In this document: in pieces, positions 1-64,000 of the stretch
How the letters are laid out: every line of letters begins with the position of its first letter
How positions within the stretch are numbered: the stretch's first letter is position 1
Assembly: GCF_000153125.2 (NCBI RefSeq)
Contig: NZ_CM002299.1
Coordinates: 3,360,928-3,424,927, forward strand
Reading direction: 5' to 3'
Source: Congregibacter litoralis KT71
GTDB taxonomy: Bacteria; Pseudomonadota; Gammaproteobacteria; Pseudomonadales; Halieaceae
DNA: 64,000 nucleotides
Notes under the pieces: generated by a model
The model's database searches: none
What the model was told of the DNA's origin: nothing
The model's input: only the letters and a program-made list of their open reading frames with translations
Made by a program: the position numbers and the translations under genes

Positions 1-385
1 GAGACTGTCGGGTCCCATGGGCGTGGGGAGCACGGAAATACGCAACGAGGGCGCCCTCCTGCGCGTGAAGCGCGATGGCATCGAGCGGCTTTATCCCGCG
101 GATGCGGCGCCCTGGCTATCGGGAGGCCAGCTGCTTCCCGTGCCCGTGAATTCCATTCAGCACTGGCTGCGCGGCGTGCCCGACCCCGCGATAGCTACAG
201 CAGACCTTGAGACCGAGAATGCCCTGGCAACGCGCATTGAACAGAACGGCTGGGTCGTGGAATACGATGAGTATCGCGAGGCACAGGAACTGAGTCCGGG
301 CCTGGCGCTGCCGTCGCGCTTGAATTTGTCGGCGCCCGATAGCGGGCTCACTCTGAGAATCATCTTGCGGGCATGGGAGCCTTAG
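1..385 (+). CDS. lolB: LolB outer-membrane lipoprotein receptor, C-terminal part (partial)
   Basis: The reading frame is open from the first bases and ends at the TAG at 383-385, so only the C-terminal half is present (about 127 codons). The visible part opens with an RLSGP-type strand and carries a QHWLRGVPDP segment, which resembles the conserved YWLRGLPDP-type region of LolB, followed by beta-strand stretches (NGWVVEYDEY, LPSRLNL). LolB receives lipoproteins from periplasmic LolA and inserts them in the inner leaflet of the outer membrane. The position directly ahead of ispE and prs is the usual gammaproteobacterial arrangement. The ATG at 17 is internal, not the true start. Assignment rests on motif and synteny. 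Confidence 0.85.
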   Translation, partial: RLSGPMGVGSTEIRNEGALLRVKRDGIERLYPADAAPWLSGGQLLPVPVNSIQHWLRGVPDPAIATADLETENALATRIEQNGWVVEYDEYREAQELSPGLALPSRLNLSAPDSGLTLRIILRAWEP

Positions 386-398
386 CAGAGCCAAGTTC

Positions 399-472
399 AA
401 TGCACGTCTTAATGCGCTATTTTTTTAGTGCACGGTTTTCTTAGTGGACTATTTTCAGTGCACGATTTTTTT
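399..472. repeat. Degenerate short tandem repeat, about 16-bp units
   Basis: Five imperfect units run head to tail between the lolB stop and the vapC stop: 399-410, 411-426, 427-442, 443-456 and 457-472. Each starts with AATGC, AGTGC or AGTGG and ends in a run of T broken at most by one C. The T runs could help end lolB transcription, but no strong stem precedes them. Function unknown. Confidence 0.55.
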
Positions 473-827
473 AATGAACCGGGAAATCGCCGGCAGCGCG
501 GCTGAGTCGCTCGTCACGCGTCCAGATTTGCACGCCCTCAGTCAGTCGACTGGATGCGAGCAAATGGATGTCGACAAAGTTGAGACCGGTACCCTCCAGC
601 TGGTGAGCGCCCACGAAGTGCAAGAACTCTGAGTGACTTACCAGCGCCACGCGCGGCAGGCTCTCGAAAAACCCCAGCACAGCCTCCCGATCTTTTAGTC
701 TGCCGCAAGCAAGCTCACCGATGACAAACTCGTGGGTGACCACCATTCCGTCTTCAAGGAGACGTCGGAGGTCCGAAGAGTCGCTACGAAAATGATCAAT
801 CCATACCGAGGTATCCACCAGCCACAT
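471..827 (-). CDS. vapC: PIN-domain toxin, VapC family
   Basis: 118 residues, the normal size of a VapC ribonuclease. The N-terminus has the PIN signature LVDTSVWIDHF, with the first metal-binding Asp at residue 5. Further acidic residues follow in the order expected for a PIN fold: E38 in the VIGELACG segment, D86 in NFVDIHLLASS, and D99 in WTRDERL. VapC toxins cleave RNA, often tRNA or the 23S sarcin-ricin loop; the target of this one cannot be read from sequence. The start overlaps the vapB stop by one base (TGATG), so translation is coupled. The pair is convergent to lolB and divergent from ispE. Confidence 0.9.
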   Translation of the reverse strand: MWLVDTSVWIDHFRSDSSDLRRLLEDGMVVTHEFVIGELACGRLKDREAVLGFFESLPRVALVSHSEFLHFVGAHQLEGTGLNFVDIHLLASSRLTEGVQIWTRDERLSRAAGDFPVH

Positions 828-1066
828 CAGCGCTTTTTATCCTCGCCATCCTCTACACCCTCGTCATCCTCGGTCGTGGCCAGTGCGCGGCGCCCGGGAA
901 TTTCCAAACCCGGCATCTTGCCACCAAGACACGCCAAGCGCCGGGCGGCCTCCCGCTCTACCAATCGTTTGATGGCAAAACGAATCAGTTCGGTGTTCTC
1001 GGTGATGCCCGTAAGACGACTCGCCTCTGCGAACAGTTGATCGTCGATACTCACAGTGGTTCTCAT
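827..1066 (-). CDS. vapB: VapB-type antitoxin
   Basis: 79 residues. It begins with an [11 protein letters not shown] strand followed by helices ([14 protein letters not shown]), the ribbon-helix-helix layout of VapB antitoxins that bind DNA as dimers. The C-terminal tail is rich in Asp, Glu and Lys, as expected for the disordered part that wraps around the PIN toxin. It lies upstream of vapC in one operon with a one-base overlap. Like other antitoxins of this class it should repress its own promoter, and a perfect palindrome sits about 40 bp upstream. Call based on partner, size and fold pattern. Confidence 0.88.
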
Positions 1067-1107
1067 AGCAAAAGCCTCACACTACACGTCGCTAACATCA
1101 GATAGAA

Positions 1108-1119
1108 CATCATATGATG
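1108..1119 (-). promoter_or_regulatory. Palindrome upstream of vapBC, candidate VapB operator
   Basis: A perfect 12-bp palindrome (CATCATATGATG) lies 41 bp before the vapB start. On the minus strand it contains TATGAT, which could be the -10 element, so repressor and polymerase would compete. The heptamer AACATCA occurs three times nearby (from 1094, 1107 and 1128). Site inferred from position and symmetry only. Confidence 0.5.
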
Positions 1120-1226
1120 CCATACCAAACATCAAATATAGTCATGGCTTCGATCGCAGCTTCAATGTTCTGAGAAGCGTATCCGCGTCCATCGATAGTC
1201 CGTCCTCCCGTGCAATAATCGCCCCC

Positions 1227-2114
1227 ATGCTACCAATCACCGTCAGCGCTCCCGCCAAACTGAATCTGTTCCTGCACATCACGGGGCAGCGCCCCGACGG
1301 TTATCACAATCTCCAGACGCTGTTTCAACTCCTGGATTTTGGTGACGAGCTGACCTTCTCGGTTCGCGACGACGACCAGATCAAGCTTCACTGCGAGGAC
1401 GGCGTCCTTGAAGATCTTGCCCCCGAAGACAATCTCATCGTGCGTGCAGCGCAGCTTTTACAGGACAACGCAAAGGACAGCCCGCCCGCGCACGGTGGCG
1501 AAGGCTGCCGCGGCGCAGATATCCACCTGCTCAAACGCCTGCCCGCGGGGGGCGGCCTGGGCGGCGGAAGCTCGGATGCCGCGAGCACGCTGCTAGCCCT
1601 CAACCAGCTATGGGAACTCAATCTATCGATCGATGTTTTGGCGGATCTGGGTCGTCAGCTGGGTGCCGACGTGCCGGTTTTTGTGCGCGGTCACAGTGCC
1701 TGGGCCGAGGGCATCGGCGAGGAACTGGAGCCCGTGGAGCTGACCGAGCGCTGGTTTCTGGTGATTCACCCCGGCTGTCACGTATCAACAAAAGGGATTT
1801 TTTCACACCCGCAATTGACACGCGACACCCCCGCCATCACAATGGCCGCCTTTTTTACGGGGCCTACCCGTAACGACTTCGAAAACCTTGTGCGATGCCT
1901 TGCCGAACCTGTGGATAAGGCTTTGATTTGGTTAGAGAAATTCGGGGAGGCAAGAATGACCGGCAGTGGTGCCTGCGTGTTCGCAAGCTTCGACAGCGAA
2001 GCGCAGGCAAAGGCAGTCCTGCAGGAAGTACCCGGGCAATGGCAAGGCTTTGTTGCCCGCGGTGTGAATCGGTCACCCGTCCGGGAACAGCTTGACGGGC
2101 TGCCGCCCGGGTAA
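1227..2114 (+). CDS. ispE: 4-diphosphocytidyl-2-C-methyl-D-erythritol kinase
   Basis: IspE phosphorylates CDP-ME in the MEP pathway to isoprenoid precursors, in the cytoplasm. The 295-residue protein is full length. It opens with [12 protein letters not shown], the family N-terminus, and has the GHMP-kinase ATP loop [15 protein letters not shown] near residues 95-109 and a C-terminal TGSGACVFA glycine loop. The frame stays open upstream to 1056, but family alignment places the start at the ATG at 1227; there is no strong ribosome-binding site ahead of it. It sits between lolB and tRNA-Gln/prs, the conserved neighbourhood, with the divergent vapBC pair inserted between lolB and ispE. Confidence 0.95.
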
Positions 2115-2239
2115 AGAACGCGCTGAGACCTGCCCTGGGGCGGGGCCTCATAACTGCGAAGTAAGTGCGTTTTTTGGGACTGCTAGTCCAACGAGTACAA
2201 CAATGAGCGCAGCAGGTCACCGCTGACGTAAACGATCAT

Positions 2240-2314
2240 TGGGGTGTCGCCAAGTGGCAAGGCACCGGGTTTTGATCCCGGCATTCGGAGGTTCGAATCC
2301 TCCCACCCCAGCCA
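2240..2314 (+). tRNA. tRNA-Gln (anticodon UUG)
   Basis: A 75-base cloverleaf with acceptor arms TGGGGTG (2240-2246) and CACCCCA (2304-2310), discriminator G at 2311 and encoded CCA at 2312-2314. The anticodon stem CCGGG/CCCGG frames the loop TTTTGAT at 2270-2276, so the anticodon at 2272-2274 is TTG, reading CAA. The T-arm contains GGTTCGAATCC. It closely matches gammaproteobacterial tRNA-Gln and lies just before prs, a frequent arrangement. Confidence 0.97.
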
Positions 2315-2393
2315 TTTTTCTGCGGCGGATTTTATTGCCGCCGCACCCACTAGCACGATCGTTGCACAGCGAATGAGCGAAGGAAGGCATAAC

Positions 2394-3341
2394 GTGTCCG
2401 CAAAGCTGATGGTGTTCACCGGGAACGCCAATCCGGAATTAGCCCGCAAGGTAGCCAGTCGCCTTTATCTGTCCCTCGGTAAAGCCGATGTGGGTCGCTT
2501 CAGTGACGGCGAAGTTGCCGTAGAGCTCAACGAAAATGTGCGCGGCAAAGACGTCTTTGTGTTGCAGCCGACCTGTGCACCCACCAACGATAACCTCATG
2601 GAGTTGTTGGTGATGATTGATGCGCTACGTCGCGCGTCAGCAGGTCGCATAACTGCCGTCGTGCCGTATTTCGGCTATGCCCGCCAGGATCGTCGCGTGC
2701 GTTCCTCACGCGTGCCGATTTCGGCAAAGGTCGTGGCGGATTTAATGAATACCGTGGGTGTCGACCGCGTACTGACGGTTGACCTTCACGCCGAACAGAT
2801 ACAGGGCTTCTTTGGATGCCCCGTAGACAATATTTACGGTTCGCCGGTCTTGAATGACGACATTCAGGCCAGCAACTACGACAACGTCATGGTGGTATCC
2901 CCCGACATCGGCGGTGTGGTCCGCGCCCGAGCCATCGCCAAGCAGCTGGACGAGGCTGAACTGGCGATCATCGACAAGCGTCGGCCCAAGGCCAACGAAA
3001 CCGAGATTATGAATATCATCGGTAACGTCGAGGGCCGAACCTGCCTACTGGTAGACGATATGGTGGATACCGCCGGCACCCTTTGTAATGCCGCAAACGC
3101 GCTCAAAGAGCGTGGCGCGACACGGGTCGCGGCCTACTGCACCCATGCGGTGCTCTCGGGCAAGGCTTTAGACAATGTTCGTAACTCCGCGCTCGACGAG
3201 CTCGTAGTCACGGACACGATTCCTCTGTCGGATGAGGCGAAAACCATCAGCAAGATCAGGCAACTCACCATTGCCGATTTGCTGGCGGAATCTATTCGCC
3301 GGGTTTCGAACGAGGAATCCATCAGCGCGCTTTTCAGCTAG
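2394..3341 (+). CDS. prs: Ribose-phosphate pyrophosphokinase (PRPP synthetase)
   Basis: Prs makes PRPP from ribose 5-phosphate and ATP, feeding purine, pyrimidine, NAD, His and Trp synthesis. From the GTG at 2394 the protein is 315 residues, the usual length. This start is preferred over the in-frame ATG at 2373 because the strong Shine-Dalgarno AAGGAAGG ends six bases before it and the N-terminus then matches the family. Visible motifs are the GRFSDGE loop, the flexible YARQDRR loop, the [13 protein letters not shown] region, and the PRPP-binding [10 protein letters not shown]. It follows tRNA-Gln by 79 bp and ends at an intrinsic terminator. Confidence 0.97.
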
Positions 3342-3354
3342 GTTCATTGCGAAC

Positions 3355-3373
3355 CGCCTGAGAGGCGTTTTTT
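3355..3373 (+). terminator. Intrinsic terminator after prs
   Basis: Stem CGCCT/AGGCG (3355-3359 with 3363-3367), three-base loop GAG, then six T at 3368-3373. The stem is short, so partial read-through into rplY is possible. Confidence 0.65.
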
Positions 3374-3432
3374 AAGCGGACGGGGAAGCTGGTCGCAGGC
3401 GACCCCCACTCCGATATTTATAGGAGACAGTC

Positions 3433-4098
3433 ATGTCTGAACAACTGGCCATTGCAGCCACAGTACGTAGCGACCTGGGGAAAGGTGCGAGCCGCCGCCT
3501 GCGTCGTAGCGTCGATCACATCCCGGCGATCATTTACGGCGCCGGCAAAGACCCCGCGCCCCTGACCATCGTCCGCAAGGACCTGGAAAAAGCGCTGGAA
3601 AACGAGGCTTTCTACTCACAGGTTATCGACGTATCCGTCGACGGCGATGTGCAGCCCGCCATCCTCAAGGACCTGCAGCGTCACCCGGCGCGTAACGATG
3701 TCATGCACGCGGATTTTCTGCGCGTCGATGCCAAGGTCGCCATCAAGGTCAACATTCCCCTGCACTTTATCAATGAAGAGAAGTGTCACGGCGTGAAGAT
3801 CGAAGGCGGCATCATCGAGCACCTGCTGACGGAACTGGAAGTTCTCTGTCTGCCGGGTCTGATCCCCGAGTACATCGAAGTGGACATGGAAAACGTGACC
3901 ACCGCCGACATCATCCACATCTCGGATCTCAAGCTGCCCGAAGGCGTGGTTTCCACGGCTCTGGAATTGGGCGAAGATCACGATATGGCTGTGACTTCCG
4001 TCAGCGCCAAGCGTGGTGGTGATGAAGAAGTCGACGAAGACGCACCTGAAGCAAGCGCCGAAGAAGGCGAAAGCGAAGGCAGCGACGACGAGGATTGA
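3433..4098 (+). CDS. rplY: 50S ribosomal protein L25, long Ctc form
   Basis: 221 residues. The N-terminal part (about 1-95) has the L25 5S-rRNA-binding domain with GKGASRRLRR and VPAIIYG-like IPAIIYGAG; the rest is the TL5/Ctc beta domain, ending in a strongly acidic tail rich in Glu, Asp and Ser. L25 binds 5S rRNA in the central protuberance of the large subunit; long Ctc forms are often stress induced in other bacteria. A GGAG ribosome-binding site lies about eight bases before the ATG. It sits between the prs terminator and its own strong terminator, so it is probably transcribed alone. Confidence 0.95.
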   Translation: MSEQLAIAATVRSDLGKGASRRLRRSVDHIPAIIYGAGKDPAPLTIVRKDLEKALENEAFYSQVIDVSVDGDVQPAILKDLQRHPARNDVMHADFLRVDAKVAIKVNIPLHFINEEKCHGVKIEGGIIEHLLTELEVLCLPGLIPEYIEVDMENVTTADIIHISDLKLPEGVVSTALELGEDHDMAVTSVSAKRGGDEEVDEDAPEASAEEGESEGSDDED

Positions 4099-4144
4099 TC
4101 TGCCGCCGCTTTCCCCAGGGATAGCGCATGCAGTATCTGATCAG

Positions 4145-4168
4145 GGGCAGCGTTACGCTGCCCTTTTT
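4145..4168 (+). terminator. Intrinsic terminator after rplY
   Basis: Perfect eight-base-pair stem GGGCAGCG/CGCTGCCC (4145-4152 with 4156-4163), loop TTA, then five T. Strong factor-independent terminator. Confidence 0.9.
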
Positions 4169-4222
4169 CGTTGCACGCGCTTATCGCAAGTAGAAACCCG
4201 GTAGACCGTAAGAGATAAAGTC

Positions 4223-4846
4223 ATGCCCGTCACCATTCAACTGATTGTCGGCCTCGGAAATCCCGGGTCGCAGTATGAGGGCACCCGCCACAATGCGGGC
4301 GAGGACTTTGCGCGCGAACTGGTGAGGCAGGCAGGCGGCACCTTTAAGCTGGAAACCAAGTATCACGGTGAGCTTGCAGAGGTGTTTTTCGCCGGGCACA
4401 AGCTCCGGGTCCTTGTTCCTCATACGTTCATGAATCGCAGCGGCAAATCCGTTGCAGCGCTTGCGAATTTTTACAAGATTGAGCCGGCGCAGATTCTCAT
4501 CGCTCACGACGAGCTGGATATTGCACCGGGCACGGCGCGCTTTAAGTTTGACGGCGGCCATGGCGGTCATAACGGTCTGCGGGATATTGTGCCGGCGTTA
4601 GGAAATCGCAAGGACTTCCATCGTCTGCGGGTCGGCATCGGTCACCCCGGGTCCGCAAAACAGGTGAGCAACTACGTGCTTTCCAAGGCGTCTCCCGCGG
4701 ATCGCGAGGCCATTGCCGCCAGTATTGATGAGGCCCTTCGTGCCCTACCCCTGCTACTGGCGGGTGACGCCGGGAAGGCCATGACACAATTACACAGTTT
4801 TAATGGCGCGGACTCGACGATGTCGACTCCACCGCTTAAGGAATAG
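4223..4846 (+). CDS. pth: Peptidyl-tRNA hydrolase
   Basis: Pth cleaves peptidyl-tRNA released by stalled ribosomes, recycling tRNA in the cytoplasm. The 207-residue protein carries the family signatures in order: [20 protein letters not shown] with the catalytic His, the [12 protein letters not shown] substrate segment, the HDELD motif with the catalytic Asp, and [11 protein letters not shown]. Length is normal with a slightly extended C-terminus. Its TAG stop lies two bases before the ychF start, and translational coupling of pth and ychF is common in Gammaproteobacteria. Confidence 0.96.
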
Positions 4847-4848
4847 CT

Positions 4849-5943
4849 ATGGGTTTTAAATGCGGCATTGTTGGTCTCCCCAACGTCGGTAAATCAACGC
4901 TTTTTAACGCGCTCACCCGTGCGGGTATCGACGCGGAGAATTTCCCCTTTTGCACCATCGAGCCCAATGCGGGGGTGGTACCCGTGCCGGATCCCCGGCA
5001 GAGCAAAATTTCCGAGCTGGTAAAACCCCAGAAGGAGATCGCCACGACCATGGAGTTTGTGGACATTGCGGGTCTCGTGGCGGGCGCCAGCAAGGGTGAA
5101 GGACTGGGCAACCAGTTTTTGGCAAATATCCGGGAAACCGATGCCATTGCTCACGTGGTGCGCTGTTTTGAGGATGAAAACGTCATCCACGTTTCCAACG
5201 CCATCGACCCTGCCGCCGATATCGAAATCATCAATACCGAGCTCGCCCTGGCGGATCTGGAAAGCTGCGAAAAGCAGCTGGCCAAAGTGGTGCGTACGGC
5301 AAAAGGCGGCGACAAGGAATCCATCGCCATGAAAGCCCTGCTGGAGAACAAACTGCTCCCCCAGCTCAATGAAGCCAGGCCCGTGCGCGGGCTCACCCTG
5401 GATGACAATGAGCAGGCGCTGGTAAAGAGTCTGTTTTTGCTCACGAGCAAGCCTACTCTATACATCGCCAACGTGGATGAAGAAGGACTCGAGGGTAATG
5501 CCTACGTCGATATCGTGCGTGGCATAGCCGCCACGGAGAACGCCGAAGTTGTGGTGATCTGCAACAAGCTCGAGTCAGAAATCATTGAGCTGGAGGACGA
5601 CGAGCGCGCCGAGTTTCTTGCTGACATGGGCATGGAAGAGCCGGGACTCAATCGGGTAATCCGTGCGGGCTATGAGCTACTGAATCTGCAGACCTACTTT
5701 ACGGCGGGACCCCAGGAAGTGCGTGCCTGGACGGTCAAGGTCGGTGCCACAGCCCCCGAGGCCGCGGGGGTCATTCACACGGACTTTCAAAAGGGCTTTA
5801 TCCGCGCCGAGGTCATCGGCTACGAGGACTTCATTACCCACAAGGGCGAGCAAGGCGCAAAAGACGCCGGCCGCTGGCGCCTGGAGGGTAAGGAGTATGT
5901 TGTGCAGGATGGGGATGTGGTGCATTTTCGGTTTAATGTTTAA
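4849..5943 (+). CDS. ychF: Redox-regulated ATPase YchF (Obg family)
   Basis: 364 residues, full length. The P-loop [14 protein letters not shown] is near residues 8-21 and the [20 protein letters not shown] switch region near 66-85. The NKLE motif stands in place of the canonical NKxD of GTPases, which is why YchF prefers ATP. The C-terminal TGS-like domain includes the conserved [11 protein letters not shown] and [14 protein letters not shown] segments. YchF/OLA1 proteins bind ribosomes and affect stress tolerance. The start overlaps the pth context (TAGCTATG) with an AAGGA ribosome-binding site just upstream. Confidence 0.96.
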
Positions 5944-6062
5944 ACCACTGCGCGGCGGGCAGCGTAAGCTCTGATAGCCAACACCCAAGGGTTCAGAGCA
6001 AAGCCAAGGTGCAAAACTACAAGATCTACCTAACCCCTCCCCCCGCCCCCGCCCCAACACCC

Positions 6063-6743
6063 ATGGGTTTTCCCCGGTTTCAGGGCGAGTGGCGAGTAGG
6101 ACGCGAAGCGCTCCGTCTCGGGCTGTCTTCACCCAAACTGCTTCGCGCGCCGCGGGGACACGGTGAGCCCGTTTTGCTGTTACCCGGTTTTAAGGCACCG
6201 GAGTCTTCCATGTTTCCTTTGCGCCGTCTGCTCAGGCTCAAGGGCTACAAAGCAGATACCTGGGGACTGGGCGTCAATCAGGGAAACGTCGAGCAGTATG
6301 TAGAGGCTCTAAAACCCCGGGTAGTGGAAAAAGCGGACGTCAGTGGCACCGCGGTAGCCTTGGTGGGCTGGAGCTTAGGTGGCGTTGTAGCCCGAGAAAT
6401 CGCCCGGGAGATTCCTCAGTACGTAAGCACCATCATCACCTATGGCACACCCGTGATTGGCGGCCCATCCTTCACCGTGGGAGCGCGCTCCTACAGTGCA
6501 GAAGATCGAAAACGGATCAACCAGCTGATTGAAGAACGCAACGCGACTAATCCGATCAAAACGCCCATAGGGATCGTGTTCACCCGCGGCGACACCATCG
6601 TATCCTGGCCCGCCTGTATTGATCGTCACAGCTTGGATGTAACCCACTACGAAGTGGACTCGACACACTTCTCGATGGGTATCGATCCTACGGTGTGGGG
6701 GATTGTGCTGGACCGCTTATATCAAGCGCATCAGGCAGCCTGA
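6063..6743 (+). CDS. Alpha/beta-fold hydrolase (esterase/lipase-like)
   Basis: About 226 residues from the ATG at 6063; a GTG at 6009 would add 18 residues but would place a C-rich Pro/Ala stretch at the N-terminus. The fold markers are clear: VLLLPGF oxyanion-hole strand, GWSLGG nucleophile elbow with the catalytic Ser, an FTRGDTIVSW segment with the likely acid Asp, and DSTHFSMG with the catalytic His. No signal peptide is evident, so it is probably cytoplasmic. Its final 56 bases overlap the 3' end of the convergent tolC-like gene. Substrate unknown. Confidence 0.8.
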   Translation: MGFPRFQGEWRVGREALRLGLSSPKLLRAPRGHGEPVLLLPGFKAPESSMFPLRRLLRLKGYKADTWGLGVNQGNVEQYVEALKPRVVEKADVSGTAVALVGWSLGGVVAREIAREIPQYVSTIITYGTPVIGGPSFTVGARSYSAEDRKRINQLIEERNATNPIKTPIGIVFTRGDTIVSWPACIDRHSLDVTHYEVDSTHFSMGIDPTVWGIVLDRLYQAHQAA

Positions 6744-8508
6744 GGGTATAGCCCGCCTTGATGCTGCTGGGATCGCCGCCATTAAAGGCATCGGGGTTTA
6801 AGCGCTGAATAGCCGCCAGAGTCTGCGGAGTAGTCGCGCCCTGGGGACGTGCTTTGCTGGCAATAGCCCACAGCGTTTCACCCTCAGCGACGATGTATTC
6901 TTGCGAGGACACTGCCTGGGGTAGGGCTTCGACCTCCACTAATGGCTCAGCTTTGATACCCGGGGAGCGCGCGTCCCTCGCCGCGGGTGCCGAGGCCCCC
7001 GCCTCATTCAATAACTCACCACGGGAGCCTGCAGCGCGGTCCAGACGTTGAAAAATGGCTTCCTGGTCAATCTCCAGGGCCTCCGGCGTGCCTTCGGGGC
7101 ACAGGGGAATATCTTCTTTTTCTTTGCGCTCAAGATCCAGTTCCAGAGCCGCCAGCTTGTCGGCGTTAAAGCCCTCAGCATCCAGGGCACGCGTCAGGGA
7201 GCCCACCCGCGCCAGCGCCGTCGCCTGCGCGGCGATTAACTGCGTGCGCGCAGTGATCAAGGCCCGCTGGGTGTCGAAGAATTCGTTCTGGCTGTCCAGT
7301 AAATCCAGCAGGGAGCGCTGACCAATATCAAACTGGTCGTTGTACGCCCGGCGGGTTTTGTCCTGGGCATCCAGCTGCTGCTCGAGGTAATCGACCTGCC
7401 GCCTGAGAACATCAATATCGTTAAAGGCAATCATGGTCTCGCGTCGGATGGCCAGACAGGCGTCCTTCCGAGACTCTACCGCCGAGTAGTAGCTATTGGC
7501 CGCTTCACGACGCCGGGCGCTGTCGGAACCGCCCCGGTAGAGGTTGTAGTTCATCACTACTTCCACCGCCTGGAGGTCATAATCCCCGAGAATGCCGTCG
7601 GTGTTGCTCGCCTGCTCATTCCGATAGCGAAGATCCAGCCGCGGGTAAAAGGCACCCCGGGTGGCATTAGACGACTCCCGGGCCGACCGTAATTCCTCGA
7701 TGGCCCGGTTGATATCGGGACTGTTGGCATAGGCGCGCGCCAGGGCCTCATCCCGTGTTACGGGCAGCGCCGATTCAGGGATTGCCGGCAGGGGCAGGGT
7801 TTTGGCCGGGAGCAGTCCCACGATGCGCTGAAACTCCACGCGGGTGTCATGCAGGTTGGTCACTTCTGTCAGCAGATTTGACTCCGCCAGGGCCAGACGT
7901 GCCGTGGCCTGCTCAAGATCGACGCGCTGGCTCACGCCGCCTGCAGCTCGCTCGGCTATTTTGTTGTACACCTGTCGATGCACGACATAGTTTTGCTCGG
8001 CGTATTGCACCAGGTTCTGAAAGCGCACGGCGTCCACATAGGCCTGGGTTGCCGACAAGGCCACCTCCTGGGACGCGGCTTCAAAATCGTAGTAGCGGGC
8101 CAGCTTCTCATAGCGCTTGGCCCGCGCCTCATCACGGCTCTGGAAGCCATCAAACAGCAGCTGGGTGATAGAGAATCGCAAAGAATCTGCCTCGTAATCA
8201 CCAAAGTCCGCGATGGGTGTCTGGCGCTCCTGCCAGGAATAATCCCCCGACAAATCAACGCTTGGCAGCATATCGCCAAACTCAGCCCGCTCTGACGCTC
8301 GGGTAGCTTCAAACTCGTAATAGGCCGACGTGACTGCAGGGTTACTGGCAAGCGCTGTAACAATAGCCTCGCCATAACTCGTCACTTCCTGAGCATAGAT
8401 TGGCACGCTGCCAGCGAGCCCCAGGACAGCGGCAATAACGCCACGCCACAGCGGTCGCTTTGGCAACGATGCTCTAGGAAAGATCTCTTTTTGGTCTCGC
8501 TTTGTCAC
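6688..8508 (-). CDS. TolC-family outer membrane channel with C-terminal FimV/LysM-type domain (LapE-like)
   Basis: 606 residues with a signal peptide ending near IYA-QEV (residues 38-41). Two TolC-type outer membrane efflux repeats fill about residues 45-460: TSYGEAIVTALASNP at the start, many helix-forming Ala/Glu/Gln stretches, and the GQRSLLDLLDSQNEFFDT signature of type I secretion TolC homologues. The C-terminal 70 residues (YIVAEGETLWAIAS through IKAGYTLRLPD) resemble the LysM-like domain of FimV, unusual for a TolC protein, which may anchor the channel to peptidoglycan. Next to lapG/lapD and the lapBC secretion genes it most likely forms the outer membrane exit for the LapA-like adhesin. 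Confidence 0.85.
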   Translation of the reverse strand: MTKRDQKEIFPRASLPKRPLWRGVIAAVLGLAGSVPIYAQEVTSYGEAIVTALASNPAVTSAYYEFEATRASERAEFGDMLPSVDLSGDYSWQERQTPIADFGDYEADSLRFSITQLLFDGFQSRDEARAKRYEKLARYYDFEAASQEVALSATQAYVDAVRFQNLVQYAEQNYVVHRQVYNKIAERAAGGVSQRVDLEQATARLALAESNLLTEVTNLHDTRVEFQRIVGLLPAKTLPLPAIPESALPVTRDEALARAYANSPDINRAIEELRSARESSNATRGAFYPRLDLRYRNEQASNTDGILGDYDLQAVEVVMNYNLYRGGSDSARRREAANSYYSAVESRKDACLAIRRETMIAFNDIDVLRRQVDYLEQQLDAQDKTRRAYNDQFDIGQRSLLDLLDSQNEFFDTQRALITARTQLIAAQATALARVGSLTRALDAEGFNADKLAALELDLERKEKEDIPLCPEGTPEALEIDQEAIFQRLDRAAGSRGELLNEAGASAPAARDARSPGIKAEPLVEVEALPQAVSSQEYIVAEGETLWAIASKARPQGATTPQTLAAIQRLNPDAFNGGDPSSIKAGYTLRLPDALDISGPAQSPTP

Positions 8509-8657
8509 AGCTCTCCAGGTGCTATGGCCCTAAGGGGTTCAGTTAATGTCTTCATCGCGCGGCTTACGTTACTTTCGCTACCTGCACGACTCTCACTATT
8601 CTCATTTCTAGGCGCAGCGCGCGGCGCACTATACGCCCTAACTGTTTATTTTAACGC

Positions 8658-8685
8658 GGTTTATTCGCATTATCGCGCTTATACT
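8658..8685 (+). promoter_or_regulatory. Possible sigma-70 promoter for lapGD
   Basis: TATACT at 8680-8685 resembles a -10 element, with a weak GGTTTA at -35 after a 16-base spacer. It would start transcription some 20 bases before the lapG ATG. Weak -35, so tentative. Confidence 0.3.
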
Positions 8686-8713
8686 GTGCGCAGTCTCACA
8701 CAACGGCGAAGCA

Positions 8714-9430
8714 ATGGCCGAAAGACAGTTTGCACAAGGTTTCGCGCAGCGCCTTGCACAGCGTCGATTGATGATCGGGGTGTTGCTTCTGGCCCTGCTG
8801 GGCATTATTCAAGGCGCCCCCCTGGCGGGCATCATTGAGTTCGAAAAGCTCCGTCGGCTGGCTGCTGAGCGCTTTGGCCCGGACGCTGTAAACGCTGTTC
8901 AAGACTGGGAGGCGTTTGTTGCCAGCCGCAGCGCCGACCCCATACTCAGCAAGCTGCAGACCACCAACGACTTTTTCAACGAGCGTATTCGCTGGAGTAG
9001 CGATGAGCGTATCTACGGTATCGAGGACTACTGGGCCACCCCGCTGGAGACCCTGGGCAAACAGGAGGCGGATTGCGAGGACTTCACCATCGCCAAATAC
9101 GTGACCTTACTGGCCCTGGGCGTCGACCCCAAAAGCCTTCGCCTGATTTATGTCAAAGCACAGCGCCCCGGCGGCGCCAGTCAGGCTCACATGGTGCTCG
9201 CCTGGTACGAGACACCGGCAGCTGCGCCACTCATTCTGGACAATATCAACACCCTGGTTTTGCCGGCGGCACGCCGCCAGGACCTGACCCCCGTTTTCAG
9301 TTTTAACGCTGATGATCTATGGATAAGCGGTGCGACCCAGCCCAGTAAAGCAAACCCGCTGCAGCGACTTTCGCGCTGGCAGCAGGTGCTGGAGCGTATC
9401 GTCGAAGAAGGCTTCCGGGCCACCTGGTAG
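8714..9430 (+). CDS. lapG: LapG-type periplasmic transglutaminase-like cysteine protease
   Basis: 238 residues with an N-terminal membrane or signal segment (about 19-35). The DUF920/BTLCP catalytic triad is visible: Cys121 in EADCEDF, His159 in SQAHMVL and Asp176 in ILDNI. The family length is about 230-250 residues. LapG cleaves the N-terminal retention module of LapA-type adhesins at a di-alanine site in a Ca2+-dependent way, freeing the adhesin from the cell surface. It is followed after nine bases by lapD, which sequesters LapG when c-di-GMP is high. The target LapA-like protein is encoded 2.4 kb downstream on the other strand. Confidence 0.93.
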   Translation: MAERQFAQGFAQRLAQRRLMIGVLLLALLGIIQGAPLAGIIEFEKLRRLAAERFGPDAVNAVQDWEAFVASRSADPILSKLQTTNDFFNERIRWSSDERIYGIEDYWATPLETLGKQEADCEDFTIAKYVTLLALGVDPKSLRLIYVKAQRPGGASQAHMVLAWYETPAAAPLILDNINTLVLPAARRQDLTPVFSFNADDLWISGATQPSKANPLQRLSRWQQVLERIVEEGFRATW

Positions 9431-9439
9431 GAGAAAAAC

Positions 9440-11353
9440 ATGTCCCTTTATCGACAGTTATGGATTGCGATCATCGTGCTGATGCTGGTGGTGTTTGGCA
9501 CCACCTTCGTGATTAACGGCATCAGCAGCAGTCGCTACCTGGAGGAGCAGCTGAGCATCAAGAATAGCGATGACGCCAATGCCCTTGCCCTTTCCCTCTC
9601 CCAGCAAACCCTGGATACGGTGGCACTGGAAATTCAACTGGCGTCGCAGTTGGATCAGGGGTCTTACGAATGGGTAAGGTTTCGCGATGCGAACGACGAA
9701 CTCATATTTGATCGGGCGAAAGCCATAGAACCAGGCAGTTACCCCGGCTGGCTCGCCGCCCTCTTTGACATTGATGCGGCCCCGGGCGTTGCTGCCGTGA
9801 GCAGTGGCTGGAACCAACTGGGGACGCTGAGTCTCAAGACCAACAATGACTTTGCCTACGCGGAGCTGTGGACCAGCGCAAAGCGTACCCTCGCTGCCCT
9901 GATCTCAGCCATCGTCATTGCCGGGGGGCTGGGGTCGCTGCTGTTGCGCACGATTCTTCAACCCTTGCACCAGGTGGTGCAACAGGCCGACGCCCTGGGC
10001 GACCGACGTTTTGTTGAACTACCGGAGCCGCACACCCTGGAGTTTGCGCGGGTTACCCGTGCAATGAACAGCCTGGCAACGCGGATGCAGGACATGCTCA
10101 CCAAGGATGCGGAACAGTTAACCGCCGGGCAGTCTGTAGAAAAAAAGGATCCCTTGACGGGCCTTGAGCAGCGCACCAGCTTCATGAACCGGATTGCCGC
10201 CAAGGTTACTGCCCAGGACCCCGATGCCGAGGGTGCCATCGCCTTGGCGCGCATTCATCGCCTGACGGAGCTCAATCAGCTCCACGGACGCAGAACGATG
10301 GACGCTCTCATCGCTGACATCGGGACAAGTCTCCAGGGTCTGCTGGAGCAGTTTCCTGAGCTGGCCATCGCCCATCTGAATGTTGCGGATTTTTGTGTTC
10401 TTTCTCCCCGGGAGAACGATCCGAAAAGGCTCGGTAGACAGCTTCAGCGGACCGTCGTCGACGTTCTTGTACGTCACGACATGGCCGGGGACGTAAAAAT
10501 TCCCACGGCCTGTGCCAGCTACGAGCCCGAGGTCACGGCCAGTGAGCTGATGAGTGACCTGGACGAAGCACTGATGCTGTCAGCACATACGGAAACGGGT
10601 GAACTGACCCTGGCTTCCCGCAGTGGCGAACGCCTGTCAAACCTCCGCGAAAGAGGTCGGAACTGGGAGCGGGCCATTCGCCAGGCGCTGATCAACAGCG
10701 AGCTCCAATTTGAATCCTGTCCCGTCGTCGATCAGCAGTCCCAGCTGCTACACAAGAAGCTGACGCTACAACTTCATATCGACGACAGTTGGTGTCGCGC
10801 GGGTGTGTTCATGCCCTGGGTTCATCGCCTGGGTCTCAACGCTGAGATCGATCGCGCCATCATCACCGCCGGCCTTGCGCACATTGCTAAGACGGGCGAG
10901 AACGCCTGTGTGGAGTTATCTATGCGGGCTATTACCGAAGACGACTTTGTGGACTGGCTCAATTACCACCTCAACCAATACCCCGACGACGCGGCACGTC
11001 TTCGCGTGGATATCAGTGAGTCTGCCGCCTTTGGCGACCCCGAGGGGTTTGCCGCCCTGCAACGGTGCCTGCACAAGCATCAGGCGCAGCTGGGCATCCA
11101 GCATATGGGACACCGCGTGGGCGAAATCGGCAAGTTAGGCACCCTGGGGGCCGATTACCTGAAAATTGACAGTCTGTTTACACACGATATTGCGGGTATT
11201 CCGGGCCATCAGGCGCTGATGCGGACTTACGCCAACATCGCCCACACCCTGGGCGTCATCTGTATTGCAGAAGGCGTCGCCAACGAAGCGGAACGAAGCA
11301 GTGCTTTTGACTGCGGGGTCAGCGCGGTCACGGGTCCCTTTTTGAACACCTAG
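9440..11353 (+). CDS. lapD: LapD-type c-di-GMP receptor (inside-out signalling protein)
   Basis: 637 residues. Order: TM1 (about 8-28), periplasmic LapD/MoxY-type output domain (about 29-148), TM2 (about 150-170), HAMP linker (ILQPLHQVVQQADAL), a degenerate GGDEF domain (about 225-375) lacking the GGDEF motif, and a degenerate EAL domain (about 390-637) without the EAL signature. LapD proteins bind c-di-GMP with the inactive EAL domain and then hold LapG in the periplasm, so the adhesin stays on the cell. A strong TAGGAG ribosome-binding site precedes the ATG. Translationally close to lapG, one operon. Confidence 0.93.
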   Translation: MSLYRQLWIAIIVLMLVVFGTTFVINGISSSRYLEEQLSIKNSDDANALALSLSQQTLDTVALEIQLASQLDQGSYEWVRFRDANDELIFDRAKAIEPGSYPGWLAALFDIDAAPGVAAVSSGWNQLGTLSLKTNNDFAYAELWTSAKRTLAALISAIVIAGGLGSLLLRTILQPLHQVVQQADALGDRRFVELPEPHTLEFARVTRAMNSLATRMQDMLTKDAEQLTAGQSVEKKDPLTGLEQRTSFMNRIAAKVTAQDPDAEGAIALARIHRLTELNQLHGRRTMDALIADIGTSLQGLLEQFPELAIAHLNVADFCVLSPRENDPKRLGRQLQRTVVDVLVRHDMAGDVKIPTACASYEPEVTASELMSDLDEALMLSAHTETGELTLASRSGERLSNLRERGRNWERAIRQALINSELQFESCPVVDQQSQLLHKKLTLQLHIDDSWCRAGVFMPWVHRLGLNAEIDRAIITAGLAHIAKTGENACVELSMRAITEDDFVDWLNYHLNQYPDDAARLRVDISESAAFGDPEGFAALQRCLHKHQAQLGIQHMGHRVGEIGKLGTLGADYLKIDSLFTHDIAGIPGHQALMRTYANIAHTLGVICIAEGVANEAERSSAFDCGVSAVTGPFLNT

Positions 11354-11411
11354 CTCGCCGCTCAGGATGCTTCCTTGGATGATTGCTCACCTGTCGCGAC
11401 CGGGACAAAGC

Positions 11412-11732
11412 CTAGATGCGAGGCTCATCATCCAGAAGATTGAGTGCGTTGTCGCTGCGGCGGAGAGACTGTCGCTCCATCACTTTAGCCTGAGCCGCTT
11501 CCGGCAGCTCAGTGAAGAGCAATACGTTCTTGGCAATCAGCACCTCAAGCAAGTCCTCGAGGACGCGGACGAACTCCAGGTCCGTTCGCGCCAGGTCGCT
11601 GTTGGGTCCCACGCTTGCCAAAAACTGCTGCAAAGCGCCATCGCCCTCTTCCAGCTCTTCATCAAAGCCCGGCTGGGCCTGGCGGCTTACCGCCGAAATG
11701 GCGCCGTTACTATCGCGCTGTACGTAAGGCAT
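11412..11732 (-). CDS. Conserved small protein (MPYVQRD family)
   Basis: 106 residues, acidic, no signal peptide or membrane segment. It begins MPYVQRDSNGAISAV, like a conserved gammaproteobacterial family of about 100-110 residues that is sometimes mislabelled as tryptophan synthase beta subunit; no PLP-binding residues are present, so that label is not supported. A predicted coiled helical part follows (TDLEFVRVLEDLLEVLIAKN). AGGGG lies just before the ATG. It is the next gene after lapA on the same strand (58-base gap), convergent with lapD. Function unknown; could be co-transcribed with lapA. Confidence 0.7.
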   Translation of the reverse strand: MPYVQRDSNGAISAVSRQAQPGFDEELEEGDGALQQFLASVGPNSDLARTDLEFVRVLEDLLEVLIAKNVLLFTELPEAAQAKVMERQSLRRSDNALNLLDDEPRI

Positions 11733-11790
11733 CAGCCCCTACTCCCAATCTCGGCAGCTTTAGAACGCCACTCTCGCCCATTGCGGATAC

Positions 11791-14700
11791 TCAATCAATC
11801 TCTCCGGTGCCCGACTTGTCATCATTGCTGTTGTTGAGCAGCAAGTCGATCTCGAGAGCCGCAATGTCGGCCTCACCGCCGGCTTTTTGCTCTTCGCTCG
11901 CCGGCACATCCCTGGCAATGGTCGAAGAATCCTCACCTTCATGAGCCGGGAGGATCAAATCACCGTCATCGCTCAGCACATCCGCCGCGGAGATCGCAAA
12001 GCTGGCATCCTCGGCCACGCTCACACTGCCATCGGTCCAGGTGACATCGGACTGCCCGTGGATCGTGACGTCGCCATTGGCAGTGGATCCTGAGGTGCTT
12101 TCTTCGGAGTAAGTCAGAGCAATACTATCGACGCCTAACTCATCCAAGGACCGGAGTTCGCCCTCATCAGTCACGCCGTCCGAGTCGGCGTCCTGCCATA
12201 CTGCAAATTGTTCCCAGCTCTCATCACCGGGGTCAAGCTGACTGTTTTGATTGGTATCAAAAACTTCTGCGACAGCCTCCATATCTGTCTCGGCATTCTC
12301 GGACCACTCAGTGAAAACATACTCCTCAGTCTGATCTACTGTGCCGGATTCATTGGCGTCAATCACCAACAAACCATCATCCGGTGCAACCCACGCAGTG
12401 TTCACAGACTCTCCAGTGACCTCATCGGTAAACACAACCCCGGCCTCGCGCGACAGATATTCCAAACCATCATTATCGAGATCGAGGGTTATAGGTGCAT
12501 TGGATTGACGAATGGTGACCGTCGCCGGATCGCTTACGTTGCCCTGCTCATCGGTTACATCGTAAGTGAACTCTGCATCCGCCAGCGAGATGGGCGAGTA
12601 GGCGACACTTTTGATCAGGTAGTCACTGCTGTCAGCGTTCTTGCCAGTACCCTGTGTTACACCATCAACGTAGGGGGTCGCAGTAAATCGCAGTGCGTAA
12701 AACGGTTGCCCTATGTCCGAAAGCGTGAAACTCCCCCCGCTCCCGCCAATGTTGAAGTCGACGGGAACGCCATCAAGCGTTGCGTTAGCTCGCCCGTAGA
12801 ACGTCCAGACGCCCAGTACATTACCGTCGGCATCCAGTGCTTCGACACGACCAGCCTCGCCTTCATTCGGGAAAAGTCGTTCAATTTGGACTGTCGCTTC
12901 GGTAGCCGGGCCACCCAGATTCAAAACCATTGTTTCTGATGAGCCGTTGCGATAACCGAGCTGTGTCGGCGCCTGCGGCTGCGTATTCCCCGCACTGTCC
13001 ACCCCCAGACCGTCACGGGACTGGGTGATGGTCGCGTTACGACCGTTAAAGCCGCTGACCGTGACACCCGTAGCGTCGGTTGTGAGATCTTGTACGACCT
13101 GTTCTGCGGGTTTTGCCCAGTAAAACGAGGATGCGCTGCTGAACGTATCGCCAACTTGGGCCTGCTCATAAGAACCGTCACCCTCTGCATCGAGGTACAG
13201 AATGCCGTCGGTTGGTGGGGAGCGCAGCGTAAACACCAAATTCTCCAGGGGCGTTTCATCGTCAACGCCACCGAGGGTCGGAATTCCCTCCAGCCCCACC
13301 CCATCCGCAATGCCGTCAACGCTTAAGAACACCTCTAACTGTGGATTGGAAAGAGTGCCGTTCGGGCCAGGCCCGTTCGCAATCTCAGCAAGCGCCGTCA
13401 GCGGATCAGCCGTTGGTGGTGTGTCGGGCTCTGCCACCTCCGTTACGGTGATCGCGACGTTCGCCGGCGTCCCGTCTTGGGCTCCATTATCATCAACCGA
13501 CGCATAACTAAAGCTGTCATCGCCAAAGTAGTCCGCATTCGGCGTGTAGGTCAGATTGCCCGCCTCCGCCGCAGGAACCGTCTGCCCCATCGACACCGCA
13601 ACACCACTCAGCAGCAGCGTACCGTTAGCCGGCAAGCTCGTTATGACAAACCCCGACACGCTCCCGTCGCTATCACTGCCCGTTAACGTCGGTACTGCGT
13701 TGTCGTTCGTATCTTCGGCCACCGTTAGCGTCTTGGCGTCAGACTCTGGCGGATCATTCTCGGGCGTCACCGTCAGGTTCACCGTCGCAGTATCCGTGCC
13801 ACCCTCACCGTCGCTGATGATATAGGTGAAGCTATCGCTCCCGTTGTAATCGGGATTCGGTGTGTACTTCAGCGTACCGTCACCATTGTCGGTGACCGTA
13901 CCGTTCGTGGGCTGCGTGAAGCTGCTGATCGTGAGCGTATCGCCGTCCACATCGCTGTCTGCGCCATTTCCGTTATCGGCCAGCACGTCGATATCAATCG
14001 CGATGTCTTCAACCGTCGTAACACTGTCGTCCACGGCATCAGGACCGGGGTTCGTGACAGTCCAATCAAAGCTCTCGCTGACCGGTGGGTTCACGCCATC
14101 GGTTGCTGTCACGATGACGTTGTACACACCGCCGTCCACCTGGGAAGCGCTGTTATCAAGCGTGCCGCTGATAATCCCGCTGCTGGGATCGATACTGAGA
14201 CCAGCAGGTAGACCCGTTGCTGAGTAAGTCAGTGTGCTGTCGACATCTGCAAAGGCCGCAGACGCGTCTACAGGAGCGATAACATCCGCATCATCATTCG
14301 CCTGAGGAGAGAGCGGATTGATCACCACGGGCGGATCATTAACCGCCGTCACGGTCAGATTAACCGTGGCGGTATCCGTGCCGCCCTCGCCATCACTGAT
14401 GGTGTACTCGAAGCTCGCAGGACCGTTGTAGTCCGCATCTGGGGTGAAGGTGACAGAGCCATCGCCGTTCAGCACGACGGTGCCATTGCTGGGCGAACCG
14501 ACACTCGTGATGGTCAGATCATCGCCGTCAGGATCGTTGTCGTTGCCCAAGAGATCCGCAGGGTCAAAAGTGACCGAGGTGTCTTCGTTCGTTGAGCCGG
14601 AGTCATCTGTAGCCGTGGGACCTGGGTTCGTCACCGTCCAATCAAAGCTTTCGCTGACTGGCGGATTAACACCGTCGGTTGCCGTGACCGTGACGTTATA

Positions 14701-17700
14701 CACACCACCACCCACTTGCGAAGCGCTGTTGTCAATCGTGCCGCTGATAACGCCCGTCGAGGCATTGATGGTCAGTCCAGTCGGTAGACCCGTTGCTGAG
14801 TAAGTCAGCGTGCTGTCGACGTCGCTGAAGTTGCCGCTGAGATCAAGAGAGACTACGTCGGCATCGGCATTGTTCTGTGGGTTCAGATCGATTGAAATCG
14901 GCGGATCATTGGCCGCATCAACCGTGAGATTGACGGTGGCCGTTGCCGTGCCGCCCTCACCATCACTGATGGTGTAAGTAAAGCTATCAGGGCCGTTATA
15001 GTTTTCATTCGGCGTGTAGCTCACTACCCCATTGGCCAGGCTCACAGTGCCATTTGACGCCGTACCCACCGAAGTTACGGTCAAGTCATCGCCGTCCGAA
15101 TCACTGTCGTTGGCAAGCACATCAATAACCGTCGCTCCCGTGTCCTCGCCCAGGGTCTCGCTGTCGTCATTGGCCACGGGGCCGGGATTGGTTACGGTCC
15201 AGGCAAAGCTCTCGCTGATTGGCGCATTCACACCATCCGTTGCGGTGACCGTGACGTTGTAGACGCCACCACCCACCTGGGAGGCGCTGTTATCAATCGT
15301 GCCGCTGATGATACCCGTGTTGGGATCGATACTGAGACCATTGGGAAGACCGGTCGCGCTGTATTCGAGCGTGCTGTCGACATCTGCAAAGGCCGCCGAC
15401 GCGTCTAAAGGAGCGATGACATCTGCGTCGTCATTTGCTTGCGGTGCAAGCGGGTTAATGGAAACGGGGGGATCATTCACCGCATCAACCGTCAGGTTGA
15501 CCGTCGCCGTATCTGTACCACCTTCGCCATCAGAGACCGTGTACTCGAAGCTTGCAGAACCGTTGTAATCCGCATCAGGGGTGAAGGTGACGGTGCCATC
15601 GCCGTTGAGAACGACAGTGCCATTGCTGGGCGAACCGACGCTGGTGATCGTCAGATCATCACCATCGGGATCGCTGTCGTTAGCCAGCAGCTCAGCCGGG
15701 GTGAAGGTGACGGCGACATCCTCATCCGTGGAGCCGGTGTCATCTGCGGCAGTAAGACCAGGGTTGGCGACCGTCCAATCAAAGCTCTCGCTAGCGGGCG
15801 GGTTAACGCCGTCAGTCGCAGTGACTGTGACGTTGTATACGCCACCGCCCACTTGAGACGCGCTGTTGTCGATAGTGCCGCTGATAACGCCCGTGCTGGG
15901 ATCAATGGTCAGCCCAGTCGGCAGCCCAGTTGCTGAGTAAGTCAGCGTGCTGTCGACGTCTTCAAAAGCTGTAGAAGTATCTAATGGTGTAATGACGTCC
16001 GCATCATCGTTCGCCTGCGGTGCCAATGGAACGATAACCACCGGCGGATCGTTGACCGGGTTCACGGTCAAGTTGACGGTAGCTGCATCCGTTCCGCCTT
16101 CGCCGTCTGAGACCGTATATTCAAAGCTGGCCGGGCCGTTGTAATCGGCATCGGGGGTGAAGGTCACTGTACCGTCGCCATTAAGAACGACAGTGCCATT
16201 GCTGGGCGAACCGACACTCGTGATGGTCAGATCATCCGCATCAGGGTCGATATCGTTGCCCAACAAATCTGCTGCAGCAAACGTCACCGCCGTGTCTTCG
16301 TCGGTCGTCCCCGCATCGTCCGAAGCCGTGGGACCAGGATTCGTCACCGTCCAATCGAAACTCTCAATGACCGGTGGGTTCACGCCATCGGTTGCCGTGA
16401 CCGTAACGTTGTACACACCACCGTCCAACTGCGAAGCACTGTTATCAATCGTGCCGCTGATGATGCCCGTGTTGGGATCGATGATCAGACCATCGGGCAG
16501 CCCGGTTGCTGAGTAAGTCAGCGTACTGTCGACGTCCGCAAAGGCCGCCGATGCATCTACCGGGGTGATCACGTCCGCATCATCATTGGTCTGAGGAGCA
16601 AGCGGATTGATCACCACGGGCGGATCGTTGACCGCATTCACAGTCAGACTCACCGTTGCCGTGTCAGTACCGCCCTCACCATCACTGATGGTGTACTCGA
16701 AGCTCGCGGGGCCGTTGTAATCGGCATCGGGGGTGAAGGTCACTGTACCGTCGCCATTAAGAACGACAGTGCCATTGCTGGGCGAACCGACACTCGTGAT
16801 GGTCAGATCATCCGCATCGGGATCGTTGTCGTTGCCCAACAAATCTGCTGCAGCAAACGTCACCGCCGCATCTTCGTCGGTGGTACCCGTATCGTCTGCG
16901 GCCGTGGGACCAGGGTTTGTCACCGTCCAGTCGAAGCTCTCGCTGACCGGTGGGTTCACGCCATCGGTTGCTGTGACCGTAACGCTGTATACACCACCAC
17001 CCACTTGCGAAGCGCTGTTGTCAATCGTGCCGCTGATAATCCCGGTAGCAGAGTCGATGGTCAGACCTGTGGGAAGACCCGTTGCGCTATATTCAAGGCT
17101 ACTGTCGACATCGCTAAAGTTGCCGCTGAGATCGAGAGAGACTACGTCGGCATCGGCATTATTCTGTGGGTTCAGATCCACTGAAACCGGCGGATCATTA
17201 GCCGCATCAACCGTGAGATTGACGGTGGCCGTTGCCGTGCCGCCCTCACCATCACTGATGGTGTACGTGAAGCTGTCGGGGCCGTTGTAATCAGCATTTG
17301 GCGTGTAGCTCACTACCCCATTGACCAGGCTCACAGTGCCATTTGACGCCGTACCCACCGAAGTTACGGTCAAATCATCGCCGTCCGGATCACTGTCATT
17401 GGCAAGCACATCAATAACTGTCGCTCCAGAGTCTTCGCCCAGCGTCTCGCTGTCGTCGTTGGCCACGGGGCCGGGATTGGTTACGGTCCAGTCAAAGCTC
17501 TCGCTGACCGGGGTGTTCACGCCATCCGTTGCGGTGACTGTGACGTTGTATACGCCACCGCCCACTTGAGACGCGCTGTTGTCGACAGTGCCGCTGATAA
17601 CGCCCGTGCTGGGATCAATGGTCAGCCCAGTCGGCAGCCCAGTTGCTGAGTAAGTCAGCGTGCTGTCGACGTCTTCAAAAGCTGTAGAAGTATCTAATGG

Positions 17701-20700
17701 TGTAATGACGTCCGCATCATCGTTCGCCTGCGGTGCCAATGGAACGATAACCACCGGCGGATCGTTGACTGGGTTTACGGTCAAGTTGACGGTAGCTGTA
17801 TCCGTTCCGCCTTCGCCGTCTGAGACCGTATATTCAAAGCTGGCCGGGCCGTTGTAATCAGCATCAGGGGTGAAGGTCACTGTGCCGTCGCCGTTGAGTA
17901 CGACAGTGCCATTGCTGGGCGAACCGACGCTGGTGATCGTCAGATCATCACCATCGGGATCGCTGTCGTTGCCCAGCAGATCACCCGACGTAAACGTGAC
18001 CGCAGTGTCTTCGTCGGTGGTACCCGCATCGTCCGCGGCCGTGGGACCAGGATTCGTCACCGTCCAATCGAAACTCTCACTGACCGGTGGGTTCACGCCA
18101 TCGGTTGCCGTGACCGTGACGTTGTAGACGCCCCCAGCCACTTGCGAAGCACTGTTATCAATCGTGCCGCTGATGATGCCCGTCGAGGCATTGATGGTCA
18201 GTCCAGTCGGTAGACCCGTTGCTGAGTAAGTCAGCGTACTGTCGACGTCCGCAAAGGCCGCTGACGCATCTACCGGGGTGATCACGTCCGCATCATCATT
18301 GGTCTGAGGAGCAAGCGGATTGATCACCACGGGCGGATCGTTGACCGCATTCACAGTCAGACTCACCGTTGCCGTGTCAGTGCCGCCCTCACCATCACTG
18401 ATGGTGTACTCGAAGCTCGCGGGGCCGTTGTAATCGGCATCGGGGGTGAAGGTCACTGTACCGTCGCCATTAAGAACGACAGTGCCATTGCTGGGCGAAC
18501 CGACACTCGTGATGGTCAGATCATCCGCATCAGGGTCGATATCGTTGCCCAGCAGCTCAGCCGGGGTGAAGGTGACGGCGACATCCTCATCCGTGGAGCC
18601 GGTGTCATCTGCGGCAGTAGGACCAGGGTTGGTGACCGTCCAATCAAAGCTCTCGCTAACGGGCGGATTAACGCCGTCCGTTGCGGTGACCGTGACGTTA
18701 TACACACCGCCGCCCAGTTGCGAGGCGCTGTTGTCAATCGTGCCGCTGATAACGCCCGTCGAGGCATTGATGGTCAGTCCAGTCGGTAGACCCGTTGCTG
18801 AGTAAGTCAGCGTGCTGTCGATGTCCGCAAAAGCCGCGGATGCGTCGACCGGAGCGATAACATCCGCATCATCATTCGATTGGTTACCCAGCGGATTGAT
18901 CACCACGGGCGGATCGTCCACTGCATTCACAGTCAAGCTAACCGTGGCGGTATCGGTGCCGCTCTCGCCATCACTAATTGTGTACTCGAAGCTGGCAGGA
19001 CCGTTGTAGTCCGCGTCCGGTGTAAAAGTGACAGAACCATCGCCATTAAGAACCACGGTGCCGTTGCTGGGCGAACCGACACTCGTGATAGTCAAATCAT
19101 CCGCATCAGGGTCGGTATCGTTGCCCAGCAGATCAGCCGGGGTGAAGGTGACGGCGACATCCTCATCCGTGGAGCCGGTGTCATCTGCGGCAGTAGGACC
19201 AGGGTTGGTGACCGTCCAATCAAAGCTCTCGCTAACGGGCGGATTAACGCCGTCCGTTGCGGTGACCGTGACGTTATACACACCACCCCCCACTTGCGAA
19301 GCACTGTTATCAATCGTGCCGCTGATGATGCCCGTGTTGGGATCGATAGTTAGACCATCGGGAAGGCCCGTCGCGCTGTACTCGAGGGTGCTGTCCACAT
19401 CTTCAAACGCTGAGGAGGCATCGATGGCTGTAATGACTTCTGCGTCGTCATTCGATTGATTACCCAGAGGGTTGATCACTACCGGCGGGTCATTAACGGC
19501 ATTTACAGTCAGATTAACAGTGGCTGTATCCGTGCCGCCCTCACCGTCGCTAATTGTGTACTCGAAACTCGCAGAACCGTTGTAATCCGCATCGGGAGTG
19601 AAGGTCACGGTTCCGTCGCCGTTGAGAACGACAGTGCCATTAATGGGCGAACCAACGCTTGTGATAGTCAGATCATCGGCATCAGGATCGCTGTCGTTAG
19701 CTAGAAGATTCGCCGCTGTAAACATGACCGCCGTGTCTTCGTCAGTGGTCCCTGCATCGTCCGCGGCTGTGGGACCAGGATTCGTCACGGTCCAGTCGAA
19801 GCTTTCGCTCACGGACGGGTTGACGCCGTCGGTCGCAGTGACCGTAACGTTGTACACGCCGCCACCCACCTGCGAAGCACTGTTATCAATCGTGCCGCTG
19901 ATAATGCCAGTAGCTGAGTCGATGGTCAGACCTGCGGGAAGACCAGTCGCGCTGTATTCGAGGATGCTGTCGACGTCACTGAAGTTGCCGCTGAGATCAA
20001 GAGAGACTACGTCAGCATCGGCATTATTCTGTGGGTTCAGATCCACTGAAACCGGCGGATCATTAGCCGCATCAACCGTGAGATTGACGGTGGCCGTTGC
20101 CGTGCCGCCCTCACCATCACTGATGGTGTAAGTAAAGCTATCAGGGCCATTGTAGTTTTCATTCGGCGTGTAGCTCACTACCCCATTGACCAGACTCACG
20201 GTGCCATTTGACGCCGTACCCACCGAAGTTACGGTCAAATCATCGCCGTCCGGATCACTGTCATTGGCAAGCACATCAATAACTGTCGCTCCCGAGTCCT
20301 CGCCCAGGGTCTCGCTGTCGTCATTGGCCTCTGGACCAGGGTTCGTCACCTTCCAGTCAAAGCTTTCGCTCACGGACGGGTTGACGCCGTCGGTCGCCGT
20401 GACCGTGACGTTGTAGACGCCCCCAGCCACTTGCGAAGCACTGTTATCAATCGTGCCGCTGATAGCGCCCGTAGAGGCATTGATGGTCAGTCCAGTCGGT
20501 AGACCCGTTGCTGAGTAAGTCAGCGTACTGTCGACGTCCGCAAAGGCCGCCGATGCTTCTACCGGGGTGATCACGTCTGCATCATCATTGGTCTGAGGAG
20601 CAAGCGGATTGATCACCACGGGCGGATCATTAACGGCATTTACAGTCAAGCTAACCGTGGCGGTGTCCGTGCCACCCTCGCCATCACTAATTGTGTACTC

Positions 20701-23700
20701 GAAGCTGGCAGGACCGTTGTAGTCCGCATCAGGGGTGAAGGTGACGGTGCCATCGCCGTTGAGAACCACGGTGCCATTAGTGGGCGAACCGACACTCGTG
20801 ATGGTCAGATCATCCGCATCGGGATCGTTGTCATTGCCCAGTAAACCTGCAGCGGCAAACGTCACCGCCGTGTCTTCGTCGGTCGTCCCCGCATCGTCCG
20901 AAGCCGTGGGACCTGGGTTCGTCACGGTCCAATCAAAGCTCTCGCTGACTGGCGGATTAACACCGTCGGTTGCTGTGACCGTAACGTTATACACACCACC
21001 GTCCACTTGCGAGGCGCTGTTATCAATCGTGCCGCTGATGATGCCGGTGCTGGGATCGATACTTAGACCATCGGGCAGCCCAGTTGCTGAGTAAGTCAGC
21101 GTGCTGTCGACGTCTTCAAAAGCTGTAGAAGCATCTAATGGTGTAATGACGTCCGCATCATCATTGGTCTGAGGAGCAAGCGGGTTGATCACCACTGGCG
21201 GATCATTGACCGCATTTACGGTCAAATTGACCGTAGCCGTGTCCACGCCGCCCTCACCATCACTGATGGTGTACTCGAAGCTCGCAGCACCGTTGTAATC
21301 CGCATCAGGGGTGAAGGTCACTGTGCCGTCGCCGTTGAGCACGACAGTGCCATTAGTGGGCGAGCCGACACTCGCAATGGTCAGATCATCGCCGTCAGGA
21401 TCGTTGTCGTTGCCCAGTAAATCTGCTGCAGCAAACGTCACCGCCGTGTCTTCGTCGGTCGTCCCCGCATCGTCCGAGGCCGTGGGACCTGGGTTCGTCA
21501 CGGTCCAATCAAAGCTCTCGCTGACTGGCGGATTAACACCGTCGGTTGCTGTGACCGTAACGTTATACACACCACCGTCCACTTGCGAGGCGCTGTTATC
21601 AATCGTGCCGCTGATGATGCCGGTGCTGGGATCGATACTTAGACCATCGGGCAGCCCAGTTGCTGAGTAAGTCAGCGTGCTGTCGACGTCTTCAAAAGCT
21701 GTAGAAGCATCTAATGGTGTAATGACGTCCGCATCATCATTCGATTGATTACCCAGTGGGTTGATCACCACTGGCGGATCATTGACCGCATTTACGGTCA
21801 AATTGACCGTAGCCGTGTCCACGCCGCCCTCACCATCACTGATGGTGTACTCGAAGCTCGCAGCACCGTTGTAATCCGCATCGGGAGTAAAGGTCGCCGT
21901 GCCGTCGCCGTTGAGAACGACAGTCCCATTGCTGGGCGAGCCGACACTCGCAATGGTCAGATCATCGCCGTCAGGATCGTTGTCGTTGCCCAGTAAATCT
22001 GCTGCAGCAAACGTCACCGCCGTGTCTTCGTCGGTCGTCCCCGCATCGTCCGAGGCCGTGGGACCAGGATTCGTCACGGTCCAATCAAAGCTCTCGCTGA
22101 CTGGCGGATTAACGCCATCCGTCGCAGTGACCGTCACGTTGTATACACCACCACCCACTTGCGAAGCGCTGTTGTCAATCGTGCCGCTGATAACCCCCGT
22201 CGAAGGATTTATCGACAAGCCCGCGGGCAGGCCCGTAGCGCTATACGTGAGCGTGCTGTCTACGTCGTTGAAATTACCGCTCACATCGAGGCTGACCGAA
22301 TCCGCGTCCTCGCTCGACTGCGCGGCAAGGTCTATAGACACCGGCGGATCATTCGCCGCATCGACATTCAGGTTCACCGTCGCCGTATCAGTGCCGCCTT
22401 CGCTATCCGTGATTGTGTAGGTAAAGCTGTCGGGGCCGTTGTAATTGGCATCCGGCGTATACCTCAGGGTGCCGTCGCCGTTGTCCGTGACCGTGCCGTT
22501 ATCAGGCTGGGTAAAACTTAGAATGGACAGCGTATCCCCATCCACATCCGTGTCATTGGCCAACACAGAAATATCGACCTCCGTGTCCTCGGCGGCACCC
22601 TGCGTGTCGTCTACCGCATCCGGACCCGGGTTTGTGACCGTCCACTCAAAGCTCTCGGAAACCGGGGAATTCACACCATCCGTCGCGCTAACGACGACGC
22701 TATAAACACCGCCTCCTGTTTGCGAAGCGCTGTTATCAATGGTGCCGCTGATAACCCCCGTGGAGGGATCAATGCTCAGACCGGCAGGTAAACCCGTGGC
22801 GCTGTAAGTCAACGCGCTGTCAACGTCACTGAAATTGCCGCTCACATCCAGACTCACGCTATCGGCGTCGAGATTGGCCTGGGCACCCAGGTCCGCTGAC
22901 ACGGGCGCATCGTCCACGGGCGTGACGGTGAGGTTTACCGTCGCGGTATCCGTTCCGCCCTGGCCGTCGCTAATCGTATAGGTGAAGCTGTCGGGGCCGT
23001 TATAGTCCGCATTCGGCGTGTACGTTACGGTGCCATCTGCATTGAGCACGGCGGTGCCGTTAGCAGGCTGGGTGATGGCAGTCACGGTCAGGGGATCGCC
23101 ATCCGGGTCCGCGTCGTTGGTCAACACGGTGATGGTCAGGGGCGTATCTTCTTCGACTGTAGCGGTATCGTTGATGGCATCCGGCCCCACATTGGGTGCC
23201 GGTGGTGGCGGAGGCGCTACCGTCTCCTCACCCACAGAAATAAGCACCGTAGCCGTGTCAGTGTTCCCGTTGGCGTCCGTGATGGTGTACGTGAAGGAAT
23301 CGGAACCGCTGAAGTCGTCGTTGGGTGAATAGATAAAACTGCCGTCAGCCTCGACGCTTACCGTGCCGTTGTCCGGATCGGTGTTGCCGGTGACGGTGAG
23401 CGAATCCCCTTCGGGATCACTATCGTTGCCCAGCACACTCCCCACGAGCGCAGACTCAAAGCCGACTTCAAACACATCGTCCACAGCATCGGGGGCCAGA
23501 TTGGGCGCGGGAGGCGGCGCAACCTCGGGAGTCACCGTGATAAACACCGTGGCTGTGTCAGTCCCACCATCGGGGTCGGTAATGGTGTAGGTAAAAGAGT
23601 CGCTTCCACTAAAGCCATCATTGGGGGTGTAGCTGAAAACGCCGTCGTCATCGACGGTTACCGTGCCGTTAGCGGGCTCGCCGTTATCGGCGACACGCAG

Positions 23701-24354
23701 CACTGCGCCCTCAGGATCCGTATCATTAGACAAGACGTTGGCAACCAGGACTCCACCGAAAGGTGTTTCAAAAGTGTCGTCTGCGGCATCAGGGGCTGCA
23801 TTGGCGGCCGGCGGCTGCACCACCGGCGGCGTAGGTCCATCGGGGTCATCATCTAGCAACAGTTGCAGGTCGTTATCGGCCTCGGCCTCGACCACCCGCA
23901 GGGTCTCGGGGTTTAGCGCAGCTCGAAAACCCTCAAACTCAGGCAGATCAAAACCTATGCGACCGAGACGGACAAAGGAGCTACCCTCGTCACCGCGGCC
24001 GCCCCCCGCTGCGGGCGCCTCCAGGTTATCCAGAATATCGCCGTCACCTTCGAGGGCGGCTACGACCGCCGCAATGGTGGAGTCCTCTAGCGCGGCTTCT
24101 GAGGCGGTCGTAGCAGTATCGTTGAGCAGTTCGGAACTCAGCAACATTTCGGTGTCGGCGACCAGAGCAATCGAGGGCATATCCGGCATCAACAGCTCAA
24201 CCACGGCGTCAGCCGAGGGCACGAGCACCTCGCCCTGAAACACGGCGTCGCCGCTTTTGAGTTCACGCAGGGATCCATCATTAGAGCGGGCGAACACCTT
24301 GCCTTCGCGGATATCTACGGTGCCGATTGCTTGTGCCATAACCTTGACTACCAC
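11791..24354 (-). CDS. Giant LapA-like adhesin with retention module and tandem cadherin-like repeats
   Basis: 4,187 residues from the GTG at 24354 (an ATG at 24339 would remove five). Residues 1-110 match the LapA retention module that plugs the TolC pore. A PAAG site at 114-117 is the expected LapG cleavage point. After an acidic linker, three cadherin-like domains start near 188. About 16 composite units follow (residues about 480-3440), each pairing a dystroglycan-type domain (YSATGLP, GVISGT, TDGVN motifs) with a tandem-95/cadherin-like domain (NDxDPDGDDLT, NGDGTVTFTPDADYNG). The C-terminal 240 residues hold DLDNDGLEYL and DANESGTVD calcium-binding loops and should include the type I secretion signal. 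No classic GGxGxD RTX nonapeptides are seen. It should be secreted by the LapB/LapC/TolC set and mediate biofilm attachment. Confidence 0.9.
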   Translation of the reverse strand: MVVKVMAQAIGTVDIREGKVFARSNDGSLRELKSGDAVFQGEVLVPSADAVVELLMPDMPSIALVADTEMLLSSELLNDTATTASEAALEDSTIAAVVAALEGDGDILDNLEAPAAGGGRGDEGSSFVRLGRIGFDLPEFEGFRAALNPETLRVVEAEADNDLQLLLDDDPDGPTPPVVQPPAANAAPDAADDTFETPFGGVLVANVLSNDTDPEGAVLRVADNGEPANGTVTVDDDGVFSYTPNDGFSGSDSFTYTITDPDGGTDTATVFITVTPEVAPPPAPNLAPDAVDDVFEVGFESALVGSVLGNDSDPEGDSLTVTGNTDPDNGTVSVEADGSFIYSPNDDFSGSDSFTYTITDANGNTDTATVLISVGEETVAPPPPPAPNVGPDAINDTATVEEDTPLTITVLTNDADPDGDPLTVTAITQPANGTAVLNADGTVTYTPNADYNGPDSFTYTISDGQGGTDTATVNLTVTPVDDAPVSADLGAQANLDADSVSLDVSGNFSDVDSALTYSATGLPAGLSIDPSTGVISGTIDNSASQTGGGVYSVVVSATDGVNSPVSESFEWTVTNPGPDAVDDTQGAAEDTEVDISVLANDTDVDGDTLSILSFTQPDNGTVTDNGDGTLRYTPDANYNGPDSFTYTITDSEGGTDTATVNLNVDAANDPPVSIDLAAQSSEDADSVSLDVSGNFNDVDSTLTYSATGLPAGLSINPSTGVISGTIDNSASQVGGGVYNVTVTATDGVNPPVSESFDWTVTNPGPTASDDAGTTDEDTAVTFAAADLLGNDNDPDGDDLTIASVGSPSNGTVVLNGDGTATFTPDADYNGAASFEYTISDGEGGVDTATVNLTVNAVNDPPVVINPLGNQSNDDADVITPLDASTAFEDVDSTLTYSATGLPDGLSIDPSTGIISGTIDNSASQVDGGVYNVTVTATDGVNPPVSESFDWTVTNPGPTASDDAGTTDEDTAVTFAAADLLGNDNDPDGDDLTIASVGSPTNGTVVLNGDGTVTFTPDADYNGAASFEYTISDGEGGVDTATVNLTVNAVNDPPVVINPLAPQTNDDADVITPLDASTAFEDVDSTLTYSATGLPDGLSIDPSTGIISGTIDNSASQVDGGVYNVTVTATDGVNPPVSESFDWTVTNPGPTASDDAGTTDEDTAVTFAAAGLLGNDNDPDADDLTITSVGSPTNGTVVLNGDGTVTFTPDADYNGPASFEYTISDGEGGTDTATVSLTVNAVNDPPVVINPLAPQTNDDADVITPVEASAAFADVDSTLTYSATGLPTGLTINASTGAISGTIDNSASQVAGGVYNVTVTATDGVNPSVSESFDWKVTNPGPEANDDSETLGEDSGATVIDVLANDSDPDGDDLTVTSVGTASNGTVSLVNGVVSYTPNENYNGPDSFTYTISDGEGGTATATVNLTVDAANDPPVSVDLNPQNNADADVVSLDLSGNFSDVDSILEYSATGLPAGLTIDSATGIISGTIDNSASQVGGGVYNVTVTATDGVNPSVSESFDWTVTNPGPTAADDAGTTDEDTAVMFTAANLLANDSDPDADDLTITSVGSPINGTVVLNGDGTVTFTPDADYNGSASFEYTISDGEGGTDTATVNLTVNAVNDPPVVINPLGNQSNDDAEVITAIDASSAFEDVDSTLEYSATGLPDGLTIDPNTGIISGTIDNSASQVGGGVYNVTVTATDGVNPPVSESFDWTVTNPGPTAADDTGSTDEDVAVTFTPADLLGNDTDPDADDLTITSVGSPSNGTVVLNGDGSVTFTPDADYNGPASFEYTISDGESGTDTATVSLTVNAVDDPPVVINPLGNQSNDDADVIAPVDASAAFADIDSTLTYSATGLPTGLTINASTGVISGTIDNSASQLGGGVYNVTVTATDGVNPPVSESFDWTVTNPGPTAADDTGSTDEDVAVTFTPAELLGNDIDPDADDLTITSVGSPSNGTVVLNGDGTVTFTPDADYNGPASFEYTISDGEGGTDTATVSLTVNAVNDPPVVINPLAPQTNDDADVITPVDASAAFADVDSTLTYSATGLPTGLTINASTGIISGTIDNSASQVAGGVYNVTVTATDGVNPPVSESFDWTVTNPGPTAADDAGTTDEDTAVTFTSGDLLGNDSDPDGDDLTITSVGSPSNGTVVLNGDGTVTFTPDADYNGPASFEYTVSDGEGGTDTATVNLTVNPVNDPPVVIVPLAPQANDDADVITPLDTSTAFEDVDSTLTYSATGLPTGLTIDPSTGVISGTVDNSASQVGGGVYNVTVTATDGVNTPVSESFDWTVTNPGPVANDDSETLGEDSGATVIDVLANDSDPDGDDLTVTSVGTASNGTVSLVNGVVSYTPNADYNGPDSFTYTISDGEGGTATATVNLTVDAANDPPVSVDLNPQNNADADVVSLDLSGNFSDVDSSLEYSATGLPTGLTIDSATGIISGTIDNSASQVGGGVYSVTVTATDGVNPPVSESFDWTVTNPGPTAADDTGTTDEDAAVTFAAADLLGNDNDPDADDLTITSVGSPSNGTVVLNGDGTVTFTPDADYNGPASFEYTISDGEGGTDTATVSLTVNAVNDPPVVINPLAPQTNDDADVITPVDASAAFADVDSTLTYSATGLPDGLIIDPNTGIISGTIDNSASQLDGGVYNVTVTATDGVNPPVIESFDWTVTNPGPTASDDAGTTDEDTAVTFAAADLLGNDIDPDADDLTITSVGSPSNGTVVLNGDGTVTFTPDADYNGPASFEYTVSDGEGGTDAATVNLTVNPVNDPPVVIVPLAPQANDDADVITPLDTSTAFEDVDSTLTYSATGLPTGLTIDPSTGVISGTIDNSASQVGGGVYNVTVTATDGVNPPASESFDWTVANPGLTAADDTGSTDEDVAVTFTPAELLANDSDPDGDDLTITSVGSPSNGTVVLNGDGTVTFTPDADYNGSASFEYTVSDGEGGTDTATVNLTVDAVNDPPVSINPLAPQANDDADVIAPLDASAAFADVDSTLEYSATGLPNGLSIDPNTGIISGTIDNSASQVGGGVYNVTVTATDGVNAPISESFAWTVTNPGPVANDDSETLGEDTGATVIDVLANDSDSDGDDLTVTSVGTASNGTVSLANGVVSYTPNENYNGPDSFTYTISDGEGGTATATVNLTVDAANDPPISIDLNPQNNADADVVSLDLSGNFSDVDSTLTYSATGLPTGLTINASTGVISGTIDNSASQVGGGVYNVTVTATDGVNPPVSESFDWTVTNPGPTATDDSGSTNEDTSVTFDPADLLGNDNDPDGDDLTITSVGSPSNGTVVLNGDGSVTFTPDADYNGPASFEYTISDGEGGTDTATVNLTVTAVNDPPVVINPLSPQANDDADVIAPVDASAAFADVDSTLTYSATGLPAGLSIDPSSGIISGTLDNSASQVDGGVYNVIVTATDGVNPPVSESFDWTVTNPGPDAVDDSVTTVEDIAIDIDVLADNGNGADSDVDGDTLTISSFTQPTNGTVTDNGDGTLKYTPNPDYNGSDSFTYIISDGEGGTDTATVNLTVTPENDPPESDAKTLTVAEDTNDNAVPTLTGSDSDGSVSGFVITSLPANGTLLLSGVAVSMGQTVPAAEAGNLTYTPNADYFGDDSFSYASVDDNGAQDGTPANVAITVTEVAEPDTPPTADPLTALAEIANGPGPNGTLSNPQLEVFLSVDGIADGVGLEGIPTLGGVDDETPLENLVFTLRSPPTDGILYLDAEGDGSYEQAQVGDTFSSASSFYWAKPAEQVVQDLTTDATGVTVSGFNGRNATITQSRDGLGVDSAGNTQPQAPTQLGYRNGSSETMVLNLGGPATEATVQIERLFPNEGEAGRVEALDADGNVLGVWTFYGRANATLDGVPVDFNIGGSGGSFTLSDIGQPFYALRFTATPYVDGVTQGTGKNADSSDYLIKSVAYSPISLADAEFTYDVTDEQGNVSDPATVTIRQSNAPITLDLDNDGLEYLSREAGVVFTDEVTGESVNTAWVAPDDGLLVIDANESGTVDQTEEYVFTEWSENAETDMEAVAEVFDTNQNSQLDPGDESWEQFAVWQDADSDGVTDEGELRSLDELGVDSIALTYSEESTSGSTANGDVTIHGQSDVTWTDGSVSVAEDASFAISAADVLSDDGDLILPAHEGEDSSTIARDVPASEEQKAGGEADIAALEIDLLLNNSNDDKSGTGEID
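14042..22915. repeat. Long in-frame tandem repeat array inside the adhesin gene (units 576 bp, variants 561 bp)
   Basis: Recurring landmarks fall 576 bp apart (for example equivalent points at 15581, 16157, 16733 and at 20735, 21311), with 561-bp variant units in between and single units of 570 and 582 bp. The variant unit encodes a SETLGED-type segment and recurs every four or five units, giving a higher-order pattern. Stretches starting near 15947 and 17660 are almost identical and exactly 1,713 bp apart, three units. All unit lengths are multiples of three, so gain or loss keeps the frame. Confidence 0.9.
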
Positions 24355-24413
24355 TACTTTGAAATACAGACCGCTAACATAGGGTTACTGCGGGCAAAGG
24401 GGTATGTACTAAA

Positions 24414-24427
24414 GGGCAGAGTTGCCC
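24414..24427 (-). other. Short hairpin between luxR and lapA
   Basis: Inverted repeat GGGCA/TGCCC with a four-base loop. On the minus strand it is followed by only three T, so it could be a weak terminator or attenuator between the regulator and lapA, or the 5' leader fold of lapA mRNA. Confidence 0.35.
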
Positions 24428-24443
24428 GGGAAGGACGCAAAAC

Positions 24444-24459
24444 GGTGACTCAGGTCACA
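24444..24459 (-). promoter_or_regulatory. CRP/Clp-type box upstream of lapA
   Basis: Read on the minus strand it is TGTGA-N6-TCACC, nine of ten matches to the CRP consensus TGTGA-N6-TCACA. It lies about 90 bases before the lapA start, in the gap between the luxR-type gene and lapA. A second, perfect box lies at 28914. Binding by a CRP-family protein is inferred. Confidence 0.5.
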
Positions 24460-24506
24460 AGGTCGACAGAAAATCGCTCTGAGAGCCACCGCAGCCAAGC
24501 AAAAGC

Positions 24507-25127
24507 CTAGTGAATCGGCAGACGGTTGACGTAAAGCGCCAGCTGCACACGATCGCGGAGACCGAGCTTTTCAAAAATCGCGGTGAGATTGGCTTTTACC
24601 GTGCGTTCACTGACGCTGAGCGCCTCGGCGATCTCGCGATTGTTAAAACCTCGGCCGACCATAAGCGCCACCTCCTCTTCCCGGGGGGTGAGGTCCGCAA
24701 AATAATCCGGCGAGGCGGGGGCCTTACCCGTGTCGACCCGCTGGCCCACGGTGATAAGCCGCTGCACCAAGGCCGGCGGCATCCAAAGCCCACCGTTTTT
24801 TATGACCTCCGCAACCTCCTGAAGCTGCTTCGGTGCTGCTTCGCGGTGGCAATAGCCTCTGACGCCCCGGGCAAGCACGCTGAATGCCTCTGCCTCGCCG
24901 GGCGTAGCACTGAGGACAACGACCTTGTGGCCCGCTTCCACGAGCTTTGCGATTGCCTCCCACGGCTCGCTGAGTGCCGCCAGATCAACCCAGACGAGGT
25001 GCGGCCCCTCTTCGGCATCGCTGATGTCGGCGATTTCCAAAACACGGTTCACCTGCTCGAGATCAGGAAAGGCCGCCAGCCAGCGCTCCCGCGGACCGCT
25101 CCCGGCACTCAAGAAAAGGTTTTTCAT
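24507..25127 (-). CDS. LuxR/FixJ-type response regulator with atypical receiver domain
   Basis: 206 residues. The C-terminal LuxR helix-turn-helix is clear (LTPREEEVALMVGRGFNNREIAEALSVS, then a TVKANLTAIFEKLGL recognition helix, about 147-200). The N-terminal receiver-like part (1-120) retains an Asp at 48 in VWVDLAAL but lacks the usual acidic pair near the N-terminus, so phosphorylation is doubtful; this recalls CsgD-type regulators. It lies in the lapB-lapC-luxR-lapA string: its start overlaps the lapC stop by one base (TAATG), and lapA begins 150 bases later. It is a good candidate for a local activator of lapA. Confidence 0.85.
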   Translation of the reverse strand: MKNLFLSAGSGPRERWLAAFPDLEQVNRVLEIADISDAEEGPHLVWVDLAALSEPWEAIAKLVEAGHKVVVLSATPGEAEAFSVLARGVRGYCHREAAPKQLQEVAEVIKNGGLWMPPALVQRLITVGQRVDTGKAPASPDYFADLTPREEEVALMVGRGFNNREIAEALSVSERTVKANLTAIFEKLGLRDRVQLALYVNRLPIH

Positions 25128-26512
25128 TAGCGCTCTGACAATGCCCGCTGATGGGCGCGGAGCACCGGCTTCATCAGATACGCCAGCACGGTTTTTTTGC
25201 CGGTGATGACATCGACTTCGACGGTCATGCCGGGAATGATGGGACTGTCGGGGCCAAAGTCAGCCTGCTCCGTGCGCACGGACACCTCATAAAAGGCATT
25301 GCCGTCTTCATCCAACACCGTGTCCGCTGCTATTTGCTCGACACGTCCTTCCAATCCCCCGTAGACCACAAAGTCGTAGGCGGTAACTTTGACGTTCGCC
25401 CGCTGCCCCGGCGCCAAAAATGCGATGTCCTGGGGACGCACCCGCACCTCCAGGAGCAACGTGTCGTCGGCGGGCACCAACTCCACGATGTCCCGACCCG
25501 GGAGCACCACGCCACCCACGGTGTTGTAATAGAGCTGATTGACCGTACCACTCACGGGCGCAGTGACGTTGGTTTGCTTCACGCGATCAGACAGACCCTC
25601 AGCCGCCTCGCTCAGGGCATTGATTCGGGTCATGGTCTCGGTGAGTTGCTCCCGCGCCTCGTTGGCAAACTCCAGTTCCACGGCGTTTACCCGCCCCTGT
25701 GCCTCGGCAATGGCCGAAGTCACACGATTGATCTGCGCACGCGTCTGGGCAAGCTCGCCACGGGCCCGATTGACCTCGCGCTCCAGACGCAGAATCTCCA
25801 CCTCCGAGACAGCCCCCGAGGCCACCATGGGCCGCGTCACATCCAGCTCCTGCTGTGCCAGGCGCTCCTCGGTGCTCAACTGGGATTCTCGCGCCTGCAA
25901 CTCCGTTAGCTCCTCGCTGCGCTGATTCAGCTGCTCCAGAGCGATTTCTTTTTCTACATCGCGGCTGCGCAGGGAGGACTGATAAAGCTGATCCTCCTGC
26001 TCTACCACGTCGGGCAGCTCACGCAGCATCAGCTCCGTAGGGGTAAAAGCGGCGCCCTCGGCCATGGCGCGCAAACGGGAGGCTTTGATGCTGAGCCCAC
26101 GCAGCTCAACGCGGTTCTCTCCCAGAGTCGCCTGGGAGCGCGTCTGATCGAGGCGCAGGAGCAAATCCCCGGCCTGCACCGCGTCCCCCTCGCTGATCAG
26201 AATCTCGCGGATCACCCCACCGTCCTGAGAACCGATCACCTGCACCTGCTGGGAGGGAATCACCTTGCCCTGCCCCCGCGTGACCGTATCGATCTCGGCA
26301 AAGGCAGACCAGATAAGCAGCAGCACAGCGACCAGGGCAATGCCATAAAGCAGCCCGCGGGCACGCAGCGGTTCGTCTTCGATGGCCGCGCGATCCGCAA
26401 GAGCACTCCAGCCCAATTGTTGCGACGAAGACGGGCGCGCGGGAGATTTGATCACGGGCTGTCCGGGCGCCGTGCTCTCGGATAGATTTTTGCTGTCGGA
26501 GGTACTGCTCAT
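25127..26512 (-). CDS. lapC: Type I secretion membrane fusion protein, HlyD family (LapC-like)
   Basis: 461 residues. A short cytoplasmic Ser/Pro-rich N-terminus precedes one TM helix (about 54-72), a lipoyl-like half (QVQVIGSQDGGVIREILISEGDAVQAGDLLLRL, quoted in part; about 85-120), a long coiled-coil hairpin (about 150-300), the second lipoyl half (NVTAPVSGTVNQL) and beta-barrel segments to the C-terminus (PGMTVEVDVITGKKTVL). It bridges the LapB ABC transporter and the TolC-like channel. ATGA overlap with lapB upstream and TAATG overlap with the luxR-type gene downstream indicate one operon. The symbol reflects context with the LapA-like cargo. Confidence 0.92.
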   Translation of the reverse strand: MSSTSDSKNLSESTAPGQPVIKSPARPSSSQQLGWSALADRAAIEDEPLRARGLLYGIALVAVLLLIWSAFAEIDTVTRGQGKVIPSQQVQVIGSQDGGVIREILISEGDAVQAGDLLLRLDQTRSQATLGENRVELRGLSIKASRLRAMAEGAAFTPTELMLRELPDVVEQEDQLYQSSLRSRDVEKEIALEQLNQRSEELTELQARESQLSTEERLAQQELDVTRPMVASGAVSEVEILRLEREVNRARGELAQTRAQINRVTSAIAEAQGRVNAVELEFANEAREQLTETMTRINALSEAAEGLSDRVKQTNVTAPVSGTVNQLYYNTVGGVVLPGRDIVELVPADDTLLLEVRVRPQDIAFLAPGQRANVKVTAYDFVVYGGLEGRVEQIAADTVLDEDGNAFYEVSVRTEQADFGPDSPIIPGMTVEVDVITGKKTVLAYLMKPVLRAHQRALSER

Positions 26513-28632
26513 TGGGCTTTACCGATGCGGCCCTGCTGCAAGGCAGCCACTACACTGTCTTTGGGACCGTCGGCAACAATGCGGCCCGAATCCACCACGA
26601 TGATGCGATCCACCAGCTCCAGCAGCGCGTTGCGGTGGGTCACCACGATCATGGTACGTCCCTCGATAAAGGTTTTGAGATTATCGATCACGACCTTTTC
26701 TGTGGAGTTATCCATGGAGCCCGTGGGCTCGTCGAGGAGCAGAATCCTGGGTTCGTGCACGAGTGCCCGGGCAAGACCTATGCAACGTCGCTGGCCGCCG
26801 GACACGGAATCTCCCCGCTCGCTGATGGCCATATCGAATCCGCTGGGATGGCGATTCACGAATTCGGCAAGCCCCGCCCGCTCCACGGCTTTTAAAAGCG
26901 CGGCATCAGTGAGACCGCGGTGGGCTAGGCTCAGGTTGTCGCGCAAATTGCCATGAAACAGGGTCACGTCCTGAGGCACATAGCCGATCGCCTGGCGGTA
27001 CTCCCTAGGATCAAGCTGCCGCAGGTCGATACCGTCGATGAGCACCTCCCCTTCCGTGGGCCGATACAAACCCATGGCGAGTTTTTGCAGGGTCGTTTTG
27101 CCGGAACCCACACGGCCGAGGACCGCTACGTGCTCGCCGGGCTTGACGGTAAAAGACACACCCCGTAGAGAGACGGTCTCTGCTGCCGGATAACTAAAGG
27201 CGACATCCTTGAACTCAATGCCGCCGTCAAAGCTCTCGCGAGACAGGTAGGCTCCGTCTCGTCGATGATCCACGGGCGCGTCAAACATTGCATCCAGAGA
27301 GGCTAGGGCAATCCGCGCATTATGGTACTGAGTAATAAGCCCCGCGAGCTGCCCGAAGGGCGCCACGGAGCGGCCGGCGAGCATGGTGCAGGCAATGAGC
27401 CCTCCCATGGTGAGCTCACCCACGGATATCAAATAGACGCCGGTGATGATCACGCTCACGGTGATGATCTGCTGGCACCAGGTAGTGGCCTGGGTGACCG
27501 ATGAAGAGGCGAGTTTTGAGCTCACACCGACCCCTGCCAAGAATCGTGTGCTGTCTTCCCACTTGCGCTGCATGACCGACTCAGCGCCCATGGCTTTGAG
27601 CGTCTCCAGGCCCGTGAGGGACTCAATGAGCGTTGCGTTACGCATGGCACCGGCCTGATAGGCGCTCTCGGTGAGACGCTGGAGTCGCGGCCGCATAAAC
27701 AGCGCAAAGCCCACCAATAAAACGATGCCTGCCAATACGGGGATCAGCACCGGCCAGGCGATCCAGCCGATGACCACAAAAAACAGCAGGGCAAAGGGCA
27801 GATCGATCACGCTGTTGATGGTGGCCGAGGCGATAAAATCCCGGAGGGTCTCAAAGGAGCGCAGATTCACGGCAAAGGAGCCGACGGAGGCGGGACGATG
27901 TTCCATGCGCATACCCAGGGCCTGCTCCATGATCTTTGCCGACAGGTCTATATCCACCCGCCGACTCGCCAGATCGATAAAGTAGTTGCGCAAGGTTCGG
28001 AGAATTACGTCGCCAATCAGCACCACGAACATGCCTGCGGCAAGCACCCAGAGGGTCTCAAAGGCGGCGTTGGGCACCACCCGGTCGTAGACGTTCATGG
28101 TGAACAGCGGCAGCGCCAGGGCAAACACATTGATAAAGAAGGCAGCAAACAGCACGTCGCGGTAAACGGGGCTGTGGGCGCGAATGGCGCTCCAGAACCA
28201 GTGGCCCTCATCGCTTTGCATCGCGGTGTCGTCCACACGGTTATCGATCTTAAAGCGAGGGCGGGCCAGGAGCACATGACCCGTGGCCTTGGCGGAAAGC
28301 GCCTCAAAGGTCTCGGTGACTTCCGTGTCGATAGCGTGGGGATAAACCACGCGGGCGGCGCCATTTGCGTTGGCGCCAAGATAGACGCAGGCGCTGTCTT
28401 CTAACAATACGACTGCCGGTGCGACGGCATCGGGAATTTTACGGAGGTCAATGTGAGCCAGGCGAGCGTTCAAGCCTGCTCGATCGGCGGAGCGCAGCAG
28501 AAGATCCGGCGTTAACCCGTCATGACCCACGGGCAGGGCCGCGGTGAGGGACTCCGCGGTGGCCGCCAATTGATGGAATCTCGCCACGTACAGCAGGCAA
28601 TCCACCAATGGGTCGTGTTGGGGGGTGGTCAT
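26509..28632 (-). CDS. lapB: Type I secretion ABC transporter with degenerate C39-like domain (LapB-like)
   Basis: 707 residues. An N-terminal C39 peptidase-like domain (about 1-130) lacks the catalytic Cys context, as in LapB and HlyB where it acts as a docking domain. Six TM helices span about 155-430. The ATP-binding domain has Walker A GRVGSGKTT, signature VSGGQRR, Walker B ILLLDEPT and the switch His in VVTHR. It should drive export of the LapA-like adhesin. It is the first gene of the lapB-lapC-luxR operon, and its promoter must lie in the 484-bp gap upstream. Confidence 0.93.
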   Translation of the reverse strand: MTTPQHDPLVDCLLYVARFHQLAATAESLTAALPVGHDGLTPDLLLRSADRAGLNARLAHIDLRKIPDAVAPAVVLLEDSACVYLGANANGAARVVYPHAIDTEVTETFEALSAKATGHVLLARPRFKIDNRVDDTAMQSDEGHWFWSAIRAHSPVYRDVLFAAFFINVFALALPLFTMNVYDRVVPNAAFETLWVLAAGMFVVLIGDVILRTLRNYFIDLASRRVDIDLSAKIMEQALGMRMEHRPASVGSFAVNLRSFETLRDFIASATINSVIDLPFALLFFVVIGWIAWPVLIPVLAGIVLLVGFALFMRPRLQRLTESAYQAGAMRNATLIESLTGLETLKAMGAESVMQRKWEDSTRFLAGVGVSSKLASSSVTQATTWCQQIITVSVIITGVYLISVGELTMGGLIACTMLAGRSVAPFGQLAGLITQYHNARIALASLDAMFDAPVDHRRDGAYLSRESFDGGIEFKDVAFSYPAAETVSLRGVSFTVKPGEHVAVLGRVGSGKTTLQKLAMGLYRPTEGEVLIDGIDLRQLDPREYRQAIGYVPQDVTLFHGNLRDNLSLAHRGLTDAALLKAVERAGLAEFVNRHPSGFDMAISERGDSVSGGQRRCIGLARALVHEPRILLLDEPTGSMDNSTEKVVIDNLKTFIEGRTMIVVTHRNALLELVDRIIVVDSGRIVADGPKDSVVAALQQGRIGKAQ

Positions 28633-28913
28633 TGGTGGGGCGATCTTCCTGAACGAGCTCTAAAGTTGACGTTATGGTACCAGCTGGGGAGTCGTGAACT
28701 AGTGATTGCGGGGGACCGCAGCGCAAGAATAGTGCGGGAAGTCACAGTCGGAGCAAGGCCGCAGCATTAGCCGTATGAGGCGTTCCGGGGGCAGTTTGTG
28801 ACGCAGCTCGCACACATGTAAACAAAGCTGACAGCTCAATCCTCGATTAAGCCCAAAACCGCGCAGCAAGACAGGCACGCCTATGGGCATAACCGCCGGA
28901 GAAGGCAGCTATC

Positions 28914-28929
28914 TGTGATCGGGGTCACA
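28914..28929. promoter_or_regulatory. Perfect CRP/Clp-type box
   Basis: TGTGA-TCGGGG-TCACA is an exact match to the CRP half-sites. It is centred about 127 bases upstream of the predicted sigma-54 start of the PEP-CTERM gene and about 290 bases upstream of lapB, so it could act on either. Confidence 0.6.
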
Positions 28930-28933
28930 CAGG

Positions 28934-28950
28934 TGTCAGGCATGCTGACA
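28934..28950. promoter_or_regulatory. Inverted repeat, possible activator site for the sigma-54 promoter
   Basis: TGTCAG and CTGACA are perfect inverted hexamers around a five-base spacer. The centre lies about 107 bases before the predicted transcription start, a normal distance for a sigma-54 enhancer-binding protein. No matching motif was found at the other two sigma-54 elements. Confidence 0.35.
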
Positions 28951-29022
28951 GGCGTGCCGAAAAATCTCTTAAAAATACCCCGATCGATAAAAATAATCAT
29001 AAAAATCAACCACTTAATATTT

Positions 29023-29038
29023 TGGCACGTTAATCGCA
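29023..29038 (+). promoter_or_regulatory. Sigma-54 (RpoN) type promoter of the first PEP-CTERM gene
   Basis: TGGCACG-TTAA-TCGCA has the required GG-N10-GC spacing; only the T of TTGC in the -12 element differs. Predicted start near 29049, about 68 bases before the ATG. Confidence 0.65.
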
Positions 29039-29116
29039 ACGCATTACAGCATCGACAAAACCACAGACTCGAGTCTCTCCCGAGCACAGAGTCCATCGCG
29101 ATTAAGGATTTACAAG

Positions 29117-29929
29117 ATGAAGCGTTCAATCAAATATATTGCCACCTGCGTCCTGCTTGCCGCACTACCGGCTGTCAGTCAAGCCGGCGTTATAGTGGAC
29201 CTTATTGAGAATGGCGAGTTCGAACGCACCAATAAAGATCCGGGCAGCAGTTGGACCAGAGCAACAGACGTTGCTGGCTGGTCCAGCACTGAGGGACACA
29301 TAGAACTCTTTTCGCAAGGGTTTGCTTCATCGCCGGCGCGGGGTACTGATGGAGAGCTCACCGGTCTGCACGCCGAAATCACCGGCGACTCTCAATTGGG
29401 AATTATCAGCACCACGTTTGTTATCCCGGAAAACGTTCTTCCGGGTTCAATGGGCCTGCTTTCTTTCGACCTATGGAACCGTGCTGGCGAGGGCATCACA
29501 CTGAATCTACTTGTCGAGCAACCGCAACTGGCGCAGCCACCGCTTCCGACCATCGGAGGGGCACTCCCTTGTATACAGGAAGGTGGTGATGGCGGACCCT
29601 GCCTCCTGCCTGATATCACTGGCTCCGCCGGGTCACCCTCAACGCCGATCGTTGATGCCCTGAACGAAACTTTCAGTGACGAAAAGGCCAACAGCGACTG
29701 GGTTCGGGTAACAAGAAGCGTCGCCGTTAATCCCGGTGAGCTGTTCACGCTCAGCTTTGGCGCTGTGGGCGGCGGTACCGCCGGCGCGCACATTGATCAG
29801 GTAGCGTTTTTAGTGGAAGAGGCAGGTCAGATATCGGGTTTGGGGGAACAGGCATCAGTGCCAGCACCGGCAACCCTTGCCCTGTTCGCACTTGGCTTAC
29901 TGGGACTGCTTCGCAGGCGGGCTGTCTGA
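29117..29929 (+). CDS. PEP-CTERM sorting domain-containing protein
   Basis: 270 residues. A signal peptide covers about 1-23 (cleavage near SQA-GV). The secreted body begins with a NGEFE segment typical of carbohydrate-binding-like domains that start with NGDFE or NGSFE, and contains two Cys (ALPCIQE, GPCLLPD). The C-terminus is a PEP-CTERM tail: VPAPATLALFALGLLGLLRRR, i.e. a motif, one hydrophobic helix and a basic end. Such proteins are cut by exosortase A, encoded here at 47598. AAGGA lies seven bases before the ATG. Driven by a sigma-54 type promoter. Molecular role unknown. Confidence 0.9.
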   Translation: MKRSIKYIATCVLLAALPAVSQAGVIVDLIENGEFERTNKDPGSSWTRATDVAGWSSTEGHIELFSQGFASSPARGTDGELTGLHAEITGDSQLGIISTTFVIPENVLPGSMGLLSFDLWNRAGEGITLNLLVEQPQLAQPPLPTIGGALPCIQEGGDGGPCLLPDITGSAGSPSTPIVDALNETFSDEKANSDWVRVTRSVAVNPGELFTLSFGAVGGGTAGAHIDQVAFLVEEAGQISGLGEQASVPAPATLALFALGLLGLLRRRAV

Positions 29930-29975
29930 TCTGAGGTTACTGCGATCCTGTGTTTTACCATGCCCCTAGGTGAGT

Positions 29976-30765
29976 CTATCGTTGCAGCGCTTTCACCTTT
30001 TGCTTGGCTTCGACGGCTGCGGCTTCATTGCCAAGAGCACTTTGAACCGCAGCCAGGTGTTCGTAGAGGCTGACATTGGACGCGGCGCCCGGGAGCTGTA
30101 ACGCTTTCTCAAGCGACCCCAATGCCAGGTCGTCGTCTCCGCCCAGATGCTGAATCCATGCCAGCGTATCCCAATAGGGCGCGAAGCGGGGTTGCAGCTC
30201 CGTGGCTGTTAGTGCGTGTCGCAGTGCTGCATTGAGATTGTCAGGCTCAGCGGCCAGTAGCCATGCCAGATTGTTATGTGCCAATGGCTGCGCTTGATTG
30301 ATCTCGAGAGTTTCCTGATAGGCCCGCTGTGCGGCAATACTATCGCCTCGCTGCTGCTCAACGAGCGCGATGTTGAGGTAAGCCGCTGGATGACGCTCGA
30401 CTATTGTCAGGACCTTTTCGAAGTGCTCGATGGCCGTATCATAGTCGGCCATGCTCGCGTAAATACGACCCTGGGCCAGCATAGACTCCACATGACGCGG
30501 CTCAGCCTCGAGGGCTTTGGCGAAGGCCGCCAAGGCATCGTCTGTCTGACGCCGCTGCATCAGGCTATTGCCCATTGCGAACATCGGCAGTGGGTTGCCG
30601 GGCGCTAGCGCCGCAGACTGACGCCAGGCATCATCAGCCGCCTCAAACTCGCCTGCGCGACTGTACGCCACGCCCAAGCCGTAGCCCTGCGTGTGTTTGA
30701 TCTATCGCTATCGCCTCATCAATCACCTGGCCAACTATTGGCTCTACAGCTGACTGGTGACAATA
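29976..30765 (-). pseudogene. Broken TPR-repeat gene (frameshifted remnant)
   Basis: The intact frame 29976-30677 encodes about 233 residues of tetratricopeptide repeats (for example AWRQSAALAPGNPLPMFAMG, HNNLAWLLAAEPDN) but has only a TTG inside a TPR motif as start and no ribosome-binding site. Further upstream the sequence continues in another frame: VIDEAIAIDQTH, then after a shift near 30687-30693, QGYGLGVAYSRAGEFE, which together make a proper TPR. A TAG at 30702-30704 blocks the first frame. The N-terminus, with any signal or lipoprotein sequence, is missing. Its C-terminal NNLAW and DTLAW motifs resemble those of the two PrsT proteins here, so it may be a decayed relative. A gene caller might still report 29976-30677 as a CDS. 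Confidence 0.7.
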
Positions 30766-31025
30766 AGAATGCCTGAACACAACGAAATTTTTCGCGACGA
30801 ACTCAAGGCTTGGTTTGAAAGATCAGGCACTTGAACTGTTTGCGTTTTATCAATTCACAGCCCCGACGACCGCTGAAACCACATGCATTACGACTCTTAA
30901 CATCACACACCTAAATTAGCGTTAGGGCAAGCGACAACTGAGCGATTACACGAAAACCCTGTCTACCCGACTTACAGGGGAGACCGTAAGACCAGAACCC
31001 AGGACTTCACAAACAAAATCCATAT
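30766..31025. other. Gene-free stretch between the TPR remnant and the second PEP-CTERM gene
   Basis: The gene-free interval to 31115 holds no ORF with recognisable features. The part next to the remnant may contain more decayed coding sequence. A decamer TAGCGTTAGG at 30917-30926 recurs at 37497-37506, upstream of the third PEP-CTERM gene. The end holds a terminator. Confidence 0.5.
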
Positions 31026-31058
31026 AAAAAAACCCGCCGGAACATCATCCAACGGGTT
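31026..31058 (-). terminator. Intrinsic terminator of the second PEP-CTERM gene
   Basis: On the minus strand: arms AACCCGTTGG and CCGGCGGGTT (ten pairs with two G-T) around an eight-base loop, followed by a run of T (A at 31026-31032 on plus). It lies 58 bases after the gene. Confidence 0.85.
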
Positions 31059-31115
31059 TTCTAATGTCCTTCACCGGGCTGCGCTGCAGGGCGCGGCCCA
31101 TCCAAGGAATGAGTT

Positions 31116-32099
31116 TCAGGCTGCCTGACTGCGGCTTTTGCGCCTGAGCAGACCCAACCCAAGAACGCCAAGCCCGAACAACGCGATGGGCGCCGGCGCA
31201 GGCACGAACACAGGTGTCGTCGAAATAGCGAACGCGAACTGCACGGTGGTTGCCTGGCTCTCAGCGGTTCGGAAACCCTGACAACCTGAGCCCAAGCTAA
31301 CCGCGGCACACTCCTGATCGCCCAAGGTGCCGATGGGCGCTGCCCCGCCCATCCCGTCGGTCAGCAGTACGCTGGCAAAATATTCCTGCCCAAGGTAATC
31401 AAACGCCAGATTCAAAGTAGGCACTGCCACGATACCAAACAGATCCGCGCACGGCGTTGCTGTGCCGTCAGCGCAAGGCCCTCCGTTAGGAGTCTCTGCG
31501 AATCGAAAGTCAAACGTGATATCCGGAGCGTCTACCGAAGCGCCGGTCATTGGAGCTACCGGAGTCAGGGTGAGCGTGTCCTGAATAGTGCCTCCTGTGA
31601 GCGTCGGGAAGCCGCTAATGGGGTTGTTCCAATGGGTCAAATTAATGCCTAGCCCAAAATCTCCGGCTTCAATGTTCCCGTCAGTAACCGTATTCACAGT
31701 TCCGGTTGCAGCACCACCTCCGGTAAATGACCCCGGGGTGCCGATCGTTAATGCGCTTCGGTTGAAAGCTGCGTCCGACGTCGGATCTTGGAAATCTGGA
31801 TCGACAGTATCACCCAAGCCCCAGAAGCCACCACAACCGCCAAACACCCCACCGGGCTCTGTTGGTCCACCAGAGCCACCCTCACAAAACGACGAAGATC
31901 GCCCCCATGACAACTCGCTGGCGCTCACCGTGTTACCGGCACTTGCACCACTAAAAGTCGCGGAAGTAAATGTCGCAGAAGTAGAAAAATCCCACTCGGT
32001 GACAATGGCAGCAGATGCCGATACACCTCCTGTACCCAGCAACAATGCCGCTGCGGCATTAGCAAGCTGCCTGTGGATTGCGTGGTTATTCTTGATCAT
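31116..32099 (-). CDS. PEP-CTERM protein of THxN type
   Basis: 327 residues with a signal peptide (about 1-31, cleavage near ASA-AIV). The mature part is rich in Ser, Thr, Gly and Cys, with WDFSTSATFTSATF at the start and LGINLTHWNNPI near residue 155. The latter fits the THxN motif of a described PEP-CTERM subfamily. Four Cys pairs suggest periplasmic or surface disulfides. The C-terminus is VPAPAPIALFGLGVLGLGLL followed by a basic RRKSR end, a substrate tail for exosortase A. A sigma-54 type element lies 71 bases upstream and a strong terminator follows. Role unknown; probably a matrix-associated surface protein. Confidence 0.9.
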   Translation of the reverse strand: MIKNNHAIHRQLANAAAALLLGTGGVSASAAIVTEWDFSTSATFTSATFSGASAGNTVSASELSWGRSSSFCEGGSGGPTEPGGVFGGCGGFWGLGDTVDPDFQDPTSDAAFNRSALTIGTPGSFTGGGAATGTVNTVTDGNIEAGDFGLGINLTHWNNPISGFPTLTGGTIQDTLTLTPVAPMTGASVDAPDITFDFRFAETPNGGPCADGTATPCADLFGIVAVPTLNLAFDYLGQEYFASVLLTDGMGGAAPIGTLGDQECAAVSLGSGCQGFRTAESQATTVQFAFAISTTPVFVPAPAPIALFGLGVLGLGLLRRKSRSQAA

Positions 32100-32498
32100 T
32101 GCTGTTTCTCCGATTGCATCGCCGCTCTGTGAGGCTTAGCTACACTTACATTGAATTACACAGATCCGATGCATATTATGGGCCAAAAACACTCAACCAA
32201 TTTTAACCCATTGATTTTTAATTAAAAATATAATCAAGCCGTGTGTTCAGGAACAGCTTCCACTTCAAATCCAAGCGAATTGAAACACAAATGTAAAAAA
32301 AGCTGACAAATGACGAAGGTAGCTCACGCCTCAAGGTCGGCACGGCCTTCATCACCTCCCTACCCCCTCAACCTAATATCAGTACTACACCCGTCACCGC
32401 TACCACGGTGTCAGCGCGCGACCAAGGAATACTTTGGCAGACCTCGCCTGATCGACTAACCTCATGGCCTGGCAACTAGTCGTCATAGGAAAACAACC
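32100..32498. other. Divergent intergenic region between PEP-CTERM gene and first prsT
   Basis: 399 bases, A/T-rich in the middle (32200-32240). It holds the sigma-54 element at 32170-32185 on the minus strand and an inverted repeat GGAA-CAGC-TTCC at 32250-32261, about 96 bases upstream of the predicted start. No sigma-54 element was found facing prsT. The prsT ribosome-binding site AGGA is at about 32487. Confidence 0.6.
32170..32185 (-). promoter_or_regulatory. Sigma-54 (RpoN) type promoter of the second PEP-CTERM gene
   Basis: On the minus strand TGGCCCA-TAAT-ATGCA has GG-N10-GC spacing, with three mismatches to TGGCACG-N4-TTGCA outside the invariant GG and GC. Predicted start near 32159, about 60 bases before the ATG. 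Weaker than the other two. Confidence 0.5.
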
Positions 32499-35285
32499 AT
32501 GTTTGATCGCTCTGGATATGCCATCGGAATCGGGCTTCTGATGGCGCTCCTGGTCGCTTGCTCGGGGTCAGAAAACGAATCAGAACAAAAGCTTCTGGCT
32601 CGCGCCAGCTCTGCCCTTGAAGCAGGGAAAATTGACGCCGCGATGGTGGATCTAAAAACCGCTTTACAGCAAAACCCAGGCAGCGCCGCAGCAAGGGTTC
32701 TGCTGGGTGATGCTTACATGGTGCAGCGCGAAGCCGAAATGGCCGCGGCAGAGTTTCTCAGAGCCCACGAGATTGGTGGGCAGGTAGATAGTCAGGTGCG
32801 TTACGCTCAGGCACTCATCGCCGCGGGGGATACCGACACATTATTGACCTTGCACGAAAGCGATGACCTCACAGCGGCAGACGCTCCGCTGTATCAAGCT
32901 GCGCTGGCCCGAGCGTATTCACTGACCGGTAACTACGAAGCGGCAACGGAAGCTGTGAACAGAGCCCTGGCAGCAGACGCGGCGGATCCCTATATCAGGT
33001 CCAGTGAGGCCCTGGTTCTGCTGCGACAAGGTGGCAATGTGTTTGGCGCCGCTGACATTCTTGCAGGAATCACCGATGACTATCCTCTGAATGACGAGGC
33101 TTGGAGTTTGCGCGCAGATGTTGCGCGCTATCAGCAGGACTACGCTAGTGCGGCAAAGTGGTATGGAAAGGTCGCTGAAATCAATCCCGATCGAATAGCC
33201 GAACGACTCCACCTGGTAGGTGCGCTTATTGAGCTCGGCAGAAGCGACGAAGCAGATAGCAAACTAGCGGAACTCGAGGAGTTGGAGCTCGAAAACCCAG
33301 GTGTTAACTTCGCTCGCGGCCGTCTGCTCTTTGACAAGGGAGAATACAGCCTTGCCCTAGAAGAGCTCAACCAGGTTCTGGGAGTGCTTCCAGAACACAC
33401 CGCAGCACTTTACCTTGCCGCTACTGCGAACCTCCAACAGGGCAATCTTGCAACTGCGGAGCGGCAGCTAATAAAGCTAGTGGCAGAGCAACCAAGTAAC
33501 GTTCCAGCGCGACTACAACTTGCCAGCGTTTACCTACAAAGAAATGATGCGCTGGCGACAGAGCGTGTCGCGCGCGAAATTTTGCAACTGGAAGAGAAAA
33601 ACATCGCCGCCATGCGTCTACTAGCTTTGGCACTGGTTGCTCAAGGGGAATATGTTGAGAGCGAGCAGCTCTACCAGCAGCTCGCCACACTTAAGCCCGA
33701 TTCCGTAGAGGATCGCACCGGACTTGGAGCCACGCAACTACTCCTGGGTGATACAGCTTCTGGCATCGTAGAGCTTGAGAAAGCGCTGGCCATGGACCCG
33801 AAGAATGCGCAACTTCGAGAGCGTCTCATCGGCGCTTACCTTGCCAGCGACAGAATTGATTTAGCCAGAGAAGCCGTGGCTGGATATCAGTCGGAATCGC
33901 CAGACGATACGCGTCCGCAGATATTTGCTGCCAGATTTGCCCTGCAAACAGGTGAGAGAGACAAAGCCCGAGAAATCTTCGAGTCTGTGCTCGTCAAAGA
34001 GCCGGGCAACATCAATGCCAATGGCGGCTTGGCGATCATGGCTTTAAACGAGCGCAATATTGATGAAGCGCGTCAGCATTTCTACTCGATTCTCGAATTT
34101 CATCCCACTAACGTACAAACTCTTATGAATCTCGCGACTCTTGAGGAACAGGCGGGCAATACAGATGCCATGCTGGACGCTCTAAATCGTGCGATGAGCG
34201 CAGACCCTCAGGCATTGCCGCCTCGATTGGCGCTCGCTCGCTATGAGATCATTCAGGAGAATCCTCGGAAAGCAGAAGCCCTTCTGGACACAGTGCGAGA
34301 GCACCACACAAACAGCTTTGAGCTTCACCAACTCCTCGCCGCAGCGTTTATGGCGAGCAGGCAAACCACGCAGGCGGTAACTAGTGGCAGGCAAATGCTG
34401 AGGCTTCGCCCAAACGACCCCGCCTCACTTGCGTATGTAGCGCGACTGGAACAAAACGATGGCCAGCTGGGAGCTGCTCGTGAACACGCCGAACGCGTTC
34501 TTGCGCTGACATCCGATAACGTCGAAATGCGCAAGCTGATCGTAGAGACTTTGTTAGCCCAAAACATGCCCAACAGGGCAGCAGCTGAGCTTGCAAAACT
34601 CCCCTCGACCGTGAGGGCTGCGCCGGGAGTAGCCAAGGTGGAAGGCCAACTTGCAATGCTGCAGGACAGACCAGCAGACGCTGAAGTGCTGTTCCAGAGG
34701 GCATTTGAGATCGAGCCTGACAGTCAACTAGCGGTCTTTCTGAACATCGCTAAATGGGAGCAAGACAAGCGCAAAGAAGCCATTGACAATCTGGAAGCCT
34801 GGTTGACTGAGCACCCCGACGATCTTGCGGTGCGCTCTAAACTCGCGGCTTGGCAACTCGCCGTTGGTAACGAGAAGAGAGCAAAGGCGCATTACAATTT
34901 CTTAATCGAGATCGCTCCAGAAAACCCCATGGTGCTCAACAATCTCGCATGGCTTAACCGGGAGACTTCACCAGAATTGGCGTTGAACTACGCCAAAAAG
35001 GCCCATGCACTGGCACCGGAAAGCGTATTGATCATGGATACCTACGCCATGGTCCAACGATCTATAGGTAATAAAGAAGAAGCCCTCGCTCTCAGCGACC
35101 TCGCTCTCTCTACAGATAAGAAGCTCGACCCCGAGCTGCAGTTCAACCGCGCACTGATACTCATTGATGCGGACCGGGAGGAAGACGCCATAGAAATCCT
35201 TGCCAAGCTGGTAGCAGGCGCAGAGTTTGCTCAGCAGTCCGAGGCTCGCGCGTTACTAGGCAGCATACTCAGCGATGGGCCATAG
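32499..35285 (+). CDS. prsT: XrtA/PEP-CTERM system TPR lipoprotein PrsT (copy 1)
   Basis: 928 residues. A lipobox (LLVACSG) at about residues 17-23 marks an outer-membrane or periplasmic lipoprotein. The rest is a long array of TPR motifs, about 20 to 25 copies, such as ALEAGKIDAAMVDLKTALQQ and NNLAWLNRETSPELALNYAK (quoted in part). Length and composition match the PrsT family, which accompanies exosortase A loci and is thought to scaffold polysaccharide secretion. AGGA lies eight bases before the ATG. A second copy is encoded at 42721 with low overall identity by eye, so the two are old paralogues rather than a recent duplication. Confidence 0.88.
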   Translation: MFDRSGYAIGIGLLMALLVACSGSENESEQKLLARASSALEAGKIDAAMVDLKTALQQNPGSAAARVLLGDAYMVQREAEMAAAEFLRAHEIGGQVDSQVRYAQALIAAGDTDTLLTLHESDDLTAADAPLYQAALARAYSLTGNYEAATEAVNRALAADAADPYIRSSEALVLLRQGGNVFGAADILAGITDDYPLNDEAWSLRADVARYQQDYASAAKWYGKVAEINPDRIAERLHLVGALIELGRSDEADSKLAELEELELENPGVNFARGRLLFDKGEYSLALEELNQVLGVLPEHTAALYLAATANLQQGNLATAERQLIKLVAEQPSNVPARLQLASVYLQRNDALATERVAREILQLEEKNIAAMRLLALALVAQGEYVESEQLYQQLATLKPDSVEDRTGLGATQLLLGDTASGIVELEKALAMDPKNAQLRERLIGAYLASDRIDLAREAVAGYQSESPDDTRPQIFAARFALQTGERDKAREIFESVLVKEPGNINANGGLAIMALNERNIDEARQHFYSILEFHPTNVQTLMNLATLEEQAGNTDAMLDALNRAMSADPQALPPRLALARYEIIQENPRKAEALLDTVREHHTNSFELHQLLAAAFMASRQTTQAVTSGRQMLRLRPNDPASLAYVARLEQNDGQLGAAREHAERVLALTSDNVEMRKLIVETLLAQNMPNRAAAELAKLPSTVRAAPGVAKVEGQLAMLQDRPADAEVLFQRAFEIEPDSQLAVFLNIAKWEQDKRKEAIDNLEAWLTEHPDDLAVRSKLAAWQLAVGNEKRAKAHYNFLIEIAPENPMVLNNLAWLNRETSPELALNYAKKAHALAPESVLIMDTYAMVQRSIGNKEEALALSDLALSTDKKLDPELQFNRALILIDADREEDAIEILAKLVAGAEFAQQSEARALLGSILSDGP

Positions 35286-35399
35286 GGGTTACCCCATCGA
35301 TCCCCGGGCATTTTCGGGCCAATTCGATCCATCTACGAACATTGCCCCGCCGCATAAAATCGTGAAAGACTGATTCAAGGTCACAAGGGGGCTCTTAGC

Positions 35400-36278
35400 G
35401 TGGAAAAACAGTTTGATTACGAAGACGCATTCTCGCGAAACATCGGCTGGCTGTCGCTCGAAGAGCAACAGCTCCTGCGAAACAAACGTATAGCCATCGC
35501 CGGTATGGGTGGCGTCGGCGGCGATCACGCCGTTCGCATGGCCAGGCTTGGGGCGGGTCGTTTTACCATCTCGGACCTGGATGTTTTCGAACAGGCAAAC
35601 TTCAACCGGCAATATGGCGCGACCATGGATACCGTTGACCAGACCAAGGTCGAGGTCATGGAAAAACTGCTGCTCTCAATTAACCCCGAGGCCGATATCC
35701 GCAACTTCCCGGATGGCGTAAGCGATGAAAACGTCGATGATTTTCTTGCGGGCGCCGACCTCTACATCGACAGTCTGGACTTTTTTGCCCTGGATATACG
35801 CCGCACGGTGTTTCGGCGTTGTCGCGAGCTGGGTATTCCGGCCATCACTGCTGCCCCCATGGGCATGGGCACCGCACTTCTGGTGTTTACGCCAGACAGC
35901 ATCAGCTTTGATGATTATTTTGATTTCGATTCAGTTGAGAGCTGGGAAGACAAGATGATCAAGTTCCTTATCGGACTCTCCCCCTCCATGCAGCAAAGGC
36001 ACTACCTGGTGGGCGACAGCGCCATCGACTTCAATACACGGAAGGTGCCCTCGACGGGGCTCGGGATCTCTCTCGCCGCGGGGGTCGCCTGCACCACCGC
36101 TGTAAAACTCCTGCTTGGCCGAGGCCCCATCGTGACCGCACCATCAGGCTTGCACTTTGACGCCTACCGCAACAAATACGTGAAAACCTGGCGCCCTGGC
36201 GGTAACCGCAATCCGCTGCAGCGGATCATGTTTATGGTGGTGCGGACGATACTGAAGAAACAACAACGAAGCACCTAG
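35400..36278 (+). CDS. Stand-alone ThiF/MoeB/HesA-type adenylyltransferase (E1-like)
   Basis: 292 residues from a GTG with an AGGGGG ribosome-binding site eight bases upstream. The nucleotide-binding motif GMGGVGGDHAVRMARLG is near residues 35-51 and the DLDVFEQANFNRQ segment near 60-72, giving the E1 adenylation fingerprint with Asp and Arg in place. The CxxC zinc motifs of MoeB/ThiF and an obvious catalytic Cys are absent. A C-terminal basic stretch with a hydrophobic segment (RIMFMVVRTILKKQQ) could touch membrane. No ubiquitin-like protein, nitroreductase or JAB protease is adjacent. Substrate unknown. It lies between prsT and a strong bidirectional terminator. Confidence 0.8.
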   Translation: MEKQFDYEDAFSRNIGWLSLEEQQLLRNKRIAIAGMGGVGGDHAVRMARLGAGRFTISDLDVFEQANFNRQYGATMDTVDQTKVEVMEKLLLSINPEADIRNFPDGVSDENVDDFLAGADLYIDSLDFFALDIRRTVFRRCRELGIPAITAAPMGMGTALLVFTPDSISFDDYFDFDSVESWEDKMIKFLIGLSPSMQQRHYLVGDSAIDFNTRKVPSTGLGISLAAGVACTTAVKLLLGRGPIVTAPSGLHFDAYRNKYVKTWRPGGNRNPLQRIMFMVVRTILKKQQRST

Positions 36279-36310
36279 CAGACCAGCTCCTCACAAACTC
36301 CAGACATAAA

Positions 36311-36341
36311 AAAACCGGACTCAGCTATGAGTCCGGTTTTT
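36311..36341. terminator. Strong bidirectional intrinsic terminator
   Basis: A perfect 13-bp inverted repeat (36311-36323 with 36328-36340, core CCGGACTCA/TGAGTCCGG) around the loop GCTA, with A and T runs on both sides. It serves the ThiF-like gene on plus and the third PEP-CTERM gene on minus. Confidence 0.93.
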
Positions 36342-36344
36342 CGT

Positions 36345-36372
36345 GTGCCCTGTCTCTGGAGAGACAGGGACA
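36345..36372. repeat. Second hairpin next to the terminator
   Basis: CCCTGTCTC (36348-36356) pairs with GAGACAGGG (36361-36369), with GTG and CAC extending the stem on the outside. No T run of its own; it follows the PEP-CTERM stop and could stabilise the mRNA 3' end. Confidence 0.6.
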
Positions 36373-36380
36373 CTTGAGTC

Positions 36381-37331
36381 TTAAGAGCGCTGCTTTCGAG
36401 CTCGAGCTCCGAGACCAAGAAGTCCAAGGCCCAGAAGACCCAGTGTAGCTGGAGCTGGCACATCAAACTGAATGTTTGCCGAATTCAGGAAGGTAGTACG
36501 CAAATACCGATCAGCAACTGTGCCTTCTCCAAACGTTCTCAACTCGAAATCCGCAATCAGACCGTCAAGAGCGGTAGCGATACTGGTGTCGTATCGCGCA
36601 TCAAGCCAATCAAACACCGATTCACCATCATCAAGCGCGGCAGGAACCGTTGCGCCACCCTCCAGCTCCGAATTGCCTCGAACACGTATGGTGTCAAGAG
36701 GATCAAGTACTATGTCTGCGAAGTCTTCGCCTGCACGAGTCCCAGCCTCGAACCGGGCAAAACCTGCTGTAACGTCTGCGACCTCACCGAAGACCTCGAT
36801 TTCGATATCTCCAGAAAACGGATCCGATACAGATGAACCAGTCACATCAATAACGATCTCGTCACCTGCGCAAGATCCCGTACATGTTAGCGCAACCTCA
36901 CCCCCATTAAACTCACCGACCAACGCGTCGGTACCCAGCCCGTTGTAGTTTGGATCAGGGTCAAAATTCAGGACGGTCGCAGTGCCTTCAAGCACCCAGG
37001 ACACGTCAACACCCCAAGCGAGGCCAAGCGCCTCAGTACTTGTCCCATCCAAACCGTTCAAGCCGAGAACTGTGGTAATCGCTGCATCAATCACAATATC
37101 GCCGGTGGATACCCCACCGCTGTTGTCGATGTCGTAGTACACAGATGTCGGATTGAAACCATCGAGTGTGAGTTGATTAAAAGTATCAGTTCTGGTGTCA
37201 GCATCGCCTAGAGCAAAAGCGCCATCACCATCTGCACGAACGTCAAGGCTAATAGGAACTGCCATTGCTGGAACAGCTAACAAACCGCCCGCCACACCAA
37301 CTGCTAAAGCCAACTTATTAAACTTTTTCAC
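36381..37331 (-). CDS. PEP-CTERM sorting domain-containing protein
   Basis: 316 residues from the GTG at 37331, chosen because GGAG lies nine bases upstream and the protein then begins MKKFNKLALAVG, a proper signal peptide cut near AMA-VPI. A TTG at 37355 would put a non-hydrophobic lead in front. The body is very acidic with few Cys (TCTGSCAG) and has Asp-rich loops (DIDNSGGVSTGD, FDPDPNYNG), possibly calcium binding. The C-terminus is VPAPATLGLLGLGLLGLG plus a basic ARARKQRS end, the exosortase recognition tail. It has the best sigma-54 promoter in the window and shares a bidirectional terminator with the ThiF-like gene. Confidence 0.9.
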   Translation of the reverse strand: MKKFNKLALAVGVAGGLLAVPAMAVPISLDVRADGDGAFALGDADTRTDTFNQLTLDGFNPTSVYYDIDNSGGVSTGDIVIDAAITTVLGLNGLDGTSTEALGLAWGVDVSWVLEGTATVLNFDPDPNYNGLGTDALVGEFNGGEVALTCTGSCAGDEIVIDVTGSSVSDPFSGDIEIEVFGEVADVTAGFARFEAGTRAGEDFADIVLDPLDTIRVRGNSELEGGATVPAALDDGESVFDWLDARYDTSIATALDGLIADFELRTFGEGTVADRYLRTTFLNSANIQFDVPAPATLGLLGLGLLGLGARARKQRS

Positions 37332-37388
37332 GATACTTAACTCCTGTGATCGCAATATGATTGAAAACTTGCCTACGTTCAGAATAAA

Positions 37389-37404
37389 AGCAACCAGCGT
37401 GCCA
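37389..37404 (-). promoter_or_regulatory. Sigma-54 (RpoN) promoter of the third PEP-CTERM gene
   Basis: On the minus strand TGGCACG-CTGG-TTGCT matches the consensus TGGCACG-N4-TTGCW exactly. Predicted start near 37378, about 47 bases before the GTG. The region upstream is A/T-rich (37405-37430). Confidence 0.85.
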
Positions 37405-37615
37405 CTAAAATTATATATATATTTTTCAATGTCTTACAGAAAAACCTCCAATCCAAAACTTTTCTACAGCACAGATATGTAAAGTTTTTCGACACCTAGC
37501 GTTAGGCGTTGCTCGACAAAACGCCCCTACAGTCGCTAGACTCTATCACCGATATGTAATAAACCGTCTAAGCTATTGTTTATTTTAGAGTTATAGGGGC
37601 GAGGCGAGGAGACGC

Positions 37616-38437
37616 ATGACGCAAAATCATCGCTCGGCTGCAAAAGCTCGCCGATTGGCATTGTCACTTCTGCTAGCTGTGGGAACGTGTTGTGCGGTCT
37701 CGGGATCAATTGGCGCCGATCCTGGCTATTCACTAGCCAACGCCATTTTCACGCGAGACGCTGGCGCGGACTTAGCAATGGTCGGAAAAATGACTTTGCG
37801 AACTGCAAAAGGCAAAGAGCGCACGCGGGAGTTTGTGATCTATCAACGCGACACCCCGTCAGGGCTGGCGGCAACTTTGATTCGCTTCAACTCGCCAGCG
37901 AGCATCAGAAATACCGCGCTTCTTGACGATCCAAGGGAGGATGGACTCTGGCTCTATCTCCCTGCGCTCGATCGAGTACGACGGATCAGCAGCTCTAACC
38001 GAGGCGGCCGTTTCGTAAACACCCAACTGTATTACGAAGACCTTCGCGCACGGCATCCAGGTGATGACATACACGAGCTTGTAGGTGATCGAGAGTATGA
38101 GGGTGTCAGCACGCAGCTTTTGCAGAGCATACCTCGTGACAAAAGCAAATCCGTTTACAGCAAGCGTTTGACTTGGGTGCATCCGGAGCTTTTATTGCCA
38201 CTGCGAGTGGATCTGTACGAAGGAAGCGAACAGGCAAGCAAGCGCTTACTGGTAAAGCGCATCGATGAGATTCAGGGAGTGTGGACTATCACCCGCAGTG
38301 TAATGGAGAACCTGGCCACTGGGGAGTCCACGGTAATGACTTTCACGGCTGTCCGTTACGATCAGGGCCTTCCTCATGACTTGTTCACAACATCGTCTCT
38401 GAAAAATCCAACGCTGGAGTCAAGCTATCGCCCATGA
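37616..38437 (+). CDS. LolA-like outer membrane lipoprotein-sorting family protein
   Basis: 273 residues with an N-terminal signal peptide (about 12-35). The body has the LolA-like half-barrel pattern seen in proteins that partner RND exporters: KMTLRTAKGKERTREFVIYQ, LIRFNSPASIRNTALL, GLWLYLPALDRVRRISSSNRGGRF (quoted in part) and the YYEDLRARHPGDD segment. These periplasmic proteins probably ferry hydrophobic molecules. It is the first of three genes with a DUF1302-like barrel and an RND permease, 43 bases and one base apart. The upstream 280 bp contain divergent promoters; no sigma-54 site faces this gene. Confidence 0.82.
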   Translation: MTQNHRSAAKARRLALSLLLAVGTCCAVSGSIGADPGYSLANAIFTRDAGADLAMVGKMTLRTAKGKERTREFVIYQRDTPSGLAATLIRFNSPASIRNTALLDDPREDGLWLYLPALDRVRRISSSNRGGRFVNTQLYYEDLRARHPGDDIHELVGDREYEGVSTQLLQSIPRDKSKSVYSKRLTWVHPELLLPLRVDLYEGSEQASKRLLVKRIDEIQGVWTITRSVMENLATGESTVMTFTAVRYDQGLPHDLFTTSSLKNPTLESSYRP

Positions 38438-38480
38438 GGCTTACATCGCTAAGAGTCGCGGCAGCTTTTCCGGTGAGCTC

Positions 38481-40349
38481 TTGTCGGCGCTCCAAAATGT
38501 GTGTTTCGCCGTGGCAATCGCTCTTGCAACTTCCCCACCAAATGCCCGGGCAGACACGCCTTCAGGTAGTTTAAAGTCAATAACAGTTAGTGAAGACTCA
38601 AGTAGTGCCGCGACGTTCATTTTAGCGGTTGATGGCTCAATTCAGCCGCCCCGGCATTTCACGCTGCTGTCCCCCCCCCGTCTGGTCATAGACTTAGCTG
38701 GCACGACTGCTAAAGGCGATGTTCAGGAACTCTCTGCCGCAACAGCACCGTCCTTGGTGAATAGAATTCGGCTCGGCTCACACCCAGGGCCCCGGACCAG
38801 AGTGGTGTTTGACCTGCACGACGCCCCAAGCCCAGGCATGTTCACCATAGAAACCAAGAGGCAGTCTGGTTCGCAGACTATAGTTGTCCGTTTCCCGCGA
38901 ACATACGCTGTCAATGCTAACAACTCGGATGACGATAACCCATCAGCAAGAGAAGCAACGAGTGTCGCGATCAAAACAAGCGCAACGAGTGACTCACTAG
39001 CCGCTCAACTAGCTGACCACAGCAAGCCAGAGGCCAAACGCACTAACAGCACGCTCATTTTTGGCAGTGATCCACAACCCACACCAATGGAGAGTCAGCG
39101 CCAAGCCACGCCAGCAGTCACTGGCAATACAGCAAAGCAATGGTTTATCGACCGTGCACTGCTCGAGTCAGGTTACGTAAGAAACAGTACAGATGATGGT
39201 GTTAATACACATCTACAATTCATAGCTGGGCTCACACGGTCGATCAGTGACTCGCTGAGCTTTCGCCTTTCCGCGAGAGTCGATGGACAACACCAAGCCA
39301 ACGGCCTCACGGAGCTACAGTACCTACGCGCAGATTATGACGAAAGCTGGCTGCGCTACACCGTCGCCGATTGGCGCGTAACCGCTGGTGCCCAGCGTAT
39401 CATTTGGGGCCGCGCCGACGAATTTTCACCTACGGATAAGTTGAGCACCCGAGATTTTACCCGTTTAATTATGGACGACCTGCCTAGTCGGCGAAGAGCA
39501 AACCCCGCCCTGAGGGTCGAGCGCTTATGGGGGAATCGGCATCTGGACTTAGTTTACCTGCCGACTTTCAGAGAAGCTGTATTACCTGCTGACGAAAGCG
39601 TATGGTTTCCAGTAGACCCAAAAAGCGGTGCCGTGGCAGGACTTCCTATTGATCCGGAGATCCAACCATTGCTTAGAGGCGCTAGAGTGCGCAATGATTT
39701 TGCAGGTAACGAAGGATTTGCTTTACGATTCTCTGATTCGGGATCTGCCCTTGACTATGCGGTCACTGCGCAGCGTGTCAACAATCCTGAGCCATACTTC
39801 AAATTAGCAAGCCCTCCGGGCCGCGACGGCCCCGCGGTGCTCGACGTCGTTTACCCTCGCACATGGGTAGTTGGAGGTGACGCAGCTATAACTGCGAACG
39901 CCTGGACCTTTCGTGGCGAAATTGCGTGGCTTAGCGACTCCCCCTACACCGACGCAAGTTCGTTACAGCTTCGTATGTCAGAAGAATTAAATTGGGTGGT
40001 CGGGGCTGAAGTGTTTCCCAATGATGGCGACTTACGAATAACGACCCAGCTCTCTGGCCGGCATCTGCTTGATGCCAGCAATAGCGTAGACTTCATCGAC
40101 ACGCTTAACCTACTGGGAGACATGGAAACACCATTTACAATCTCCAAATTACCCTTCCGAGCTCGGCTCCGCTACGGATTTCGCTTAGACGAGCGAGGCA
40201 ATTATCTGAACCCTGAACTAATCTACACTGCACTGGAGCCAGGCGAGATTTACATCGCTGCACACATATTTTCCGGTACCTATGGCACACAGGAAGGCTT
40301 CTACGCCGACCGCGATACGGTCGTTATCGGTTGGCGCGCAAAATTCTAA
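38481..40349 (+). CDS. AMIN domain-outer membrane beta-barrel protein (DUF1302-like)
   Basis: 622 residues from the TTG at 38481. The N-terminus then reads as a signal peptide ending near ARA-DTP, preceded by GGTGAG; an ATG at 38434 lies in another frame. Residues about 30-125 form an AMIN domain (LLSPPRLVIDLAGT, VNRIRLGSHPGPRTRVVFDL, quoted in parts), a periplasmic module that often binds peptidoglycan. After a Ser/Thr-rich linker, residues about 205-622 look like a DUF1302/alginate-export-type barrel (AGAQRIIWGRADEFSPTDKL; final residue Phe). A run of nine C at 38671-38679 lies in the AMIN coding part. The stop overlaps the RND gene start (TAATG). Probably the outer membrane exit of an RND-linked export system. 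Confidence 0.75.
   Translation: MSALQNVCFAVAIALATSPPNARADTPSGSLKSITVSEDSSSAATFILAVDGSIQPPRHFTLLSPPRLVIDLAGTTAKGDVQELSAATAPSLVNRIRLGSHPGPRTRVVFDLHDAPSPGMFTIETKRQSGSQTIVVRFPRTYAVNANNSDDDNPSAREATSVAIKTSATSDSLAAQLADHSKPEAKRTNSTLIFGSDPQPTPMESQRQATPAVTGNTAKQWFIDRALLESGYVRNSTDDGVNTHLQFIAGLTRSISDSLSFRLSARVDGQHQANGLTELQYLRADYDESWLRYTVADWRVTAGAQRIIWGRADEFSPTDKLSTRDFTRLIMDDLPSRRRANPALRVERLWGNRHLDLVYLPTFREAVLPADESVWFPVDPKSGAVAGLPIDPEIQPLLRGARVRNDFAGNEGFALRFSDSGSALDYAVTAQRVNNPEPYFKLASPPGRDGPAVLDVVYPRTWVVGGDAAITANAWTFRGEIAWLSDSPYTDASSLQLRMSEELNWVVGAEVFPNDGDLRITTQLSGRHLLDASNSVDFIDTLNLLGDMETPFTISKLPFRARLRYGFRLDERGNYLNPELIYTALEPGEIYIAAHIFSGTYGTQEGFYADRDTVVIGWRAKF
38671..38679 (+). repeat. Homopolymeric C9 tract inside the AMIN-barrel gene
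   Basis: Nine consecutive C encode part of the SPPR motif about 64 codons after the start. Tracts of this length can slip during replication and would switch the frame near the N-terminus. Slippage is not shown here. Confidence 0.6.
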
Positions 40350-42598
40350 TGAACTTCCTGCTCAACAAACCCAAACTAGCCGCATTAGTTTTCGGGTTAA
40401 TCCTGGTTCTACCTGGACCCCTTCTACTGCGGCTGACGCTCGACAATGCACCCGAATCGTACTTTCCAGAATCGGCGCCTGCAGTAATTTTTGACAAGGA
40501 AGTCCGGACGTACTTCCCACAAGATCAGGTGTTGGTGGCCATCTTTCAAGGCAATGACATTTTTTCGCGCCAGTTCTTACACTCTCTGGAACAGTTAAGT
40601 AAAAACTTGGAGTTGGAAACAAATATTGAGCGAGTATTGAGTGTTACGCAGGTTGATCATATTGAGCCAACAGATGATGGCTTCGCTGTAGAGTCGTTGT
40701 TAGGCGAAGGACAAACAACCGACTCTGCGAGTGAGAATCTCGCGCGAGCACTTAGCGATCGATTTGCACCAAACGCACTAGTTTCGAGCGATGGATCAAC
40801 TCTCGCACTAATAATTCGTCCCGTGCCGCTTTCCGGCAGCCTCGCTCGCTTGTCACTTTACAACCATGTGATTGATAGCATTGAAGAAAGCGAGGTAAGA
40901 GAGTCTCTAATTGCTGTTGGTGGACATATCGCTCTGGACGTCGCCCAGTTGCGAGCAATGATCCGCGATTTAGCAACGCTTATCCCCGGCACACTGGGGG
41001 TTTCCATGCTGGTGCTATGGTGGCTATTTCGTCGCTGGCAAGTATTACTCATATCGGCCCTTTGCATTGGCGCGGTCACTGGCGCGGCGACTAGTTTGCT
41101 CGTTCTTATCGGCAGTCCTTTTACACTCATATCCGCAATAATGCCGCCACTGCTCACTGCTCTTACCGTTGCGATGCTGATGCACCTTTTTAGCGCACTG
41201 TGTAATGCGGACTCGCGTGGCCTGCGCTGCGAGGCGCGTATGCGTGATGCCTTGCTGACAGTAAGCACTCCTATACTATTTACCGCACTAACCACAGCAG
41301 CAGGCCTGCTCTCGCTAATGGCCAGTCCTATTCAGCCTATCGCGAGTTTCGGCTTAACGGTAGGCGTCGCGACGCTCATTGGCGCCCTACTAATCGTGAC
41401 GGTACTCCCGGCTCTTTTGCTCCAAATTGAACCCGAGCGTTGGCAGGCTCAAAGTGGGGGGCTACGGCGCATGGATGCAATAACAAGCCGGCTACTACGT
41501 ATTTCTTTGCGTCGACCGCGCACAGTGCTCGCAGTAACAGCCGCGGTGTTATTAATCAGTGCATTGCAACTGCCACGTATTATCGTCGAGACCGATCTAT
41601 ACAGCTTTTTTGACGATGATCACCCTATCAATCAGGCCACGCTGACAATTGAAGACAAACTTTCAGGGGTCATGCCTTTGGAACTGATAATTGAGGACGT
41701 GGGACCGGGCAGTCTAAAAAACCCCCAGCAATTAAAAGCAATCGCGAATATTGAGGCATGGCTCGAGAATCGACCCGAGGTGGACTACACTATTTCTTTT
41801 CCAGCGATGCTCAGTGAGATGCACCGGGCCTTCAATCCAGAGATCGAATCTCCAAACGCACTGCCAGATCGCGAGGCAGCCGTGGATCAATATTTATTAT
41901 TCTATGACAACGACGATCTATATGACGTGGTTGACGAGGACTTTCAACGGACAAGGATCCTGGCAAATCTCAATGTTCACGGAGCCACTCAATTGAATGC
42001 CTTACTTCGCGCGCTTGATGAAGAAGTGGCGAGTACTCTTGCTGATGGCTTGAAACTTGGCACAGCAGGGATGGGACGCCTGTTTGCCGATCAAGAACGA
42101 CTGCTAATAAAAGGCCAGATTAACAGCCTATTTTTAGTATCCACAATGATTACGCTGCTGATGTTAATACTATGGCGTAACCTCCGGTTTGTTCTTGCCA
42201 GCATCCTTCCAAACTTTGCGCCTGTACTGCTGATTTTTGCAGTTATGGGCACACTGGGAATATGGCTAGACATGGCAACTGCGATGGTAGCAAGTGTAGC
42301 CATAGGCATTGCGGTCGATGACACCATCCACCTGTTGCATGGCACGAGGGCCGGGCTTGAGCGAGGTGCAGGCCTGACCGCCGCAATCGCACGCAGTGTA
42401 CGTCGTCGAGGAAGGGCTCTAGTGGCGACTACGGTAGTGCTCTCCGCGCAGTTCCTTTTGATGTCGTCTTCGCCTTTCCAGCCAACGGCGATCTTTGGCA
42501 TCCTAACGGCAGTTGGTCTTCTGATCGCGCTTGTGTTTGATCTGCTTGTATTGCCAGCACTCATCGTTGTTTTACTGCGTGGCGTTGTAAAAAATTAG
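40349..42598 (+). CDS. RND-superfamily (MMPL-type) transporter
   Basis: 749 residues from the ATG at 40349, which overlaps the stop of the barrel gene (TAATG). Two homologous halves, each with one leading TM helix, a large periplasmic loop and a cluster of five helices (about 195-345 and 575-745), fit the HpnN/MMPL branch of RND permeases. Typical segments are PIQPIASFGLTVGVATL in the first half and VGIGIAVDDTIHLL-like SVAIGIAVDDTIHLL in the second, the latter with the paired Asp expected for proton relay. With the LolA-like protein and the barrel it makes a plausible lipid or hydrophobic-polymer export set. Substrate unknown. Confidence 0.85.
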   Translation: MNFLLNKPKLAALVFGLILVLPGPLLLRLTLDNAPESYFPESAPAVIFDKEVRTYFPQDQVLVAIFQGNDIFSRQFLHSLEQLSKNLELETNIERVLSVTQVDHIEPTDDGFAVESLLGEGQTTDSASENLARALSDRFAPNALVSSDGSTLALIIRPVPLSGSLARLSLYNHVIDSIEESEVRESLIAVGGHIALDVAQLRAMIRDLATLIPGTLGVSMLVLWWLFRRWQVLLISALCIGAVTGAATSLLVLIGSPFTLISAIMPPLLTALTVAMLMHLFSALCNADSRGLRCEARMRDALLTVSTPILFTALTTAAGLLSLMASPIQPIASFGLTVGVATLIGALLIVTVLPALLLQIEPERWQAQSGGLRRMDAITSRLLRISLRRPRTVLAVTAAVLLISALQLPRIIVETDLYSFFDDDHPINQATLTIEDKLSGVMPLELIIEDVGPGSLKNPQQLKAIANIEAWLENRPEVDYTISFPAMLSEMHRAFNPEIESPNALPDREAAVDQYLLFYDNDDLYDVVDEDFQRTRILANLNVHGATQLNALLRALDEEVASTLADGLKLGTAGMGRLFADQERLLIKGQINSLFLVSTMITLLMLILWRNLRFVLASILPNFAPVLLIFAVMGTLGIWLDMATAMVASVAIGIAVDDTIHLLHGTRAGLERGAGLTAAIARSVRRRGRALVATTVVLSAQFLLMSSSPFQPTAIFGILTAVGLLIALVFDLLVLPALIVVLLRGVVKN

Positions 42599-42720
42599 AG
42601 ACGCAATCGCGTCCGATTTCACCAATCGATTGCGCGTACTGTGAACTAGCTCGCTGTAAAAAAGCTGATATACGTGCAAGCTGCACCATAGAACTGACAA
42701 GATAAAAGGATCCGTCCCCG

Positions 42721-45498
42721 ATGCGCCATCTAACGCTGATTTCTTTATTTCGACAGGCAGGACTTCTGCTGGCGTTTGCCGCTCTCGCAGCCTGCGGTGA
42801 AGGTGAGAGCCCGGAGACGCTGCTGAAACGTGCAGATATTGCTCTTGCAGAGGGTAGGGATAACGCGGCTCTAATTGACGTGCGAGCCGCGCAGCAACAG
42901 GCACCCAACAGTCGCGAGGCTCGCCGGCTGCTTTCAGAGATCGAGATGTGGCGCCAAAACCCGACCGCAGCTATTGAAGAAGCAGAGCGTGCCCTTCAGG
43001 GCGGCGCACCAACGCCTGCGATTTTGATCACCTTGGCAAAATCACTGATCAAAGGCCGAAGATATTCGGATTTTGATGCACTAGTGGCCGATGGCACGTT
43101 TACTAGTATCAAAGACGACCCACGCTACCTGTCACTTCTTGCCCGAGCTCAGGCAAGTTGGGGCGATTCTGCAAAAGCTCGCGCAACCATCAATCAAGCA
43201 CTCGAAAAAGCACCCAGTGACCCTGATGTTGCGAGCGCTTATGCGCTGCTAACTATTGAGAACAACATGACCCTCAAAGAGGCTATGGGGCGACTAGAAG
43301 AATCGGTCACCAAACACCCCCTCGCTTATGAAGTATGGAGCGCGCTGGGCATTCTTCAAATAACACTGAAAAACTACGATGCCGGCGCAGATGCGTTCAT
43401 GGAATCATTGAAGATAAATCCGTACCGTCTCACAGATCGCTACCTGCTGGCTGACGCTCTAATCCGGAGTCAACGATATGACGAGGCACTAGAAGTCATC
43501 GACGTGATGGAGAAGCTAGTGGACAGTCCAAGCAGTGTCCACTATTTACGAGCACAATGGCATATCGCACAGGAGCATCTCGAAGAAGCAATCGAGAGTG
43601 CAAACAGTGTACTCGGTTTAGAGCCAAAGAATGAGCAAGCGCTGCTGATTGCGGCGTTGGCTAATACTGCTTTGGGAAACCTGGGTACGGCTCGACAGCA
43701 ATGGTTGATTCTCGCCACTCTTGATGCCTACCAGCCTCAAACCAATCTGCGTCTTGCAAAGGTCTTGGCCCGGCTTGGCGAGACGGCTGAATCAGAAGCT
43801 TTGCTGCGAGAAATCCTCAATGAGTATCCAGAAAATCTTGGCGCCAAACAGCTACTTGCTACCGCATTGATCGCTCAAGGTAGAAATGCAGAGAGCACAA
43901 AATTGTACGAGGAACTTCTTTCGATTAATCCAAAATCTACAGCAAACATAGTGCAGTACAGTTCTGTATTAAACAAAAGCGGCAAACGAGACCAAGCCAT
44001 TGAGCAGCTAAAGACCGCGCGGAAACTGGCCCCAGGGTCTGCTGAGGTGCGTGCGCGTCTCGTGAGCTTTCTGCTGAGTGATGGCCGTGAAGCTGAAGCA
44101 GAACAAGAAGTCGCAAGCTATCTTGACGATTACTCCGACAAGGCGGTAGCGCACGTATTAGCGGGGCGGTTCGCTTACGTGATTGACGAACCAAACGCCG
44201 AGGCACATTACGAACATGCCATCGAGATTGAACCGGGAAACAAGCCCGCCAACAGTGCACTTGCCGAAATGCGCTTAAAAGACGGAAATTATAGAGAAGC
44301 GCTAGCACTTTACCGAACCATCCTCGCAAGCCATGAAAACGACCTCGACACGCTGATACGCATCGCTGCAGTGCAGTCGGCAATGGGTGACCCTAAGAGT
44401 ATGGAATCAACTCTCCTACAAGCATATGAAGCGCACCCAGCCTCGGCACGTCCGCCGCTAAGCCTGGCTCGCTATTACGTTGCCAACAAGCGTTACAACG
44501 ACACAGTGCGCCTCATTTCGTCCTTTGAGGGTAATGGCGCAGCAGACCCAAGGTTGTATGCACTACTTGCCCAAAGCCACATGGCTATGGGTGAAACTTC
44601 TAGCGCCGTGGCGGCCGCAAAACGCATGCAAAAAGTGGAGCCAACTAATGCTCTGGGGTTCATCCTTGAAGCTCGAGCTCTCGTGGGTGGCGAAAAACTG
44701 GCAGCAGCAACCGATGCGCTTCGCGAGGCCCTAAAAATCAACAATAGTCCCGCAATACGTTCAGAACTCATCACGGCATTACTCCTTGACGGAAAATCCG
44801 ACCTCGCAAGGACCGTGCTCCGCACCGCGCCCGAAAACGCTTTCACTGCTGCCGAACGTGCGCTAACAGAAGGGCAAATAAAGGCAGGTGTCAACAATCT
44901 GCAGGGAGCAGCCGTAGACTTCATCCAAGCTTATGAGTTAGATCCGAGCGAGAAATACGCGACATTGACCGCGAAAACTTATTGGCGAGCAGGTGACCAA
45001 GATAGCGCGATCAGCGTACTGCAAGACTGGCTGACGCGAGACTCTAGCAGCGTAGCTGCCCTGGGACAGATTTCTGGTTATTTGCTTGAACAAGGTAAGA
45101 ATGCAGACGCTTTACCGTACCTTGAGACGCTCAACGACATCACCCCAAAACAGGCGAGTGTACTGAACAATCTCGCCTGGGCTTCCATGACAGAAAATCC
45201 GAAGCAGTGTCTGAGGTTTGCGCAACAGGCGGTTGAGCTTGCGCCGGGCAATATCGATATTCAAGACACACTCGCTCTAGCCTATGCTGTCAATGGTCGT
45301 GCTGAAGAGGCCTTGGCACTTAGTGATGAATTGATTCGCCAAGCCCCAAGTAATTCAGCGCTAGTGGTCAGCAGGGCGAGAATACTAGGGAAACTCGATG
45401 AGACACAACAGGCTATCCAACTATTAAATTCACTCATCGCCAGAAACAAGGATGTCAATGGCGCACAAGAATTACTGGATGCTTTTATAAAAAAGTGA
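42721..45498 (+). CDS. prsT: XrtA/PEP-CTERM system TPR lipoprotein PrsT (copy 2)
   Basis: 925 residues, nearly the same length as copy 1. A lipobox (LAACGEG) at about residues 21-27 is followed by repeated TPR units across the whole protein, e.g. LLKRADIALAEGRDNAALID, AIEEAERALQGG, and a C-terminal NNLAWASMTENPKQCLRFAQ. Both copies share the N-terminal pattern of a TPR starting within 15 residues of the lipid Cys and the NNLAW motif near the end. It follows the RND gene by 122 bp and converges with the beta-helix gene. The presence of two full-length PrsT proteins in one locus is uncommon; they may serve different partners. Confidence 0.86.
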   Translation: MRHLTLISLFRQAGLLLAFAALAACGEGESPETLLKRADIALAEGRDNAALIDVRAAQQQAPNSREARRLLSEIEMWRQNPTAAIEEAERALQGGAPTPAILITLAKSLIKGRRYSDFDALVADGTFTSIKDDPRYLSLLARAQASWGDSAKARATINQALEKAPSDPDVASAYALLTIENNMTLKEAMGRLEESVTKHPLAYEVWSALGILQITLKNYDAGADAFMESLKINPYRLTDRYLLADALIRSQRYDEALEVIDVMEKLVDSPSSVHYLRAQWHIAQEHLEEAIESANSVLGLEPKNEQALLIAALANTALGNLGTARQQWLILATLDAYQPQTNLRLAKVLARLGETAESEALLREILNEYPENLGAKQLLATALIAQGRNAESTKLYEELLSINPKSTANIVQYSSVLNKSGKRDQAIEQLKTARKLAPGSAEVRARLVSFLLSDGREAEAEQEVASYLDDYSDKAVAHVLAGRFAYVIDEPNAEAHYEHAIEIEPGNKPANSALAEMRLKDGNYREALALYRTILASHENDLDTLIRIAAVQSAMGDPKSMESTLLQAYEAHPASARPPLSLARYYVANKRYNDTVRLISSFEGNGAADPRLYALLAQSHMAMGETSSAVAAAKRMQKVEPTNALGFILEARALVGGEKLAAATDALREALKINNSPAIRSELITALLLDGKSDLARTVLRTAPENAFTAAERALTEGQIKAGVNNLQGAAVDFIQAYELDPSEKYATLTAKTYWRAGDQDSAISVLQDWLTRDSSSVAALGQISGYLLEQGKNADALPYLETLNDITPKQASVLNNLAWASMTENPKQCLRFAQQAVELAPGNIDIQDTLALAYAVNGRAEEALALSDELIRQAPSNSALVVSRARILGKLDETQQAIQLLNSLIARNKDVNGAQELLDAFIKK

Positions 45499-45592
45499 CT
45501 CTGTCAGTCACGCCATTTTCCGTTAGCTCAACGCCAGCGAAACTGGACAGATACTCACTGAGGCCTCTTAGGTCCGCATTGCATTGCTTCCA

Positions 45593-46711
45593 TCAATCCT
45601 GCTCTACAAAACGCCTGTGCAACTCACGAAGCATCAGCGCAGCTGAATCAATCCCTAAACGCGTAATTGACCCGGTCTGATTTCCATCGGGCAGTCCCTC
45701 CGCGCCATCGCGGGCCTTGATGGCCTTGTTTGTGACATTTCCCGTGATCAGGACTCCCGTAGTGCCCTGGAAGCGGTATTCAATACCGTTGGGATAGTTA
45801 TGCGTGAGGTAAACAAAGTTGTCATTGATCAAGGTACCCGGGCTGTTCTCTAAGGCAATGCCCACATCTGCGAAAGGGTCTGAAGGGCGTAGATGTAGAA
45901 TAACGTTCCCTGTGATTTCTCCGGCCCTATTGTGCCGGAACCACTGATCGCCGAGGCCGAAGCCAATACCCCGATCCGAATTGATAATCACGTTGTCGCG
46001 AACGACATTGTCTGCAGACCCCGTCCACAGATGGATAGCGAACTCTGCCACAGCGTCGGCGGGGCTTGCGATGTTACGGAAGTGATTTCGCTCAATGAGC
46101 CAGTTTTTACCGCCGTGCATATCAATGCCACCGATGTAAAAATTGGGACCCAGATCAGCGGTGTATTCGAAGCGGGAGTTACGAACAACCCCAAAATCCG
46201 CGGAAACAGCTCCCTCAGATGCCCCGCTCACTTTAAGCAGCTGCTCGTAACTATCCTGAAGGACACAGTTTAGTAAACGGAAATGATCCGCATCGCGCTC
46301 TCCACGCAGCTGAATCAAATGATTTCCTGCTTCACGCAGCGTCAACCCGATCAGCGCTACGCCTTTGCCGCTCACCTCAATCAGATTATCGACCCCGGCG
46401 GTTTGGCGCATACCATTGCCGGCAATGATGACCTTGGCGGGGTCATCCGAGTCAGAGCGTATCGTCACGTTGTCCACCCCTATGCGGAGCGCATTGCTCA
46501 GCCTGTAAACCCCATCGGCCAGACTGATAACCGTTTTTTGATCGCCGCTTGCCCCCCGAACGGCCGCATAAAGCGCCGCTGCCGTAGCCACTCTCAGCGT
46601 GACTGATTCAGTGGGTGCTGCGGTCACCGATGCCGCCCCATGCAAAGGTGTAGCAAGCCCATAAACTGAGAGATAAAAGAACAGCGTTGTTTTCAGTCTA
46701 AATGCCGACAT
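45593..46711 (-). CDS. Secreted right-handed beta-helix protein (polysaccharide lyase-like)
   Basis: 372 residues from the ATG at 46711, supported by GGAG eight bases upstream; an ATG at 46744 would add 11 residues before the signal peptide. Signal sequence about 1-29. The rest has regular short beta-strands typical of a parallel beta-helix, in the pectate lyase/chondroitinase B style: DGVYRLSNALRI, NVTIRSDSDDPAKVIIAGN, DMHGGKNWLIERNHFRNI, SDNVVRDNVI-like turns and GTLINDNFVYLTHN (parts). Likely acts on a polysaccharide in the periplasm or outside, perhaps the exopolysaccharide made by the neighbouring operon. Catalytic residues cannot be fixed by eye. Confidence 0.72.
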   Translation of the reverse strand: MSAFRLKTTLFFYLSVYGLATPLHGAASVTAAPTESVTLRVATAAALYAAVRGASGDQKTVISLADGVYRLSNALRIGVDNVTIRSDSDDPAKVIIAGNGMRQTAGVDNLIEVSGKGVALIGLTLREAGNHLIQLRGERDADHFRLLNCVLQDSYEQLLKVSGASEGAVSADFGVVRNSRFEYTADLGPNFYIGGIDMHGGKNWLIERNHFRNIASPADAVAEFAIHLWTGSADNVVRDNVIINSDRGIGFGLGDQWFRHNRAGEITGNVILHLRPSDPFADVGIALENSPGTLINDNFVYLTHNYPNGIEYRFQGTTGVLITGNVTNKAIKARDGAEGLPDGNQTGSITRLGIDSAALMLRELHRRFVEQD

Positions 46712-46824
46712 CCGAGTCTCTCCGGGAGGTGTCTCAGGGTACACTAGCGTGTGACGGGGTTACGGGAAAGTCTGAGCCGCATGTTTGACCACAGCTTTAC
46801 AATTGTTCGGAGCTTATCTGCGAC

Positions 46825-47424
46825 ATGAAGATCCTCCTGAAAAGCGTCATGCGAGCCCTCTCCATTGTGACGGTATCCCCGCTACTTTTTATCGATTTAC
46901 TGCTGCGACCTATCGCTGGTGATGGCGCCTTTGCGGCATGTTCACAGTTTTTAAGTCTTTTCCCCGGCAAAACAGGCAGCTATCTGCGCGTTGCGTTTTA
47001 TCGCATGGCCATGCGCTCCTGCGCTGAAGACACTTACATCGGGTTTGGCACGCTCTTTTCTCAACGGGATACCGTTATAGGTTCTGGCGTTTACATTGGC
47101 CCACAGTGCAATATCGGCAGCTGCCACATCGGCAAGGACACGCTTATCGCCAGCGGTGTGCACATCATGAGCGGCACCGGGCAACACCGCTTTGACGATC
47201 TGGAGACGCCCATCCGCGATCAGGGAGGACAGTTCGATATGATCTCTATTGGCGAAGACTGCTGGATCGGCAATGCGGCGCTGGTGATGGCGGACGTCGG
47301 TGATGGAAGCGTCATTGGTGCAGGCTCCGTGGTCACAAAGGATGTAGATCCAATGAGCATAGCGGCGGGGCATCCGGCGCGAGTCTTGCGGTCTCGAATA
47401 CGAGATGCGGCGACTGAAACCTAA
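46825..47424 (+). CDS. Hexapeptide-repeat acyltransferase (LbH family)
   Basis: 199 residues. A hydrophobic N-terminal helix (about 10-30) precedes a left-handed beta-helix with hexapeptide repeats: DTYIGFGTLFSQRDTVIGSG, VYIGPQCNIGSCHIGKDTLIASGVHI (parts). An active-site-like His lies in SGTGQHRF, and the final coil SVIGAGSVVTKDVDPMSIAAGHPARVL is classic for O-acetyltransferases of polysaccharide clusters. It probably acetylates a sugar of the exopolysaccharide. It is divergent from the beta-helix gene and 173 bp before xrtA. Confidence 0.85.
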   Translation: MKILLKSVMRALSIVTVSPLLFIDLLLRPIAGDGAFAACSQFLSLFPGKTGSYLRVAFYRMAMRSCAEDTYIGFGTLFSQRDTVIGSGVYIGPQCNIGSCHIGKDTLIASGVHIMSGTGQHRFDDLETPIRDQGGQFDMISIGEDCWIGNAALVMADVGDGSVIGAGSVVTKDVDPMSIAAGHPARVLRSRIRDAATET

Positions 47425-47597
47425 GCAATGTCCCACTGAGTAAAATCCTGCGGCACCGTCGAGAAAACGTGCACCAGATCACGGAAGCTTGTAACTCCCT
47501 GGGATAGTCATTGGTCAGGGTAGGCTAGGCGTGTTTTACTTTATCGTAATCAACGGGCACAGCCACCCACACACATACTGCTGAGCAATCGATCATC

Positions 47598-49112
47598 ATG
47601 CTTAAACACTTTCTTGCGGATTGGCGAAGTATCCCGCAGCTCAAAGCGCTGTTGTTAATACTGCTTGTTGTGCCCACGGTCTTTTTCTCTACTACACAGT
47701 CCATGATCAATATCTGGTTGGTAAACGAGACCTTCACCCATGGTTTTCTTATCCTTCCCATTGCCCTGTGGCTCATCTGGGAACAGCGTCACCGCATAGC
47801 GAGCATTGCGGTCCACAAAGATTTGCGCGCTACGTTAGTTGTATTGCCAATATTAGGCCTCTGGGTACTTGCGACACTCATTGATGTAGCGGTCGTTCGG
47901 CAGCTCGCGATGGTCGCGCTGATCCCCGCGAGTGTCTGGTTGATTCTTGGCGCGCCTATTGCGTTGGCCCTATTATTCCCCCTTCTCTATCTGTTTTTCG
48001 CTGTGCCTCTTGGCCAGAGCTTGATTCCACCAATGATGGAGCTCACCGCCGATATGACGGTATATCTGGTACAGCACTCTGGCGTGCCAATTTATCGTGA
48101 TGGGCTTTCTTTTGAGTTACCCAGCGGAAGCTGGGCCGTAGTTGAAGAGTGCAGCGGCGTGCGCTATCTGATTGCCTCAGCTGCGCTAGGCACGATATAC
48201 GCCTATATAAGTTATCGGTCTTTTTCGAAACGCGCGCTCTTTATCCTTGCGTCCCTCATCGTACCCATTGTTGCCAACGGCTTTCGTGCCTACGGCATCG
48301 TCATGATTGGTCACCTATCGGGTATGAAGTACGCAGTAGGTGCGGATCATCTGCTTTATGGCTGGGTGTTCTTTGGCATCGTGATTTTTGCCCTGTTCTG
48401 GATCGGAGGGTTTTGGGCTGATCACATTAAAAAAGATGAAACTGAAAAGCTTGATTCGAGCTCTATTCAAACGCCGCCCAGCGCACTATTCGGCATGGGT
48501 GTTATCGCCGTAATGCTTGCGACAAACCTGGCTGTTACCACGCTTAAATCTCAGCAGGCCGCGTTACCCACAAACGCATCGCTGATCCTCCCCCTACGGG
48601 CAGGCAACTGGCAGGCGACAGATCTAGCCCCAAGTGGGTGGGCGCCCATGATTAATAATCCCGATTTGGCAGGCCAACGCACGTATATCCGGGGCGACGA
48701 GCAAGTGACTTTGCACGTCGGTTATTTCCATACTCAGCGCGATGGTGCTGAAGCCATCTCATCACTGAATCGTCTTACCAGCCCCTACGATGGCGCCTGG
48801 AAGCTCACAGCATCTCGAGCACATAAAACCTCCGTAGGAAGCATTATTGAATCAGAAGTGAGTCTTGGCCAGGACAAAGTCTTTGTGTGGAGCGGTTACT
48901 TGGTGGGCGACACCTTCGTGGCCAACTCCTATATGGCAAAACTGTATCAAGCACTGGCGTTGTTGCACGGACAACAGCAAGCGGCCTACATCACCATTTC
49001 GACTGACTTTGATGCGCCGCTGGAGCAATTACGAGGAAGACTGGATTCCTGGTGGAGCGTCATTCATAAATCGGACCAGGGCGCGATCCTGGCGCTGAAA
49101 AACGAAGGCTAA
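47598..49112 (+). CDS. xrtA: Exosortase A fused to EpsI-type C-terminal domain
   Basis: 504 residues. Eight or so TM helices cover about 14-275. The transpeptidase-like triad is visible: Cys185 in VEECSGVRYL, Arg230 in NGFRAYG and His251 in GADHLLYGW. Residues about 290-504 form a periplasmic EpsI domain (LPLRAGNWQ, YFHTQRDGAEAISSLN), a fusion common in exosortase A. It cleaves PEP-CTERM tails at the cytoplasmic membrane; three substrates are encoded in this window. The stop lies four bases before the next gene, so xrtA heads the polysaccharide operon. Confidence 0.95.
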   Translation: MLKHFLADWRSIPQLKALLLILLVVPTVFFSTTQSMINIWLVNETFTHGFLILPIALWLIWEQRHRIASIAVHKDLRATLVVLPILGLWVLATLIDVAVVRQLAMVALIPASVWLILGAPIALALLFPLLYLFFAVPLGQSLIPPMMELTADMTVYLVQHSGVPIYRDGLSFELPSGSWAVVEECSGVRYLIASAALGTIYAYISYRSFSKRALFILASLIVPIVANGFRAYGIVMIGHLSGMKYAVGADHLLYGWVFFGIVIFALFWIGGFWADHIKKDETEKLDSSSIQTPPSALFGMGVIAVMLATNLAVTTLKSQQAALPTNASLILPLRAGNWQATDLAPSGWAPMINNPDLAGQRTYIRGDEQVTLHVGYFHTQRDGAEAISSLNRLTSPYDGAWKLTASRAHKTSVGSIIESEVSLGQDKVFVWSGYLVGDTFVANSYMAKLYQALALLHGQQQAAYITISTDFDAPLEQLRGRLDSWWSVIHKSDQGAILALKNEG

Positions 49113-49116
49113 GTGG

Positions 49117-51438
49117 ATGTCAGCATTAGATTTAAGACGCAATGTGCTGTTCCCTGTAGTCACGATCGTCGAACGCGATGGCCTCGCCGTAGAGCAGGCA
49201 CCCGTGACCTTTGGTGCACCTCTGCCTCAGGGTCGCTGTTTCAATCGTCGTAAGATCACCTTAGTCGATGAGGATCGCAATGTTATCCCTGCGTCGATCG
49301 GTGTCAGCGCACTTTGGCCAGATAGCAGCATTAAATGGTGCTTGATTAGAGGACAGGTCAGCCTCAAAAAAGGAAAGCCACTGAAACTGGGGATCAACGT
49401 GGATTCGGCTCAAGAAAGCCTGAGCGTCGGCGACTCACTGATCCACGATAACGAAACGAATTTACGGATAAAAACGGGGCAAAGAACGCTCACTGTCGAT
49501 ACCCAGGTTCTCGGACTGTTTGATTCAGAGGACCCTGAATTTACCGGTCAAATTTGCCTTGGTTACAAAGGCACAGTAGTAAAGGCTCAGGTCGAAGAAT
49601 ACGATTACTGCACGCTGATGGCCAGCGACCGCGCCTTGTCCGTCGACGTTAACCTGTATGGCTGTTTCGAGCTTGGCGGTGGCAAAAGAATGGCCTTTCG
49701 CTGCGCGATGCAAGTTGCCTCAAACGGTGATCGGATAGACATCAGTCTGACAATACATAACCCCGCAGCCGCAGAGCATCCAGACGGGCTGTGGGATCTC
49801 GGGGATGCGCACTCGTTGTTTTTTGACAATCTGAGTCTGGGCTGGCGCTGGGATGACAGTAAAAGCGCAGCCAAGTCTGGAGAAATACAGATCACCCCAG
49901 AGCACGCGCCAGTGCCGTTTGATCGCCGCGCGGTGCTTATACAGATGGCCAGTGGAGGTAAAAACTGGGACAGTCCGGTACATCAGAACCAGCACGGGGA
50001 TGTAACCCTTACGGAACCGGGCTTTGTCGCAGAGATCGATGATCGGAAGCTGCGAGGACCGCGAGCCGACCCCAGCGTCAGTATTGTTCGTGGCGCTCGG
50101 AGGGTAAGTGTCCGTCTTGAAGACTTTTGGCAACGCTTTCCAAGCCAGCTCTCGGTGGATAGTGGCGGCGTTAATGTTGATTTTCTGCCGCTTACAGGAA
50201 CGCCCCACGAACTGCAGGCCGGAGAGCGCTGCACGCATCGCTGTTCGTTTCATTTTGCAGATAGCGTAACGCCAGAGTCTCTGCATGAGGCACCGACGCC
50301 CTTTCCTCAGCCTGTAATAACGCTGGAGCCCGTCTACGTCGAAGCTTGCGCACTACCGGAGCTCGGAAATTCAGCCGCCACTGATGAAAGAGTTCAAAGT
50401 CTTATTGATCAAGGACTCAACGGAGAAAACAACTTTTTTGCCAAGCGTGAAGCCATAGATGAATACGGTTGGCGAAACTTTGGTGACTTGTGGGCAGACC
50501 ACGAGACGGAGGGACACGATGGCGGAACACTGTTTGTCTCTCACTACAACAATCAGTACGACCCACTTTTCGGGTTTCTACGTCAGTTTTTACGTAGCGG
50601 CGAGCAGCGGTGGCTGGTACTTGCTGATGATCTGGCAAGGCACACCGTAGATATTGATATCTACCATACGGATGCTGATCGACCCGAATACAACCACGGG
50701 CTATTCTGGCATACCGATCACTATCAACCGGCTGAAACTTCGTCGCACAGGTCGTATTCTCGTCGTCAGCCAAAAGATGCCTACGAGGGGCACGCTGGGG
50801 GCGGCGGTCCCGGGGGTCAACACTGCTACACGTCGGGGCTTCTCCATCATTACCTACTGACTGGAAACACGGCGTCTAGAGACGCGCTTTATGAACTCAA
50901 AAACTGGATCAGCAAAGTCTACGAAGGATCAGACACCTTTGTTGACCTAGCTCTGGCCCTCAAGAACCGCAATAGGCCTGACCTAAAAAACCATCTCACT
51001 GGACGCTACCCCTTGGATCGAGGCATCGCCAATTATCTAAACGCGTTGATGGATTGCTACGTGTTGGATCAGTCCCCGGCAACGCTCGCTCAACTCGCCC
51101 ATATCATTCAGCATACGATTCACCCAACAGAAGACCTTGAAGCGCGAGCGCTGACAAACATCGAGGAGCATTGGTTTTACGTGGTGCTTCTGCAAGCATT
51201 ATGCCGATACCTAACGCTGAAAAAAGATCTTGGAGAGCTGGATGATGACTTTTTCTATGCACGAGATTGTTTACTCCATTACGCCGACTGGATGGTAGAG
51301 AATGAGGCTCCCTACCTCACCAAACCAGAGCGTCTGGAGTTTCCCAACCACACCTGGACCGCTCAGGATCTGCGCAAGGCGAATGTCCTGTTCTGGGCAG
51401 CATACTGGAGTCCGGACAACTCAAAATCGTACGCTTAA
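49117..51438 (+). CDS. PcRGLX/YetA-like (rhamnogalacturonan lyase-like) protein, frame broken near the C-terminus
   Basis: 773 residues to the TAA at 51436-51438, with no signal peptide. The N-terminal domain (VTFGAPLPQGRCF, LWPDSSIKWCLI) matches the RIFT-barrel start of PcRGLX/YetA-like proteins. The central and C-terminal parts have the alpha-toroid-like pattern (HWFYVVLLQALCRYL, NHTWTAQDLRKANVLFWAAYW). The homologous ending appears in another frame from about 51432 to 51740 (ASEFVDYITDAL, RILALLMQNDNPS), and that frame overlaps the next start by ATGA as an operon gene should. The sequence therefore carries a frameshift at about 51425-51440, from mutation or sequencing error. Full product would be about 870 residues. 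Possible role: trimming or editing the polysaccharide. Confidence 0.7.
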   Translation: MSALDLRRNVLFPVVTIVERDGLAVEQAPVTFGAPLPQGRCFNRRKITLVDEDRNVIPASIGVSALWPDSSIKWCLIRGQVSLKKGKPLKLGINVDSAQESLSVGDSLIHDNETNLRIKTGQRTLTVDTQVLGLFDSEDPEFTGQICLGYKGTVVKAQVEEYDYCTLMASDRALSVDVNLYGCFELGGGKRMAFRCAMQVASNGDRIDISLTIHNPAAAEHPDGLWDLGDAHSLFFDNLSLGWRWDDSKSAAKSGEIQITPEHAPVPFDRRAVLIQMASGGKNWDSPVHQNQHGDVTLTEPGFVAEIDDRKLRGPRADPSVSIVRGARRVSVRLEDFWQRFPSQLSVDSGGVNVDFLPLTGTPHELQAGERCTHRCSFHFADSVTPESLHEAPTPFPQPVITLEPVYVEACALPELGNSAATDERVQSLIDQGLNGENNFFAKREAIDEYGWRNFGDLWADHETEGHDGGTLFVSHYNNQYDPLFGFLRQFLRSGEQRWLVLADDLARHTVDIDIYHTDADRPEYNHGLFWHTDHYQPAETSSHRSYSRRQPKDAYEGHAGGGGPGGQHCYTSGLLHHYLLTGNTASRDALYELKNWISKVYEGSDTFVDLALALKNRNRPDLKNHLTGRYPLDRGIANYLNALMDCYVLDQSPATLAQLAHIIQHTIHPTEDLEARALTNIEEHWFYVVLLQALCRYLTLKKDLGELDDDFFYARDCLLHYADWMVENEAPYLTKPERLEFPNHTWTAQDLRKANVLFWAAYWSPDNSKSYA

Positions 51439-51740
51439 AAGCCAGTGAATTCGTCGACTACATCACCGACGCGCTAAGCACTGATCCCAGTCGGCAATAC
51501 ACGAGAATTCTTGCGCTCCTTATGCAAAACGACAACCCCAGCCTCCCATTGGCAAAAGCTTGTTCGCCTATGGCCGATCGAGGAAGCTATCCACAGCCGA
51601 GAATCGTGGGTAAGCTTGATCAGGCCCGTAATTTCGCCGCTTTGTTAATGCGTGCGATCCGGAGCTTTCGGCCTTCTCGAGAAGTCGCCGCGCTGCGTAA
51701 AATCCTGCCCGCGCGAACTAAGCGGGCTCACGAAAAATGA
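51432..51740 (+). pseudogene. Displaced C-terminal fragment of the PcRGLX/YetA-like gene
   Basis: About 100 codons in the frame offset by one from the gene before it. The stretch ASEFVDYITDAL followed by RQYTRILALLMQNDNPS continues the family pattern that is cut off by the TAA at 51438. An ATG at 51522 gives a 72-codon ORF, but it lacks a ribosome-binding site and is best seen as the tail of the upstream gene. Confidence 0.65.
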
Positions 51741-52705
51741 GTGATTACCACGTCAGCTTTGTTGTACCGCATAAAGGACGTGAGGCTTTCTTGCAGAAAA
51801 CTCTGGCGTCCGTTGCCGCGCAAACCAGCTCCGTTGCCAAAGATGTCGTGGTAATCACGCAGAACAAAACGCTACTGCCACAAACCACCGCGTATGCAGG
51901 TGAGCTCGACCTGAGAATCATCTACGCAGCGCCAGAGCTGACCATTTCTGCCTTACGTAATCAAGGCGTTGCCGCTGTGACGAGCACGCATCTGGCCTTT
52001 CTCGATGCCGATATAGCGCTATCCCCGAACTGGCTGGAGCAGCTTTTGCCCATGCTGGAGGGGCGAGAGGATATCGCCCTGATAAGCGCCATGCAGGTCA
52101 ACGATGAACGTGCACCTCCGCTCGAGCGAATACGCACAGCCCTCAGCAATGCGAGCGTTGATTCTTCTGTCGATTTTTTACCGGGCAGGAACCTACTGCT
52201 GAGACGGACCATATATGAAGCTGTTGGCGGCTTTCCCGAACACCTGATGACCTGTGAAGACTACTACTTTACCGATAAGGTCAGTGAGCATGGCAGGCTT
52301 TGGTACAGCGGCCAGGCGAGCTACATCCATCTCGGGGAAGATAAAGCACTCGGCGAAATGTTTAGTAAAGAAATCTGGCGGGGGCAGTCGAATTTGCAGT
52401 CCATGGCCGGACGCCACATCCGCATAAACGAATGGCCGAGCTTTTTCATTCCCCCTTGGATCACACTTCTTACCCTAACCGCAGTTGCTATGTTGTTAAC
52501 CGCTCAATGGGCTTTAGCGCTGTGCGCATTCCTGCTGGCACTACTACCATTCAGCGCTTATGTGACGCGGCTCTATGTTTTAGCAGACCGGCGCATCGCA
52601 CTTGGGCACATCGCTGCGTTTTACGGCTATTATTTCCCTGCCCGAACCTGGGGAACGATTCTGGGAGTGTTTAAGACCATGGGCAACAACCTCCACGACC
52701 ATTAA
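51737..52705 (+). CDS. Glycosyltransferase family 2 with C-terminal membrane helices
   Basis: 322 residues. GT-A fold marks: VSFVVPHKGR at the N-terminus, LRNQGVAAV, the DxD-type FLDADIAL near residues 93-100, LPGRNLLLRR, and an acceptor-site CEDYYFTDKV. Two to three TM helices (about 235-275) at the C-terminus fix it to the inner membrane. It should add a sugar to the lipid-linked repeat unit. Start overlaps the preceding fragment by ATGA. Confidence 0.9.
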   Translation: MSDYHVSFVVPHKGREAFLQKTLASVAAQTSSVAKDVVVITQNKTLLPQTTAYAGELDLRIIYAAPELTISALRNQGVAAVTSTHLAFLDADIALSPNWLEQLLPMLEGREDIALISAMQVNDERAPPLERIRTALSNASVDSSVDFLPGRNLLLRRTIYEAVGGFPEHLMTCEDYYFTDKVSEHGRLWYSGQASYIHLGEDKALGEMFSKEIWRGQSNLQSMAGRHIRINEWPSFFIPPWITLLTLTAVAMLLTAQWALALCAFLLALLPFSAYVTRLYVLADRRIALGHIAAFYGYYFPARTWGTILGVFKTMGNNLHDH

Positions 52706-52723
52706 TGGGGAACCACCAGCAGT

Positions 52724-53869
52724 ATGAGCTCTTCGGCCACAGCGGACTCGAGCATTAACGTTCTGCAGTTTATCTGCCCTACAGGTTTTTATGGAGCAGA
52801 GCGCTGGATACTTGCACTCGCTCGAAACCTGCCCAAGGACGAGGTCCGCTGTCATTTGGCAACAACGCTTGAGGAGAACTCCAAGGATCTGGAGCTGGTA
52901 AAGGAGTACAAAAAGCAAGCGCTGGGCGAGACGTTTGAGGTGCCGATGGCGCACCGCTTTGACATTTCCGTCGTTGGCAGGCTGGTCGACATCATTCGCG
53001 CCAACGATATTCATATCATCCACACCCACGGTTACAAGTCGGATATTCTGGGTTTAATGGCAGCTCGTCGCGCGGGCATCGCCTGTGTAACAACGCCGCA
53101 TGGCTTTGAAAACTCCTCAGATCTGAAGCTACGCCTGTTCATTTGGGCCGGTTGCAAAGCCATGGCGCGCGCAGACCGCGTAGTTCCTCTATCAAGACAA
53201 TTGGTTGCTGACTGTCGTTTTGCCGGTGTACCCGTAGATCGCACCATCTACATACAAAATGGCGTGGATCTTAGCGAAGTAGAGGCGGAGCGAGGACGTC
53301 CTGCGCCTGCCACTAAGAAGAAGCGTATTGGCTTTGTCGGTCAGCTCATTAGTCGTAAAAACGTGCACGATATACTCGATATTTTTAATACGCTACGCAA
53401 AGAGCGTGATGACATAGAACTTGTGTTGTTGGGCGACGGGGACGCCCGCGTTGAACTAGAGGCCTACAGCTACAGCTTGGCTGCACGGGATGACATTCAT
53501 TTTTTGGGGTTTAGGCACGACCGACTAGAGCTTCTTCACAGCTTTGATTTATTCGTAATGACATCAACCCTTGAAGGCATCCCGCGCTGCTTGATGGAGG
53601 CCTGTGCCATGGGCATTCCGGTAGCAGCCTACGATATACCGGGCATTGATCAATTGATCAGAAATAAGGAGACAGGGTTACTTGCGCCGCTTGGAGCGCG
53701 CGATGCTCTTACCGATCTATGGCGGCAGTTGCTTGATGATCGCGTGTATGCGGAGCAACTCGCGGCAAGTGCACTCGAGTACGTTACCAGGGAATACTCG
53801 GCATCCCGGATGGCACAAGAGTATCAGCAGCTTTTCCTTACTCTCGTAGAGAAGAGCAAGACATGCTGA
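52724..53869 (+). CDS. Glycosyltransferase family 4
   Basis: 381 residues, GT-B fold. N-terminal glycine loop region FICPTGFYGAERWILAL; TPHGFENS; nucleotide-sugar half begins IGFVGQLISRKNVHDIL and carries the EX7E motif in TLEGIPRCLMEACAMG (about residues 285-300). Typical retaining glycosyltransferase of exopolysaccharide assembly; XrtA-linked loci often encode such enzymes. The last seven bases overlap the next gene. Confidence 0.92.
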   Translation: MSSSATADSSINVLQFICPTGFYGAERWILALARNLPKDEVRCHLATTLEENSKDLELVKEYKKQALGETFEVPMAHRFDISVVGRLVDIIRANDIHIIHTHGYKSDILGLMAARRAGIACVTTPHGFENSSDLKLRLFIWAGCKAMARADRVVPLSRQLVADCRFAGVPVDRTIYIQNGVDLSEVEAERGRPAPATKKKRIGFVGQLISRKNVHDILDIFNTLRKERDDIELVLLGDGDARVELEAYSYSLAARDDIHFLGFRHDRLELLHSFDLFVMTSTLEGIPRCLMEACAMGIPVAAYDIPGIDQLIRNKETGLLAPLGARDALTDLWRQLLDDRVYAEQLAASALEYVTREYSASRMAQEYQQLFLTLVEKSKTC

Positions 53870-54876
53870 GCGTGCGCCCTGATATCAAGTTCGTCCTTTC
53901 GGTGGATACCGAAGAAGAGTGGGATTGGTCAGCACCTCTGGCCAGGCGTAAGGCGTCGATGCTGAACACGCACTATCTTCAGGAATTTCAGGTTTTTTGT
54001 GCACGAGCAGGGATACGGCCCACTTACTTCTTCGATTATGCCGCAGCGAGCAGCCCTGTTGTGGTAGCAACAATCGCGCCGTTCCATGATCGGGGGGAGT
54101 GTGAAATTGGCGCGCGACTGAACCCCTGGACCACACCACCTGATTATGGCGATCCAGACGAGTATTCCTCTCATGTCGTTAACCTTACCCACGAACAGAC
54201 TGCAGCCAAACTAGACGCGCTGCTGGACTGTTTGCGCAGGGCTTTCGGGGTTTTACCGGTCGCTTTTAGATCTGGTCGCTGGGGAACGAATGGGCCGCTA
54301 CTCCAGCTTCTTGAGAGTCGCGGCATCAGAATAGACTCCAGCATGTACCCTTGCCATCAGACCGAATGGTATGACTGTGACCAGACCCCGCTCTCACCTT
54401 ATTGGCCGGACTATGCCTCGCCGACAGAGCCTGGTGCCCAACGCAATATATTGGAGCTGCCGGTCACAGTCGGTTTCAATTGGCGCAATCAAGATAAAGC
54501 CCGGGCCGTACACAACATTGCTTCAACCAAAGCATTGAGACCTGCCCACCTCGTAGGTGCACTCTGGCACACGCGACTTTTGCGGAAGGTTTATCTCAGC
54601 CCGGAGGCAGCGAGCGTCACGGACATGAATGCCCTCGTTGATGCGGTGATAGGCAATGGTTCGCCGATGCTGCACATGTTTTTGCATTCATCCAGTTTGC
54701 TGGATAGTGGTGCCGGGATGCTGAACACCACAAATGCTTTTGAATTAATCACAAAGAACATTGAAGCAACGCTCGCGCACGCTAATCTGCGCGCCGCCTT
54801 GCAGCATTGTACGATCAGTGAGGCGGCGACTTTGTTATCGCAACGTGCGGGTTCAAGCAACGGACTCTGCGCGTGA
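53863..54876 (+). CDS. Polysaccharide deacetylase-like protein lacking the metal-binding His pair
   Basis: 337 residues. The start FVLSVDTEEEWDW (about 10-22) and later PVAFRSGRWG and SRGIRIDSSMYP segments match the NodB-like/WalW branch. Asp15 is present. In the segment that in relatives reads EIGxHxHPW, this protein has EIGARLNPW (81-89): Arg85 and Asn87 replace both His. A deacetylase that depends on these His to hold metal would be inactive, so it may bind sugar or use other ligands. Operon: seven-base overlap before it and GTGA overlap after it. Confidence 0.78.
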   Translation: MLSVRPDIKFVLSVDTEEEWDWSAPLARRKASMLNTHYLQEFQVFCARAGIRPTYFFDYAAASSPVVVATIAPFHDRGECEIGARLNPWTTPPDYGDPDEYSSHVVNLTHEQTAAKLDALLDCLRRAFGVLPVAFRSGRWGTNGPLLQLLESRGIRIDSSMYPCHQTEWYDCDQTPLSPYWPDYASPTEPGAQRNILELPVTVGFNWRNQDKARAVHNIASTKALRPAHLVGALWHTRLLRKVYLSPEAASVTDMNALVDAVIGNGSPMLHMFLHSSSLLDSGAGMLNTTNAFELITKNIEATLAHANLRAALQHCTISEAATLLSQRAGSSNGLCA

Positions 54877-56021
54877 ATTCACAGCGGGCGCTGCGTGTTC
54901 TTCACGTTACTTACGACATGCGTATAGGAGGTACGGAGCAAGTAATCCTCAACTTGGTCACTGGATCTGACAGTAATGTGTTCAGTCACAGTATCTTTTG
55001 CATTGAAGAGCCACTGGGCCCCTGGGGTGAGCGTCTCCGCAGCGACGGCATAACTATCAGCTCCGTGAATCGACGGGACGGACTGGATCTGGGGGTGATA
55101 AAAACACTGCGTAAGACTTTGCGTGAGTGCAAAACTGACATCGTTCACTGCCATCAGTACACCCCTTGGGTCTATGGTGCGCTGGCCGCATTAGGTACAG
55201 GTGTCAAAGTTATATTTACGGAACACGGTCGCTTTTACCCAGATGCGGCAAGCCCCAAAAGACGGTTTATCAACCCCCTACTCCAAAAAATGACAAACCA
55301 AATAACCGCCATCAGTCAGGCAACCAAACAAGCATTGGCAAAGTACGAGTATGTGAATGAAGGCGCCATTGAAGTGGTCTACAACGGCATCCACGGACTC
55401 GAGGCAGACGGGAAAGCCGCACAGGCCTTAAGAGAAAAACTCGGCATACCCTTAGACGCGCCCGTCCTTGGCAGCATAGCTCGCCTGGATCCAATCAAAA
55501 ACCACGACATGATGCTCCGAGCGTTCCGACGCATATTGGACAAGCAACCGAACAGTTGGATGCTTTTAGTAGGCGACGGCGAAACCCGGGATGCTATTAA
55601 CCGTCTCTGTGCTGAGTTACAAATCAGCGAACGAGTGATTATGCCCGGCTATGTTGAGCGTCCCGCGACCTGGCTCGACGCTATGGATATCTATCTTTTA
55701 TCGTCCTTCAGTGAGGGAACATCAATGACCCTGCTTGAAGCACTGAGCCTGGGTAAGCCCTGCGTCGTTACTAACGTAGGCGGAAATCCCGAAGTCATTC
55801 TCGATGGCAAAACGGGATTGGTTGTTGCAAGTAATGATGAGGAAGCCTTTTCGGCCGCGTGTCTCACACTCATCAACTCAACAGATAAGCGTCAAACGAT
55901 GCGAGAGGCCGCGCGCCAGGATTTTGAAGCTCGATTTCACGCTTCAATCATGCAGCATGGATATAGCGCGTTTTACGAGAGTATCTGTTTACATGGTGAC
56001 ATCGGACAAAACCTAAATTGA
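54873..56021 (+). CDS. Glycosyltransferase family 4
   Basis: 382 residues from a GTG that overlaps the upstream stop (GTGA). N-terminal VTYDMRIGGTEQVILNLV loop, HCHQYTPWVYG, TEHGRFYPD, donor half from LGSIARLDPIKNHDMML and EX7E in SEGTSMTLLEALSLGKP (about 270-286). GT-B retaining enzyme, inner-membrane cytoplasmic face. Similar in layout to the GT4 at 52724 but clearly different in sequence, so the two likely add different residues. Confidence 0.92.
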   Translation: MNSQRALRVLHVTYDMRIGGTEQVILNLVTGSDSNVFSHSIFCIEEPLGPWGERLRSDGITISSVNRRDGLDLGVIKTLRKTLRECKTDIVHCHQYTPWVYGALAALGTGVKVIFTEHGRFYPDAASPKRRFINPLLQKMTNQITAISQATKQALAKYEYVNEGAIEVVYNGIHGLEADGKAAQALREKLGIPLDAPVLGSIARLDPIKNHDMMLRAFRRILDKQPNSWMLLVGDGETRDAINRLCAELQISERVIMPGYVERPATWLDAMDIYLLSSFSEGTSMTLLEALSLGKPCVVTNVGGNPEVILDGKTGLVVASNDEEAFSAACLTLINSTDKRQTMREAARQDFEARFHASIMQHGYSAFYESICLHGDIGQNLN

Positions 56022-56059
56022 CTAAGAGCATTAACACACGAGGCCAATATCAAGCAGCC

Positions 56060-57121
56060 ATGTCTCGAAACCTCGGATTAGATCTGCTTCGCGCCTTTGC
56101 CATACTCACCGTGTTGCTCGGGCATACGGTGAGTAGTTTCGGATCGCCCTCCGCTTTAGCTCCGCTTCAGTTTGGTGGCACCGGTGTAGACCTGTTCTTT
56201 GTGTTGTCCGGCTGGCTAATCGGTACACAGCTATTCAAGGAGCAGCATAAGTTTGGTGACGTAGACATCACGCGATTCTGGCTACGGAGGTGGATGAGAA
56301 CGCTACCGGCCTATTACGCTGTGCTTTCACTCACGCTAGTCCAACTGTTTCTTACAAAAACAGACTTTCGTATGCCGTGGCAACATTTACTCTTCTTGCA
56401 GAATTACACTGGGAATCTCAGCGTGTTTTTTGTGAGCTGGTCGCTTTGCGTCGAAGAGCAGTTTTATCTATTTATCGCGCCATTTGTCGCAGTCCTCATG
56501 GCCCGCTCTGTTCGTGCGAGGCTGCCGGCTATCGTAATACTGCTACTTTTACCTACGATATTTCGTAGTTTGGGTTTCTACGACTCGATGCACGAGACAC
56601 ATGTGCGTATGGATTGCTGTGTTATGGGGATCCTATTGGCCTATCTTAGTGTTAACCGAAAGGAGATTTATGACCGTTTGGCGCAAGGTGCGTATCCTCT
56701 ACTCATTCTCTCGTCAGGCCTCTATGTCAGCTTTATTGTTGATAGGTATGTAGACTTGCCGGGCATTGCCAGCCCCTCCCCCTTACTTTTGGCGGTGGTG
56801 TTTGGTAGCTGGGTACTGTGGGCAGGCAGTCGCGACTGGCAGACTAACAGCTTCGTTGGTGCTGCGATCCTTCACATATCCACTCGCTCCTATGCCATGT
56901 ACCTGTTGCACGTTGATGCCCTAGCCGTAGTGAAAAGAATCGACGCAGATCTGTCATTTCCGCTATACCTGGGCATGGCCTTCGTTCTGACCCTTCTAGC
57001 GGCCGAGATATTGTATCGGGTGATTGAGAAGCCGTTTATGATGTGGCGGAGTAACTTCTCCGCAAGCCGTAGTCGTGAGCAAGGCCTATTTCATACTGAT
57101 GCAGCCGAGGCTAAATCATGA
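56060..57121 (+). CDS. Acyltransferase family 3 membrane protein
   Basis: 353 residues from the ATG at 56060; a TTG at 56018 that overlaps the previous stop would add 14. About ten TM helices. Family marks: GLDLLRAFAILTVLLGHT with the conserved His, LFFVLSGWLIGTQLF, the RRWMRTLPAYY loop, and WSLCVEEQFYLF. These enzymes transfer acetyl or other acyl groups to exported sugars. Overlaps the FemAB gene by four bases (ATGA). Either this or the hexapeptide enzyme at 46825 may acetylate the polysaccharide. Confidence 0.9.
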   Translation: MSRNLGLDLLRAFAILTVLLGHTVSSFGSPSALAPLQFGGTGVDLFFVLSGWLIGTQLFKEQHKFGDVDITRFWLRRWMRTLPAYYAVLSLTLVQLFLTKTDFRMPWQHLLFLQNYTGNLSVFFVSWSLCVEEQFYLFIAPFVAVLMARSVRARLPAIVILLLLPTIFRSLGFYDSMHETHVRMDCCVMGILLAYLSVNRKEIYDRLAQGAYPLLILSSGLYVSFIVDRYVDLPGIASPSPLLLAVVFGSWVLWAGSRDWQTNSFVGAAILHISTRSYAMYLLHVDALAVVKRIDADLSFPLYLGMAFVLTLLAAEILYRVIEKPFMMWRSNFSASRSREQGLFHTDAAEAKS

Positions 57122-58242
57122 CGGGTGGAATAGGCAAAAGCCGTAATGGGAGTGCCGATTTTGTTGATCACTCAAATCTCATCCTGCGAGAAGCAACTGA
57201 TGCTGACCAACCCGCCTGGGACGCCTACGTTGAGCACTCATCTGTAAGTACTCCGTATCACCTATATGCCTGGCGAACCGCGATGAGCATCTCTTATGGA
57301 CTTGAAACACGATATTTGATTGCTGAAAACTGCGCGGATAAACGCATTCGCGGCATATTCCCGGCTGCGAGGGTGCCCGGTTTTTTTGGCGCGGGCCGGT
57401 ATTGTTCGCTCCCCTACTGCGACCGAGGTGAACCCCTCGCGGACAACGAAACTATCAGACAGTTGTTGCTTGCCGCCACAGATGATAGTGAGGCCGCGTC
57501 CCATGAGATTCGTGACACGTTGGACCAGCCAGCAAAAGAATCGCAGTCGGGAGCCTATCATCCACCCGAGGGTTGTAAGGTCCGAATGGTGTTGGCTTTG
57601 CCCAACTCTGCGAGTGAGCTAGAAGCTGGATTTAAGAGTAAACTACGCAGCCAAATACGGAAGTCTGAAAAAAACGGGCTCACGGCGGACACAGGAAGTA
57701 ATGTGGAGCGGGTGAGCGAGTTCTTTGCCGTATATGCACAAAACATGCGGAATCTTGGCTCTCCGGCCCACAGCAAGCAGTGGTTTGAATCGATAGCAAA
57801 GTCATACGGTAGTTCATGTTCTATTGGTATCGTTCGACTGGAGGGCAGTCCCGTAGGTGCAGGCATTGTTCTTCGAGCGGGCGCCAAGGTTGCCATCCCC
57901 TGGGCATCTACACTGAAGGAGTTCAATTCCTTGTCTCCAAATATGCTGCTGTATTGGACGCTACTGGCAGAAGCTGCCGATAGTGGCGCAACGTCCTTTG
58001 ACTTTGGGCGCTCGACCATGGGAGAAGGTACGTTTCGATTTAAAAAACAATGGGGGGCGATTCCCGAACCGCTAAATTGGACGACGGTCTTGAATGAAAC
58101 AACACATACGCTGCCAGCGAACTCAGTGACAACAATCGGCAGCGGGAAGGCGCGACGCGTTGTAGAGAAAATCTGGCGCCATTTGCCGGTATCTATCGCT
58201 ACAACACTGGGCGCGACTGTGCGCCCTTACATAAGCTTATAG
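57118..58242 (+). CDS. FemAB-family protein of XrtA/PEP-CTERM loci (GNAT-like)
   Basis: 374 residues. Two GNAT-like halves: WDAYVEHSSVSTPYHLYAWR near residues 34-53, RGIFPAARVPGFFGAGRYCSLPYCDRGEP (part) and the FKSKLRSQIRKSEKNG basic loop; the second half has FDFGRSTMGEGTFRFKKQWGA (part). These match the FemAB-like family tied to exosortase A loci. FemAB proteins transfer amino acids from aminoacyl-tRNA; the acceptor here is unknown, perhaps the polysaccharide unit. Two bases separate it from the amidotransferase. Confidence 0.9.
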   Translation: MTGGIGKSRNGSADFVDHSNLILREATDADQPAWDAYVEHSSVSTPYHLYAWRTAMSISYGLETRYLIAENCADKRIRGIFPAARVPGFFGAGRYCSLPYCDRGEPLADNETIRQLLLAATDDSEAASHEIRDTLDQPAKESQSGAYHPPEGCKVRMVLALPNSASELEAGFKSKLRSQIRKSEKNGLTADTGSNVERVSEFFAVYAQNMRNLGSPAHSKQWFESIAKSYGSSCSIGIVRLEGSPVGAGIVLRAGAKVAIPWASTLKEFNSLSPNMLLYWTLLAEAADSGATSFDFGRSTMGEGTFRFKKQWGAIPEPLNWTTVLNETTHTLPANSVTTIGSGKARRVVEKIWRHLPVSIATTLGATVRPYISL

Positions 58243-58244
58243 CT

Positions 58245-60170
58245 ATGTGCGGAATCGCTGGATTTACACGTTTTCATGATCGGGTTGGCGATGAAAATAC
58301 GCTCGCCACGATGGGCGAAGCTATTCGCCACCGAGGGCCAGATGCCGATGGCAGCTATCTGGATGAGCGGGTGGGGCTACATCATCGTCGCCTTGCCATC
58401 ATTGATTTGTCGGAAGCTGGCAACCAGCCAATGCATTCTGCCTGCGGGCGTTATGTGGTCATCTTTAATGGCGAGATTTACAACTTTCTTGAACTACGCC
58501 AGAACCTGACAGCGACTGGCTATAACTTTCAAACAAAAACAGATACCGAGGTAATACTGGCCGCTTACGCGACCTATGGCGAAGATTGCCTTGAGCACCT
58601 TAATGGCATGTTTGCGATTGCTCTGTGGGACAAAGCGGAAAGCTCATTGTTCCTGGCTAGAGACCGGGTAGGTAAAAAACCGCTTTACTACGGCTCACGA
58701 GGCAGGGACGTTGTTTTTGCTTCTGAGCTTAAAGCGCTGATGGCAGCCGACCTGATCGAGAAAAAGATTCGTTTAGACGCAGTGTACGATTTTTTTGCCT
58801 ACCAGTACGTGCCCGATCCCAAGACGATCTTTGAGGACGTGTTTAAGCTTGAACCGGGGCACTACGCCAAGATAGACAGCAAGGGCATCGAAGTTCGGCA
58901 GTACTGGGATATTAGCTTTGACGCACAAGACATAGACGAAACTACGGCGGTCGCCAAACTGCGGGAACAGATCACGCGGAGCACCAAACTTAGGATGACC
59001 TCGGATGTGCCCCTGGGCGCGTTTCTGTCCGGCGGGGTCGACTCTGGCGGCATCGTAGCCACTATGGCCAAGCTGAGTGACAAGCCAATCACAACGTGCA
59101 CCATTGGCTTTCACGAAGAGGAGTTTGATGAAACCAGCTTCGCGCAGATTGTAGCTGATCAGTACAACTGTGATCACCATGAGTTTAAGGTGGGTGAGAA
59201 CGTCGTAAACTCGCTGCGCGAAATTGTGAGCTACTTTGATGAACCGTTTGCAGATCCATCCTTGGTACCTACTTACTACGTCTGCAAACTAGCCCGGCAA
59301 AAAGTGACTGTTGCACTGGCCGGCGACGGCGGTGACGAAGTCTTTGCCGGCTACGAGAAGTATCATACATATGCAATTGAGAACCTGTGGCGTAGTCTCG
59401 TTCCTGCGTTTATTCGGAACAAGCTCGCACCGCTAGTGACTCGGGCGCTTGAGCACGTCACATTCAGACCTCTAAGGCGCCTCGCTACACTCGCCCGCGC
59501 ACTGAGCGCCGACCCGGCACTTGGTTTTTATATGACAAACTCGCAAATTACTGACAGGCAATGGCAAGACCTTGCGACGACTGAAACAAAAGCACAACTT
59601 CAGGGCTATCACCCAAGCCATCGGTCGCTTGAGATGTTTGCCAAGTGTCAAAGTGATGATCCAATGACTTGCGCACTATATACCGACATGAAGACCTATC
59701 TGCCGGGTGACATACTCGTAAAAGTAGACCGTATGAGCATGGCCAACTCGTTGGAAGTCAGGGCTCCCTTGCTCGATTTCGAATTGATTGAATTTGCAGC
59801 TCGACTGAAGACCCAACTTAAATACCGCTCGGGTACAAAAAAGTACATTCTCAAAAAAGCATTTGAGCCAGTGATTCCCGCTTCAATAAGAAACAGAAAG
59901 AAAATGGGTTTCTCACCACCGGTCGACGTATGGCTTAGAAATGAGCTAAAGAATCTTGCAAGCAATGAGCTGTTCCGTGCGGATGGAGCGCTACAAAACA
60001 TTTTTTCATTAAGCCACATTCAAAAAATGTGGGACATGCACCAATCAGGTAGAAACGATATGTCGAATATATTATGGCCTCTGTTGATTTTTCAGCTGTG
60101 GTCCGATGAGTATTTTGGCGGAAATCAGGCGGAGAAAACGACCCGGTTTTCTGCAGAACAGAGCACGTAG
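58245..60170 (+). CDS. Asparagine synthase-like amidotransferase of XrtA/PEP-CTERM loci
   Basis: 641 residues, class II amidotransferase. Cys2 in MCGIAG is the glutaminase nucleophile; RHRGPDADG, HRRLAIIDLS and NGEIYNF follow. The synthase half has the PPi-loop FLSGGVDSGG (about residues 258-267) and ALAGDGGDEVFAGYEKY. All expected catalytic parts are present. Family members in exosortase A loci are thought to amidate a sugar acid of the exopolysaccharide rather than make asparagine. End of the compact operon; 143 bp follow before the flippase. Confidence 0.93.
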   Translation: MCGIAGFTRFHDRVGDENTLATMGEAIRHRGPDADGSYLDERVGLHHRRLAIIDLSEAGNQPMHSACGRYVVIFNGEIYNFLELRQNLTATGYNFQTKTDTEVILAAYATYGEDCLEHLNGMFAIALWDKAESSLFLARDRVGKKPLYYGSRGRDVVFASELKALMAADLIEKKIRLDAVYDFFAYQYVPDPKTIFEDVFKLEPGHYAKIDSKGIEVRQYWDISFDAQDIDETTAVAKLREQITRSTKLRMTSDVPLGAFLSGGVDSGGIVATMAKLSDKPITTCTIGFHEEEFDETSFAQIVADQYNCDHHEFKVGENVVNSLREIVSYFDEPFADPSLVPTYYVCKLARQKVTVALAGDGGDEVFAGYEKYHTYAIENLWRSLVPAFIRNKLAPLVTRALEHVTFRPLRRLATLARALSADPALGFYMTNSQITDRQWQDLATTETKAQLQGYHPSHRSLEMFAKCQSDDPMTCALYTDMKTYLPGDILVKVDRMSMANSLEVRAPLLDFELIEFAARLKTQLKYRSGTKKYILKKAFEPVIPASIRNRKKMGFSPPVDVWLRNELKNLASNELFRADGALQNIFSLSHIQKMWDMHQSGRNDMSNILWPLLIFQLWSDEYFGGNQAEKTTRFSAEQST

Positions 60171-60313
60171 CTCACTAACATCGAACATCACTATCAGTTT
60201 AAGCTGCCATAGATTGGTTTTCAGTCAACGAAAGAAACTAGAAGCTCGTCGCAGCAAGCAAAGAGCCACCATGACTCCATATCCATCAGCCAAAGCCCAA
60301 GTATAGGCCTCCA

Positions 60314-61831
60314 TTGGAACAAGATAACGACAGCAGCTTGGCGCTAGACACCGTGAAGAGCTCAGTCATCCAGCTTCTGAGCAAAGTGCTTCACCGAGCC
60401 ATGGGGATTTTTTCCATGCTGATCCTGGCCCGCTTACTTACGCCGGCAGACTTTGGTGTGGTCGCCACTTGCACGCTTATCGCCTTTTTCCTCAACTCAA
60501 TCGTTGCCCTTGGGTCGCAGCAATACATCGTAATGCTGAGTCATGTTTCCGATGATGACTTAAACACCGCATGGACAATCAACCTTCTAACTAAATCACT
60601 GATGTTTGTCGCCCTCATACTCTTAGCGCCTTACCTTTTATCGTATTTGGATAAACCCGAGGTGCGGTTTCCTCTGTATGCTCTGGCTGCGGTGTTCCCA
60701 CTTTCTGCTCTTGGGACACCTGGTATGTGGCTCTATATTCGCGACTTAAACTACCGTCCAAGCTTTTTAGTTCAGCTTCTTTCCAAAATCGTCGCTACAA
60801 CAGTAACGATATTTCTCGCTTTTAGCTTACGCTCATATTGGGCACTAATAGTAGGCACAATGGTCTCTTACATGTTGCCATCCATACTTAGTTATCGATA
60901 CTCAACTTACAGACCAAAGCTCTGTCTCGCAGGCGCAAGAAAGCAATTTGACTTTTCTAAATGGATGCTGATAAACGGGATCGTAGGCTTTAGCCGAGCA
61001 GAAGCTGACACGATTATCGCTACAAAAACATTCTCGATCGAGAGCTTGGGAATTTACTCCATGTTCAGGAATATCGCGTCGATCTTGAGCGTTCAAGTCA
61101 TGCAGCCTGCACTAGACCCTTTGCTATCCACGTTTTCACAGGCCAACAGAGGGCCGGAAGGCCTCAAGCCCCATCATGTAAACGCCACACTTCTGGCCGC
61201 CGGAGTGGCGTTAATACCAATCAGTGCATGGATTCTGATGTTTAGCAATGACATCACTCTCTTATTATTAGGCAGTAAATGGACCGAGCATTCAGCAACC
61301 TTAGGAATCTTAAGCTTGGGGATTTTTCCGGCAATTGTGCAAACAATAGTCTCGAATATTCTTATATCAAAAGGCGGTATAAGTGTAGTTTCTAGATTTG
61401 GAATTTTATCGGCAGCTTTTGCGCTCACCGTACTAGTAGCAGTGTCGTACCGAGGTCAGCTGCCGGAAGACTATGCGAAGTTACAACTACTTGTTTCAAC
61501 ACTCTCGACATTAGTTCTACTTACTATATGCAATAGCATGTTTCATGCATTTAGATTTTACGACTTGCTCCTCATTACGTCACCTTTATTACCGACGGCA
61601 ATCGCGTTTAGTACAGTTACCTGGCTAGCTCAAACCTTCCCCGTGAAAATAGCCGACGGCTTGCTACCATTTATTGGTCTTTCTTGTGCCTTCTGGATCA
61701 CTTTCGCGTTAGCACTGGTGCTTGTGGGGCTATCCATAAAAAAAGATCCCTCAGTAGGCCTTCTTAAGAACACGATCACCCAAGTTGTTATCGGCTCAAT
61801 TCGTCGAGTTTTCCGCGGGAGTCAAAGATAA
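60314..61831 (+). CDS. Wzx-type oligosaccharide flippase (MOP superfamily)
   Basis: 505 residues from a TTG; no in-frame ATG lies closer to the first TM helix. Twelve to fourteen TM helices across the protein; signature starts MGIFSMLILARLLTPADFGVVA and YSMFRNIASILSVQVMQPALDPL (parts), as in LPS/EPS flippases. It would flip the undecaprenyl-linked repeat unit across the inner membrane. Codon and base use become more A/T-rich from here on. Likely part of the same transcription unit as the glycosyltransferases. Confidence 0.9.
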   Translation: MEQDNDSSLALDTVKSSVIQLLSKVLHRAMGIFSMLILARLLTPADFGVVATCTLIAFFLNSIVALGSQQYIVMLSHVSDDDLNTAWTINLLTKSLMFVALILLAPYLLSYLDKPEVRFPLYALAAVFPLSALGTPGMWLYIRDLNYRPSFLVQLLSKIVATTVTIFLAFSLRSYWALIVGTMVSYMLPSILSYRYSTYRPKLCLAGARKQFDFSKWMLINGIVGFSRAEADTIIATKTFSIESLGIYSMFRNIASILSVQVMQPALDPLLSTFSQANRGPEGLKPHHVNATLLAAGVALIPISAWILMFSNDITLLLLGSKWTEHSATLGILSLGIFPAIVQTIVSNILISKGGISVVSRFGILSAAFALTVLVAVSYRGQLPEDYAKLQLLVSTLSTLVLLTICNSMFHAFRFYDLLLITSPLLPTAIAFSTVTWLAQTFPVKIADGLLPFIGLSCAFWITFALALVLVGLSIKKDPSVGLLKNTITQVVIGSIRRVFRGSQR

Positions 61832-61943
61832 ACTAAATGACTTCGATTTCAGGTCTTAGCGTGTCTCCATTGATCCGGCAAAGAAACAGTACTAGCCAAC
61901 ACGACTTGTATCTCAACAACAAAATACACTCATTTAGGTATCT

Positions 61944-62972
61944 ATGAGCGCCCATATGTCTGAGAAAATCAACAACGTGTGCTTTATAGCTCCGCTCATA
62001 CACCCTGACGCAAGCAATGATTACAAAGCGGTTCTCAATTTGCTTAGCCTAACTGCCACATCCGTTGAAAATGCCTCACGTGGCACACCATCTCGGCTTG
62101 TTGTCTCTTGCAACGCAGCGCCAGAGGACACTGACCGTTTCCCTGGAGTTGATTTTGTCAAAGTTAATCTTCCTGCGCCGCCTAAATGCGACCAGGGGAG
62201 AATCACTTTAGAAGATGTAATGCTCGACAAAGGCATCAAAATCCTTCACGCGCTGCTTCATTGCAAAAAATTTAAACCCGAATGGATATTTATCTTGGAT
62301 GCAGACGATTGGGTTTCCAAGACCATGGTTAAAAATGTATTCAGTCGTGCCTCTATGGAAACCGACTTCCTGTTCGTCAGTTCCGGCACGCTAATCAATC
62401 ACCAAAACTTGACCTATCAAAAACGATACGGATTACATAGGTATTGCGGGAGCACATTTGCCTTCAAATTCTCACTGCTATCCCACCTAACATCACTTCA
62501 TCGTTATGGTGAGGAGGGACCCAGCATCCACCCAAATGAACTAAAAACCAACGCGGCAATTCTTTCGCTGATACTCGGCGATCATAGTTGTCGGCTACCA
62601 TTTTTACGTAACAACGGACTTAAGGGGCGATCACTAACAGATAACCCCATAGCGTGGGTCGTAGACACCACGGAGAACCACTCAAACACAAAATCCGGCG
62701 GACGGGGAAAGCCGATAACGCAAGCTCTGCTCGATCAGTTTGGCCTAAGCAAGCTCAATCACTTAGTTAGGTCATCGCCAGCAACCCCTTCAGACTTTTT
62801 GCAATATCACGTCAATGCACTGAAATCGCTGGCCGGAGATCTTACGCATACCTCTCGCCTGTCGAACGCAAGCCCTCTTTTAAATCTATTTGCCGAAGAT
62901 CTGCCTGAGGCCAATGAACTTGCACGTAGTTACATTAGGGAGAGCCCTGCGGCAAGGTTACAGGTCAAATGA
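61944..62972 (+). CDS. Glycosyltransferase family A (GT2-like)
   Basis: 342 residues from the ATG at 61944 (a second Met four codons on is also possible). FIAPLIHPDASNDYKAVLNLL opens the nucleotide-binding part (quoted in part), and WIFILDADDWVSKTMV near residues 115-130 holds the DxD metal site. The second half is mostly helical without TM segments. Probably a cytoplasmic sugar transferase acting on the polysaccharide unit. Lower G+C than the operon to the left. Confidence 0.78.
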   Translation: MSAHMSEKINNVCFIAPLIHPDASNDYKAVLNLLSLTATSVENASRGTPSRLVVSCNAAPEDTDRFPGVDFVKVNLPAPPKCDQGRITLEDVMLDKGIKILHALLHCKKFKPEWIFILDADDWVSKTMVKNVFSRASMETDFLFVSSGTLINHQNLTYQKRYGLHRYCGSTFAFKFSLLSHLTSLHRYGEEGPSIHPNELKTNAAILSLILGDHSCRLPFLRNNGLKGRSLTDNPIAWVVDTTENHSNTKSGGRGKPITQALLDQFGLSKLNHLVRSSPATPSDFLQYHVNALKSLAGDLTHTSRLSNASPLLNLFAEDLPEANELARSYIRESPAARLQVK

Positions 62973-63310
62973 CTGCAGCGCGGCTAAGTCGATCCGCTGC
63001 ATTAGGAATGCATCCCCATCGCCCCTGCTATCGTGAATAATTACAACTTAACTTTTTTGATATCAAATGTGTTCCTTTAAGGCTCTTTACGCTGTCTCAT
63101 AAACCGCTCTATGGCATATTATCAAGACAAACCGCTTCGCATACTCAAGTTGAAGTGATTGCTAAACGACGTGCCTCAGCGCCAAGGTCGGTTTCAAAAA
63201 AACCGCAAAAGATAAAAAACCATTGCTCATTTAACAATCTAGAACAGTCGCATTTTTGAATTACGTTTTTGCAAAGCAACAGAACGATAAAACTGCCGAC
63301 AAAAAAATCT
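62973..63310. other. Gene-free, A/T-rich stretch before the last gene
   Basis: 338 bases with no convincing ORF. An imperfect hairpin with arms GCAGCG and CGCTGC lies near 62975-63000 without a T run. The interval probably contains a promoter for the gene at 63311. Confidence 0.5.
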
Positions 63311-64000
63311 ATGGCTAAAGAACATTTCAAAAACTTTCTCTCGTGGCTTAATTGGCTTATCGACCTCGTGCTCATACGTTTAAGAGCGATATTGGGGCTC
63401 AAAGAAAACATAGTCTTTTACAGTGACCAGGACTACCACCTCATTCACTTAGCCCCGGTAGTAAAGTCTCTCAGCCTTCTCCGGAAAGCTAGAATCACCA
63501 TCATCTGTTCACAGCAGTTTGACACATCGCAATTCCCAAACATCAGATGCATCGTGGGTAGCGCGTACACGTGGAAAAAACCCCTTGCTATAAACCTTCT
63601 TATTTCCAGCGAGCTCATTGAAGTTCCAAAATATTTGGCAGGGAAATCTGTTTATTTTGGGCATGGTATCGGCCCAAAAATTAATCATCTTTACAGTGAA
63701 ATGCTTGGCGGCTTTGATTACGTTTACTGCCCTTGCAAATACTTTTACCAGAAACTATCGACAGACATGCCCGGCCTAAGACTCAGAGAAATCGGCCTGC
63801 CAGTGCTGGACGTCAAGCCTAAACCTGAAGAAAGGAAGTACCTGCTGTACGCGCCTTCTTGGAACATCGATGAAACTCTAATTTCCGACTACAACAGCGT
63901 ACTCACTTTGCTATCTGAGCTAGAAGGACACGAAGTGATTGTCAGTCTGCACCCGTTGCTTGCGCGTGACATAGCTAGAGGAAAGCTACCAAAGCTCATT
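63311..64000 (+). CDS. CDP-glycerol glycerophosphotransferase/TagB-like protein, N-terminal part (partial)
   Basis: The frame is open from the ATG at 63311 to the window end, 230 codons. It begins MAKEHFKNFLSWLNWLIDL with a short amphipathic helix. Marks of the TagB/TagF-like GT-B fold are YFGHGIGPKINHLY (about residues 115-128), YCPCKYFYQKL, KYLLYAPSWN (about 178-187) and VIVSLHPLL near 212-220. Such enzymes add glycerol phosphate or related groups to polymers; in Gram-negative clusters they modify O-antigen or capsule. No clear ribosome-binding site. A/T-rich, like the flippase and glycosyltransferase before it. Confidence 0.75.
   Translation, partial: MAKEHFKNFLSWLNWLIDLVLIRLRAILGLKENIVFYSDQDYHLIHLAPVVKSLSLLRKARITIICSQQFDTSQFPNIRCIVGSAYTWKKPLAINLLISSELIEVPKYLAGKSVYFGHGIGPKINHLYSEMLGGFDYVYCPCKYFYQKLSTDMPGLRLREIGLPVLDVKPKPEERKYLLYAPSWNIDETLISDYNSVLTLLSELEGHEVIVSLHPLLARDIARGKLPKLI

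What the first reader, a model, noticed from the sequence alone, without database searches (positions are those of the whole stretch)
37616..42598. Three-gene LolA-like / AMIN-barrel / RND export module nested in the exosortase locus
LolA-like carrier, outer membrane barrel and MMPL-type permease are translationally linked and lie between PEP-CTERM and prsT genes. The barrel carries an N-terminal AMIN domain, a combination not usual for DUF1302-like proteins, which would anchor the exit pore to the cell wall. Together they could form a complete envelope-crossing route for a hydrophobic or polymeric product tied to the matrix, possibly not described before.
Basis: partly seen in the sequence, partly recalled or inferred. 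Interest (0 to 1): 0.7.

Follow-up and report, generated by a model that had tools for sequence, protein, structure and literature searches.

The report
Wall-anchored lipid exporter beside exosortase
Three linked genes look like a pump, a carrier and an outer-membrane pore that move a fatty molecule across the bacterial envelope; in relatives the same pore carries one of three unrelated cell-wall-gripping domains or none, and the genes tend to travel with enzymes of the kind that make fatty amino acids and with the exosortase matrix system.

The parts
37616..38437 (+). LolA-like periplasmic carrier, 273 aa
   Evidence: PF17131 180.5 bits, weak DUF1329 26.1 bits (cut-off 23.1); solved relatives 9tp6, 3bk5, 4z48, 3buu
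38481..40349 (+). AMIN-barrel outer-membrane protein, 622 aa from TTG (start codon unsettled)
   Evidence: PF11741 34.7 bits; AF2 model; aromatic last residue in 69 of 72 family sequences of 400 aa or more, some of them near-copies
38637..38852 (+). AMIN domain, residues 53-124 of gene 2
   Evidence: strands at 29-138 in the model, ten-residue blocks mostly at pLDDT 74-82, one at 53
38907..39128 (+). disordered linker, about residues 143-216
   Evidence: pLDDT below 50 over 143-216
39129..40346 (+). outer-membrane beta-barrel, about residues 217-622
40349..42598 (+). MMPL/HAE3-like RND permease, 749 aa, ATG inside TAATG
   Evidence: PF03176 86.2 bits; best NCBIfam hit TIGR00921 HAE3, 142.4 bits, below its cut-off of 351.9
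35400..36278 (+). E1-like ThiF-family adenylating enzyme, part of the wider module
   Evidence: NF006077/PRK08223 423.7 bits (cut-off 266); within 10 kb of the barrel in 24 of 28 loci
36381..37355 (-). PEP-CTERM protein gene between ThiF and lolA (context)
   Evidence: PF07589 28.4 bits; sigma-54-like site 37389-37404 and TTTACA-ended 17-mer 37478-37494 on its strand
42721..45498 (+). PrsT TPR lipoprotein (context)
   Evidence: TIGR02917 394.5 bits (cut-off 312.2)
32499..35285 (+). PrsT TPR lipoprotein, second copy (context)
   Evidence: TIGR02917 530.6 bits
47598..49112 (+). exosortase A, XrtA (context)
   Evidence: TIGR03109 335 bits (cut-off 208)

Best explanation
A wall-tethered exporter for a hydrophobic, most likely N-acyl amino acid product of the XrtA/PEP-CTERM system. 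Proposed steps: (1) an exosortase-associated acyltransferase (FeeM-like N-acyl amino acid synthase) joins a fatty acyl chain to an amino acid or amine in the cytoplasm; (2) ThiF activates or further modifies the product; (3) the MMPL permease, driven by the proton gradient, moves it out of the inner membrane; (4) the LolA-like carrier shields it across the periplasm; (5) the DUF1302-type barrel passes it into or through the outer membrane; (6) the AMIN domain, on a long flexible linker, holds the barrel to peptidoglycan, probably denuded septal or polar wall. Shown by computation: the gene set, its conservation, the domain and fold assignments, and the exchange of AMIN, LysM and SPOR on one barrel family. 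Inferred: cargo, ThiF chemistry, direction, assembly and localisation.
For: Conserved module: in 28 loci LolA 27, MMPL 27, ThiF 24, synthase 22. In L012 the synthase matches TIGR03694 exosort_acyl (198.8 bits, cut-off 111.95) and FeeM (33.2, cut-off 27). TIGR03694 is over cut-off in 9 of 12 class-sample barrel genomes against 47 of 369 overall (hypergeometric 7e-7). XrtA 11 of 12 against 73 of 369, and 10 of 10 against 32 of 244, all ten on the same contig at 8-52 kb. LolA, barrel and MMPL diverge together across 14 loci (r 0.64-0.86, Mantel 0 of 5000). Barrel fold. Three wall-binding domains on one barrel family, single SPOR clade rejected (AU p 0.00037). Function by analogy: deletion of AmeABCD lowers monoterpene tolerance and raises Nile Red accumulation (PMC6394551); AMIN of PilQ binds wall and localises the pilus complex, and AMIN, SPOR and LysM are said to bind denuded wall (PMC5285504); a synthase mutant in Methylomonas loses its polysaccharide band (PMC11072679).
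Against: In the window genome the synthase is not in the module but about 58 kb from it, with PrsR and a third PrsT. Six of 28 loci lack a synthase within 10 kb and four lack ThiF; some of these are cut by a contig end or lie just past the flank, not all. ThiF does not clearly diverge with LolA (r 0.14, 1080 of 5000) or barrel (r 0.30, 413 of 5000), only with MMPL (r 0.50, 6 of 5000), so it is not a fixed partner; and correlated divergence of the trio is also expected from shared descent alone. Many relatives have no recognised wall domain, only an acidic linker, so anchoring is not essential to the family. Locus L017 has LolA and barrel but no MMPL or ThiF within 10 kb. Genome G360 has the module without a detected XrtA. 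Seven of the nine same-family genomes other than the window's lack a clear barrel. No cargo, complex or localisation has been tested.
Confidence: 0.5

Rival explanations
1. An AmeABCD-like efflux system for toxic hydrophobic compounds from outside, only housed in the exosortase locus.
For: Same three protein classes as AmeA, AmeB and AmeD, which protect against monoterpenes (PMC6394551).
Against: The same genome has an Ame-type cassette elsewhere with all four protein classes (DUF1302, matched only over its C-terminal part in a 276-aa frame, DUF1329, YCF48 and MMPL; L070). In the loci mapped, the trio lies by the synthase, ThiF and Prs genes and it lacks the YCF48 protein. Catabolic genes near it were not searched for.
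Confidence: 0.15
2. The barrel is an exit pore for the exopolysaccharide, like AlgE.
Against: The window genome has its own XrtA exopolysaccharide export protein, chain-length determinant and kinase, all over cut-off (TIGR03027, TIGR03007, TIGR03018). LolA-like plus RND partners carry lipid-like cargo in the cases read. Fold alone shows no function.
Confidence: 0.1
3. The module builds the outer membrane with a structural lipid or takes lipid up (inward or bidirectional transport), and the synthase link is shared regulation or neighbourhood only.
For: Thalassolituus TOL_3187 (MMPL plus LolA-like) and the predicted porin TOL_3188 rise on long-chain alkane (PMC6304351). HpnN, of the HAE3 family, moves hopanoids (stated in PMC6394551).
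Against: Co-localisation with a synthase, ThiF and the exosortase system.
Confidence: 0.17

Closest known systems
AmeABCD of Castellaniella defragrans (HAE3 RND exporter; PMC6394551)
   Same: MMPL/HAE3 permease, LolA-superfamily periplasmic protein, DUF1302 outer-membrane protein; the solved LolA-superfamily structures cited there (4Z48, 3BK5, 3BUU) are three of the four that match this LolA-like protein
   Different: No AmeC (YCF48) partner in the trio; short LolA_like with only a weak DUF1329 match; AMIN, LysM or SPOR on the barrel in many members; neighbours are synthase, ThiF and exosortase system. An Ame-type cassette sits elsewhere in this genome
ApeL/ApeM/ApeN of aryl polyene clusters (PMC8253772)
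   Same: LolA-like chaperone plus RND permease for a lipid-like product
   Different: ApeN is described as LolB-like, not a large barrel; no aryl polyene family named among the 28 different window proteins scanned with NCBIfam
PilQ secretin and FimV of type IV pili (PMC5285504)
   Same: Envelope pore or scaffold localised through AMIN or LysM wall binding
   Different: Secretin, not a porin-type barrel; different cargo
PEP-CTERM/XrtA system (PMC1569441) and its linked N-acyl amino acid synthases (Craig 2011, known to me here only through citing papers)
   Same: Genomic home, PrsT, PrsR, synthase
   Different: A word search of the 2006 paper finds no acyltransferase, ThiF or RND; whether Craig 2011 names an exporter could not be checked

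Membership tests
AmeABCD-type tetrapartite exporter | HAE3-family RND permease | tested here: inconclusive
   Best NCBIfam hit is TIGR00921 HAE3 (142.4 bits) but below its 351.9 cut-off
AmeABCD-type tetrapartite exporter | DUF1302 outer-membrane protein | tested here: inconclusive
   No hit for the window protein; orthologues L060, L062, L064, L065 over cut-off
AmeABCD-type tetrapartite exporter | YCF48-like AmeC gene in the cassette | tested here: not met
   No room for a gene between the three and none of the scanned flanking genes matches it; the genome's Ame-type cassette has one (PF14870)
AMIN domain (PF11741) | score over curated cut-off | tested here: met
   34.7 against 20.5 bits
LolA_like (PF17131) | score over curated cut-off | tested here: met
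   180.5 against 30 bits
XrtA/PEP-CTERM-associated module | occurs in XrtA genomes and near XrtA genes | tested here: met
   11 of 12 and 10 of 10 genomes; 16 genomes with both on one contig, 8-90 kb apart
XrtA/PEP-CTERM-associated module | PrsR/sigma-54 promoter in front of the operon (typical of PEP-CTERM genes, not known to define associated modules) | tested here: inconclusive
   A crude consensus scan found sites only on the PEP-CTERM gene's strand
OprD/AlgE-type porins | porin-type outer-membrane barrel fold | tested here: met
OprD/AlgE-type porins | sequence relationship | tested here: inconclusive
   6-10% identity in the structural alignments; no Pfam porin family over cut-off
Lipoamino acid exporter | transports N-acyl amino acids | not testable with these tools
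   needs experiment

The most novel reading that the evidence does not exclude
The synthase-ThiF product is the missing acceptor to which exosortase A joins PEP-CTERM proteins (the 'unknown periplasmic nucleophile' of the 2006 model), and this LolA-barrel-MMPL machine, pinned to septal or polar wall, delivers that lipid or the lipid-tagged PEP-CTERM proteins to the cell surface. Nothing found here excludes it; nothing shows it.
Probability: 0.08. Interest if true: 0.9.

Novelty: new variant of a known kind. Interest (0 to 1): 0.6.

Why it matters
[quoted passage not shown] A conserved exporter-like module next to them gives a direct genetic handle on what the product does in the matrix. One barrel family that has carried three unrelated wall-binding domains suggests that fixing a lipid exit pore to the wall is under selection in part of the family, and offers a clean test of whether AMIN, LysM and SPOR are interchangeable.

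Tried and rejected
Polysaccharide exit pore: weakened by the separate XrtA export set in the same genome.

Coregulation by PrsR/sigma-54: the intergenic region holds a sigma-54-like site and a TTTACA-ended 17-mer, but on the PEP-CTERM gene's strand; the scan lists none for lolA. The 17-mer pattern was copied from the window itself, so its zero mismatches mean nothing; only the TTTACA end, the length and the spacing come from PMC1569441. The sigma-54 consensus was typed from recall.

G057, a barrel cut by its contig end (E 5e-26), was dropped from the tallies; LolA and PrsR lie beside it.

Fused synthases: I first took the Thioalkalivibrio synthase for a fusion of two synthase halves. Searches show two adjacent genes in different frames (in L012, 5951-6718 and the later part of the 6208-7596 frame); the 462-aa frame used as a query has a spurious N-terminal part. 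The fusion idea is dropped.

SPOR labels: in the tree P0033 and L063 were called SPOR by eye. P0033 scores 12.8 bits, below the cut-off, and L063 has no Pfam hit. One search repeats the count without them: 6 changes of state, and one SPOR clade is still rejected (the group was named after the tree was seen). The tree's 61 rows were picked by me: 48 of the 61 proteins (13 fragments or proteins with a missing or unclear N-terminus dropped) and 13 of the 18 barrels (L013, L016, L017, L058, L065 left out). L071-L079 came later and are not in it.

One search read the window barrel in a wrong frame; one search is the corrected run, on 14 loci picked by me. Some barrel starts printed are wrong (P0016, P0017, P0023, P0024); the tree used the last 402 residues and is not affected.

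Structure of the LolA-like protein: not obtained; solved relatives used instead. Foldseek's own PDB search was not obtained; only the VIA second look was. Literature: DUF1302 with MMPL and LolA gives 0 papers; four or more of exosortase, SPOR domain, RND, N-acyl, DUF1302, porin gives 0. The Craig 2011 paper is not held.

Full report
What is there. The three open frames are real and carry clear domains: LolA_like (180.5 bits), AMIN (34.7 bits) followed by a region without a Pfam hit over cut-off, and MMPL (86.2 bits). They sit among XrtA-system genes: PrsT on both sides and XrtA (over their NCBIfam cut-offs), a PEP-CTERM gene (over its Pfam cut-off), and glycosyltransferase, FemAB-like and amidotransferase genes whose best XrtA-system matches are below their curated cut-offs. 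The window is part of a 4.35-Mb single-contig genome. The barrel-MMPL pair overlaps by TAATG; the lolA-barrel junction is less clear, because the barrel frame has only a TTG or later alternative start.

Relatives. A protein search with the full-length protein finds 14, the window's own among them; with a barrel-only alignment, 61 at E at most 1e-10. Of these 61, precomputed Pfam labels give AMIN in 15, LysM in 6, SPOR in 6 and none of these in 34, which include fragments. Direct scans find LysM (L012, L013) and SPOR (L057, L060, L062, L064, L065, L078) over cut-off, and DUF1302 over cut-off in L060, L062, L064 and L065; L056, L061 and L063 have no hit. P0014 has a marginal AMIN (20.8 against 20.5 bits); seven other unlabelled proteins scanned show no wall domain and P0033 only a sub-threshold SPOR. 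On the barrel tree AMIN and LysM are each one clade (99/97 and 100/100; the LysM rows are close relatives) while SPOR is scattered; with only the supported SPOR labels one SPOR clade is rejected (p-AU 0.00037). The simplest history is an early SPOR-bearing barrel in which SPOR was lost several times and replaced once by AMIN and once by LysM; the root is not known, so this order is inferred. PMC5285504 (passages read) says that denuded peptidoglycan is the target of AMIN, SPOR and LysM, and that PilQ's AMIN domains bind wall and place the pilus machinery.

The module. In an even sample of 369 genomes of the class, 12 have the barrel; in 244 of the order, 10 have it at E below 1e-120, the window's counted in both. 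A named-genome scan gives nine Thioalkalivibrio and Ectothiorhodospira loci; two of them repeat class-sample genomes (L016 = L055, L018 = L059) and were left out. In the 28 loci, within 10 kb: class set LolA 11, MMPL 12, ThiF 11, synthase 8 of 12; order set (without the window) 9, 9, 7, 7 of 9; named set 7, 6, 6, 7 of 7. The one locus without LolA (L058) begins about 1 kb before the barrel match. The seven named loci are close relatives and count for little on their own. In L012 the synthase matches TIGR03694 exosort_acyl and FeeM; elsewhere it was mapped by tblastn. Two synthase-like genes are near the module in 13 of 28 loci, as adjacent separate genes in L012, L055 and L071. In L071, from the same family and also with AMIN on the barrel, the order is PrsR, PrsT, synthase, synthase, LolA, AMIN-barrel, MMPL, ThiF, PrsT. 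In the window genome the synthase (TIGR03694, 210.5 bits) lies about 58 kb away beside PrsR and a third PrsT. Of nine same-family genomes other than the window's, two have the barrel, one (same genus) has only a weak hit and six have none, so the module is patchy.

Link to exosortase. XrtA over cut-off: 73 of 369 class genomes, 11 of the 12 with the barrel; 32 of 244 order genomes, all 10 with the barrel (hypergeometric 1e-7 and 4e-10; these ignore shared ancestry). Without the window the values are 10 of 11 and 9 of 9. On a shared contig the distance is 8-52 kb in the ten order genomes and 8-90 kb in the seven class genomes where it could be measured. G360 has the module and no detected XrtA.

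Who goes with whom. Across 14 loci, distances of LolA, barrel and MMPL correlate (LolA-barrel 0.80, LolA-MMPL 0.64, barrel-MMPL 0.86; Mantel 0 of 5000 each); those of ThiF with LolA (0.14, 1080 of 5000) and barrel (0.30, 413 of 5000) do not clearly, with MMPL somewhat (0.50, 6 of 5000). So the trio is the coherent unit, and ThiF and synthase are frequent but less fixed neighbours. Shared descent alone can give such correlation.

How it probably works. AmeABCD (abstract and passages read) has the same three classes and is reported to act as an exporter of hydrophobic compounds; aryl polyene clusters pair LolA-like and RND proteins (passages). Related synthases make N-acyltyrosine surfactants (PMC4897644, passages), and a synthase mutant of Methylomonas loses its polysaccharide band and regains it on complementation (PMC11072679, passages). 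A stieleriacine cluster with synthases and a PEP-CTERM gene has only putative transporters with no clear role (PMC7293339, passages). I therefore propose export of a lipoamino acid or a ThiF-modified form. The polysaccharide has its own export set in this genome, and an Ame-type cassette is present separately, its DUF1302 part matched only over the C-terminal region, so neither job seems to need this trio.

What is new. The transporter kind is known. Not found in the searches (listings, plus the passages named here): a DUF1302-type barrel with a wall-binding domain, its swapping between AMIN, LysM and SPOR, or an exporter tied to exosortase-linked synthases. These were few word searches in an open-licence library that lacks most subscription papers, so this is weak evidence of absence.

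Noticed in passing
window 6688-28632: A 4187-aa reading frame (11791-24354) beside a type I secretion permease (TIGR03375) and HlyD adaptor; 6688-8508 (TolC-like) and 8714-9430 with 9440-11353 (LapG/LapD-like) are guesses by eye. Probably a giant surface adhesin system.
   Followed up: no
L067 4638-9995 (own genome C1:3456637-3461994): PrsR, a third PrsT and the exosort_acyl synthase lie together about 32-37 kb past the window's end, preceded by a histidine-kinase-like frame.
   Followed up: partly
L070 7404-13172 (own genome C1 about 2.344-2.350 Mb): Ame-type cassette (DUF1302, DUF1329, YCF48, MMPL) distinct from the module in the window; the DUF1302 frame of 276 aa covers only the C-terminal part of the family, so that gene may be split or broken.
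   Followed up: partly
L012 5951-7596, L055, L071 5687-7570: Two different synthase-like genes sit side by side near the module (13 of 28 loci have two); they may work as a pair.
   Followed up: partly
L015 5305-5877: A PilZ-domain gene just upstream of the synthases; a published synthase has a fused PilZ domain (PMC4897644), which hints at c-di-GMP control.
   Followed up: no
window 38434-38483: An ATG overlapping the lolA stop opens a plausible signal-peptide start in a different frame from the barrel; the barrel frame itself has only TTG or later alternative starts.
   Followed up: partly
window 37389-37494: On the PEP-CTERM gene's strand: sigma-54-like site and TTTACA-ended 17-mer spaced as in the 2006 PEP-CTERM promoter description.
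   Followed up: partly
L017: This Thioalkalivibrio locus keeps LolA and a LysM-barrel but MMPL and ThiF are not found within 10 kb.
   Followed up: no
own genome C1:2834865-2837045 and C1:3663577-3665757: Two RND genes with nearly equal scores and equal frame lengths 0.83 Mb apart, probably a duplication.
   Followed up: no
own genome C1:3676239-3676781 (L069): A second LolA_like gene (144 bits); tblastn with the window's proteins found no barrel or MMPL in the 19 kb around it.
   Followed up: no
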